Assembly (NCBI GenBank): GCA_004335835.1
Contig: RWJK01001250.1
Span: 38,248-102,247, forward strand
Origin: Scenedesmus sp. ARA3
Lineage: Eukaryota; Chlorophyta; Chlorophyceae; Sphaeropleales; Scenedesmaceae
Length of the DNA stretch: 64,000 bases
Direction of reading: 5' to 3'
Part shown: one piece after another, positions 1 through 64,000 of the stretch
How positions within the stretch are numbered: the first letter of the stretch is position 1
Layout: each line of letters starts with the position of its first letter
The notes under the pieces: generated by a model
Databases searched by the model: none
What the model was told of the DNA's origin: nothing
Seen by the model: only the letters and a program-made list of their open reading frames with translations
Translations under genes and position numbers: made by a program

Positions 1-415
1 TTGTTGATCAGTTGAATTTGGGGTTTTCATAGCGCTTGCCTGCAGCAAGTCAGCTGCTACGGAAGTTCTCTTACCACAAGTTCACCGCAGCATCAACATC
101 ATCCATCATGGCCCGGTTTTGATGAAGGATACAGGAATTTGATGAAAGTATTCGATCATTGCCGGATCGCGATCATGGCGGTGGTCCCGAACAATCGCAT
201 AATGTTCCGGGCGCAGCGAGGGGTGCAAGGAAACAGAGTGATGTGGTGCCTGTGGCACATCCTGCTGCTCGAGTGAGACTCACTAACTAAAATCAGTAGT
301 TGAGATGCATGCATATAGCATCTGGAGGAATTTCTGATAGTCTCAGCATGCATAGCCTGCTCCAAACTGCTGTCACCAGCCAGGCTCATGAGCCTGATCA
401 TCACAGTTTCTGTGT
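1..415. other. Upstream flank, no gene recognised
   Basis: No open frame here resembles a known protein. The stretch precedes the metallopeptidase gene and may hold its promoter and a first exon, because the following frame has no convincing start codon of its own. A TTTGTGCAG acceptor-like sequence ends near 423. Confidence 0.4.
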
Positions 416-2149
<1,734 letters not shown>

Positions 2150-3231
2150 GCAGGACAGCACGTTAGGGTTGAGTTCAACCGCGTGGCTGGAGGCTAATGT
2201 CAAAACACAAAGAGGGCTGCCAAGTCTGTTATTTCAGGTTGCAGTAGCTGCAGCTAGGCTGCGAGTTACTGTGGACGTGGTGGTTTACAGCAAAGAAATG
2301 CAGCAGTGAATTTCCTGTTGTGAATGCTGTTTGCCTGCTGTACTTGCTTGCAGCAGCTGTGAACGTTTGGCATGCTCGATGCAGCTGCAGAACAAAATGA
2401 TGTCTTCGTGCTTCTTGAAATTGAGAAAGAACGATGCGGACAGTGTGATGATGCTGACACATGTGTTGGGCTGGAATTGGCATAGTGGTTGGTTTGCAGG
2501 CCATTGATATGCAACAGCAAGAACTTTGTTGATTGGTCAAGTGCTAGATAATGTTGCGGCTTCAGAGCAGATCTGCTGGTGTGCTGCTGATGAAGCAAGC
2601 GGTCACCGGGTGTATGTCGGCCGTACGAGTTTGTTGGTGTGCAACAAGCAACACTCAATGAGAAATGTGATGGTACATACATACAAATTTACCCTGTGTT
2701 ATTGAGTGCGCACTATGCTGCTGTTTTTGATGCTGGTGGGTGGCAGACTGCAGCACAGCTGTGCTGGCGCCGCACCCCCAATGAATTTTCCATCTCCAAT
2801 GTTTGGGGGAAGCTGATGTGCCTGCTGCGGCAGTCAAATGCTCACGTTACATGCATTAGATTGAGTTTTCATTGATTTTACGTTTCGCGCAGCAGATATA
2901 CTGGGACCCAGCTGCAACCTGATGCGGTCAACCCGGCAGTCAATCTGCCAGCACTGCTGTCAGCGGATGACTGATCTCTTTTGCCAGCGAGCTACGATGA
3001 AGGACACTCGATTGGTAAAAGTATCTGCGTCACTTTTCCATGCCATATTCATGCCTTCAACGTTGCTTCAAGGCTCAACGGAGCTTGTACGCGCGCGTAA
3101 ACTTGTCATGACAGTGTCCTGCCTTTTCCACCTCTTCGTTTCAATAAAGCACGCGTTTACCTGATATCCTCACTGCAAAAGGCGGGGTTGAAATCGTGAA
3201 CGTGTGCTCCCGGGCTTGTGCCTTCTGTCAG
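2150..3231. other. Intergenic stretch, no gene seen
   Basis: This lies between the metallopeptidase stop and the IFT70 start. It is poorer in CAG/CTG than its neighbours, and its open frames are short with no family resemblance. It presumably holds the 3' UTR of the first gene and the promoter of IFT70. No clear polyadenylation signal was picked out. Confidence 0.5.
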
Positions 3232-6200
3232 ATGGCAGCATTCGGACAGCAGCAAAGCAGGCTAGCAGAGGGCCAAATCACGCAAACAATTTACGGTCTC
3301 ATCAGGGATGGCAAATTTGGCAGTGCTATTGAACATCTTACACAGCAGCTGCAGGTGTGCAGACAGCACAGCAGATGTACAGGCTGCTGCTCCTTGGCGA
3401 TGTTGTGCACAAAGGTCCCCAAGCACCATGATCGCCCAAACCTGACATCTGATGAATACCTGATGGTTTGTTACCTTTTTTTCAACGCTTGCTGCAGTTT
3501 TTTCCCGACAGCAGAGCTGCGCTATCACTGCTGGCGTATTGTCAATATCACTCTGGGCAGTATGAGCAGGCAGCATCTACGTGAGTCTGCAGCTATGTAT
3601 GCGCTCCTTCAGCTGTGGAGGACTTCCTCCTACACATCCCCAAGCACATGCAGATGTAATCAATGCAGACGCGCGTCGATTAGGGCAACAAATATAGCTG
3701 CATGTACCCATTGCTGCTTTTTGTGATGCCATGCAGGTATGAACACTTAGGCCGCATATGTCCCAGCAACGACAGCTACAGACTGTACTGTGCTCAGGCT
3801 ATGTACAAGGTGGGCAGCACAAACAGTGATTTACAGAGCTTCCTGCAAACAGCTACTGCAGGAGTGCAAGCAGCAGCCCTGCTGGACACCAAACACAGTG
3901 GCAGGGACATGTAGTCAGCGGCTCACTGTTTGAAAGCACTTGTCGGCTGCAGGAGGAGTTGCCTGCTCATTAGCAGCAGGGCTATGCAGTCAGCAGGAAC
4001 TTGTGTGTACGCAGTTGTTGGATGCAACATAAGGAAATGCTGTGCAACCTGGCTTCTGCCTGGCACAGGCACGGACGGTGCTCTCATAGCAGTTGTCATG
4101 CGTGCCTGCAGGCTGGTATGTTTGCAGAGGCATCCAAAGCAGCAGTGCGCATATCAAGTCCTGAGCTGGCCAGCCAGGTCAACACCCTGCTGGCAGTCAA
4201 CGCTTACGAGCAGGATGACCTGTCAGGTGGGGCAGCACCAGCAGCTGAGCATTGTTGGCAACAGCAGCTGAGAATAAGCAGGCATGTGCATGCAACACAG
4301 GCTTACATGCAGCTGCACTCCACGCTGATTGTGTTCGTGTTCATCCTGCTGCTGTTGATCTAAAAACAGCATCAGCTGTATATGATCAGCAGATGGTCTT
4401 ATGTACATGTTGTTGCCATCTGCGCTGGATGTTGATGGCAGGTTGCCGACGGCAGCTGGACCGGTGCGTGAGCACAGCAGGCTGTGAGGTGGAAGTTGCC
4501 ATCAACACGGGCTGTGTGCTGTTCAAGGAAGGGGACTATGCAGGAGCAGCAGCGAAGTTCAATGAAGCAGCAGCAATTGAGGGCTCGCAGGTGAGGGGCA
4601 TGATCAAACGCTGCTGGTTGGTTTGCCTTCTTGAGTTGACTTCATGATGACTGTAATACAGCAGCTGCTGTGAAGCCAGCGAGCAACAACGTGTAATTGC
4701 ATGCAGCTACTGCAGGAAAGCAAGCAGTGTTATGTGTGATGCAGAAACCTTAGTCATACACTCTCACAGAACACCACACTGCTGCTGCCTGCTGCTGTAG
4801 CCTGAGCTACAGTACAACCTGGCGCTGTGCTGCTACAAGCTGAAGCAGTACAGCCAAGCGCTAAAGCACCTGGCAGAGATTGTGGAGAAGGGTGTGAGGG
4901 AGCATCCAGAGTTGGGCATTGGCAGGTGGGTCGCCTCCTGCAGGAATATGTGGCATGCTGGTCTTGCCATGACATGCATGCAGCTGGCAGCAGCAGCTGG
5001 TGTTGCCTATGCCACATTCGCCCATCAAACCAGCCGCAGCACCTTGCTGAGACGCACTATGCCACACATTAAATCAATGAGCCAGAAGTGCGCCCTGTTG
5101 TTAAGCACAAGGTCCCAGCGCGCAGTGCCGCACTACTGGCCTAATGGCAGTAGGGATAGCTGTTGAAAAATACTACATAAGACTGCTACTGCCTGCTGCC
5201 GCTGCAGCCAGCTGGATGGCGTGGAGGTGCGCAGCGTGGGCAACAGCCAGGTGCTCAAAGAGACTGCGCTGGTGGAGGCGTTCAACCTCAAGGCAGCAGT
5301 GGAGATTGTGATGAAGAACAACGCCGCAGCAGCAGAGGCCCTTGCGGACATGCCACCAAGGTGACCGCATATGATGTGTTGGGTGCCATAGCATGCTGTG
5401 CCATGCTGCTAGATAAGCAGCTAAGCAAGCGTTGTTCTCAAGAAACTGTCAGACCATCATGGCAGCTGGCTTCGACAACTGTGCACAGTCACAAGCAGCA
5501 CATGTCTGACGCCCTCATGCCTCCACCCCTGCAGGTCTGAGTCCGAGCTGGACCCAGTTACGCTGCACAACCTGGCACTGGTGTCCATGGAGCGAGACCC
5601 GGGTGCTGGCTTCAAAAAGCTCAACTTCCTGCTAGGCAGTGGCGCCATGCCCCGCGAGACGTTTGCCAACCTGCTGCTGCTGTACTGCGCGCCGCAGCAC
5701 GGCTTCTTTGACCTAGCTGCAGATGTGATGGCTGAAAACCCGGGCTACTGCAGCAGCCTGATGGACAAGGTGAGACACTTTCATGCACAAAGAACGACTA
5801 AATGCTTCGGTAAAGTCATGGCTTCTTGGCTGGTGTAGTGCCTGTGGATTGTGTGTGCTTGTGCCACGCGTGCTTTGTGGCTGTGGTTTTAATTGCTGCA
5901 ACATGGGTGGTATGCGTGTATGTGTGTTGCTTGCAGGACTTGCTGGAGCTGCTGCAGTGCCTCATCAATGGGCGGCAGCAGCCGGAGGCCTCACTGCAGC
6001 AACTAGACGAGCTGGCAGGCCGCCACATAGAGGGCCTGCGCGCGCTGACCAAGGCCATACAGGATGCACGGCTGAGCAGGAACAACGACGCCATACGGGC
6101 AGCAATACAGCAGTACGATGAGGCGTTGGAGCGCTACATACCAGGTGGGCTGCTCTACCTTTTTGAGAGTTATTGACTACGCATTGATGAAGCACAGCAG

Positions 6201-7978
6201 TGTTCTGCTGCAGGCACTCGCGGCAGGCACGTTTATGTTGTCTAACAGCCAGCCTTGGGGACACATGCTGTGTGCATGGATGGCGTGCCAGTATGCCTGG
6301 GCAGCATGCCTGCACTCATGTGCCAGCAGCAACCGTATGCACCTGACATTCTTCTGTTTGACAAACGGGCTCACGCTGTATTGACCCCATTGCTGTTCCA
6401 TGTTTGTACATCCTGCTGCTGCAGTGCTGATGGCCATGGGCTCTGTATTCTGGGAGCGCGGCGCGTACAGCGCACTGGAGCACCTGTTCCGGCAGAGCGC
6501 CGAGTTCTGCAGCGAGCACGAAGCCTGGAAGCTCAACGTGGCACACACCTTCTTCATGCAGGTGAGAAGCACTTGTGCTGGGGCAGCAGGCTGCAGGTGC
6601 ACACCAGGCACCCAACTAGCAGCACAATGCCATGCCTTGCAACCAGTCCAAGCTGGGCCACGTGTCAAAGTGCTGGGCACCGCGAGGAATGCCTGCGTTG
6701 TGCTGGATGCATGTGAGTGGCTAACGCTAACGTATCAGTATATACTTTTGTTCTGTGTGTCTGCAGGAAACGAAGTACCGCGATGCCATTCGCTACTACC
6801 AGCCGCTGGTGGCAGCCAATGCGTCCAACCTGCTGGGGGTGACCGCGATTGTGCTGGCCAACCTGTGTGTCAGCTACATCATGACCAGCCAGGTGCGGCC
6901 ACCTTGTGCTGGCCAGCCATGGTTGCATGGATAGTATATCCTGCTGTGCTACGAAATGGCATACTTTGGCAGCTAAAATAGTCAAGGCAGCAGCAATGGC
7001 GATGGTAGTGACTTGGTGATGTGTGCCAATCTGAAGCATCTATGCCTTGGCTGGCAAAGATATGCAAAGCCATCACCATGTTCCAGGTTCAACTGTTAAC
7101 TGCGGTGCTGCCCCTGGCGCTGCTGCAGAACGAGGATGCTGAGGAGCTGATGCGCCAGGTGGAGCGTGAAGAGGAGGCAGCAGCTGCAGCAGACCCTGAG
7201 GGCCTGCAGCTGCACCTGTGCATCATCAACCTCGTCATTGGCACACTGTACTGCTCAAAGGTGCGCGGCAGCGGAATGGTGTGGGCCACTAGCATTGGCA
7301 GTGTGCTGGGCTTGCAATACGAGCGCATGGAATCGTATGTGGCTGGTGTTTTCTGAGCAGGCAGGTGTTTTGTTGAGCTGGTGTTGACCAGTAGTTTGCA
7401 ACTGCGTGCCGCTGCCTGCCTGCAGGGCAACTACGAGTTTGGCATTAGCAGGATCATCAAGAGCCTGGAGCCGTACCACAGCAAGCTCAGCACAGGTGCG
7501 GCACGGAATGAGTACGCCAGGCGCGGGGTTTGTTAAATTGCCTTTTGACTGGTGTTGGCAGCTGCAATGTCTGCCAGCCTGCGCAAATATGTGCTTTGGA
7601 CACGAGCCTGCTGCCAGTCTTTGAGCAGTAGCCAAAACACAGGATGCGGCTGCTGACATTTGCTGTGTGATTGCTGCTGTGTCCCCTGTGCCGACAGACA
7701 CGTGGTTCTACGCCAAGCGCTGCGTCCTGTCGCTGGCTGAGGGCCTTGCAAAGCACATGATCCCTTTCAAGGAGGCCAGCTGGCAGGAGGTGCTCACGTT
7801 CCTGCAAGATATAGAGAAGGTCGGCAAGTCCATCCCAGCCGCCTTTGCAGGAGCAGGGGCCGCAGGCGCTGGCGTGGGTGGAGGCGTGCAGCGGCGGCTG
7901 AGCAGTGAGGAAGCCACTGTGGCGAGCGAGGCGCGGCAGCTGCGTGGCATGTTCTCAAAGCTGCAGCAGATGGCGTAG
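3232..7978 (+). CDS. IFT70: Intraflagellar transport protein IFT70 (TTC30 / DYF-1 / fleer)
   Basis: TPR-repeat subunit of the IFT-B core, which carries cargo along cilia and packs against IFT52 and other IFT-B proteins. The 14 exons are 3232-3354, 3498-3580, 3737-3809, 4112-4226, 4481-4590, 4801-4925, 5208-5360, 5535-5769, 5937-6144, 6425-6561, 6767-6892, 7129-7260, 7426-7495 and 7698-7978. They sum to 1971 nt, giving 656 aa, the usual length for this family. Recognisable blocks in family order are YRLYCAQAMYK, INTGCVLFKEGDY, REHPELGIG, VEVRSVGN, ALVEAFNLKAA, LDPVTLHN, LLLYC, FFDLAADV, WKLNVAH, VLANLCVSYIMTSQ, LVIGTLYCSKGNYEFGISR and SLEPYH. The start is the first ATG of the MAAFGQQQ exon. 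The C-terminus has an Ala/Gly-rich insert (AFAGAGAAGAGVGGG). Unlike most neighbours, its introns show no copies of adjacent exons. Confidence 0.97.
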
Positions 7979-8200
7979 CTGGAGCAGCGAGAGCAGTTAC
8001 ACCTGCTGGCTAGCACACGCTGCATGTTTGCAGAGCCGGGGCAGCCTGCCTTCTGCGGCAGAAGTTGGTCCATGTGACTTGCATGGCTGCAAGCGGCCAT
8101 GCATGATCCAAGTCTTGACATCTCTGACCTTGAAAAGCCAATGACCTGCATGTTATGCGGCCGTGCTTGGCACGAAGTAGTTCACCATCCAAGTTGGCTG

Positions 8201-8230
8201 ATGTTGATCAACATCGAATTCATGAATTCG
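8201..8230. other. Two abutting perfect palindromes in the IFT70 3' flank
   Basis: A 14-bp palindrome (ATGTTGATCAACAT, 8201-8214) is followed without a gap by a 16-bp palindrome (CGAATTCATGAATTCG, 8215-8230), about 220 bp after the IFT70 stop. Each could fold as a hairpin in the 3' UTR or be a protein-binding site. Confidence 0.85.
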
Positions 8231-8401
8231 TGGCTGTAGCCACTGCAGCCTGCTTTTGAAATAGCGCAGCCGGAAGTTCACAGCACTTTCAGCAGGAATA
8301 AATCTGTTTGTCGGTGGTTGAACACTGGCATTGATCATAGGTGCGTGTCATTGCTGTGCCAGGCTGGCACTGCCAGCAGAACAGCTCGGTTGAATTTTGA
8401 A

Positions 8402-8406
8402 TGTAA
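8402..8406 (+). terminator. Possible TGTAA polyadenylation signal for IFT70
   Basis: TGTAA is the usual polyadenylation signal of chlorophycean nuclear genes. This one lies about 425 nt after the IFT70 stop and before the next start. A five-base match can occur by chance, so support is weak. Confidence 0.3.
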
Positions 8407-8610
8407 CATGTGGACTGCTGGTTAGGGTTGCACAGCGAACGCACAACATCGCAGTTTGTACTTGCAGTGATTGCAAGTAATTCGATTGCAGGCTTGAAAA
8501 TTTAATTCAGTAGAAGTGCCGTGCAGGCCGGACCGTGCTGGTCCGGAGAAACTGAAAGTACCGGGAAACCCGTGTGCTGCACCTCTGCTTGCACACGCTG
8601 GCATGAACAC

Positions 8611-11600
8611 ATGGCGTTCTGGACAGCTGCTAGCAAATCAAACCAGGCACCTAGCCTGAGGCCAGCTGCTGGGCCTGCCAAGCCCCTGACAGTGCTGCTG
8701 CACTGCCCCAGTGATTTCAACACACTAGTACGCTTGAAGATCAGGCTACCAAACAACCAGCTGGCAGCAGCAGATGAAGATGATGATGAGGCTGTGGTTA
8801 CTGCTAGTGCCACAGCTCTGGCACGGCTTCACAGGCTTATCATTGGAATTGAGGCCAGGTCAGCAGATGTTGCTAAGCTGTCAGTCACAGAAGTGCTGCA
8901 GCCACCAGACACGCTGCAATTGCTGTGCCAGAAGGTGAGCAGGCATACGAAACTTTCTTTGCAATGTGGCTTCATGTGACTAGGAAACTTGCCCCTGCAG
9001 TGATACTTGACAGCAGCACGGCACAAAACTGGACACGTGGTTTCCTGCAAGCAAAGGGCAGCACTGCAGTTGTAGCTGCAGTCCAACAACCCTGCGACAT
9101 GTTGTGTTGATGTGTGAATAATCTACCTGCCTAGTGAATTGCAGCGTCGCCTACCTGTTGGATGCCTACTGTACATAGTGCATGCTGCGATCCCCACGCA
9201 TGTGTGCTGCGTGTCCTGCAGGCAGTTGCTGGCAGGATGTTCAAAGGCCTGATGCCCCACCAAGCAGCCCTGGGCTTTGTATTAGGCGATGTCAAATCCT
9301 GCATCAGCCTAACACCCCTAGGGCTCTGGGAGCAGCATGAAGCGCTGCAGACAGCACTTGTCAAGGCTCTCACAGGCAGCAGCTGCGGCATCAGCTGCAG
9401 CAGCAGCAGGCCCAACAGTTTTGCAGGAGCAGCAGAAGTGCTTGCAGGAAACAGCGCAGCAGCAGCAGCAGCTGGTGCAAAGTGGATGTGCCTCAGCAGG
9501 AACAAGCTGGTATCCTGCGACCTGCTTTCCTGCAAGCCAGGGCAGATGGCCACTGCAGCTTGTGTGGAGCTTGAAGCGCGTGCACAACCACCCAGCAAGC
9601 TGCTGCTGATGGTCAAGTCAGCAGGTAGGTGTTGGCTTGATACTTGCAGGACAGCAACAAGCCGGCGTCATATCTAGAACGGGATGCTGCAGAACGCTTG
9701 CACAGCAACACTACAACCTCAGAAGTTGACGCTTGACCCAACGTCCGCCTTAACTGGTGCAGGTACTGTCAAGTTCCGGCCATTCTCGCCCATGCAAGCA
9801 CTGATGGCAGAAGCCAAGTCGCTGGCAGCACCACTGCAGCGCACAGACAATGATGCAGCGCTGCTGGAAGACCGCAGCAAGCTCGCTGCTGCAGCACGGC
9901 AGCTGGACGGCCGCCAAGTCAAGCTACTGCCAGATGAGCGGTGAGCAGCTTGGACTCGGAAGGTGCCTTCTGTGTGCTGTGTGACATGCTGTTGCGCAGG
10001 AAACACAAGGATGCAACGCCCTGCAATGGACCTGTGCTGTTACTAGCCTGAGAAGCAGTGAACCATCACGGCTGTGAAACAGCAGGCACTTGGCTAAGCA
10101 GCCAAGCTGCATAATCGCAGCACAGCGTGCAGGCTGACATGAGCGGGGTTTGCTGCCGCGCAGGGTTGCATTCATCAAGTCCCTGCAGCCCTGCCCAGCT
10201 GACGCAGCAGTTCTGCAGCAGCTGTGTGACCACTGGCTGGGCTGCTACGGCCTGCTGCTGCCCAGCTGCTTCCCTTTCATGGTGGGGTTGGCTGCACACC
10301 CTGAGGCGGAGGAAGCATCACTGCAGGTGGGCTACTGCTTGTTACACACGGTGCTACTAGTACTTGTAGTACAAGTACTGAATATATCTGGTGAAACTGG
10401 TGCTGGAACTGTTGCTCGCGGTTGAGAGGTGTTTGTTACTGCCAGCTGCTTTCCCCTTGACGGTGGGGGTGGCTGCACACCCTGAGGCGGAGGAGGCATC
10501 CCTGCAGGGATGGGGCCTCTGTGTGAGGTGCCATAGGGTTGATGATGATGACATGAACACAAGCAGTGGTGAGGGAGGTGGTGGAGAAAAAGAGGTCTTT
10601 CACAGGCTGCAGAACCTTTGTACATCACACACGCCCTTCACCAACTTCAGCGCATCAGCTGCCACCAACCTTCCACTACTGACCGCTGCATCCACCGCTG
10701 CAACCTGCGCTTGCCAGGTACCTAGCTGCTGCGTGCTGACCAGTCTAGGTCTGTCCCTGCTGCCTGGCTTGGTCCCTGGAGGCAGGGAGTTTGGCAGTGC
10801 GCTACAGCAGCTGCTGCAGTCACTGCAGGGCAGTAGCCTGAAGCTGCTTGGCAGCAGCGGCTTTCAGCTGGAGGCGGCAGCTGCAGGTGGGGCTGACATG
10901 TGCGCTGTGCATCAGACCATGCAGAAAAAATGGAGACTTGTAGCAGATACAGCACATTGTTTGCTTTAAGTGTGGGCTCCTTGGCCAGCATCTCGTTTGA
11001 CTGATCTTGCTGGCGAGTTATGTCATGTGTGATGCTGCTATGAGGGTAAGTTATGAGGGTCACTGCAGGGCAGCAGCCTGCAGCTGCTTGGTAACGGAGG
11101 CAGCAGCTGCAGGTGCGGCTCGCATGTGCGCTGCGCATGAGGACATACTGCGGACTTCCAGCAGATGCAACACACGCGATGCTTAGAAGGGTGGGTTTTT
11201 CTGGCCACCATCTTGTTTTGCTGATCTTGCTTGCAAGCAATGTGGTGAGCGACGCTATGTTGAGGTGATGCCAACGTATGCGAATTGTCCACTAACAATT
11301 TATAACGTTCATGACCGCCTGCCTACTATGGTTTTGCTGCTGCGTTGTACAGGTGGAGCAGCAGGTGTTGGCGACAGCCTCATGCAGTTCAGCCAGCTCA
11401 GCCAAGGCGGCAGCACAGCGCCTGCAGCAGCAGAGGCTGGCGCCGCAACACTGCAGCCGAAGCAGTTCAGCATTGGCAGCAGCTGGACAACAGCCACAGA
11501 CCTGGGCAAGCTGCAGGCAGCAGCAAAGGCGGAGGCGGCAGCAGCAGCTGGCAAGCTTGGCAGTGCAGCAGTAGCAGCAGCAGCAGCCAAAGGGGCAGGG

Positions 11601-12596
11601 AAGCCAGCTGCTGCTGCTGCTGCTGTGCCTGCTGTACTGACGAGTTCAGCTGCTCAGCTGCTGGGTCTGCATGAAGTAGAAGACGCATCATGCCTGGTGA
11701 TTGCAGGTAGGCGGCAGCATCGAAGCACTGCTGTTTGGCAGTGCTGGACAGCCCTGGCTTATTGCAGCAGCACACTGAGAATGCTGAACTGGCCACTGCA
11801 GCTGTGGTGAGCCGACATGATACAGGCCAGCATTCCTTCATCATTTGCGCTGGTCTCCATTCGTCATGCTGCTGCTTTGCTTGCAGGTGATGCAGTTGAT
11901 GCTGGTGGCAGCGATGCTGGGCGGGGCACAGCTGGTGGCAGTGATACTGGTTGGCTTGCAGCTGGTAGCAGCAATGCTGGTTGGGGTTCAGCTGGCGGAG
12001 GTGCTGCACAGAGCGCAGCTGTACCCCGCAGGGCCAAGGCGCCCAGGAGCAGCCAAGACTGGAGCAAACTCAGGTCATTTCTTGATGAAAAGAAGACAGA
12101 AGAGCAGGCAGCAGCTGCTGCAGCTGCAGCAAGCAGGCCTGGTGGCGGCAGCAGCAGCAGCATAGGGCTGCCAGCAGCAGCAGGTGGCAGCAAGAGCAGA
12201 GCTGCGGGTGTTGCAGCTAGGCCGCCAGTTGCAAGGCCTGCAGTACCAGCAGGGCCGCCTGCTGCACCAAAGTTTGGCAGCCGCAAGCCGGCAGCAGCCG
12301 CAGCAGCAGTGCGTAAGCCAGCAGCGGCAGCAGCGAGCAAGGCCAACATTGGGCTAGCACTTAAAGCCAGCCTTGCTGCTGCAGCAGCAGCAGCAGCTGC
12401 TGAGGGCGGTGCTGGGGAAGGTGCAGCAGCAGCAGCAGCGCCTGCTGCACCTGCGCTTGCAGGACAGAAGCGGCCTGCTGCTGCTGCTGGTGCCAAGCTG
12501 CCGGCTGCTGCCAAGAAGCCAAAGGCAGCAGCAGATGGCAGCAAGCCAAAGGCAGCAGCAGGGGCCAGTAAAGCGAAAGCGGCAGCTAAGGCCACT

Positions 12597-12634
<38 letters not shown>

Positions 12635-13022
12635 AGGTGCTGTGCCAATGGCTGTTGCTGATGGTGCTGAAGCAGCAGCTGCTGGCGGCACTGCCGCAGA
12701 AGGTGCAGCAGCAGGAGCAGAAGGCGCAGCAGCAGCAGCAGCAGCCAAGCGCACCAAGATCAAGGCGTCTGACCTGGACATTGCAGCAGTGACTGCCAAG
12801 GTGCTTGCAGCGTATGCAGCTGGCGGAGGCAGCAGCCTGAAGGGCCTGAGTGTGCCAGAGATGCAGTGCTACCTGCGTGCCAATGGCCAGAGGGGTGGGC
12901 CGACTAAGAAGGCTGAGGTTGAGGCACGGCTGCTGGCACTGCTTGGGGGTGGTTCGGCTCCTGCAGCAGCAGCGGTGGCAGCAGCAGCAGCAGCAGGGGC
13001 ACCTAGTGAAGCAGTGGCATGA
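8611..13022 (+). CDS. Unrecognised 943-aa protein with C-terminal SAP motif
   Basis: Exons 8611-8934, 9222-9624, 9763-9940, 10164-10326, 10613-10886, 11353-11706 and 11887-13022 join in frame to 944 codons. The first four exons encode ordinary globular-looking sequence (e.g. LTVLLHCPSDFNTLVRLKIR, FKGLMPHQAALGFVLGDVK) that I do not recognise. The last two are Ala-rich with Lys-rich stretches (AAKKPKAAADGSKPKAAA), typical of disordered basic nuclear proteins. The final ~40 residues, LSVPEMQCYLRANG then GGPTKKAEVEARLLALL, match the helix-loop-helix SAP pattern that binds DNA in chromatin and RNA-processing proteins. A nuclear, DNA-associated role is inferred. Partial copies of exon 4 (10440-10510), exon 5 (about 11060-11115) and the last exon follow their parents. 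The 10613 acceptor is the least certain junction. Confidence 0.75.
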
Positions 13023-13975
13023 TTGTTTTCCACCAAGTGTTTGCCGCTGCTTGCAGCGTCTGCAGCTGGTGGCGGCAGCAGCCTGAAAGGGCTCAAGTGT
13101 GCCGGAGATGCAGTGCTACCTGCGGGCGAATGGCCAGCGCGGCGGGCCTACTAAAAAGGCTGAGGTTGAGGCGCAGCTGCTGGCTCTGCTTGGGGCTGGT
13201 GCGGCTCCTGCAGGGGCAGCAGCAGCAGCGGCAGCGGCAGCTAGTGAAGCAGCGGCATGATTGTAATCCACCAATTGTTTGCCGCTGCTGGCAGCATATG
13301 CAGCTGGTGGTGGCAGCATCGTGAAAGGACTCAGTGTGCCGGAGATGCAGTGCTACCAGCGTGCCAATGGCCAGCGTGAAGGGCCAATTAAAAAGGCAGA
13401 AGTTGAGGCGCGGCTGCTGGCACTGCTTGGGAATGGTGCGGCTCCTGCAGCAGCAGCAGCAGCTGTAGCTGCACCTGGTGAAGCAGCGGCAGTTTAGTTT
13501 AGCAAATGCGTGCCGCTTGCAGCGTATGCAGCTGGTGGTGGCAGCAGCCTGAAGGGCTCAGTGTGCCGGAGATGCAGTGCTACTTGTGTGCAGAATGGCC
13601 AGCGCGGCGGGCCTACTAAAAAGGCAGAGGTTGAGGCGCGGCTGCTGGCACTGCTGGCAGCAGGCCAGGGGGTGGGTGGGGGTGCAGCAGCAGCAGCAGC
13701 TGGGGCGCCTGGTGAGGCAGCAGCAGTTTAGCACAGTTGTCAGCCTGAGCGTGTTACAGCTGCCGCCTTTCTTCGCAAGGCTTGCGATGTTCGCAAGCCT
13801 TGCAAAAGTTTTGTGACGGTCTTGCGAGGCAGCTGTCGCCAGAGTGCAGCTGGTGCTTGCAGCAGTCTGAATGAGTCGAATGAGTCGAAGATGCCGTGCT
13901 ATCTGCGTGTGCATGGACCAAGAATTGGGCCTGCTTAAACGGCTGAGGTTGAGGCGCTTGCTCAAGTGTTGGTGT
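13023..13975 (+). repeat. Four degenerate tandem copies of the SAP-encoding terminal exon
   Basis: After the stop codon the SAP exon end is repeated with copy starts near 13057, 13295, 13523 and about 13850; the intact version starts near 12811. The period is about 228-246 bp. The first three copies are each preceded by a GCCGCTG/GCTTGCAG acceptor-like sequence. The 13295 copy keeps the SAP frame and stops at 13497. The 13057 and 13523 copies carry one-base indels just before the VPEMQCY block. The 13850 copy is heavily decayed. Confidence 0.85.
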
Positions 13976-14597
13976 GCGAGCTTCCTGCTCGCATGCATGC
14001 CACATGGCACAGCATGGAAGACCCCTTTGGAAGGCGTGTTTGAGCGAGGATAGTTACATGTGGGTCCTGGCACCATCTTGAATGGTAAGAGCCACAAAAA
14101 TATTGATTGCATGTTCTGAGACCAGGAAGTAAGAGCGTGAACACCATCAAACATGTTTGACTTTTGACTGACACTGTTAATTCTCAGTGGGAAGTAACAG
14201 AGCATCTCCCAGCACACCAGCGAAAGGGTCTGAAAGCAGGCTGCGTGGTTTTAACGTGTTACAATACGGCAGTGAGTTGAAATCCGTGTTACTTGAGGCA
14301 TTTGAAACCCAGATCGCACAACAGCAGATCCCGGTCTTGTCTGTCGATGAACTGCTGTGCATCAACCCTACAACTGGGGCGCAAATCAGGCTTGCAAGGC
14401 AGTGAGTACCCATCAGCAAGTACGCTCTCAGCGGGGAGGTTGCTGTTGAACACGAACGTCATGCCTTGTCGCTGCAGATGCACGTATGTTTCGCTGTCGT
14501 GTGTGCCTGGCACCACAGCTGTTCTGTAACCATGTACATTGTCACTTCGAGTAACGCTAAGACCTATAGGTAACAGCTAGTTCTGCTACAAGTGCTG

Positions 14598-14635
<38 letters not shown>

Positions 14636-14643
14636 CTCTGCAG
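13976..14643. other. Ambiguous stretch, open on both strands
   Basis: A + strand frame at 14187-14405 (contains LKSVLLEAFETQIAQQQIP) and an overlapping - strand frame at 14516-14289 (contains ETYVHLQRQGMTFVFN) both read like ordinary protein. Neither could be joined in phase to a neighbour. A (CTG)n tract at about 14597-14636 leads into the first supported exon of the next gene. Confidence 0.35.
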
Positions 14644-15641
14644 TCCCCTGCCAGCCCCACCGGCGCCTGTGCGAAAGCCACTTGCAGCCAAAATACTCAG
14701 CAGTAAACTTATCAGCTCAGCTGCAGGCCAAGGGTGTGCAGCACAGCACACATCCTGACATGGCAATGGATGCGAGCCTCCAAGACAGCTGCGGCAGTGC
14801 CCCGGTCAAGGTCACTGCACGCGACAACTTTGCTGCAGCGTGCACACTCCTAGGTGGCTTTGACACAAGGTAGGGTTGATAGGCTTGTGAGTAGGGTCTT
14901 AACGACACATCATTCAATGCAATGCGTTTCATATTTTGCTGCCACTGCCTAACTCATGAATGCCGCAGCATGGCAGCGCACCACATTGGTGCTTGCAGCG
15001 CGCAATGAACATGAGAAAAGGTTGCTGTCTTCAAGCTATTGCTGCTGCTTCTGCTGCCGCTGTTCTGCAGCTGCTTCCGAGGCTATGTTGGCACCTGGAC
15101 CTCCTTTGACATGCAGCACAACAACTGCGGCAGCACTGGCAGCAGTGCTGCTGTTGACGCTGATGCGGCAGGTACAGCAGCAGCAGCAGCAGCAGCAGCA
15201 CGGGTTACGCCGGTGTTCGTAGACGAGACTGTGAACTTCCGACTGTTCCGCATGGAAGACCCAGCAGCCATGCAGTACCACCAGGTGAGAGGGTGAAGGC
15301 CGTGAGCAGTGATTCAGCAGCAGCAGCATGGTGCTGTGATATGTCACACTGCATTTTACCTCACACATGATACGTAAGAAAGCGTTTGACTTGGAAGACC
15401 CAGCAGCCATGCAGTTCCACCAGGCGGGTGGGGTGCACAGCCCTCCAGTAGCGACAGCCATCCTGGAGGCATGCTTGCATGTTGTGTTTTGTTGTGTTGG
15501 TTTGAGTACGTAGTATAGCGTTTTGGTGTCACCTGGGGTCAGTGACGCGTGGGCTGCCAACACTGTGCAGTAGCCAGGACTGCTGCCAGCAGCCATGCAG
15601 TGCGAGCAGGTGACAGGGGTGCGGTATGTGTGCGGAACACT

Positions 15642-15688
<47 letters not shown>

Positions 15689-16294
15689 CAGCTGGGAGAG
15701 GATGTTGTAGGGTTGTGTTGTTGATCCTCTGTAATGCTATGTTACATGTTGCTGTGGCATGCAATAAGCATATTGCAGTGATCCTCACAGGCTAGCAACA
15801 ATGTGCATGTGCCAGCAAAGCCGTGACTAACATTACACCAATGAGCTTGACCATTGCGGCTGTAGCAGTACAGTCTGCTGACGTACGATACGCCATACTG
15901 CCTCACCGCAGGTCAACATGTACCAGGGTGGCGGCCGCCCTGCTGCTGCTTCGTACAAGACGTACCTCACTGCTGATGCAGCACCCGGCAGGGCTGATGG
16001 CTATGGGCTGAGGGAGTGGCGGCATGACCCCTCCGGTGCACTGTGGAGCGTGAGTAGAACGAATTGATGTTGCAACCAACGGGTCAGGACTTCAGTGGAG
16101 TTTAGAGCCATTGTGTCCTCAGTGACACAGCATGTTCTGCTGCAGACTTACGGCATTGCTGGCTGGTAACGCAATAATGCATTGGCAAAAAGACCTCTCT
16201 TCACACATGAATACCAATGCATGTATTTGAGTATTCCTCAAGTGTGTGTTATATTTTCCATGCCTGGCTGTGCAGCCTGTTGACGCCGCCTGGC

Positions 16295-16351
<57 letters not shown>

Positions 16352-17919
16352 GCAGTCCTGCCACAGCAGCAGCTGAGAAGGCACTGTTGGGCCTTACTGT
16401 AGCTGATGCCAGCTTGGCACTGTCATCTCTGTGGACTCGATGGCCTTGGATATTTTTGTTGCATGCAATTTCAATCTGCCTGTCCGCCTGCATCTGCTGT
16501 GCAGCCTGATGCCTCCGGCTGGCGCAGCAGCAGTGGCACAGCAGCAGCAGAGAAGACGCTGCTTGGTCTTGCAGTAGCTGATGCCAGCTTGGCGTTGATC
16601 AATGGCGCGCTGCCTAGCAGCTTTGACGCGCAGCACAGCCCCGGCAGCTGGTGGATGGAGGCCATCTTCAAGGTAGGTCGCGTATGTTTGGGGAGTAGTG
16701 CTTTGATCCGGGTCCTTCGCGTGCTAATTTGTCGTGTTCTTGGCTGCAGTGCAGTCTTAACACCTGATGGGTGCAGGTGGGCTGCGCTCAATGTGGTCTA
16801 AACTGCATTTCACGTTACTGTTGCTGCATGTGGCAAATTTGCTGGCAGATGGAGGCCATCCTCACCATGTGCAGCAATCATGCTACTTGGTTGTTGCTGT
16901 GCCATCGGTACCTCATCCATATGTGTCTGGGTGCTGTTGTTATACGCAGCAACAAGGCTCCCATGCGCGCCGCTGGGGCATGCTGCACCGCTTTGATGCC
17001 GGGCGCATAGCCAACACCAAAAGCATGAACGAAGACCTGACAGAGATCCCCACCGAGCAGCTGCACAGCTGCAGCATCGACCCTGCAAGCATCGCCTGGC
17101 AGCCGCGGCGACAGGGGTGAGTTTGAGCATGGCCTTGGCCTGTTTGCGTGGTTGCTACTCTACTGTGCTGGAATGTGTGAAGCGCCCATTGCAGCTGCCG
17201 CGCTGGGTTGTGTTGTTGGCTATGTGCAGCTGAAAGTAAACCTAACAGACATCCCCACTGAGCAGCTGCACAGCTGCCACATTGACCCCACAAGCATCGC
17301 CTGGCAGCCGCGCCAACAAGGGTGAGTGAGGGTTATCTAGGCTGTGAGAGGGGCATGTCATTGCTGTTATGTGCAGCTTTGGCATTCATCGTGCCCTGTA
17401 AGTCCAGCACCGCTGTACACACTTTACTGTGCTTCCCTTGCAGTCTGAACTCTTCCCTTTTCCCGAGTGCACACACCACGCATCACTGTCTTGTTGTAGC
17501 TGCCTATACATTATACAAATACAAATACAACACAATGCCCTTCAAAGTAACCAGCAACCTGACTGAGTACACATTATTGCGCCGCTGCAAATGCTGTCAC
17601 GTGTCTGCAGGAGCTTTGATGACATTGACAGCTTGTTTGCCACACAGCAGCAGCAGCAGCAGCGGCAGCAGCAGCAGCCGAGCTTCAACCGCCAGGGCAC
17701 TGCCACCACCTTCACATATGACGAGCAGCAGCAGCTGACAAGGAGCACAGGGCCATGCACCTGGTCCAGTCAGCATGTTGTTGCCATGAATGCTGCTGCA
17801 AGAAAGCAGCAGCAGCAGCAGCAGCAGTTAGTGGTGCAGCTTGACTTACCCGACTGGGGCTACAGTAGGCTGCCCGCAGATATCAGCCTTCTGACAGCAG
17901 CAGCAGCGGCCACTGCTGA

Positions 17920-17952
<33 letters not shown>

Positions 17953-18097
17953 TGGTGCAGCAGTGGTGTTTGAGCTGGGCACTGTGCTATCGAATGGCTC
18001 ACTGGCGCGTTGGCTACTGCAGTATGATGCTGCTGGCGGCAGGCTGCTGCAGCGAGCAACATATGAGCTGTACCCTGCTGCTGATGCAGCTGCCTGA
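14644..18097 (+). CDS. DUF3598-like (lipocalin-like fold) protein, 5' end unresolved
   Basis: Exons 14644-14869, 15071-15284, 15912-16049, 16505-16672, 16950-17116 and 17611-18097 join in frame to a TGA stop. The start with RGYVGTWTSFD, a central conserved Trp/Tyr-rich part, and the C-terminal block GYSRLPADI...VVFELGTVLSNGSLARWLLQYDAAGGRL fit DUF3598, a calycin-like family of cyanobacteria and plastid-bearing organisms. Its function is unknown and a plastid location is only a guess. Poly-Gln and poly-Ser inserts break up the last exon. The first exon begins in mid-codon, so at least one upstream exon is missing. Partial exon copies lie in the introns: exon 2 3' end near 15390-15425 and 15570-15615, exon 4 5' end at 16276-16420, exon 5 3' end at 17228-17322. 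Confidence 0.6.
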
Positions 18098-19780
18098 GAC
18101 CATCAGCAGAAAGGAGTGGGGTGACGATCAGATGCAGTACCGGTGGAGTGCCGACCGCTGCACCCAGATGCTGCTGGTGCAGCGGCTGCAGCATGTGAGT
18201 ACGCATTATGTTGCATGCAATGATTGACCTGCAATGATTGACTTGCTTGCACGTTGTACCAATTTAATACTGCAGCCAGCTGGCACTTGAGCTGTGCCAT
18301 CCGAGGCAATGGGCTGATGCCGCAGTGCTCTGTGCAGGAGGGAGTCTTTGCGGACATATTTTTTTGAAGTCCAACATGCTACACTTGGCATGCGCTATTG
18401 ACGGCAATGTTTCTGTCGCTGTGGTAACAACACATGTTCATGATGCAGGGGCTGGATCGGCATGCTTGGAAAGCGCACTTGGTATGTTACAGGCTGCAAC
18501 TGACTAGTCCACGACATAGAAGGGATCCACTGAGAGGGTGCACCACCCTCAGAGGCTGTTAAGCTTTGAGAGGCAGCCCTCTACTACAGCGCCACACCAT
18601 GCACATTTTCCACAAGAACAGCGCGGGACAGGCCCGGCTGCAGAAGCTGTTGCAACACAACATCACAGTACGCATAGTCCATTGCTGCACTTGGGCAGGC
18701 GACGATAGGCGGTAGCTGTGCAATTGTACGCCTGCTGACCACCAGGTCTGGTGACAGCACGCTTACATGCAATCACTCTGTCAACAACACAACACCACAT
18801 GTAGCACAAACCTGCTACATGCAGCCGCATGCAACTCAACAGCACACAAAACATGCAGATCCTGCACAACAAAACATGCAGGTGCAGGTGACCTCTGACT
18901 TGCTGAATGGCACTTCCCAATCCACATGCTTAAGCGCTGCAGTGTTCCCAGGATATCAGCTGGCTGCGCAACTGTCAGCAGCCCAGATGAAACAAACATG
19001 CAGCTGCAAGCCTCGGGGTGTGATCACATTTGCACTGCACACATGCCTGCCGCACAATACAATGAAACGTCTGCTCAGTAGGGCTGCAGCGGCTGCTGCA
19101 GCAAGCCTCCAGCGGCTCATCTCAAAATAATAACACATCAGCAGCTCGACACGCAGCCAACCGTATGGGTAACCCCCACCTGCTGCCTGGTGAAGGCGGT
19201 GAGGGGGTCTGGGTGGTCTACCCCTCACCAATAGAGAGGCAATGATAGTCGTAGTTTCCGCTCCGTACGGGGCGCGGTTGCCGATGCTGATGACAAGGTA
19301 TGGCTTACAAGAAGACTATTATTATTATCAGCAGCTCGACACCAAATGTAACAAGCACTCTTATGCTTACACCCTCAGCAGCTTGAGATGTGCTGCGGCT
19401 CCTCACAAAAACCAGGCCAGGTGAAGTATGTGGCCTTGGAATACGTTTCTTGTTGTTGCAAATCGTGTCACACATGAAGTATTGACAAGTTCATGCATCG
19501 CTGGGCTTCCAAATACACGCCCTTGCTGCTGCTTTCAGGCTCTTCCAATGTTAAAAGGTCCTGTGTTTGAAGATCTGTTGTGTCTCACAATGGTCACTGC
19601 TGCTGGCCACACCTCGAACAACACTCTGTGCTCATAGGCACTGCCCACACATGCACACATCAACATGATATGCAACCTCAACAACAGTCCATGCGTAGTT
19701 AGGTGCACATGGACAACAATGCAACCAAAACCTGCAACACTGCCAAGCGCTGTATGCCAAGCGCTGTATGGAACATTGTG
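18098..19780. other. Gap between convergent genes, nothing certain
   Basis: This lies between the DUF3598-like stop (+) and the carotenoid dioxygenase end (-). A short + strand frame just after the stop (18110-18210) reads smoothly but has no family resemblance. The rest is short, unremarkable frames without long trinucleotide tracts. It presumably holds two 3' UTRs. Confidence 0.4.
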
Positions 19781-20164
19781 CCTCCAGCAGCCAGCCTACA
19801 GCGCCAGAGAGGCGGGCAGCAGCGGCTAGCTGCTGCTGCAGCCAAAACGAAGCAGCACACAACCAACAGCACCGCCTGACCAGCACACAGCGCTACCACC
19901 TGCTCAGCAGCAAGCAACCACCTGACTGCATCAAAGAGGTGGGCTGCAGCAGCTGGCGCCACAGCTGCAGTTTCTACTGATTCTCTGACACCCACCAGCC
20001 ATTTCAAGCAACCAAGCAACCCACCTAGGCCACCAGTGAAGTAGGCTGCAGCGGCTGGCTGCTCAGCTGCTGTTTAAACTGACTCTCAGGCACCCACAGG
20101 CCATGGAAGCCGTATGGCACATTGTGCTACCAGCAACCAGCCTGCTCCGCAGCAAACAACCGTC
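19781..20164 (-). repeat. Decayed copies of the terminal exon of the carotenoid dioxygenase
   Basis: Beyond the stop at 20165 the final coding segment recurs. A copy at about 20045-20110 still reads [19 protein letters not shown] and ends in its own stop. A second near 19930-20010 and traces near 19781-19900 are frame-broken. The unit carries the last coding part plus 3' flank. Confidence 0.75.
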
Positions 20165-23100
20165 TTACTGCATGAGAGAAGTAGGCTGCAGTGGCTGGCT
20201 GGTGAGCTGCTGCTGGAACTGACACTCAGGCACCCACAGGCCATGGAAGCCGTACGGCACCCGCTGCGGCAGCGCCACAACTGCCAGTGGCTGCTGCTGC
20301 ATGGTGGCGGCATCCCACACCACGAGGCTGCTGCCGCTGCTGCTGCTGCCGCTGCTGCTGCTGCTGCTGCTGCCGCCGCCGCTGCTGCTGCTGCTGCTGC
20401 TGCTGGCGGTTTCATCATGTACGTATGTGACCAGGTACCCGTCGTCTTCGCTGGTACACTTAATGGGGTCCTCGTGCCTGCAGCAATTTTAAGAGGACAG
20501 TGATTTAGGAGTGGTTCCACAAATAACAGGTTTCACCTTGAGGAGCAGCAGGTAGCCGTCGTCTTTGCCGGCAGACATGGCAGGGTCCTCATGCCTGCAG
20601 CATAATCAAAGGCAAGCAGTTCTCAAAAGATACGTCAGGAGCCAGACACAGTTTGCCGATGTATCACAAGATAAGCTGGCATCCTCCCCAGCACATTCTG
20701 CGAGGTCCACATGCAGCAGTTACAGGCAAGCAGAGATTCACCGCGGCAGTGAGTGAGTGAGTTAGTGGCTACCCAGGCAGCTCTGCAGCTCCTGGGTAAG
20801 TTGAGGCTTGAAGGGTGTGTGTCCGTGGCACAAGAACTTGGAGCTTCACTCACCTTGGGACGAAGACAGTCTCGCCGTTGTAGCAGCCTGGAGGCAGCTG
20901 AATCTTTGCCACCATCGCGTCACTCCCTTCAGGTGCCCACAGGTCCATCTTTGCCACGCCATCCCACTTCACGGCGGCACCAAAGCCAGTGACCATAGTG
21001 GCAACATACGCGTAGCGCTGCTTGCGGCCCACAAACCTGTGGCAAAAACAACGTGAGACAGTGTGGCAGATGGTTCACTTGCAGCAGCGTCAAAGTGGTG
21101 ACCATCATGTCGACGTACGCGTAACGCTGCTTGCGGCCCACAAACCTATGAGGCAGGCAGTGCAAAGTGCTTTGTCAGGAGATAATGTATGTAGAGGCAC
21201 ATGTGTTTCGCAATGCTGGGGTGTGAGCAGGGACTTGCAAACTGGCTGTGTGTGCCAAGATACAGAAGCGAGCATGGCGCCAGCTGCCACACACTTCCAA
21301 CCCCAGTGATGCATCAGTAGCATGTGCTGCTGATTGTGCAGCTGCTCGCCGTGCATACCGCGTTGCTCATGGTGCTCACGGTGTTGCTCACGGTGGGTTC
21401 TCACGGTGGGTTGATGGTTGGGAGGTCACCCGTAGTTGTCATCCGAAGTCTCCGTCGTCAAAACCTTGTGTGCAAACTATAGACTCAGGCACGGCATCAC
21501 CTGTACAGCAGATTGTTTGCTTATCTGCGCAGCTCACCGTGGGTTGATGGTGGGGAAGTCCCCAGAGGTCTCCGTCATCAGAAACAAGATTCCAAAACCT
21601 CAGGCACGATATCACCTGTACAGCAGATTGTATGCCTATCTGGCAGCTCACCGTGGGTTGATGGTTGGGAAGTCGCCTGAGGTCTCCGTCATCAGCCGCA
21701 GCTCACCCACACGACGGCCGCTGCTGCTGCTGCTGCTGCTGCTGCTGTTTGGGTCCAGCGTGATGACTGCCAGGCGCGGCTGCTCTGCTGATGGGATGGC
21801 CCCCTCAGTGCGCGTGTCCAGGTTGAGGCTGATGCTCTCGCTGTGGCACACAAACAGCTTCACCGTGCCATCAGCTTCCTCCCAAGCGTTGGCCACGTGG
21901 AAGGCCATGTGGGCAGGCAGGTCAAACCAAACCATGCCGGAGTCATCAGCAGCGCCACGCGGCAGCAGCCCCACCCTGCTGCCCTGCTCAGCTTTGAAGC
22001 TGAAGGGCAGGTTGCGCTGCTTCACCATGCGCTGCAGGCAGAGCAGTACCACAGGTGCAGGCGGAGTGCGGACAGGGGCAGAAAACGGTCAAAACAGAGC
22101 AACATGTTGTTTGTACCGCGCTGCACCTCGTGGCAGCAGCGCTCCCGTGCTGCCCTGCTCCAAATTGTAACTGAAGGGCAGACCAGCAGGTTGCACTGCT
22201 TGACCATGAACTATCCATAAACAAGCCCTGCAACCTGCTGGTCTGCCCTTCAATTACAATTTGCATGCAGTGGACTTGAGGGAAATGGTATGAAATGCTG
22301 CTGCTGCTGCTGCTGCTGCTCCTGCTGCTGCTGCACGCTGCAGACACCTGCACCGAAACACAACAACTGACAATCACCAGCATGGTACCGTGCTACAGAC
22401 AGGCATCATCGCACCTCTCCATCGAAGCACAGGGGGTTGTCCATGAACACCACCCAATTCTGTGTGATGGCAAAGTCATGCATCATGACTGGGCGCTTCA
22501 TGTTGGCAGCACTGATGTCCAGGCTTGCTGTCAGGTCTCCTTTTGGGCCCAGCACGCCATATGACACATACGGAGGCGCGTCAAAGGTGTAGCGGAAGAA
22601 GTGCAGCTCGCCTGCAGCCACATGTTACAAAAAGTGTTAGTAATAATGTTTAAACTGACTGCGCAAGATGTGACAGCTGTGGGCTCTTTGTGGCCCAGCA
22701 CGCCATATGACACGTATGGCCGCGCCTCAAAGTGTAGCGGAGAAGCTGGCTTGCAGTGCAATAACATGTTACATTGGTGTATGTAGCACCATGTATTTGA
22801 AGTGGCTGGGTGTGATGTGACAGCTGGGGCCGAACATAACAAGCGGCTCGCTTTAGATGCAAGCAGGGTATGGGGGAGCAAACACAAGGTGCCACTACAG
22901 ATGACGCTACGCAAAAAGAAGAATAACATGTGCCCACCTGTCACCGGGTCCAGCTTGGGGTGTGCGGTGAACCCCCTCCCAACCGGGCCAGTCACAGCCA
23001 CACGCCCCGAGCTCTCCACCAAGCCAACACACATCACTCTTGACGCATACGGCATGTCTCCCTCAAGATGATGATTGTTAATTTTCAGATGCAAGCAGTC

Positions 23101-25926
23101 ATTGGGAGAACGAAACATGCCAATGGCTACTACAGAACATGCCACATAATAATACAGGGAACAAAACACATGCCCACCTGTCACTGGGTCCAGCTTTGGG
23201 TGTGCAGTGAAGCTCCTGCCAACAGTGCCAGTCACAGCCACACGCCCCAAGCTCTCCACCAGCCCATCACACATCACTCTTAACGCATACGGCATGTCAC
23301 CCTCATTCAAATTCAATCTTTCTTTTTAGAAGCAAGCAGTGAATGAGAGAGCGAAACACACAGATGGCACTACAGAACATGCTACATAACAGGGAGCTGA
23401 ACATGTGCCCACCTGTCACGGGGTCCAGCTTTGGGTGGGCAGTGAAGCTCCTCCCAACAGCGCCCATCACAGCCACGCGCCCAACCAAACCACGACAATT
23501 TAAGACACACTGACAAACAACACACCCTCAAAACCAATGACAAGCCCGTTGCAACCCACCTGTCACTGGGTCCAGCTTTGGGTGTGCAGTGAAGCTCCTC
23601 CCAACAGCGCCAGTCACAGCCACGCGCCCCAAGCTCGCCACCAGCCCAACACCATTTGGATGCACCATTTAGATGCACGCAATAAATGCGAGAGCAAAAC
23701 ACACACAGATGGCACTACAGAACATGCTACACAACAGAGAACAAAACACATGCCCACCTGTCACTGGGTCCAGCTTTGGGTGTGCAGTGAAGCTCCTGCC
23801 ANNNNNNNNNNNNNNNNNNNNNNNNNNNNNNNNNNNNNNNNNNNNNNNNNNCTGCCAACAGTGCCAGTCACAGCCACACGCCCCAAGCTCTCCACCAGCC
23901 CATCACACATCACTAGCACGCGGCATGTCACCCTCAACAGTAACCTGTATCCTCGACTGCAGGCAGTGTCTGATCAAGTCGCAAACAGCACCCCCAGGTG
24001 CATTACATCCACGACGACTACATATCAAAGCAGCAAACAATACCCACCTGTCACTGGGTCCAGCTTTGGGTGTGCCGTAAAGCTGCGCCCAACCGCGCCA
24101 GTCACAGCCACACGCCCCAAGCTCTCCACCAGCCCATCACACATCACTCTTAAAGCATACGGCATGTCGCCCTCATTTAAAGCCAGCAGCCGGCCAGCAT
24201 GGCAGGCCAGGGCCGTGTTGGCTGTGCCGCCGCCGGCGGTTTTGTCGACTATACCCAGGGCGGTTTTAAAGCGCTCCAGGAAGATGAGCCCTAGGCCGCC
24301 GAGGCCCACGTAGTCGCCAAGCTTGAGGAACATTGGCCAGCCCGCAGCCGACTCCTGCAAGGAAGTTAATGAAAACACACAACATGGGATGTTGTTGTTT
24401 GACGTACGCACTACAGCGCACGCAATACAGCATTCAAGCATGTACGACAGCAGGCCACGCTGCTCAAGCTGATCGTGTAAAACACTTCTTAAACACTTCC
24501 CAAACATGTTGCTGCCCAAGGTTTGTGTGAATGTCATCTCAGCGAATACACTGCTGCCTTCAAGCCTCATTGCCCCACTTGAGCAGCAGCTGGGAGGGGT
24601 GTGCATGACTCGATGACGATTACAACAGTCCTTTTGCTTGAGCATGCCAAACAGACAGCCATGCTGCCTACCTGCGCCAGCTTGGCTGTCGGCACCCATC
24701 TGTTGGAGTACATGTTGCAGTACCTGGGAAGATTGCATTCAGAAGATGAAGTGACAATTGCAGCCACTAGACGTAACAAGACCAATCAGCTGGCTCACCT
24801 GCGCCAGCCTGGCAGTGGGCACCCATCTGTTGCAGTAGGCGGCAGCGCCACCCTTCAGCCGCACAGCATGCACCATGCCGTCACCATCAAACCTGACGGC
24901 AGCAGCAGCAGCAGCAGTGTAAGGAAATTGACAGCAGCAGTAGTAGCAGCAGCAGCAGCAGCAGCAGCAGCACTGCATGCCCCACACCATGTCACCTCCT
25001 TAGCACACACAATCTGTGCTGCGCACACCTGCAACATGACCACTTGCTCTTGACAGTGCGAGCTGCGTAAGCGGTGCGCAGCCGCAACAGCATCAACCCA
25101 ACACACCACGCACCAGTGGTAACCTCCAAGCGGCTTCAGCAGGGGGTTGGGCCCCACCCGCAGAAACACGCCCGCAAGGCCTGCAGGAAGCTTGTCCAGC
25201 GAGCCACACAGCTGCGGCAGGCTGCTGCTGCTGCTGCTGCCATTGGTGTCTTTGCTGCTGTGGAATGTGTCTCGCTGCTGCTTCACATCATCATCAGCAT
25301 CAGCACCAATGGCAGCAGGCTCAACATGACCATTTGCATGGCCGTTTGCAAGGCCGTTGGAATCGCCATTTTGTGCAGCATGATGCACGCCATTGCTGCC
25401 ATCTCCTGCCGCTCCTGCTGCTGCTGCTGCCTTGCTGGCAGCAGCCTTCGCAGAGACTGCTGCTGTGCCGGCTGCTGTGCCGGCTGCTGTGACCAGTGGC
25501 AGGTTCACTGTGAAGACCTCGCTGAGCTGCGGAGCAAAGTTGCCTTGCAGGAAAGGCTGGCCCAGGTTGCCATTTGAGTAGGACAGCAGCCACTGCACCT
25601 GCTTCACTGCTTGCCTGTGGGTGCATGGAATCAGGCAGCAGCAGCAGCAGCAGCGGGAGGTCGAACATGCAGGACAGGCTGCCCCAGTATGCCTGCTGTT
25701 ACAGCCAGGGCCTGCTGCTACAGCCAGTAAGCCTGCTGCTACAGCCGGCATGCCCGCTGCTAGATCCATCCAGTGTGCCTGCTGCCACCGCCATCCCATG
25801 AGCTATGTAATGCATGACCATCCACATGGCACTGCAACTCAGCAGGTTTGTTCTTTGTGCAGGTTGAAAGCCAACGATACGATCAACTCCCCTGATCACT
25901 GATATGATGAGAGCGCATGCTGTGGT

Positions 25927-25980
<54 letters not shown>

Positions 25981-26177
25981 GGCAATTTGCTGCACACAGG
26001 CCTGCATGCTTACTTCAACAGCCTGAGGGAGGACTCAAGAACACCAATACTATGAGATGATGGGTGCAGGTGCTCGGCATCTTACCTGGCGAGCGCAGCA
26101 GGGACCTGCGTAACCCTCTCCACCAGCGAGTGCTCCTTTTGCTCCAGCAGAACAGGCATAACGCCAGCTGACGCCAT
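20165..26177 (-). CDS. Carotenoid cleavage dioxygenase (CCD1/NCED family)
   Basis: Non-haem Fe(II) enzyme that cleaves carotenoid double bonds with O2 to give apocarotenoids. Exons in gene order are 26177-26086, 25614-25114, 24892-24799, 24354-24048, 22611-22415, 22031-21652, 21036-20854 and 20477-20165; they sum to 2067 nt, 688 aa. Family blocks are [52 protein letters not shown] and [13 protein letters not shown]. All four iron-binding His are present: H324 (AHPKLDP), H376 (MMHDF), H442 ([10 protein letters not shown]) and H663 (YGFHG). Spacing is close to maize VP14 apart from a Ser/Gly-rich insert before the last. The start is the ATG of [14 protein letters not shown]; residues ~60-150 are a low-complexity insert. 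No clear transit peptide is seen, favouring the cytosolic CCD1 type, but substrate cannot be told. Introns hold many partial exon copies. Confidence 0.95.
20528..20720 (-). repeat. 5'-partial copies of CCD exon 8
   Basis: Upstream of exon 8 (20477) in gene sense, a copy at about 20528-20605 keeps the ATGCTGCAG acceptor and a [19 protein letters not shown] reading of the exon start. A second, more decayed copy follows at about 20640-20715. Both lack the catalytic YGFHG part. Confidence 0.75.
21088..21580 (-). repeat. Partial copies of CCD exons 6 and 7 in intron 6
   Basis: In the intron between exon 6 (end 21652) and exon 7 (start 21036) are two 3' copies of exon 6 (about 21539-21580 and 21405-21455, the GDFPTINPR end with its GTGAG donor) and one 5' copy of exon 7 (about 21088-21150, [11 protein letters not shown]). 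The order is donor-type copies first, acceptor-type copy last. Confidence 0.75.
22130..22262 (-). repeat. 5'-partial copies of CCD exon 6
   Basis: Two short copies of the exon 6 start ([13 protein letters not shown] region) at about 22130-22205 and 22228-22262 lie upstream of the intact exon (22031-21652). The second is present as an inverted-looking fragment of the same wording. Confidence 0.55.
22680..22745 (-). repeat. 5'-partial copy of CCD exon 5
   Basis: This repeats the first ~65 bp of exon 5 (the [16 protein letters not shown] part, with a frameshift) about 70 bp upstream of the intact exon in gene sense. Confidence 0.7.
22929..23935 (-). repeat. Array of 3'-partial copies of CCD exon 4 (iron-ligand exon)
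   Basis: At least five copies of the exon 4 end, which carries the first iron ligand in [11 protein letters not shown], lie downstream of the intact exon: about 22929-23070, 23178-23308, 23411-23490, 23558-23660 and 23757-23935 (interrupted by the N gap). Each copy with an intact end keeps the GTGGGC donor. The two longest read back to GDMPYA; others start later. None has the [12 protein letters not shown] part or a clear acceptor. Confidence 0.9.
23802..23851. other. Assembly gap (50 N)
   Basis: Fifty N, the usual placeholder for a gap of unknown size. It interrupts a copy in the exon 4 array; GCTCCTGCCA precedes it and CTGCCAACAG follows, so the true copy number is unknown. Confidence 0.99.
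24660..24730 (-). repeat. 3'-partial copy of CCD exon 3
   Basis: It reads [12 protein letters not shown] followed by a GTAGGC donor, 70-140 bp downstream of intact exon 3 (24892-24799, [11 protein letters not shown]). Confidence 0.8.
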
Positions 26178-27009
26178 GTTAAATGGCTTAGTTTAACCGT
26201 ATTGTGTATTATCCAAAGGTGTTTGAGCGGAAGGCTTGGGGTTGCAACCACTACAACGCTTGTGTGGCTCAGCCTGACAGTATGTGGAGCTGACCTGCGA
26301 CAGCCTTGCTAGCGTGTGCCGTAAACTACACTGCGTTCTATGCTGCTCGTGCTTTCACCCAACAGAAGTCAGCTTGCATGGAAGGGTTTGCGTTGTCATC
26401 GACCGGTCGAAGTGCAAGACCTCAGGCCCCTGTTTCTCAAGTGCTCTGCTTGGTTCCTTACTCTCCGATCAACACAGTGAAGGCATAGACTGGTGTGTCC
26501 CTCGACCGAGCCTCCCGCCAATGCATGTGCCACGTCATACCGACTAGTACTGGTCTGTCTCTGTCAGCTGCTGACAGGCACTCTGTCAGCAGCTGACAGC
26601 GCCTTTGCCAGTCATAGGTGATCACAATAACGAGGTTCCCACTGAGTCTCAATCTCAACCCTGACCTGACACCCCCTCCTCTCCCTCTAGTTTAGAAGAG
26701 GGGAAATAAGCAATACCTTTTGGCATCGGCACTTGATGTTGAGAATCAAAAGAGCCACACATACCTCAGCATGGAACACCACTGGCTGGTGACCAGCCCG
26801 CACAAGCTGCAGACATCTTTCACTGTACAGCACTGCCAACCATCTGTTCTAACAGAGCAGCCGTTCACATTCCAGCACATGTGCCGTGCACTTGACACCC
26901 TGCACTAACGCCGCTGGATGCACAACCACCAGGATGCACAACATTGCCCGTTCCAACCTGTATAACAAAGCAGCCGTCACCGTGGCGTGGCGCAAGGCTT
27001 GCACTAACC
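26178..27009. other. Intergenic stretch upstream of the carotenoid dioxygenase
   Basis: This lies between the CCD start and the stop of the MYND gene, both on the - strand. It has little trinucleotide repeat and no protein-like frame. It should contain the CCD promoter and the MYND-gene 3' UTR, and holds the inverted repeat at 26561-26599. Confidence 0.5.
26561..26599. promoter_or_regulatory. Perfect 17-bp inverted repeat upstream of CCD
   Basis: CTGTCAGCTGCTGACAG and its exact reverse complement are separated by GCACT. Each arm is itself nearly palindromic. It lies about 385 bp upstream of the CCD start codon. It could be an operator-like binding site or a hairpin in the upstream gene's 3' end; no function is shown. 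Confidence 0.5.
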
Positions 27010-27477
27010 TCACCCGCAGCTCTCAGCAGCAGCAGCAGCCATGCGGCGGCATGCATGCTTGTGCCGCCGCCAGTCAGCCGCCTGGCAAGCAGCGCTGCAG
27101 TAGCGGCACCTGCAGCCAGCACAGCTCTTGCTGGCAGCTGCTGCCTCGCTCACTCCAGCCAGGTTCTCGCATCCAAGGTTGTTGCACATTGCTGGCAGCG
27201 GTGCTGCTGCTTCCAGTGCCTTACACAGCTGCAGGGCAGCTGCATACTGCTGCCCCATTTGAGCACCACGCCTCAGTGTTTGAACTGCTGCCTCATACTC
27301 AGCCGCTGCTGCTGCCCAGCGTGGGTTTAACTGCTCGAGGTTCAGCAGGTACCGCCACTGCATTGGCAGGCTGCTGCTGCCGCTGCCGCTGCTGCTGCTG
27401 GCGACAGCAGTGCCTTCTGTGCAGCTGCTGGATGCTGCATCACTGCTGGTGTGGCCAGCTGTAATGTCTCCACCTGC

Positions 27478-27528
<51 letters not shown>

Positions 27529-29037
27529 ACAGCTTGGGCTGGTGATGATGCCCCACACATTGGCAGTCACACTCAGCACGCATTGCTGCCACGCCTGCTG
27601 CCACTGACCCTCAACGCTGCTACCAAACTGACCGCTCGGCACATGCCCCACATGCAACAAGTCGACACTACCACTGGATTCCACGCCCCACCTCTTATGA
27701 AACTCAGGCCGAGCCATGAGAGAGACAAACAGCAGCTGGGGCCCTGCTGCCTCCATGGCACCTGCCAGCTGCACAATGCTGCGCGCAAGCACCACGGCCA
27801 GCAGCACCGAGCTGGCACACACCTGGCTGCTGCTGGTGGTGGTGGTGGTGGCAGCAAACGCTGCCGTGTGATGCAGAGCAGTCTCAGGCAGCAGTGTTTG
27901 TACTATTGCTGGGACTGCTGCCAGGAAGTACTCGGCAGCTCTGTGCACTATTGCTTCTGGTGACCGCTGCTGCTGCTGCTGCCCCTGCTGCCGCTGCTGC
28001 ATGCTGGCCGCTGCCTTCATGCAATGCACTGTGCCTTTGACCAGGCTGGCCGCTGCCTTCATGCAATGCACTGTGCCTTTGACCAGGCTGGCCGCTGCCT
28101 TCATGTAATGCACTGTGCCTTTGACCAGGCTGGCCGCTGCCTTCATGCAATGCACTGTGCCTTTGACCAGGCTGGTCAGGGCAGACGCCAGGCCAGCAAC
28201 TGCTGCTGTGTCAGCCAGCGCCTCCTCAAATTGCAGCACTGCATTTACTGCAGACTCCAGCAGCTCATCAGCTGCTAGCATGTCGTGTGGCTGCATTTGG
28301 TTTGAGCGCAAGCAGCAGTCGATCAGCGCTATGTAAGCCTCCGGGTGTGCAGCTGCCAGGGCGGGTAGGTTGCCCTGCTGTGCTGCTGCAGGACGTCAGC
28401 AGCAATTTGAAAAGCACAAACAGTCACGCGAACGGTTGACGCAGTGTGATGAGAGCCCATTGCTGTGATACATGGTTGTTGGGTTGAACTACCTTTGGGT
28501 GCAAGCAGCTTATGTCATCATCATCACCATCATCATTGTTTTGCCAATGATTCATGATCAGACAAACCCATGCTCTGTATGCTCACTGCAACACTGCACT
28601 CTCAGCATATATTGACCTGCTCGCCTCAGCTTTATTCTGCAAGAGGCGCAGCAAGCACATCCACTGCTAAGAAACCTGCAACTGACATGCCATACACATG
28701 ATCTTGCAGCAACCGGAAACAACACTCGAGCAAAGTGTTACAAAGCTTACCAGGTGAGCCACCAAATGCAGTTGGAACACCCTCTGCTGCAGCCCTCAGT
28801 GCATACAGCTGCTGCGCGCCACCAAAGTGCTCAGCCATTGCCTCCTTATCCACTGCCCGCCAGCTTTTTGAAAGCTTGCACAGCAGCAGCGGTGCCGCCA
28901 GCACCTGCAGCAGCTGCAGCCCTGCCTGCTGCAGCACCTCAGGCGGCAGGCAGCCGCCACCGCTGCAGCGCATGGCCAGCCGGATCTGCGTCGTCAGCAG
29001 GGTGTTGGTGTTGAAGATAAAGTTGAGCCCCTGCTGC

Positions 29038-29088
<51 letters not shown>

Positions 29089-29665
29089 AGTGCGTCCACA
29101 GCCAGCAGCTGCAGCTCCAGCACCAGCCGCACAGCATCTGCCGACAGCATGACTGCGCTGTCCGCTGACCTGTCATCCTGGTATAATTGGCCACCCCATT
29201 TCTGCAAGCTGGCAGCAAGTACACCAACAGCATCGGTGATGTTTGACCAGCTAATGTTAAAGCCGTGCTCAGAGCTGCTGCTGCCGCCCTGCTGCAGCGC
29301 AGCAGCTGCTGCATCCAGGTATGCCTGGCCACCTGGCAGCAGCATAGCCTGGTGGAAGGCAGGGATGGGCTGCAACTGCAGCAGTGCACCTGCCTTTTTC
29401 TGCCGCTGCCGCTGCTGCTGCTGCTGCTGCTGCTGTGTCTCGTGGTGCTGGTATATAACTGTGGCATAAGCAACCAGCGGCTGCAGCAGACATGCCTGCA
29501 CTGTCTGGTCAGTCAGCAGCTGCTCTGCTTGACCTGCCACATCTGGTGGCAGCAGCTGCTGCTGCTGCTGCTGCTGCAGCAAGTCGGCGATCCCACAGAC
29601 AAATGTTGTAGCAACAACCTGCGCATTGAAGAATGATGCGGATGGGCTGCTGCTGCTGCCGCCGC

Positions 29666-29704
<39 letters not shown>

Positions 29705-29923
29705 TGCTGTCGCTGCCAGCTGCACTTGTGGCTGGGGTCACAGATGGCAGTAGGTCTCCGCAGCGCTGCAGCTGCTGCAGCAGCTGTGTGGTCCCTTGCA
29801 GCGAAGCCCGCTGCAATGGAACAGGCATCAGCGCACGCGCAGTGCGGAAGCCAACATCTACCACACACAGCAGGGCCCATGTGGCATGGATGACTGCCGT
29901 GTATGGGCACCAGGCACCTGAAC

Positions 29924-29959
<36 letters not shown>

Positions 29960-30883
29960 GCCATTGCTGCCTGATGGTTTGCATCAGCGTCACTACGCTG
30001 GAATGCATGCTGCCAAGCAGGCCTGCACAATAGACACAGCAACAGCAACAGCAGCAGCAGCAGCAGCAGCAGAGGGGAAGGTTCGGTAAGCAGTCAGCAC
30101 ATCGGGTTAGGTATTTGGCCTTGCTGATGTTGAGTGATGTGAAGCCCTAGAATGCCAACCCAACCGCAAACAGGAGCAGCGTACGTCTGCAGCAATGCGT
30201 GCTGTTTGGCAGCTGCTATATCAACAGCGTTGCTGGGCAAGCGACACATGTGCCACATGTGCCACATGTGCCAGGCTCTCACCTGACTGCTCCAGCTGCT
30301 GCAGCATTGCTGCTGCCAGGGCGGGCACGCTGCAGCCCGGCTGAGGCTCTTTAGAGGCTTGGACCAGCTCTGAGCTCAGTATAATCAAGAATTCACAGGC
30401 CCTCGTCCAGACATGTGCTGTGAGGGGTGGAGCCGGTGTGGCCGCTGGCCGCCGAGTTTGCTGCTGCTGCTGCTGCTGCTGCAGCAGGTCAAACCGCAGC
30501 TGCACTGGCTGCTGCTGCAGCCACACCAGCAGCATACCTACATGGCGGACCGCCTGCTGCCGCAGCAGACGGCCTAGCACGCGGCCTGACCCTCCTGCTG
30601 CTGCTGCTGCAGCATGCAGCTCCCTGCATTTGCTGGGGATGTGTGTAAGGAAGCCATCACTGTATCGTACCACGTGCTGCTGATCAGGCGTCAGAACAGC
30701 AGCAGGTGGGGGCTGCTGCAGCAGCTGAGAAGCCGGGTGGCTGTGCAGCAGCTTGTGTAACCCGCCTGCCAGAGTCTCAAGCTCTTGCAGCTTCTGCTCA
30801 TGCTGCTGCTGCTGCTGCTGACGCCTGGGAGGCGTGCTGCTGCCTGTGGATTCAATTGTTTTGGTGCGTGCGAGTTGTAATTT
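27010..30883 (-). CDS. MYND-type zinc finger protein, 5' end unresolved
   Basis: Exons in gene order are about 30883-30283, 30022-28751 and 28385-27010, in frame at both junctions. The protein is of the order of 1,080 aa. The last ~60 residues hold a MYND finger: CNNLGCENL, then CAGCRCRYCSAACQ and DWRRHKHACR supply the Cys/His zinc ligands. MYND fingers bind proline-rich partners and often sit at the end of large proteins in volvocine and related algae. The remainder is helical, Leu/Ala-rich and unrecognised, with many poly-Gln/Ala/Ser runs. Oddities are an in-frame TAG at 29060-29058 inside a CAG run, and four 14-residue repeats near 28021-28180. The frame is open upstream to about 30883 without an ATG, so a first exon is missing. 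Confidence 0.75.
28021..28180 (-). repeat. 42-bp coding minisatellite, about four copies
   Basis: Copies start at 28021, 28063, 28105 and 28147. Each encodes SLVKGTVHCMKAAA (one copy has Tyr for Cys). The copies differ by one or two bases, so the expansion is recent and stays in frame. Confidence 0.95.
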
Positions 30884-31439
30884 TGCACCGGTGTCAATAC
30901 CTGTCGCTCATTGCGCTGGTGCCACCGGTCTGAACATCACAGGCGCGCAACAGTTGCGTGGATCGAGAGCTATGGTTAAAAATGGTGCATGAAAGATTAA
31001 CTGGAACTAAATGGCACAATTGCAACGCTTACTTCCAGAGAATGCAGCAAGCCACGGTTGGAGGTTTCCATGTTCGTGGCCACGTGAGCGTTGGAGGTGA
31101 CAGCTCGCCTGAGCGCTAACTTGGAGTGTACGTTTTGTTAAGAAAACCAGATACATTAAGCTCTTGTCTTATAGATTGCTACATGTTTATCCTCTGCTGA
31201 CGGTCACCAGCCTGTGCGGTTCTTGCCAATATGCTCAGTGCTAAGTTCACGCCCAGCTGCTCATCACAGCTGCACAACAGCAGCTTAACCCGCAAAATTC
31301 AGTCTTGTCATGTATGCTTTTTGTGATGACAAGGAATGTCATGTACCTCGTAGGCTGACTGAAACCATTACAGCGGTACAGTCACTCACTGCATGCAGTG
31401 ACACGGGCATGCAACAGGCACACTCACTACATGCAGCTG
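30884..31439. other. Intergenic stretch, no gene seen
   Basis: This is relatively AT-rich and repeat-poor sequence between the open end of the MYND gene and the decayed MoeA copies. It may contain the missing first exon and promoter of the MYND gene. No frame is protein-like. Confidence 0.4.
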
Positions 31440-32560
31440 AACGGGCTGACAGCAGCCTGCTGCTGCTGCTGCTGGCCCTGCTGCTGCATTGCACATACAT
31501 GCAGCCAGCTGCGACACGCTGCATGGATTGATCAAGCAAAGAAACCCTCCGTTGCTGGCACATCCTCTGCTTCATGGGGCATGAACCCGAAGCTGGTGAG
31601 GCACTGCCTCCCGCTCCCGACAATTGGGCTTGCCCAATTGTGCTGTGGTAGCGAGCCAGCAGGATTCCGTCCCCCCTTGTAACAAAAAAAAACCGAAGTC
31701 AATACCTCAGCAGCGCTGACACAGCAGTACCTGCCTCAAGCACCCCTTCAGCACGAGGCAGCTCCAGCAGCGCATTTTCTGAATGGGCTGACAGCAGCCT
31801 GCTGCTGCTGCTGCTGCCGCTGCTGCTGCCGCTGCTGGCCCTGCTGCTGCTTTGGCACTATGCACCCAAGCGCCGCACACCAGAACAATGCATCATCATG
31901 CAAAGAAGCCATCCGTTGCTGGCACATCTTCCTCCCCCTGAGGCCTGAACCCTAGGTCATCAATCCGCAGCGCTGACACAGTGCTGCCTGCCTGCAGCAC
32001 CCCTTCAGCACGTGCCACCTCCAGCAGCGCATTGGCTGAACTGACAGACAGCAGCCTGCTGCTGCTGCTGGCCCTGCTGCTGCTGGTGCACTCAATGCAT
32101 CCAGTTGTCACTTATAACACAACAGCATTCATCATCATGCAAAGAAGCCCTCCGTTGCTGGCACATCCCCCTCCCCCTGAGGCATAAATCCTAAGTCATT
32201 TATCAGTAAGCGCTGACACAGTGCCGCCTGCCTCAAGCACGCCCTCAGCATGGGGCAGCTCCAGAAGCGCATTGGCTGAACCGGCTGACAGCAGCCTGCT
32301 GCTGCTGCTGCTGGTCTCAGTGCTGCTGCATTGCACATATATGCAGCCAGCTGCCACGCGCTGCATGGTTTGATCACGCAAAGAAGCCCTCTGTTGGCGG
32401 CACATCCTCTGCTCCTTGGGGCATACACCCTAGGTCGTCAATCAGCAGCGCTGACACAATTGAGCCTGCCTCAAGCACGCCCTCAGCGCGTGGCAGCTCC
32501 AGCGGCGCATTGGCTGAGCGAGCTGACAGCAGCCGGCTGCTGCTGCGGCTGCGTCGCCAC
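31440..32560 (-). repeat. About five decayed tandem copies of the MoeA terminal exon
   Basis: Beyond the MoeA stop (32663) the last-exon sequence recurs at about 32375-32545, 32135-32300, 31895-32060, 31700-31810 and, as a trace, 31440-31560. The period is about 240 bp. The first reads SRLLSARSANAPLELPRAEG to PTEGFFA and a stop; 31895-32060 also keeps a full reading. The others are broken by stops or indels. Each unit also carries 3' flank and a CAG/CTG run. Confidence 0.9.
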
Positions 32561-32662
32561 TGCTGCTGCGTTTGCGCCATGCACCTGCAGCCCATCCTGC
32601 CACATCATGCAAAGAAGCGCGACGTCGCTATGGCTTAAATGGTAACATGATGATGATGATGT

Positions 32663-37890
<5,228 letters not shown>

Positions 37891-38737
37891 ATTGACAGGT
37901 TTAAGAGCGTTAATAGAGCTTTAACGGTTTGTAATCGGCGTTTGGAAGCTAATGAGCGTGGCAGCAAGGTGCTCCGTGGCGTGTGGACCTTTCGAAGCAG
38001 CAGGGGCTCCCTGCGATATGATGTCGGCACGATGAGAGTCAGATAGTACAAACATAAACGCAAGATGCGGTGGATATTGAGAGGGAGTGTGATCGGCGAG
38101 TACACAGCTGGCTAGGGATCGAAAGCAAAGCACGTGGTGACATGCCACCGGTGCTGTACAGCAGTACAGAGTGTGACAACTTTGCCTGGCGTGGACCTAT
38201 TGCGACTCTGCCCTGCTCATCTGCAGGCAGATCCTGAAAATTCCGATCAAGCCGATTAATACGTGTTTTGAAGGAAAGCATTGCTACAGAACACGCCGAA
38301 CAGCCTGGCCATGGTTGCAGTTGACAGCAGCAGGATTCTGTGTACATCATGCCTGCTAGCCCAGGGGCCTTGCAGCTGCATCCTCTATCCACACCCGATA
38401 TCTACATTATGACAAAATGCTGGTGCAGCATGCACACAACGACTGCAGTGGCCACTATAGTGACACATGGTGGTGTCATACTGCTGCAAGAGTACACACC
38501 CGCGCCAAAGGCCCCGATTCAAACACGCAGTCGTATGGAAGCCTATTTCAATAACATTTCTTATAGTTTCAAAACCACTTGGAACTTGAAACCAGGGATA
38601 CGGCGGAGGGTATTGTCAAACTTTGGACTAGCAGGCAACCGTCAACCGGCCCCACAGTAGCCACGGCAATGCCTGGCTCGCTCGAAACAATATATTTTTC
38701 TAACATACATATATTTCTTTTCTTAAGTTAGCCTGCT
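37891..38737. promoter_or_regulatory. Divergent promoter region between MoeA and nicotinamidase
   Basis: The two start codons (37890 on -, 38738 on +) are 847 bp apart and point away from each other, so both promoters should lie here. The stretch is repeat-poor and turns AT-rich just before the nicotinamidase start (ATATATTTCTTTTCTTAA). No defined elements were recognised. Confidence 0.45.
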
Positions 38738-39820
38738 ATGGCCTCGATACGAAAGCCCCTGCAGGGCGTGTCTCTGCTTGTGTTCATCAGCTGCTTTTGC
38801 ACATGCTCAGGTCAACACGGAAGGGCTCTGTTGGTGGTTGATATGCAGGTAGCCTCCTTGTTCTGTGTACGGTGATGGATGCAGCTGAATTGCACCAGAG
38901 CCAGCACAACAGCAAGAAGCAGCAGCAGCACAGCAACAGCAGCAGCGGAAGGAACAGCCAATGCATGTGCAGTACCAGGTGCTCAGCAGCCTCTGCTTGC
39001 CTGCTACACTAGCAACACTTTTGTTCAATACAGCACCTTTTTGACGAATCAAGATGCTGCGCTGACAGTGCAACAGGCAAATCCATCCTCACATGCACAT
39101 CAACCAGCCACAAACTTCCTCTTAACCAGCATTTCAACAAATTCGATAAATCGGCAACAGCATTCTTCAGCTCTCTTCAACCTCCTGTGTGTGATGAACC
39201 CTTGAATTTCTGCAGGGCTGCTTCCTGCCGGGCGGTGCCCTGCCCACAGCGCCAGCTGGCGGCACCCTCAGCCTGGTCGAAGCAATCAACACGCTGCGCG
39301 CAGCCGGCCGCTTCGACATCACCGTGTTCACCCAGGTGCGTTCAGGTGGAATGAAAGCGTCTGTAAATACATGCATTTCTCAGAATTCCACACACATGCC
39401 GGGTCATGGGTCTCCTAGAATGACATCATTACATTACATTACATTACATTACATGCTCCACTCAACGAGGAGTGGGAACCCCAATCAGGGACATCTTGGT
39501 CGTGCGTTGTGCTGATTCTATCCAGCCCTTTGGGTGTTAGCATCACCTTAGCTGCGCATACACACCATGCGCCTTCCCACTTCATCATCTTCTTGCTCCT
39601 CTTCTTCCTCTGGGTGTCCATGCAGGACTGGCACCCAACCAACCACATCTCATTTGCTGCAGTGCACAGCAGGCAGCCACTTGAAGCCATAGACCTGCAC
39701 TACACCCTCAGCGGGCAGCTCTGCAGCGAGCCAGGCAGGATGCAGCGGCTGTACCCTGCAGCCGCCGTTGTCTGCCGATGCAACGCCAGCAGCAGCGGCA
39801 GCAGCACTGGCCATACGCTC

Positions 39821-39917
<97 letters not shown>

Positions 39918-40382
39918 CCTTGAGTACGGACATGGTCGAGCATCAAGTGCGGCAGGTGCTGTGGCCGCAGCACTGCCTGCAGCACAGCACAGAAGCTCGT
40001 CTCCATCCCGGCCTCATAATCCACCCGGATGACGTAATCCTTCGCAAGGGCTGGCAGCCGCAGCTGGACGCTTACTCAGCATTCCAAGATAACGGCCGCG
40101 TGCAAAGCACAGGGCTGGGCTCCTTGCTGAGAGAGCGTGGCATTAGCAGTGTTGTGGTGGTGGGTGTTGCGCTCGAGGTGTGTGTGAAGTCCACTGCACT
40201 TGATGCTGCTGAGGAGGGGTTTGACACAGCTGTGGTGCTGGCTGGTACCGCACCTGTTGACGAGGCAGGGGCAGCAGAGGCAATGCAAGAGATGCGGGAG
40301 GCAGGGGTGCGGCTGGTGCAGCGGGTGTGGGATGTGCTGCCTGCACCTGACACCAGGGACAGCGACGCCAGCGCAACATACT

Positions 40383-40384
<2 letters not shown>
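38738..40384 (+). CDS. Nicotinamidase (isochorismatase-fold) with putative signal peptide
   Basis: Hydrolyses nicotinamide to nicotinate and ammonia in the NAD salvage (Preiss-Handler) route. Exons 38738-38848, 39216-39335 and 39626-40384 give 329 aa. The catalytic triad of the family is visible: Asp35 (ALLVVDMQ), Lys in LRKGWQP, and Cys263 (VALEVCVKSTALDA). The metal site is in DWHPTNHISFA, and VLWPQHC is the usual mid-block. Before the fold, residues 1-25 (MASIRKP, then GVSLLVFISCFCTCSG) look like a cleavable signal peptide, unusual for an enzyme that is normally cytosolic or peroxisomal. An insertion ahead of the VLWPQHC block contains a run of about 35 Gln coded almost wholly by CAG. Introns lack exon copies; the second has an (ATTAC)n run near 39425-39450. 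Confidence 0.93.
39824..39916 (+). repeat. (CAG)31 coding poly-Gln tract in nicotinamidase
   Basis: This is thirty-one uninterrupted CAG codons inside exon 3. The conserved fold resumes about 10 residues later with EHQVRQVLWPQHC. Confidence 0.95.
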
Positions 40385-40413
<29 letters not shown>

Positions 40414-42682
40414 TGTACGGGCGGTGGGCGCTGTACACTGTACAGCCGGCGCTGTACAGCCGGCATTCCAGTGGAGAGTTTCCACGGTGTGTCCTGCAGG
40501 ACAAAGCAGCTGCTTTTGCTGTTGCTGCCAATAAGAGAGAGTGTGGCGTGCAGTGCAGCAGGCCGGGCTTTTCACTGAGCTGGCAGCTCTAAAACAAAAC
40601 AAAACAATTTGCTTTGGGAAGCACAGTGAAGTTGTGTGGGGACGGCTGACATGTTTTTTGACAGGGTTGTGTTGTGCAGCAAGACATCTGCTGAAGCGCT
40701 GCACTGCAGCAGGTGCCAAGGTTGGCTGAGCTGGGCGATTTATAAAGAAGATGTCTGGGGTACCCGTCCTCCTGCTTCGAAAAGCATTTGTTCAATTGCG
40801 CATCATGTCTGAACCTGTGAGTTGTGAAATACACAAGCCACATGTACACACAGCCACAGTCTGCTGCAGTCAAGCTAGGCGGTCCAGCCTGAGTCTGGTG
40901 TGTTAAAGCCACCTGAAAATGACTCGTTCTCAATTGGATTGGGTTTCAAAGGTAGTACCTCAATGCAGCCCCCCTGGCCTATGTGAACCTTGTACAACCT
41001 CACAACCTCACAGGCACCAGCTGCCGTCACAAGAACACTGACACTGCGGGGCACGGAGTTTGCCCCATCAGGCAGATTAATCTCGCATCCCGACACGGCC
41101 AAACACGCACCCATTTCAGCGGATATCCAACAGGGGTATCCAACTAGCTATAGCCACGCCCCTGTTGGAAATTTCAGATGTTGCCGCATGCAAGGTCAGC
41201 TCCAACACCAGTGGCATGTAGCTGCATGCTGCATGTAAAGGCCACATGCTGCTGCAATAGCACACACTTCTTACCAGCAGGACTGAGGCACGTGCTGCAG
41301 CTGCAGCATCACCACACCATACCTCTGCTGACAGCTTACAACTGGCAGCATGGCAAGTTGCATTCACCATCACCCCAACCAGCTGCTAGGCTGGTTGTCA
41401 CCAGCAAACCACACAAGCAACTGCAACTCGCCACATCGCCTGGTGACAATCCAAGAGCACGCACACACGCACTCTGCTGCTGACGAAATGTGACGGCACG
41501 CTTAAAAGAAGCAGAAGCAGTGCAGCTTCTACCCAACAGTAAGCAACTTTGAACAGCAAAAAGCATGATCAGGAAATACTGCAGGTAAGATGTCATCAAG
41601 GAAAGCCCACAGGGGATCTGCTCGGCCCAGCAGGTAGCTTGAACACAAAAAAGGGTGCTCAGACAGCTGCAAGACTTGGCTGCAACCGAACGGCAATGTG
41701 CCAAGACTCTTTCAAGATAGCCGGCGCAGCCACGGCTGCTGCTGCTGAGCATGACTCAGCAACATCAGCATACATCAAAGCAAGGTGATACGAAAAGCCA
41801 GATTAGTAGATATGCTCTTGAACTACACAGTACAAAAGAAGCATGCACAGTGTGCTGTGCTTTGCTGCAGCTCCCAATGTCAGTTGCTGGTATTTGCTGC
41901 AGCTCCCAATGTCAGTTGCTGGTATTTGCTGCAGCTCCCAATGTCAGTTGCTGGTATTTGCTGCAGCTCCCAATGTCAGTTGCTGGTAACTGCGACAGGG
42001 GGCGCACATGCCACGCTGCCATGCAAATACATTACTCACCACTATAGGTGGTAGCCTGCGCAGAAGACGCAAGCACAGATGGCAGCAGCATAGATTGCAG
42101 CAGCTTTCACCTGTTGTAGTGCAGTGTGTGTCATACGCCCAAATCAAAACCTGCCTGGATGACGTCATCAACTTTGGGAGCATCATCACACGCAGCGACA
42201 TTGAACTAGGATACCAGCAATTATGGTGTCAAGATCACGGTACAACAAGACGACAACAAGTCAGTATATTATCCAGCCCAATCAGTTTGCAGCAGCATCA
42301 CACTTGTGAGTGACAAGTGTCACACCCCTGGAAATGTGAAGCATGGAGCCCAATCCAAGACGAGGAGAAAGCCTGAGATGCTGAGCATCTGCTGGCGCTA
42401 ATTCCCTTGAACCCGTGCTGAAATGGCATCGCACAGAGGGCTGCCAAAAACAAGTAACACCTGCTGTAAGGACGCGCACAAAAGGTGATGCAGGTGCCAG
42501 CACAGCACCCTGCGCTGCGGCACCACTGCTACTCAGCAAGCTGCGCATCCTAACAATGAATACCTCAACGAAATCAACACTTCTCCTTGCTCTCCCATGC
42601 TGCGCCTACTATAAGACAATACACCACAACTTGCCGCTGCAAGATGATACTGCTGCATGCAAACCCTAACACCCCAGGATCC
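40385..42682. other. Stretch of 2.3 kb without a supported gene
   Basis: It follows the nicotinamidase stop and precedes (in + coordinates) the 3' end of the armadillo-like gene. A - strand frame at 41114-40875 (VPRSVSVLVTAAGACEVVRLY) reads like protein but could not be joined to other exons. A 32-bp tandem repeat lies at 41861-41988. The rest shows nothing. Confidence 0.4.
41861..41988. repeat. 32-bp tandem repeat, four copies
   Basis: The unit is TTTGCTGCAGCTCCCAATGT followed by CAGTTGCTGGTA, repeated at 41861, 41893, 41925 and 41957 with only slight edge variation. The unit length is not a multiple of three, so it is unlikely to be coding. Confidence 0.95.
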
Positions 42683-43825
42683 TCACGCTGGAATCTCAAC
42701 AGTCAACGCGCTGCGGCATGCTGCATGCTGCTTGGATGGCCAGTTGCGCTGCCGCCTGCACATCTTCTGCCGCACCAAGTGCTCACAAATTCCTTCCAAA
42801 ACAGCAACCCCGCCTGCCTCTGCAACAGCAACCTGCACATCTTGCGGCCCATCTTCAATCAGCGCCTCAACCGCTGCTGCTGCCGCCGCCAGCACGGCGT
42901 ACGGCCGGCCCGCCGCCGGCGCCTTTCCTGCAAGCGGCCCGCCGCCGTTTCCTGCAAGCACGTGCAGCAGGCCTGCGATGCCGCCGGCGGCTGCGATGTC
43001 TGCGTGGCGGTTGCCGTCGCGTGCCAGGCTCGCCAGGAGCTCCGCAGCACGCTTTGAGAGGGCATCATGGAACAGCAGCAGCCGCACAAGTGCCGGCACT
43101 GCAGATGTTCCGATGTAATGGTGGGCCCAGAGGTTGCAGTAGCGGTGGCTGCCGCCGCGGCTCTCAGTGACCGCCAGCAGCAGCGACGCTGCTGCAATAG
43201 CTACCTCCATGCTGCTGCTGCTGCTGCTGCTGGTGGTGTTGCAGGGTGTTGCTGTGCTGGAGCTGGAGTCTGCTGCTGTGACCAGCAGCAGCAGGTGGTT
43301 GAGGCCTCCTGCAGCACAGATGGCTGAGCGCACTGGCGTTTCTGACTCCAGGACTTCTGCATATTCCTCCTGCACTGCTGCTGCCAGGTTGCCGAGTGCC
43401 TGCAGCAGCTCGCTGCTGCTGCTGCTGCTGGCGCTGCCCAGCACAGCCACTTCCTCTGCGACTGCAGCAGCTGCTGCTGCATATTCTCCTGTGTCTGTGT
43501 CGTGGATGTCCAGGGCGATGTATGCCTGCTGCTTCTGCTGCTGCTGCTGCTTGCGCTTATCCTGGTCAGCAGCAGGCTGCTTCTGCTTTGAGCATTTGTC
43601 GTTGCTGGTGTCTGCACTGCAGTCAGAATCTGCTTGAGCTGCTGCAGGGATTGGCTGCTGCAGCATTTCAAGAGCCTGACGCAGCAGGCTTTGGAATTCT
43701 TCTTGCTGCTGCCATCCGCAGGGCAGCTGCTGGCAGCCTGCCAGCACCATGGACAGCTGCCCATGCAGGAAGGAAAACGCTGGGCTGTCTGCCAGCTGCT
43801 GTTGGTCCATGTTGATGAACTGCAA
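42683..43825 (-). CDS. Armadillo-like repeat protein (hypothetical)
   Basis: One long open exon of about 380 codons ends at 42683. An acceptor (TCTCTTGCAG) directly precedes TTCATCAACATGG at 43825, so either an upstream exon exists or the first ATG at 43810 (MDQQQLADSP) is the start. The C-terminal half has ARM-like helical repeats: SAICAAGGLNHLLLLVT, TSAVPALVRLLLFHDALSKR, AAELLASLARDGNRHADIAA, GGIAGLLHVLAGNGG and VAVAEAGGVAVLEGIC, with the typical Gly-Gly-Ile/Leu turn. The N-terminal half has poly-Gln, poly-Ser and charged runs. ARM repeats form protein-binding solenoids; no specific function can be given. The 3' end could continue in another exon. Confidence 0.65.
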   Translation of the reverse strand: MQFINMDQQQLADSPAFSFLHGQLSMVLAGCQQLPCGWQQQEEFQSLLRQALEMLQQPIPAAAQADSDCSADTSNDKCSKQKQPAADQDKRKQQQQQKQQAYIALDIHDTDTGEYAAAAAAVAEEVAVLGSASSSSSSELLQALGNLAAAVQEEYAEVLESETPVRSAICAAGGLNHLLLLVTAADSSSSTATPCNTTSSSSSSSMEVAIAAASLLLAVTESRGGSHRYCNLWAHHYIGTSAVPALVRLLLFHDALSKRAAELLASLARDGNRHADIAAAGGIAGLLHVLAGNGGGPLAGKAPAAGRPYAVLAAAAAAVEALIEDGPQDVQVAVAEAGGVAVLEGICEHLVRQKMCRRQRNWPSKQHAACRSALTVEIPA

Positions 43826-45289
43826 GAGAACAGCAGATGAAGGCGCTTGAGTCAGCTATGCGGCATCAGCTGGTGACGGCCAAGCCACAACCGCAGCATC
43901 CTGCTGCTGCGGGGGTGAACTCAGTGCGTGCCTGCCCGCATGCATCCTCAAACAGCTTAAAGCAAGCCTATTCTCACCAAAAAAATGAATCCCTTGTGTT
44001 TACAGGTCGATGCAGGAGCGTCACAGCGGTCCGAGGAGATCGGAAGGCTGCCGGTTTCCGGGTTGGTTGGAATCTTTGACCCCCTCCGCAGAAGGCTATT
44101 CACTGCAGCACTATGCCAAAAGCATCACATTTTCTGAACAAAGAGCAAGGCAATTTTTCAACGGCAGGGGGTGGCCGAAGTTCAGGAATTTGATGCTCAT
44201 AACCCGCTGGCACCAGGAACATGACACTCTTTTCTATACAATACGCAACAATGCAGGGCTCAAACATAAGTTTCTATTTAAGAGGTTAAAAGCATTTGCA
44301 AGGAACTCAAGGCCCCACAAAGTCTCATGAAGAATGTCCTCTGTGTTTGCTTAAATGATGACCTTTTTGCAGTCACTTTGCGCACCGCCTCGTCGCTGTA
44401 TCCATCAGAATGGTTTGCCAAGCTACATTAGTGAACATAAGATCGACCGTATCGACATCTGTTCGACGCACAAGTGTACCTGGCCCTGATTGACTGGCTG
44501 AATGCTGGTCCACGTCAAGACATGTTTGACCGGCACCCTTGACACTGCTGACCACGCGCATTGCGATCCCAGTATTGTACAAACGATTATTTGGGCCGGT
44601 GCTGATCAAATACACGCTTTTTTCGGGCACCTTGTCTCCAGAACCCTTGGGCCGTCGGCTTACTACGCTGAGGACGTCGTTCAATTCGCAATCAATGGCT
44701 TTGGCTTTAACGAAGACTTTCAGCAAGTGCAACAGTCGAAAGAGTACCCTGTGGCGTGCTGGCTGATCACCGGTAGATCAGGTCAGCTTGGTTCTCTTAG
44801 ACAGCAATTATTATTACGAATTGCATGTTTCAGTTGAACTACTTCTAAGTGTTTCGACGCCGGTGCAGATGCACTTTAAGCAGCAGCCCAGAGGCAGTAA
44901 CACGCCACAGCCCACCACTGCGTCCGTGCTGCTGCATTGCAATCAGCACGCAAAATCTATGTTGCACTGTTCGTGAAAAGTTAGACTGCATGGGGCTTGC
45001 GAGCACGGAGAAGCTTCAGCAGTATGCAGCAGCGGGATCAGCAGCAGCAGCAGCAGCAGCACCCGAGACAGAGGGAGCAGGAGCACCACTATCACCAGCA
45101 GCAGCAGCAACGCAGCAAGTCCAGTGCAGGACGTGACACCAACCATCATGCCTCACTCGCACCGCTACATCCCTGGCTGCCCCCACAACTAGGTTTGACT
45201 CCTCTCTGCACTGCAGGACTGTCGGATTCGGCTGATAGCAGCAGCGGGCGCACGCAGTAGCAGCAGCAGCAGCGGCTGCAGCAGCAAGC
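43826..45289. other. Stretch of 1.5 kb without a supported gene
   Basis: It lies between the divergent armadillo-like gene (-) and the large UAP-like gene (+). The part 44000-44850 has very little CAG/CTG and different composition from the rest of the window. Its frames (e.g. + 44502-44837) resemble no family I know. It may hold both promoters and 5' exons. 45000-45250 turns CAG-rich again. Confidence 0.4.
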
Positions 45290-45844
45290 ATGGCGGCGCT
45301 GCTGCCATGGGATGCGCTGTTCCTGGCTGGCTTTGCAGTCAGCGGCTACAGGACAGTTGGGCGCTGGCTCAAGTACACCGACGACACAGCAAAGGCGCAG
45401 TCAGGTGCGCAGCAGCAGCTTGTGCATTAGGATGTTGTGCAGCTGCTTCCATAGTGCGTTAGAAGGTCGCAGCAACGTGCTGGGTTGAAAAGATATCAGG
45501 GCGGCTAGGCACTATGAAGTGATATCAAGCAGCATTGCAGCGGGGTGCCATGGGCTGCTGCCATAGGTGCTGCAGGCGGCAGGGCACCCAGCAACAGACA
45601 GCACAAAGTCACAGATGGCTTTTTTGTGGTGTTCAAGTAATGTGCGTTCTGGCTGCTGGATCAGCGTACTGAGCACAGCAGTAGGCGGCAAGCAGCAGAT
45701 GGTTGTCCTGCAGCCAATGATGGCGCAAAGTCACTCCGTTGCAGCTCACGCTGCCTGTCGCGGCTGCTTGCAAGGATACGAACAATTGCGTCAGCACCAA
45801 GCACAATGTCTGCAACCACCACTACTAGCACATTTGCCGTCCAC

Positions 45845-45875
<31 letters not shown>

Positions 45876-45990
45876 CTGCTGCTGTAGATGGCGCCTACAT
45901 GGAGGATTTCAAGGAGTTCCTGGCTGAGGCAGCAGCAGCTGCAAACTATTCACCAGCACTGACACTGACATACCTTGTATCTCTGCTGCC

Positions 45991-46047
<57 letters not shown>

Positions 46048-46145
46048 GCAGATGGCGCCTACACGGAGGGTTTCAAGGAGTTCCTGGCTGAGGCAGCAGC
46101 AGCTGCAAACTACCCACCAACACTGACACTGACATACCTTGTATC

Positions 46146-46183
<38 letters not shown>

Positions 46184-46853
46184 AGATGGCGCCTACATGG
46201 AGGGCTTCAAAGAGTTCCTGGCTGAGGCAGCAGCAGCAGGCGAGAGGGCCAAGCCAAGCCCTGGTGCTGGCGCTGACGCAAGCGGGCAGGGCCACCTGTG
46301 GCGGGACTGGAACGGGCTGAAGACAAAGCAGCGCATCGCCCTGCTGGGAGAGATGCAGAAGGTGCGGATTAGAGATGCAAAAGGTATTTCAACAGCATGT
46401 AGGCAGCGCGCTGCACTGCTGCAAGAGGTGGTGCAGCAGATGCATGGCGTTGTGGTTTAGCGGCGGCGGTTTGGGGTTGAGGCGGTCAGGTCTGGTGCTG
46501 GGCCGGTGGGCAAAGCCGCTTGTGGCGTGACTGGAATGGCCTGAAGACGAAGCAGCGCATCACCCTGCTGGGAGAGATGCAGAAGGTGCGTGGCAATGCG
46601 TAATCTTGGCCGGTCAAGCGGCGGGTTTAGCTGTGAGTGTGAGTTGGGTTGTGGCTTGAAGCGTGTCACAGCAACGCGGCAACTGCTGGGAAAGTTGTAG
46701 AAGGCGCGGGGAACTGGGCCGAGGCGTTTGGCTTGGTGACTTCATGCAACAACACTAAACGAAACCTGTGGATGTTGCGCTGCTGCAGGTGCCGGAGTGG
46801 ACGGGCCAGGACGAGATGCTCTGCCTGGTGACCTATCAATTCTGCTGCTTCCG

Positions 46854-46889
<36 letters not shown>

Positions 46890-49800
46890 GCTGCTGCAGG
46901 TGCTTGAGTGGACGGGCCAGGACGAGGCGTTCCGCCTGGTGAAGAAGCACCGGGGGCAGCCCTGGTCTGCGCTGCCGCATGCAGCCAAGAAGGCGCTGCT
47001 TGCCGCGGCAGACAAGATGGACTGGAGCTTCCTGGCAGAGATGGAGGAGGTATGCATGGTATTTTTGAGCTACTTTTTAATTTTGTGTTATTTGTGCATG
47101 TTACTACGTGCAGCAGCCCAAAAGGTGCTGCTGGCTTCGGCAGACAAGATGGACTGGAGCTTCCTGGCCAAGATGGAGGGGGTGCACAGAGCTGGCTGTT
47201 TTGTTGTTTCTTTGTGTTCAGTTTGTCAAAACATTAGGCTGTTGTAAACAGGTGTGGTTGAGTTTGTTGTCACTTTTGCAGTCCGCATGCTGTGTGCTCT
47301 AGGTCTTAACCGACCTGAAGTCACTGGTCGACAAAGTGGATAAGGCCATGGTTTCCTGAGGTTTTCGTGGGATTCATCTGCATACCATCTCTGTTTGTAG
47401 CACCTTGCGCCCCTGCATCCTTCTCTGCCCTTCAGATTACCCTTGCAATAGGGCTTGGATATGCTCATGCAGCGCACCTGTGGCAGGTCATGGAGCAAGT
47501 ACCTCGCGCCTCAAACTAGCAACGGTCAGTGATCGCAGATGTCTTTCTGATCTTTCTCTGTTCAACCGCCTTGAAATTTGCAGGAGGGTGCAGAGATTGC
47601 CCACGCGGCGCACCTGTGGCAGGTCAACGAGCCTGTCCCTGCGCTGTCAGCCGAGCCGGCACTGGCAGCTGCGCTGCTGGATGAGAGTGAGGGCCTGAAG
47701 GGTATGGTTGACTCCGCTGACCTGGCGGTCAACGCGCTGTTGACCGGTCAACAGGAGGCCGTCATCGCCGGGCTGGCCNNNNNNNNNNNNNNNNNNNNNN
47801 NNNNNNNNNNNNNNNNNNNNNNNNNNNNGCTGTTGACCGGTCAACAGGAGGCCGTCATCGCCGGGCTGGCCCCTGCGGAGAAGCTGCAGGTGGGCTGGCT
47901 GAATAAAATTTTCAACAGCATTGAGTGCTTGAACAGCTGCATAGCATACAGGGTATGCACGCCTGCGGGTGTGCGCTGCAAAACTGTGTGTCTGTGTGTG
48001 GGAAGTGGGTCATGGTTTGTGATGCCTGCTGGATGAGAGAGAGGGCCTGAAGGGCATGGTTGACTCAGCTGACCTAGCGGTCAACGCGCTGTTGACCGGT
48101 CAACAGGAGGCCGTCATTGCCGGCCTGGCCCCTGCGGAGAAGCTGCAGGTAGGCTGGCTGAATCATTGTTTCCTTCATCAGCATTGAGTATTTGAACAGC
48201 TGCATAGCATACAGGGTATGCACGCCTGGGGGTGTGCGCTGCAAAATTGTATGTCTGTGTTTGTAAAGTGGTTTATGATTTGTGTGGCCTGCTGAATGAG
48301 AGTGAGGGCCTGAAGGGCATGGTTGACTCCGCTGACCTGGCGGTCAACGCGCTGTTTGACCGGCGACCAGGAGGCCGTCATCGCCGGCCTGGTCCCTGCG
48401 GAAAAGCTGCAGGTGGGCTGGCTGCACATTGTTTTCTTCATTGGCATGCAGTGATTTGAAACAGCCTGCATAGCACACAGGGTATGCACGCCTGGGGATG
48501 TGCTCTGCAAAACTGTGTGTCTGTGTGGAGAGTGGGTTATGGTTTGTGTGGCTTGCTGGATGAGAGTGAGGGCCTGAAGGGCATGGTTGACTCAGCTGAC
48601 CTGGCGGTCAACGCGCTGTTGACCGGTCAACAGGAGGCCGTCATCGCCGGGCTGGCCCCTGCGGAGAAGTTGCAGGTGGGCTGTCACACCTTGCGCGGTG
48701 CAGTCGCCTGCTGTCTGCATGTCATCGTGCATGCTGCCCGCCCTGTGTGCTGCTGTGTGCATGTTGCAGCCAGGCCGGCGAGTCCAGGCGCGGGGTGGAC
48801 ATGCTCAGCCCAGCAGCGCGCCTTAGAAGTCTGCATGAGCTGCTGACAGTTTCTCGCACATGCTGCCTGTTTTGTGTGTGTTGGGTTGATGCAGGTTGGC
48901 GAGTCCCGGCGCAAGGTGGACTTGCTGAGGGAGGCAGCGCAGGGCGGCCTGGGGCTGGGCAGTGGCGGCAAGGCAGCACGTGGGCAGCAGGTGAGAACAG
49001 CACAGTGCAGTGTGATCATCCTTTTAGGTATATGTTGTGTCGCTGGATGTGTAACAGTCGGCGCATAGCAGGCAGGACTGGCAGCTGCAGGCAGGGGTCA
49101 CTGCGACAATCACACAGGATGGTGTGGCAGCTGATATGGTGGCTTCAACTTGAAATCCATGTGCAGCACACATGCCGTGGAAATGTTCTTGCCAGGCAGT
49201 GCACCAAACCTGCCTGTGCACCTCTGCAACTGCTGCTGTCCCATCTTTCCGAATGCCGACAGTCTGCCTTTCAATCTGCAACTGCTGTTGCTTTATTCCA
49301 TGTTTAACCCTGTAGCTGCTGGAGCTGCTGCATTGCACTCATTCCATGTGCAGCTCACATATCATGTATGAGTTATCTCAGGGTGGCAGAACAGTGCTCA
49401 CTATCCGTCTGTGCATCTCTGCATCTGCTGCTGCTCTGTCTCGTCTCACACTCCTGCAGCTGCTGGAGCTGCTGCGCGGCATCGCACTGGTTCCTGCAAG
49501 GCACTAGATTTGCTAGGAGCTGCTGGCACACCTCTTGCACTTAATTGTTGCAAGGCAGTGCTAACATTCTGCCCTTCCATCTTCATCCGCTCCCTTGTCA
49601 TCCCACGTTTGAATTTTGCAGCTGCTGGAGCTGCTGCGCGGCATCGCACTGGTTCCTGCAAGCAGCGCGGACCAGGAGGCCAAGGCCGCTGCTGTTGCAG
49701 CACTAGATGCAGCAGCAGACGAGGCAGTGGCACCCCTCAAGGAGCAGCACGCAACCGCAGCTGCTGCTGCAGCTGCTGCTGCACGCAGCCAGGCACTTGC

Positions 49801-52528
49801 TGCTACACTGGGAGGGCAGATCCGCTTCGCACCTGGCAAGCCACCCCTGTCTGCTGCTGCTGCAGCGGCGGTCGTTGCTGTAGCATGTGATGAGTCAGCA
49901 GCAGCTATGGCTGCGCTAAGCAGCGCAGCAGGCCTTGCAGGAGGGCTTGCTGCGAAGCGTGCTGCTGCAGAGCAGCTCATGGGGCTGGGCAGTATCACGG
50001 AGAGCACTGCTGCTGCGCTGGCTGCAGTGATGGGCGAGAATGAGGCTGCAGCAGAGGTGCTGGGCCAGCTGAGCGAGTCGGCTGAGAAGCTGCAGGTGCG
50101 CATGTGTGTTATGTGTGTATGTGTGTTTGTTTGTTGACCTGCGGCATGTGAGTGGTGCACCTGTACTGTTTGTGCAGCCCGGACTTGGTGCTGGTCAATG
50201 CTGTGTGATTTGGCACTTGCAGCTTGCAGCTGCTGTTGTTGGACAGCTGCAAGTGGGGCGTGCAGCAACCTGTGTGCTGCTGTGTGTGTGTCCTGCAAGG
50301 TCTCCTGAGGCATTCAGATGTATATCCGCAAATACACACCCACTGCTGTCAGCTGTTACTTAATGTTTCTGCTTCCTACGATGCAGCACATAACACACGT
50401 ATCTGGCTGACAATACTTCTGTGCCTGCGTTGATGTTGACCATCTCTTGACCAACAGGAGGCGTCCATCAAGTTTGCAGAGCTTAAGCTGAAGGCAGAGG
50501 CCGCAGCAGCAAAGCAGCAGCCAGCAGACGCAGCAGCAGACGCCGAAGCGGATGCAGCAGCAGCAGACGCTGACTCAGCAGCGGCATCTGCTGTCGAGGA
50601 GGCGTTGACCGCGGTCAAAGCAGCAGCAAAGCAGCTTCCCAGCTTGCAGGAAAGTCCTGCAGCAGCAGAGGAGGAGCAGGAGGGTGTGGAGGCGCCTGCT
50701 GCTGTTACAGTTGACTCAGTCAAAGAGGCTCTGCTGGCTGAGGTGGCAGAGAGGGTGGCAGTTGTGGAGGAGAGGACAAAGCAGCAGCAGGAGGCGGCTC
50801 TGCAGGTGTGGTGTGGCTGCAGGATGGCTGCTGCAACACCTGGTTGTTTGCTGTCATGCTGTCAGATTCTTTGCTGTGCTTGTACGTGTCTTAGCTTTCC
50901 CCTGTAGAGTATACCCAGGCTGTTGCAGGTGATGGTGTTCGAACATGCTGTCAAACTGCAGCTGCTGATATGTTTCCGCCACTTCAATTCTGTGCAGAAT
51001 GCCCGCTCTCGCGAGCGCATGAGTGCTCTGCTCACCAAGGCAAAGAAGCTGCAGCAGCCCGCCGCAGTAGCAGCAGCAGCAGCACCCGCAGAGGGCAGCA
51101 CTGATGACTCAGCAGAGCAGCAGCAGCAGCAGCAGCCTGAGGAGCCTGCCATGTCAGCAGCAGAGAGGCTTGCTGTTGCAGAGGAGTTCCTGAAGCAGCT
51201 GGGGGCGCGGCCGCTGGCTGCTGCGCTGGGCGATTTGAACAAGCTCATGGAGGCACAGGCTGGCCCTGACAGCACGCCGCAGGTGGGTGGTACATGAAAT
51301 AAACTAGCATACTGATATCTGGGTTTACACGTGTTGGCTGGCTGCTGCGCTGGGCGATTTGAACAAGCTCATGGAGGCATAGGCAGGGCCCAATAGGACG
51401 CCACAGGTGGGTTGTGAAATCTCACTTATTTGAGCAGTCCCGTATGCTTTTTATTTTGATCCCCTGGCTGCTGCCCTTGGGGCCACAACAACATCATACC
51501 ATGCACTGCAGGAGTGCAGCAGTGCTGCCCTCTTGTACACCTACACCCCACCTACAAACCGAGGTTCTGTGTGGGTCGTTGCTGTTTGTTGCCTTGCCTT
51601 GAGCAGGCTGCCGCAGCCAGCCTGGCCGTGCGCATCACCCTCGAGGAGGCCAGCACTGCTGCTCTCACATCCACCACAACATCATCCTGCTCTGTTCTCA
51701 ATTGCTGGTTAACTGGCTGCTTCAGCCAGCCTGGCGGCAGGCATCACCCTGGAGCTTAGCAACGCGTCCCTCAGCAAGCTGGGCCAGCTGCTGTCGGAGA
51801 TCCAGCTGGCGGCCACCTCACCCTGCGCAGGCCGCTGCCGCTGCCGCTGCCGCTGCCGCTGCCGCTGCTGCTGCTGCCGCTGCCGCTGCCACAAGCCGCT
51901 GCCGCTAGCCTTGTGTCAGGCCCTTGATAAGCCCAGCAACGTGCCCCACAAACATTGGCCAACATATCCCGCCGTTGTTCCTTCTGCCCTTTTTGTAGGC
52001 TGCTGCAGCCAGCCTGGCGGCGGGTATCACCCTGGAGGAGGCCAGCAGTGCAACTCTCAGCAAGCTGGGCCAGCTGCTGTCAGAGATCCAGCTGGCGGAT
52101 GCAGTAATCGGGCTGGAGATGGGACCCGGGGTTATGCCGGCACTCGACAAGCTGGCGACCTACATGGCGGCCAAGCAGGCAGAGGCAGCGTGAGTACTGT
52201 TTTTGCGTGCTTTGCTGTGAGTGTGCTGTGTTACTGGCCTGTGCAGGGTGCACTTGAAGTCCACATCAGCCTTTCATACGTTGGCAAATGAGCGTGGTCA
52301 CAGCAGTGGATATGGAATTGCGGCAATTCTACTCAACTGCAGAAGCTGTGCCTTTACCCCTCAAACAAGCTCTCAAATGCCTGAAGCGGTGTATGTGAAT
52401 GTGCAGCACATGCTGCCAGTGCTGATGCCCGTGCTTTATGTGCCACGTCACACTTGCTTATGGACAAAGCTTGGAGCATCTAGTGCCACTATCCGACTTT
52501 AGAGAAGCAGGCTGAAGTAGACTGAGGC

Positions 52529-52568
<40 letters not shown>

Positions 52569-55500
52569 GCTTGGCTCTCTGTTGCAGTGCTGCTGCCGAG
52601 GAGGGCTCTGATGACGTGGCCAGCACCCCCAAGGGCGCCATCGACAAGTGCATGGAGCAGGTGCGCTAAAGCCGGTAACGCAGCGCCGTTAACGCAGCGC
52701 TGTTAACGCGGCCAAGCTTCTTCGCTTGCAGCAGCCCAAACCGAACCTTTTTGATGTGCTGAATAGGGGAAGCTGTATGTTGATATGAAGTGTGCCATGG
52801 CGGCCTGGTAGTGCTGGGCCTGAGCAGTCCAAAAATCGCCTGTTTCCTAACATGCTGTTACTTTCTTGTCGTAACACAGGTGGAGTCACTGCGCCGTGAC
52901 GGCCTGGTGGTGCTGGGCCTGAGCAATCATGTCAAATATCTAAAACGCCGCATTATGTTTCTTGCCTGTTACTTTTTCTACTAACGCAGGTGGAGGCGCT
53001 GCGCCGTGACGGCCTGGTGGTGTTGGGCCTGAGCCATCCCAAACAACATAACTGAACCACTGCATGTTACTTTCTTGTTACTTTCTCGTCATAACGCAGG
53101 TGGAGGCGCTGCGCCGTGACGGCCTGTTGGTGCTGGGGCTGAGCATTCGCATCAAATATCTAGAACACCACATCATGCTCCTTTCCTGTTACTTCTTGTA
53201 ATAACGCAGGTGGAGGCGCTGCGCCGTGACGGCCTGGTGGTGCTGGGCCTGAGCAGTGCGCAGTACCGGCAGCTGGGCATGCTGCGGGAGGCCACAGCCA
53301 ACCTGAGCACATCACTGGACGCGCTGAGATACGACAGGTGCGGCTGCTATGCGAACACCTTGCCTGAACAGTGTGTTTGAGTTTTGAGCCGGATTCGGCA
53401 GTTTCGTTTCAGCAGCTGGCAGCTGGGCATGCTGCAGGAGGCCACCGCCAACCCGAGCACGTCACTGGACGCGCTGACATACGCCAGGTGCGGCTGCTAT
53501 GCGAACACCTTGCCTGAACAGTGTGTTTGAGTTTTGAGCTGGATTCGGCAGGTTCGTTTCAGCAGCTGGCAGCTGGGCATGCTGCAGGAGGCCACCGCCA
53601 ACCCGAGCACGTCACTGGACGCGCTGACATACGCCAGGTGCATCTGCTGTTGCATGGGTGTTTGAACGTTTGAAGGCGCCATGTCTCCTGCAGCAGGTTG
53701 CTGCTACTGCAAACATACGCAGTCATCCTCACGGACAGATGGTGTCCAAACCAACGGATGTATTGTCTGCCATTAGCGCAGGTGTGTCTCCCCGCTGAAG
53801 GACGTGTCTGCGCAGCTGGGCCATTGTTGCTGCTCTTCAAACCCAGCTGGCTGCCACACAAAATCATCAGGTGCATTTGATATTTGCTGTCATGTTGCTG
53901 CAGGTGTGTGTCTGCGCTGAAGGATGTGGCAGGGCAGCTGGGCCCCATTGGTGCGGCCATCCAGACCAAGCTGGCAGCCACTGAGGACGAGGCCCTGAGG
54001 CAGCTGATGAGCGAGCAGAAGGCCCTGGCTGTGGACCTATTCGGCAAGCTGCAGGTGTGTTTTGTGGTATGTCAGGGAGTGGGCTTGTTGGGCGGCTGTC
54101 TGAAGTGTGAAGCATGTGATGAGGCAGCTGATGAGCGAGCAGAAGGCCCTGGCTGTGGACCTGTTCGGCAAGCTGCAGGTGTGCATTGTCACATTTTTCG
54201 GTTGGTTGGTTAATTGGGTCGTTGGTTGGCTGGGCGTTTAGGGTTGTGCAGCCACTGAGGACGAGGCGCTGAGGCAGCTGATGAGCGAGCAGAAGGCCCT
54301 GGCTGTGGACCTGTGTGGCAAGCTGCAGGTGTGTTGTGGGTGTGCTGTTTTAAGGTTGTTTAGGCGACATGCACAGCGCTGTTTTGAGACATGGTGTAGC
54401 AGAAGGCGCTGGCTGTGGATCTGTTTGGCAAGCTGCTGGTGTGCGTTGTCAGGTTTTGGTTGGTTGGCTGTGTGGGGTATGAGTTCTGCTGCCACTGATC
54501 ACCAGGCACTGAGGCAGCTGATGAGCGAGCAGAAGGTCCTGGCTGTGGATCTGTTTGGCAAGCTGCAGGTGTGTGTTGGCAGGTTTTGGTTGGTTGGTTG
54601 ATTGGGTGGTTGGTTGGGTGTTTAGGGTTGCGCAACCATTGAGGACGAGGCGGTGAAGCAGCTCGTGAGCGAGCAGAAGGCCCTGGCTGTGGACCTGTTT
54701 GGCAAGCTGCAGGTGTGTTATATATGGGTGTGCTGTTTCAAGGTTGTTTAGACGGCATGCAAAACAGCATGACATAGCAGACGGCGCTGGCTGTGGACCT
54801 GTTTGGCAAGCTGCAGGTGAGTTTTGTGGTATATCAGGCGGTTGGCTTGTTGGCTGGCTGTTTGAAGTTTGATGCATGTGCTGCGGCAGCTGATGAGCGA
54901 GCACAAGGCCCTGTATGTTGACCTGTTTGGCAAGCTGCAGGTGTGTGCTGGCAGGGTTTGATTGGTTGGTTAATTGGGTGATTGGTTGGTTGTTTAGGGT
55001 TGCGCAGCCACTGAGCACCAGGCCCTGAGGCAGCTCATGAGCGAGCAGAAGGCCCTGGCCGCCGACCTGTTCGGCAAGCTGCAGGTGTGTATTCTGGGAT
55101 TTTGGTTGGTTGGTTAATTGGATGGTTGGTTGGGTGTTTAGGGTTGCGTGGCCATTGAGGGCGAGGACCTGAGGCAGCTCATGAGTGAGCAGAAGGCGCT
55201 GGCTGTGGACCTGTTCGGCAAGCTGCAGGTGTGGCGAACAGCCAATTAGGCGGTGGGCTGAGCTTTGTATACAGAGGCTGTTGTGTCAGGACTGCGGCAT
55301 ACGGTCCTTATGGTACTGCTGTACTTGTGAGTGAGTTGCTGCACACGTCGGGAGCCGATGCTCACATCATCTGGGCCGTGGATACTGAGCACTGCTGCTG
55401 CTGCTGCTGCTGCTGCTCCTGCTGCTGGTGCTGCTCCTGCTGCTGCTGCTGCTGCCAGGCGTTCCTGTCCTTTGAGGAGAGCATCAGGGGCCCACTCAAG

Positions 55501-55712
55501 AAGAGCCTGAGGGAGCTCAACAGCCTGGCCGGTGAGTTGTTATGACATGTTACATAACAGTGTGATGCTTGTCATTACTGTCATGCTATATATCATACTG
55601 TGATGATGCCCTGCTTTGCACGTTTCACTTGCATGGCTCACGTCGCAACGGGCATTCAGTGCAGCAATTACATCCACGCATTTGCTGCAGCATTTCTTGC
55701 TGATCCTGCATG

Positions 55713-55745
<33 letters not shown>

Positions 55746-57508
55746 AGGTGGCATTGGTGCGCCCCGCACACCATCCGGCTGTGCTGCAGCGGCCCTCAAG
55801 CTGGACATGGCAGCAGAGGAGGCACAAAAGCTGCAGGTGTGTACTTCAGGTTTTGTGTGTTCATGTCCAGGGTTTAGTGATATGCTATAACAGGGTTGAG
55901 GTCTAGATGTGCTGCAGCTGCCCTCAAGCTGGACATTGCAGCAGAGGAGGCACAGAAGCTGCAGGTGCGTGTATTTGCCATCCAGGTCCAGAGTTGTTTG
56001 CGTTGCTCTGGCAGGGTTTGTGATCGAATGTGCTTGTGCCTGGGGTCAGCCCTTAGTCACAAGCACATTTGATTACAAACCCTGTGTATCACAGCTCATG
56101 CAACAAGTTAGCTGTTTGTTGGGGACTCCTAAGGCTATCGCCGGAGCTGGCTGGCTGTCCCTCCCTGCTGCTCGCAGCAAAGCTGTTCCTACATATAATA
56201 TTTTGCAACTCTATACGCGTAACTCGACAATCTACCCAACTCTTCATGTCTATCATTGCTGCTTTGCATGGTGCTGCAGGACCTGCTGGCTGAGCTGGCT
56301 GCCTCCAAGGGCGAGGCTGCCTTCTACTCCTGACCCTTTACGTTTGTGTTACATAACAACTGGCCTTGACTGATACATCAAATTTGTTATCCATGCGGTT
56401 TCTGTCTCCGCAGGGCCTGCTGGCTGAGCTGGCTGCCTCCAACGGTGAGGCAGCTGTCTTACCCCCAAAGTGTTATACTCCAAGAGATGTTCTAAAATGA
56501 CTTACGAAGTCTGTTTTTTCAATTTATGCAGGACCTGCTGGCTGAGCTGGCTGCCTCTAAGGGCGAGGCTGCAGAGGACGCTGCTGCTGCTCCTGCTGCT
56601 CCTGCTCCCGACAGCGTGGCAGCAACACAGAAGATTGTAGACACCCTGCAGGGCACAGTGGAGGCCCTACAGGCCTCTCTGTCGAGCCTGTCAGCTCATG
56701 TGGCGCTGCGGGCACGCGCATTGGACCCTGCGGTTGCTGCTGCTGCTGCTGCGGCTGGCCTGGAGGGGGCGGACCTGGACCTGAACACACTGGACAACAT
56801 GGAGCCAGAGTGTGAGTGAAAGTGGGGTTTAGGGCTGTTATGACAAGGGTTTTGGTGTGCTGCTGTGATGGGGTTTAGGCCTGACTTGGTGGAGTGGCGG
56901 CTGGCCTGGAGGGGGCAGACCTGGACTTGAACACACTGGACAACATGGAGCCAGAGCGTGAGTGGGTTTTTGGGTTTTGTGACAAGGGTTTTGGTGTGCT
57001 GTTGTGGCAGGGTTTAGGGCTGACTGGTGCGGCGGCTGCTGCTGGCCTGGAGGGGGCAGACCTGGACCTGAACACACTGGACAACATGGAGCCAGAGCGT
57101 GAGTGGAGTGGAAGTGGGGTTATAGCGCTTATGTTTGAGGATTTAGTGTGTGTTGCTGGCAGGGTTCAGGTTGTGACATGTACCATGGCACTGTGGAGGC
57201 CCTGCAGGCCTCTCTGTCGAGCCTGTCAGCTCATGTAACGCTGCGGGCACGCGCATTAGACCCTGCGGTGGCTGCTGCGGCTGCTGCGGCTGGCCTGGAG
57301 GGGGCGGACCTGGACCTGAACACCCTGAATAGCATGCAGCCAGAGCGTGAGTATTGCTTGGGGTTTGGTTACTTTTGCTCGAGGGTTTGGAGTGTTTTGC
57401 GAGCAGATTCAAGTGTTGACATGAGTCGCGGAACTGTTGAGGCGCTGCAGGCCTCGCTGTCTAGCCTGCCAGCTCATGTGGCGCTGCGGGCACGCGCATT
57501 GGACCCCG

Positions 57509-57541
<33 letters not shown>

Positions 57542-60500
57542 GCCTGGAGGGGGCAGAGTTGGACCTGAACACTCTGGACAACATGGAGCCAGAGCGTGAG
57601 TGGGGTTTTGGGGGGTTTAGAGCTTTGGCTTGATGGGTTGGAGTGTTTCGCTGGTAGGTTTGATTGTTGACATGAGTCACAGAACTGTTCAGGCCCTACA
57701 GGCCTCTCTGTCTAGCTTGTCAGCTCATGTGGCGCTGCGCACACGCGCATTGGACCCCGCGGTTGCCGCTGCTGCTGCGGCTGCTGCTGGAGGGGGCAGA
57801 CCTGGACCTGAACACACTGGACAACATGGAGCTGGAGCGTGAGTGGGAGTGGGGTTTAGGGGTTTTATGACATGGGTTTTAGTGTGCTGTTGTGGCAGGG
57901 TTTAGGGCTGACTTGGTGGAGTGGCGGCTGGCCTGGAAGGTGCTCACCTGCACCCAAACACACTAAATTGCATGTAGCCAGAGCGTGAGTGGGGTTATGA
58001 CTGGTTTTGGTGCTTAGGATCAAGGCTTGAGTGTGCTGCTCTGCCAGGGGTTTGACTGTTGCCAGGTGCCTTCTGGGGTCAGGCAAGCACCCTGGCCCCC
58101 CTAGGGTTGAGGGTTTTGGCTGTTTGCTGCACGCCTGTCCACCGCAAAGCTTCGTAGCTCGCTGCTGCTTCCCTCAAGCACCGAGCATTGGGATACTTTG
58201 CGAGAGCACACCTGTTGTATCTGGCACGCTTGGGCCTCACAATAGTGAGGCATGCCGAGCTACTGATCAGCAGCACATCCGGTTGTTAAACCTATGCTTA
58301 CATATTGTCAAATGTTCAGTCCACTACAGGAAAAGCATTTGTCTTGTTTGGCAGGCAGTAACTCATGTGGTGAGAGAATGGGAGATGCTCGCTTAGATGC
58401 ATTGTAGAACCAGCTTCATCCAGCAACAAGCAACATCCCAGTTGCCTGGGACATTGACTGTCACTGGATCCAGCTTGGCTACAATGCATCCACGCAGGCA
58501 TTGACCATACTGTCACCATATGAGGTGCCCGCAGTCTTGCAAAGTGCATCATGCACTTGTCTGGTTTGGCAGGCAGCAGCTTATGTGGTGAAAGGATGGG
58601 ACATGCCCATTTCAATGCATTGTATTTGAGCTGGAGCCAGCAACAATCAACATCCCAGCTGCCTGGGACATTGACTGTCTCTGGATCCAGCTTGGCTACA
58701 ATGCATCCACGCAGGCATTCACCATACTATTACCATATGAGGTGCTCTGTGCTGGCAGCCATTGTGCAGCACAGCTCTGAGCAGCGCGTGTGCTCTGATG
58801 GCCAGCAAGCAGCAGCCGAGACGCTGTAACAACACGCAGCTGTAGTGCAGCAGTTGTGTGTTGAGGCTGGCAGCAACCGTCAAGCCTTGCAGCGTGCCAG
58901 TGGCACAGCATAGGACATTGTGAGGTATGCCATGAGTTGAACCATTGCTGTGTTGCACATACACAAACTAAATCCGGCCCATCTCTTGACAAGAGGAAGC
59001 TTGTATTCCCCACTGCGTATCTGCGCAGCGGTGCGTATCAGCCCCCTCTTGTCAAAGAACATGGCCAGGTCAATTTGTATGTATGGCGCAGCAATGTTGT
59101 GACTTGAGCACCTGGCAGGCCCTGCGCAGTGTTGAGCTGCGACCAGATGGCGTGGCACTTCAGAGATGCAAACGTGCAAACGTGTGATGTATAATTGCTC
59201 CCTTGCGAGCAAGGGGTCTCCTGGGAAATGCTGTCCTCATCACAGCAACACAGAGGTCTTTGGTTGTGCTCTCAATCGCTTGTTGCTCAAAAGTGCACCC
59301 ACTACCAGTCACTATATTACAGTGGCACCATTGTTGACAGATGTTTGACCATTGTTTGACCCATTGGACTAACTGCCTGCAGTGGACCACCCCTGTACAT
59401 CCTGGGGGCAACAGAGGAAGAGCTGCAAGCAGAGTGGGAGGCTAAAGGCTTCGAGCAATGTTGCAAAACATTGCTAGTCAAACATGTCGCTGTGATTTGA
59501 CTGTCGCTGCTCTTGCTGCTTCTGCTGTTGTTTGACCGTTGACCTGCAGTGGACCACCCCCTGTACATCCTGGGAGCAACAGAGGAAGAGCTGCAGGCAG
59601 AGTGGGAGGCTAAAGGCTTCGAGCAAGTCGCCCGGGGCCGCGTCGCAACCATCCTCATCGCAACCGCAACAGCAGACGGCGCACACACGCACCCAGCAGA
59701 CGCAGCAAAAGCCGGCAGCGCAGCAGGCGGCAGCAGCAGCAGCAGCGGCAGCGACAGCGGCTCGGTGCCCCGTGTGGCAGTTGCTGTGCCGGGTCTGCCT
59801 AGTGGCAAGAGTGTGCTGCAGCTGACTGCGGAGAGGATTCTGAGGCTGCAGCAGCTGGCAGCAGCAGCGACGTTTGGCCAGAACGCACCGGTATCCCGGC
59901 ATGTGCAGTGGTGAGTTGAGATGGCAGACTGGCTGGATGTGTGTCTGCGTTATGTAGCAATCTGTTTTTATTTAGGTCGCAACCGTTGTATTCTTAGCAA
60001 TGAAGCTGTGGGAGCAGCACCCGGCAGCTGCCACTACGTGCGTGGTGTGCCCAGTGGCAAGAGTGTGCTGCAGCTGACTGCGGAGAGGATCCTGCGGCTG
60101 CAGCAGCTGGCGGCAGCTGCCACATTTGGCCAGAACGCGCCTGTTCTCGGCACGTGCAGTGGTGATGGTGCCGGCTGGTTGCATGGCTAAGTCACGCATG
60201 GCTGGATGCACGGCAGAGCCACGCCAGTAAGGCACCTTTTGCTGTGTTTGAGTTTGCATCGAGAACGCACTCTTGTGCACAGCACAGCAGGGCGAGCGAC
60301 ACTCGGCAAGTACTCATCGTATCAGTGCCGCCATGTATCCCTGGTGCCTGCAGGTACATCATGCCGTCACCTGCCACACATCACAAGCTGGCAGCTACAC
60401 TCATGCTCCAGCACTTTGTGCATGTTTCTCGTCACCAATTAATCTGTAAATGTTCTCCCACGCAGGTACATCATGACATCACCAGCCACTCATGACAAGC

Positions 60501-63500
60501 TGGCAGCCACCCTCAAAGAGCAAGCCTTCTTCGGGCTGAGCCAGCACTGTCTCTCTAGTCATTTGCTGGTTGTTCATGTTGCGTGCAGGTACATCATGAA
60601 ATCACCTGCCACGCAAAACAAGCTGGCAGCCACCCTCAAAAGAGCAGGCTTATGTGCCCTAGTTCCAAAGGCTCAAACACATCGTGCAATGCTTCCCTAT
60701 GACATTGATCTAGTTATTGTGACTCCACCCCACACGCAGGTACATCATGACATCACCTGCCACTCACGACAAGCTGGCAGCCACCGTCAAAGAGCAGGCC
60801 TTCTTCGGGCTCAGCCAACGCTGTCTCTCTGATCATTTGCTGGTTGTTCATGTTGCCCGCAGGTACATCATGACCTCTCCTGTCACGCACGACAAGCTGG
60901 CAGCCACGCTCAAGGAGCAGGCCTATCTGCCGTTGTTCAAATGGCTCAAAGACCTTGTGCATGTTTTGTGACAGTTATTACATTCTTGGCATGCCACATC
61001 CCGTGCAGGTACATCATGACCTCTCCTGCCACGCATGACAAGCTGGCAGCCACCCTCATGTTCAATCACATTGTGCATTCTCATTTGTCACCAACTAATC
61101 TGTGAATTGTGTCTCTCCCACGCAGGTACATCATGACATCCCCTGCCACTCATGACAAGCTGGCAGCCACCCTGAGGGAGCAGGCCTTCTTCGGGCTCAG
61201 CCAGCAGCAGGTGACCCTGTTCTGCTGCAAGGCAGCGCCACCGGCCTTTGCTGGCGAGCCGCTGCGCGCGCTGCAGCTGGGGCCAAGCACGCTGACACGC
61301 GGCACGCCCGGTGAGTAGGTCTTTTACATGTTTTGCTGTTTATTGAGCAAACGTGATACATTCTGTGTGTGCTTTTGACTGCGTTCGCTGGCGAGCCGCT
61401 GCGTGCACTGCAGCTGGGGCCAAGCACATTGACGCGCGGCACGCCCGGTGAGCAAGCTGTAATCATACAGTTGTTGTCTTGTACATAGAAAGACTTTGAC
61501 TGCAATCGCTGGCGAGCCGCTGCGTGCGCTGCAGCTGGGACCGAGCACACCGACACACGTCACGCCCGGTGAGCAAACTGTAACTTTGCATTGGCTCACT
61601 TGTAATGCGTGCTGTTGAGGCGCAGTGGCATGGTTCCACACATGCTATCATACAATTCCCTTGTGCATGTTCCACCGCTGCTGTTGTGTACAGGCTCTGG
61701 CGAGGTGTTTGCGGAGCTCAAGCGCAGCGGCGTGCTGCGCGCCATGCGCGGGCGCGGCATTCGCCACGTGGAGGTGAACGCTGTTGACGACAACGTTCTG
61801 GCACGGCCCGCTGACCCGCTGCTGATTGGCTTCGCAATGGACAAGGGCCTCGACGCGGCAGCAAAGGTGAGGCAACATAACACAACTTCATGCAACAGCC
61901 CACAGCAGCTTCAAGCGCCTCATGCCTGCCCCCTGGCTCTATCCCAACCTTTGCTGTTTCTGCACACTGCTGTATCCGCAGGTGGTGGAGCCATCGTCTG
62001 TGTCAGCAGCCTACGCGGCCGCCATGCCAGCAGCAGCAGACAGCAACGATGAGCAGCAAAACCCCGAGCTGCAGAACCAAGGGGAGGCTCTCAACGAGTC
62101 GATCTCCTTCCTGGCCCCTGCAATCGGCAGCTACTACTTCTCATTCACTGCGCTGGACCGCCTTGCAGCATTCTATGATGCCAACCCACTGGCCATGTAC
62201 CGCATGGCGCCGGTAGGAAAGCTGCCCAGCAAGGCGCCACCGCCAGCAATGACTGTGAACCTGCCACCAAATGCCACACAGGCGCAGCGCATGCAGGTGC
62301 GTGCAGCGTGTTTGACGGCATGTGTTTTGCTGCAGTTGCCTGCATTTTTTGTGTGACTGCTATGTGGCGGAGTTTGCCGCACAATTTTTTTGCCGCTGGG
62401 TCACCTATGTCAGCAGTTGGCCATGTACCGCATGGCGCCGGTAGGAAAGCTGCCCAGCAAGGCACCGCCTCCTGCAATGACGGTCAACCTGCCACTCAAC
62501 GCAACACAGGCGCAGCGCATGCAGGTAAGTTCCTCTTGTATCGCAATTTGGGTGCTTGCCTGGCTTACTGACTTGGTGTGATATACAGTTTGGCCAGCAG
62601 TGGGGCAGTCTAAGGCTTATGTTTTGGGCTGTAGGTTATTTGGGGGTCAGCAGTTGGCTATGTACCGCATGGCGCCGGTAGGAAAGCTGCCCAGCAAGGC
62701 GCCACCCCCGGCAATGACTGTGAACCTGCCGCCAAACGCAACACAGGCGCAGCGCATGCAGGTGCGTACGTTGTTGTATTTTGCTTGGTGTTGTGGTGGG
62801 TTCTATGCTTGGTTTCAGTTGTTTGCTGTCTCAATCACACTTGTGCAGCGCTGTGCGCTCCCCGCCTGGTCACACCGCAAAGCTTCGTAGCTCGCTGCTG
62901 CTTCCCTCAAGCACCGAGCATTGGGATACTTTGCGAGAGCACACCTGTTGTATCTGGCACGCTTGGGCCTCACAATAGTGAGGCATGCCGAGCTACTGAT
63001 CAGCAGCACATCTGGTTCAAATCTATAATTTGTTACTTTGTTTCTTTCTTTGTTTAGCTGGTGACAGCGTGATGCCGAACCAAAGGTTTCTCTTGTTTGA
63101 GGCTGGTGGTTTGCTAAACATCAGTTGTGCCGCATGTATCTTGTCTGCAGGCCCAGCAGGCGCTCATGGCAGCGCAGCAGGCAGCAGCAGCACATCTCTG
63201 GCTGCCGCTTTTTGAATGTTGTTGCAAATACGTATTGTTACGTTTTGATCTTTAGTTATCAAACAGGACTGTGACAGCTTGACCTCAAAAACACTCTCTC
63301 CTGCATGCATGTCTGTCAAGGCTGTTTGCTGTTCATCTCTTCAGACACACTTCTTGAACCAATTGTACACCAATGACTAACACTTGCTATTTGTTATCCG
63401 CCTTTATGCAGGCGCAGCAGGCGCTCATGGCAGCACAGCAGGCAGCAGCAGCAGCACCGCCCAAGCCCGTTGACGGCTACGTGCCCACACGCTTCATCAG

Positions 63501-63990
63501 CGACGTCTTCTGCACTGCAGCACCGGCCACACCATCCGCAGCAGGTAAGAGTGCACACAGCCGAGCAAATGGGCACAAGCTGCATGCATTGCATATGTTG
63601 ATGTTCAACTGCTCCCTTCTGCGACACACCATGCCCTGTCACGGTCGCGCTCTGCTGCTGCTGCCACCACCGCTGCTGCCACTGCAGCTGCGTCAGGTGG
63701 CCTGAGCCTGCTGTCTGGCTGCAACCTGGTCAACCTCATACCAGCTTGTCCCCTCTGCATCACAACATGCACCGACACGACCTCACTTCTCCTGCTGCTG
63801 CTGCTGCTGCTGATGCTGCTGCTGCTGCTGCAGCTGCGTCAGGTGGCCTGAGCCCGCTGTCCGGCTGCAGCCTGGCGTACCTTGGTGTTGACAGGGAGGA
63901 GGAGTTCAGCTGTGTGATGGGGGGCGGCCCTCACCTAGCGGTGCCTGAACCTGAGATTGCTGCAGGAGACCTGCTGGCACTGACAACCAG
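45290..63990 (+). CDS. Very large Ala-rich protein with C-terminal UAP-like nucleotidyltransferase fold; runs off the window
   Basis: Exons 45290-45404, 46186-46361, 46900-47049, 47584-47888 (with gap), 48895-48990, 49622-50095, 50458-50805, 50998-51282, 51999-52189, 52588-52660, 53210-53337, 53904-54054, 55459-55531, 55748-55836, 56532-56811, 59550-59910, 61126-61310, 61694-61866, 61982-62296, 63412-63544 and 63834-63990 keep phase throughout, about 1,390 residues so far. Residues 1 to ~950 are Ala/Leu/Glu-rich and unrecognised. From ~950 it follows UDP-N-acetylglucosamine pyrophosphorylase in order: ATEEELQAEWEAKGFEQVA, GLPSGKSVLQLTAERILRLQ, WYIMTSPATHDK, GIRHVEVNAVDDNVLARPAD, AKVVEPSS, then REEEFS. 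The catalytic GGQGTRLG loop is replaced by IATATADGAHTH, and the NGGLY and NAGN motifs are also altered, so a pseudoenzyme is likely. The start (MAALLPWDAL) is the first ATG of the first exon; a further upstream exon is possible. Confidence 0.75.
45888..46185 (+). repeat. Two 5'-partial copies of exon 2 of the UAP-like gene, each after a CTG tract
   Basis: The first ~55 bp of exon 2 (DGAYMEDFKEFLAEAAAA) occur at about 45888-45942 and 46051-46105, then intact at 46186. Each is preceded by a CTG run and an AG acceptor and followed by the same non-exon sequence (GCACTGACACTGACATACC). The unit is about 150 bp. Confidence 0.9.
46510..46586 (+). repeat. 3'-partial copy of exon 2 of the UAP-like gene
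   Basis: It repeats the WNGLKTKQRI.LLGEMQK end with an intact GTGCGT donor, downstream of the full exon (46186-46361). Confidence 0.85.
46789..47185 (+). repeat. Partial copies flanking exon 3 of the UAP-like gene
   Basis: A 5' copy (PEWTGQDEM, about 46789-46830) precedes exon 3 (46900-47049). A 3' copy (AAQKVLLASADKMDWSFLAK, about 47110-47182, GTGCAC donor) follows it. Confidence 0.85.
47779..47828. other. Assembly gap (50 N)
   Basis: Fifty N inside exon 4 of the large gene. The 43 bp before the gap (GCTGTTGACCGGTCAACAGG to GGGCTGGCC) are repeated exactly after it. The gap therefore hides either an unknown number of tandem copies or nothing but an overlap the assembler did not close. Confidence 0.99.
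48030..48676 (+). repeat. Three 3'-partial copies of exon 4 of the UAP-like gene
   Basis: Copies at about 48030-48148, 48295-48411 and 48555-48676 read ESEGLKGMVDSADLAVNALL to LAPAEKLQ and end in a GTGGGC or GTAGGC donor. The copy at 48295 has a frameshifting insertion at the TTGACCGGTCAA palindrome. The intervening 140-180 bp are also similar between units. Confidence 0.92.
49310..49502 (+). repeat. Two 5'-partial copies of exon 6 of the UAP-like gene
   Basis: The exon start (LLELLRGIALVPA) recurs at about 49313-49345 (decayed) and 49459-49497 (nearly exact, with GCAG acceptor), before the intact exon at 49622. Confidence 0.85.
51334..51835 (+). repeat. Partial copies between exons 8 and 9 of the UAP-like gene
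   Basis: First comes a 3' copy of exon 8 (about 51334-51408, with an internal stop and GTGGGT donor). Then come 5' copies of exon 9 (about 51606-51655 and 51722-51825, AASLA.ITLE readings). Intact exon 9 starts at 51999. A GCCGCT hexanucleotide run follows at about 51825-51900. Confidence 0.82.
52790..53160 (+). repeat. Four 5'-partial copies of exon 11 of the UAP-like gene
   Basis: The exon start (VEALRRDGLVVLGLS) occurs at about 52795-52830 (decayed), 52881-52925, 52991-53035 and 53101-53145, before the intact exon at 53210. The spacing is about 110 bp. The last three keep an ACGCAG or ACACAG acceptor. Confidence 0.92.
53405..53640 (+). repeat. Two 3'-partial copies of exon 11 of the UAP-like gene
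   Basis: Both repeat QLGMLQEATANPSTSLDALT and end in AG|GTGC donors (about 53411-53487 and 53562-53637). They are nearly identical to each other and differ from the parent at the same sites, so the second arose from the first. Confidence 0.9.
54110..55230 (+). repeat. Nine 3'-partial copies of exon 12 of the UAP-like gene
   Basis: Copies of LRQLMSEQKALAVDLFGKLQ lie at about 54113-54178, 54249-54330, 54398-54440, 54496-54569, 54633-54712, 54775-54817, 54885-54941, 55008-55085 and 55149-55230. Nearly all end in CTGCAG|GTGTG or similar. The parent is 53904-54054. Breakpoints differ between copies. Confidence 0.93.
55905..55970 (+). repeat. 3'-partial copy of exon 14 of the UAP-like gene
   Basis: It repeats ALKLD.AAEEAQKLQ and a GTGCGT donor, about 70 bp after the parent exon (55748-55836). 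Confidence 0.9.
56278..56450 (+). repeat. Two 5'-partial copies of exon 15 of the UAP-like gene
   Basis: The exon start (LLAELAAS.GEA) recurs at about 56280-56325 and 56414-56452, each after an AG acceptor, before the intact exon at 56532. Confidence 0.88.
56885..57990 (+). repeat. Six 3'-partial copies of exon 15 of the UAP-like gene
   Basis: Copies at about 56893-56960, 57028-57100, 57183-57346, 57428-57598, 57682-57840 and 57915-57987 repeat GLEGADLDLNTLDNMEPE; three reach back to GTVEALQASLSSL. Most end in GTGAGTG. The parent is 56532-56811. Confidence 0.92.
58141..58284. repeat. 144-bp dispersed repeat, copy 1
   Basis: It differs from 62874-63017 at one base only. It contains GTAGCTCG near one end and its complement CGAGCTAC near the other, and a perfect stem GCCTCAC-AATA-GTGAGGC. 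It lies in the intron between exons 15 and 16 of the large gene and does not resemble any exon. Confidence 0.95.
58341..58756. repeat. Tandem duplication of about 210 bp
   Basis: 58341-58556 and 58557-58756 share long stretches, including GGATCCAGCTTGGCTACAAT followed by GCATCCACGCAGGCATT, with scattered differences. It is not derived from an adjacent exon and lies in the same long intron (56812-59549). Confidence 0.9.
59382..59465 (+). repeat. 5'-partial copy of exon 16 of the UAP-like gene
   Basis: It repeats DHP.YILGATEEELQAEWEA (with a one-base loss) behind a CTGCAG acceptor, about 170 bp before the intact exon 59550-59910. Confidence 0.92.
60030..60170 (+). repeat. 3'-partial copy of exon 16 of the UAP-like gene
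   Basis: It repeats PSGKSVLQLTAERILRLQQL through FGQNAPV and a TG|GTGATG donor, about 130 bp after the parent. Confidence 0.92.
60352..61065 (+). repeat. Six 5'-partial copies of exon 17 of the UAP-like gene
   Basis: Copies at about 60352-60412, 60467-60550, 60589-60645, 60740-60825, 60863-60935 and 61010-61065 start at a GCAG acceptor and read YIM.SPATHDKLAATLKEQ before breaking off at different points. The intact exon is 61126-61310. Confidence 0.94.
61380..61570 (+). repeat. Two 3'-partial copies of exon 17 of the UAP-like gene
   Basis: Both repeat FAGEPLRALQLGPSTLTRGT-type sequence and CCCG|GTGAG donors (about 61385-61448 and 61505-61569), downstream of the parent. Confidence 0.92.
62418..62761 (+). 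repeat. Two 3'-partial copies of exon 19 of the UAP-like gene
   Basis: Both read LAMYRMAPVGKLPSKAPPPA to QAQRMQ and end in GTAAGT or GTGCGT donors (about 62418-62524 and 62654-62761). The parent is 61982-62296. Identity is very high, so these are recent. Confidence 0.94.
62874..63017. repeat. 144-bp dispersed repeat, copy 2
   Basis: This copy matches 58141-58284 at 143 of 144 bases, 4.7 kb away in the same orientation. It sits in the intron between exons 19 and 20 of the large gene. Confidence 0.95.
63149..63195 (+). repeat. 5'-partial copy of exon 20 of the UAP-like gene
   Basis: It repeats AQQALMAAQQAAAA with a TCTGCAG acceptor, about 220 bp before the intact exon 63412-63544. A similar 5' copy of exon 21 lies at about 63682-63730. 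Confidence 0.85.
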
Positions 63991-64000
63991 GTGGGGTTTA

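Follow-up and report, generated by a model that had tools for sequence, protein, structure and literature searches.

Results

The window is a stretch of 64,000 nucleotides from the Scenedesmus sp. ARA3 assembly (C910:38248-102247), and on its + strand, between positions 45290 and 64000, the introns of predicted genes hold diverged partial copies of neighbouring exons. A long Ala-rich gene, whose hand-stitched translation had no match in Pfam, has an intact parent exon at 53904-54054 (identified by the gene finder, as repeat family D4 and in the copy table). Nine copies of the 3' part of this exon with the donor follow at 54120-55228 on the + strand in imperfect tandem, with 85-98% identity to the parent, and one copy of its 5' part precedes it at 53782-53857 (+ strand, 78% identity). 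The gene for UDP-GlcNAc pyrophosphorylase (UAP1, PF01704) has an intact + strand exon at 61126-61310, identified by Pfam and the gene finder, with six copies of the acceptor and 5' part before it (60354-61056, + strand; copy table) and two copies of the 3' part and donor after it (61381-61568, + strand). The array at 60354-61056 contains several types of spacer, which are partly re-duplicated as units together with the copies. Another UAP1 exon, at 59550-59910, is preceded at 59383-59458 (+ strand) by a 5'-part copy with 96% identity, a 1-nt indel and a largely unrelated spacer. Two further UAP1 copies, at 62418-62524 and 62655-62761, are predicted as in-frame 108-nt mini-exons and could be genuine exons. 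Also on the + strand, six 3'-part copies at 56897-57983 follow the exon at 56532-56811, and the exon at 53210-53337 has three 5'-part copies before it (52880-53151, 92-98% identity) and two 3'-part copies after it (53418-53637). At 47829-48714 (+ strand), directly after a 50-N gap, lies a true tandem array that includes intron sequence and has a period of about 263.

A DNA-level search with the predicted exons gave 45 copies on the + strand of this region, namely 26 3'-part copies downstream of their parents, 18 5'-part copies upstream and one internal copy; no copy was full, and no edge copy lay on the wrong side. The runs after 53904-54054 (nine copies), before 61126-61310 (six) and after 56532-56811 (six) are the longest. 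The initial annotation had reported about 25 copies of each type in the large + strand gene, with no exception to this polarity and no complete copy, which is close in number and holds for 45290-64000 in the other two respects. The remainder of the window contributed 18 3'-part copies downstream, 5 5'-part copies upstream, 7 internal copies and 1 full copy. Among them are five 3'-part copies and one internal copy (22938-23936, - strand) of the exon at 24048-24354 of a carotenoid cleavage dioxygenase (CCD) gene (PF03055), and three 3'-part copies (31951-32552, - strand) of the exon at 32718-32900 of a predicted gene, the N-terminal part of which matches MoeA (PF03453). The extension of the pattern to the CCD and MoeA-matching genes is thus borne out, whereas the stretch that had been labelled SAP has no SAP match in Pfam.

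Counts were extended to 33 loci (309,718 bases, of which 22,245 are N) from the assembly, which comprises 87.3 Mb in 1567 contigs. Besides the window, these loci comprised 15 stretches of up to 10 kb from other long contigs, picked blind to the finding, four from the remainder of the window's contig, eight small helicase loci and five CCT chaperonin loci, the last selected because copies were already known there. In all, 36 loci were taken beside the window; L013 and L032-L034, which repeat the window or L029, were left out of the counts, as were the portion of L012 that overlaps the window and low-complexity matches. Exons were modelled over all loci with a custom gene finder based on a hidden Markov model. 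Retrained on sequence free of self-similarity, it recovers a strong consensus at donors (CAG/GTGNG, the slash marking the exon border) and acceptors (TGCAG/G); its models were made from the genomic sequence of this assembly, and some copies were over-called as mini-exons. Predicted exons of at least 45 nt served as parents, copies were sought within 3 kb, and a copy reaching to within 8 nt of one exon border was classed as an edge copy.

Partial copies were found for 119 of the 480 predicted exons. The 274 copies (median exon-derived length 60 nt, median identity 89%) comprise 245 edge copies, 7 full copies and 22 internal copies. Copies of the acceptor-bearing 5' part lay upstream of the parent in 108 cases and downstream in one, and copies of the 3' part lay downstream in 135 cases and upstream in one, such that 243 of 245 edge copies have the same polarity. 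The pattern is therefore confirmed as widespread in the sample, on several contigs and beyond chance, and the polarity noticed in the window recurs when copy type is scored against side elsewhere; the claim that there are no exceptions and no complete copies is slightly too strong for the sample as a whole, given the two edge copies on the other side and the 7 full copies. The parents of the full copies are all predicted exons of 51-74 nt, some of which may be copies themselves. The 15 blind-picked stretches alone gave 34 5'-part copies upstream, 34 3'-part copies downstream and 4 internal copies, from 35 of 190 exons. Exon matches within 3 kb were on the same strand in 523 cases and on the reverse strand in 8 (all exons, with no parent filter), and local self-matches were direct in 222 cases and inverted in 23 (before overlapping loci were dropped). 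No other exon separates copy and parent for 257 of the 274 copies. At least two copies were found for 69 of the 119 parents, with a maximum of ten, and these form imperfect tandem clusters.

Two independent checks were made. The first, a coding-flank test, ignored the parent call. Of 31 donor-type pairs, 29 had the coding flank on the upstream member, and of 34 acceptor-type pairs, 26 had it on the downstream member; one pair was full. With strong differences only, the counts were 27 to 2 and 22 to 6. Some discordant acceptor pairs that were retained resemble wrong-strand or low-complexity matches. For the CCT chaperonins, six-frame matches to PF00118 were collected from the whole genome and judged by eye, which required no gene model. 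In 5 of the 11 main PF00118 gene clusters, partial matches repeat part of a longer match, with five 5'-part copies upstream (four on C1492, one on C1530) and nine 3'-part copies downstream (three each on C1492 and C1032, two on C1016, one on C1184). No wrong-side copy was seen among these genome-wide matches; one composite match was resolved into two adjacent copies, and two sets that could not be classified (C1016 1-42 with 23-47, and C1184 403-450 with 432-490) were excluded from the tally.

Once copies that had been predicted as exons are set aside, a copy lies in 118 of 390 introns (about 30%). The median length of these introns is 517 nt, compared with 261.5 nt for introns without one (Mann-Whitney p = 2e-21), and the summed copies amount to about 17.8 kb of 162.9 kb of modelled intron, with overlaps between copies left in. 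The initial proposal that the copies lengthen introns thus agrees with the data as an association; the direction of cause is our inference, as longer introns also give copies more room. Among copies reaching to within 2 nt of the border, the donor GT is retained in 111 of 129 3'-part copies and the acceptor AG in 87 of 103 5'-part copies, about as overall identity predicts. The truncated edges of the copies carry no consistent splice site, and generally no strong one.

How far the similarity runs into the intron varies. Four arrays are true tandem arrays that include intron (L016, L018, L030:7741-8479 and window positions 47829-48714). In comparisons of at least 85% identity, to which a single array can contribute several times, about half end close to the splice site: 57 of 91 on the donor side reach at most 14 nt into the intron and 27 of 66 on the acceptor side at most 13 nt, and the other 34 and 39, respectively, run further. 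Identity around the splice site was profiled for 22 pairs of donor type and 10 of acceptor type, all of at least 85% identity and chosen because the match ends near the splice site and the coding flank is clear. In the donor pairs, identity is 0.86-1.00 over the final 15 exon bases, 0.73 at the variable position +4 (0.25 being expected from the consensus) and 0.50 at +6, and is near background from +7; in the acceptor pairs, it is 0.90 at -5 and at background at -6. The adjoining introns are homologous at the 0.05 level in 4 of these 32 pairs when ranked against other pairs, or in 8 of 32 against shuffled sequence. Some pairs combine 96-98% identity with dissimilar flanks, and in one the exon part is fully identical. 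A U-shaped mismatch profile or clustering of mismatches near the edges, a possible sign of conversion, was not seen in the pairs examined. Duplications confined to introns are scarce: with low-complexity matches filtered, 84 pairs have at least 85% identity, of which 6 consist of less than 5% predicted exon, and two of these six visibly copy exon-derived sequence. If tandem units of 120-240 nt fell at random, 35-50% of them would be intron-only and 26-36% edge-crossing, and there would be about 0.11-0.42 whole-exon copies per edge copy, compared with the observed 7 to 245.

The copies decay nearly neutrally, in contrast to the constrained intact exon. Changes unique to a single copy, where the parent and all other copies agree, fall at codon positions 1, 2 and 3 in 194, 183 and 279 cases (59 parents; n = 656; 387 are nonsynonymous and 269 synonymous, and 8 give stops), whereas changes unique to the intact exon fall there in 17, 18 and 91 cases. 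The synonymous share of changed codons in parent-copy pairs is 28 of 40 at 92% identity or more, 71 of 128 at 85-92% and 68 of 204 below 85%. Third positions account for 27 of 33 differences in the youngest pairs, which by our own reasoning exceeds the approximately one half to be expected; hypermutation at CpG was considered as a cause of the synonymous excess and does not account for it. In 56 copy-copy pairs with alignable spacer, the exon-derived part has diverged by 12.4% (10.0, 8.5 and 18.8% by codon position) and the spacer by 23.2%, and the exon part is the less diverged in 22 of 25 array regions, a comparison that is somewhat biased because exon parts were labelled by their similarity to the parent. 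As a separate observation, the third-position share of copy-only changes (279/656 = 0.43) lies above the neutral expectation of about 0.33-0.38, depending on the CpG rate, which points to a slight deficit of amino-acid changes in the copies.

Discussion

The initial annotation knew of no description of such a mode of intron growth, but one has been published for birds, as exon stuttering or sequence stuttering on chicken dot chromosomes (Hron et al. 2026, PMC12954441). According to that report, fragments from an exon edge with the adjacent donor or acceptor are repeated as imperfect tandems within the neighbouring intron, the coding exon stays intact and the intron is lengthened; in more than 90% of cases the source is no further than 1 base from the exon border, the median is 4 copies, and intron length polymorphism between individuals is a feature. 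The Scenedesmus copies share with these the location in the adjacent intron, the copied part at the exon border with its donor or acceptor, and the imperfect tandem clusters. The differences concern prevalence and fine structure. The avian cases are mostly on dot chromosomes (190 of 236 stuttering introns, making up 3.4% of dot introns; gerbils are mentioned with data not shown), whereas the alga has copies in 118 of 390 introns, from several contigs. The avian report expects purely intronic stuttering to be much commoner and takes most copied regions to contain intron, in contrast to the alga, where intron-only copies are rare and the similarity often stops at the splice consensus; in the alga, copy type was also counted against side. 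The Scenedesmus pattern thus falls under a phenomenon that received its name only recently, here in an organism far removed from birds, with higher prevalence and different fine structure. In the open-licence literature, PMC12954441 was the only match found for the two terms, and nothing on this pattern in algae appeared in the titles and abstract openings of the matches listed for intron expansion, green-algal intron length and Scenedesmaceae genomes. If our reading is correct, exon stuttering exists outside vertebrates and on many contigs and is not confined to the dot chromosomes of birds, and introns may grow without trace in the protein while being seeded with decoy splice sites, with consequences for gene annotation and splicing fidelity.

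Three other phenomena invite comparison; papers on them include PMC9860276 (introners), PMC3364881 (tandem exons) and PMC4974935 (intron gain). Introners are dispersed families of near-identical introns that change intron content genome-wide; the copies described here also alter intron content genome-wide, and two regions compared with the whole genome had no dispersed match except for a GCA-rich stretch. Tandem exon duplication with mutually exclusive splicing, as in Dscam, likewise places exon-derived copies in series, but those are complete exons with both splice sites, whereas 7 of our 274 copies are full and truncated edges generally have no strong splice site. Tandem duplication intron gain (PMC2891723, 2010), in which a new intron bounded by the duplicated AG/GT arises inside a former exon, similarly involves local tandem duplication of exon sequence, but the Scenedesmus copies pile up inside introns.

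What is the mechanism by which the copies arise? Their position, polarity, orientation, prevalence and near-neutral decay are matters of observation, and probably they reflect intron growth by repeated short local tandem duplications across one exon edge, with selection and later persistence of the exon part. The founding event would be a short local tandem duplication spanning one exon edge, and selection would retain events that leave one intact, correctly spliced exon. Since one intact exon is required, an extra copy that lies downstream has to be a 3' part, and one that lies upstream a 5' part. Tandem geometry with this requirement explains why the copies show this polarity, have direct orientation and sit in the adjacent intron, so the polarity is no separate evidence for a special process. 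To this extent the geometry first proposed for the window stands, but a breakpoint anywhere in the intron is not supported in that form, given how many matches end within 14 nt. A tandem origin is supported by the polarity of the edge copies, the coding-flank test, the strand bias, the lack of intervening exons, the arrays with alignable introns, the association with intron length and the small number of whole-exon copies. The exon-derived parts may then outlast the co-duplicated intron parts, the intact exon being constrained; re-copying from a constrained exon can, by our reasoning, give up to a factor of two in divergence between exon part and spacer, and the observed 12.4% and 23.2% are close to it. 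By the same reasoning, the loss of intron parts in the 32 splice-edge pairs exceeds this factor, so the sharpest pairs require gene conversion or exon-limited copying as well, and in such cases non-allelic gene conversion with the intact exon might refresh the copies. Several results weigh against this explanation: young intron-only duplications are nearly absent, although neutral tandem duplication predicts many of them, roughly as many as edge copies or more, few adjoining introns are homologous, no U-shaped profile was seen, and the third-position share in the youngest pairs is high.

An alternative that we regard as unlikely, but that several results favour, is exon-limited copying, in which a fragment running from the splice site (about +5 at the donor or -5 at the acceptor) to a random point in the exon is placed in the adjacent intron, for example through a protected pre-mRNA fragment or template switching. 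It would fit the sharp stop after +5/+6 and at -5 in pairs that end near the splice site, the short reach of 57 of 91 donor-side matches, the dissimilar flanks at 96-98% identity, the scarcity of intron-only copies and the finding that the spacers of the two searched regions have no other genomic source. It does not predict the strict polarity, however, and it is at odds with the arrays that have alignable introns and with the matches that run further (34 of 91 on the donor side, 39 of 66 on the acceptor side). That copying is tied to the splice site, omits the adjoining intron and so points to an RNA- or spliceosome-linked template instead of ordinary tandem duplication is, in our judgement, a rather doubtful proposition. 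Because exon parts are preserved where intron parts are lost, it can now be tested whether the copies are maintained by gene conversion from the intact exon or by copying linked to splicing.

It is improbable that the copies are functional alternative exons under selection. The idea looked likely from the synonymous-rich pairs at high identity, and L029:1718-1795 differs from its parent by 11 synonymous and no nonsynonymous codons, few of the copy-only changes are stops, and divergence between copies is codon-periodic. It was set aside as the copy-only changes, taken from a DNA-based pile-up, are mostly nonsynonymous; moreover, truncated edges generally have no strong splice site, frameshifting indels are present, CCT and UAP1 would have to bear repeated fragments, and examples like L029:1718-1795 came from protein similarity, which favours conserved copies.

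We also give little credence to an assembly artefact, in which unmerged contig overlaps or joined haplotypes would produce false partial duplicates. The analysis used the assembly sequence alone, and the 50-N gap at 47779-47828 is flanked by identical 43 bases, so one or more of the copies at this gap may be false. Against this reading, the counted loci contain just seven N runs shorter than 150 nt, nearly all copies lie in continuous sequence, the arrays hold up to ten diverged copies with a wide range of divergence and near-neutral decay, and the two tested regions have no second genomic locus. Chimerism of two haplotypes was rejected on finding no allelic contig for these two regions, and multi-copy arrays do not fit it. 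When the two regions were searched across the genome, one matched itself only and the other, beyond its own contig, matched only one GCA-rich stretch; with no further copies of either, transposons were dismissed as the source of the spacers. A candidate for a spliced, cDNA-like copy at L029:9129-9269 proved to be a 3'-part copy and a 5'-part copy lying side by side.

Partial copies with conserved coding content

The neutral-copy account is hard to reconcile with one partial copy in the CCT chaperonin gene at L029, a locus on contig C1492 outside the window. In this copy (L029:1718-1795), all 26 of the 26 amino acids are identical to those of the parent exon, yet 11 codons differ synonymously. 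At the same locus, a 5'-part copy (L029:9204-9269) has changed third positions in 12 of 22 codons with only 2 amino-acid differences. These examples, like those from UAP1 below, were recovered by a protein-similarity search, which favors conserved copies.

UAP1, the UDP-GlcNAc pyrophosphorylase gene in the window, has two in-frame copies of 108 nt (62418-62524 and 62655-62761) that the gene finder called as exons. Relative to the parent, the former carries 9 synonymous differences and 1 nonsynonymous difference over 36 codons, and the latter carries 7 and 0, respectively, over the same 36 codons. The two copies may be real repeated exons rather than decoys.

Other features of the window

Open frames at 58031-58396 and 62635-63057 match almost perfectly over roughly 45 residues, perhaps a dispersed repeat; they lie more than 4 kb apart, beyond the 3-kb limit of the copy counts. 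Young duplications that contain no predicted exon are few; one of them, at 58335-58745 (offset 218, 86% identity), has portions that additionally form inverted-repeat pairs. The 50-N assembly gap at 47779-47828 is flanked at both ends by the same 43 bases and is probably an unmerged contig overlap, which would therefore produce a false partial copy. CpG is depleted across the whole window (observed/expected 0.40-0.61 in 4-kb bins), and CTG/GCA runs are common.
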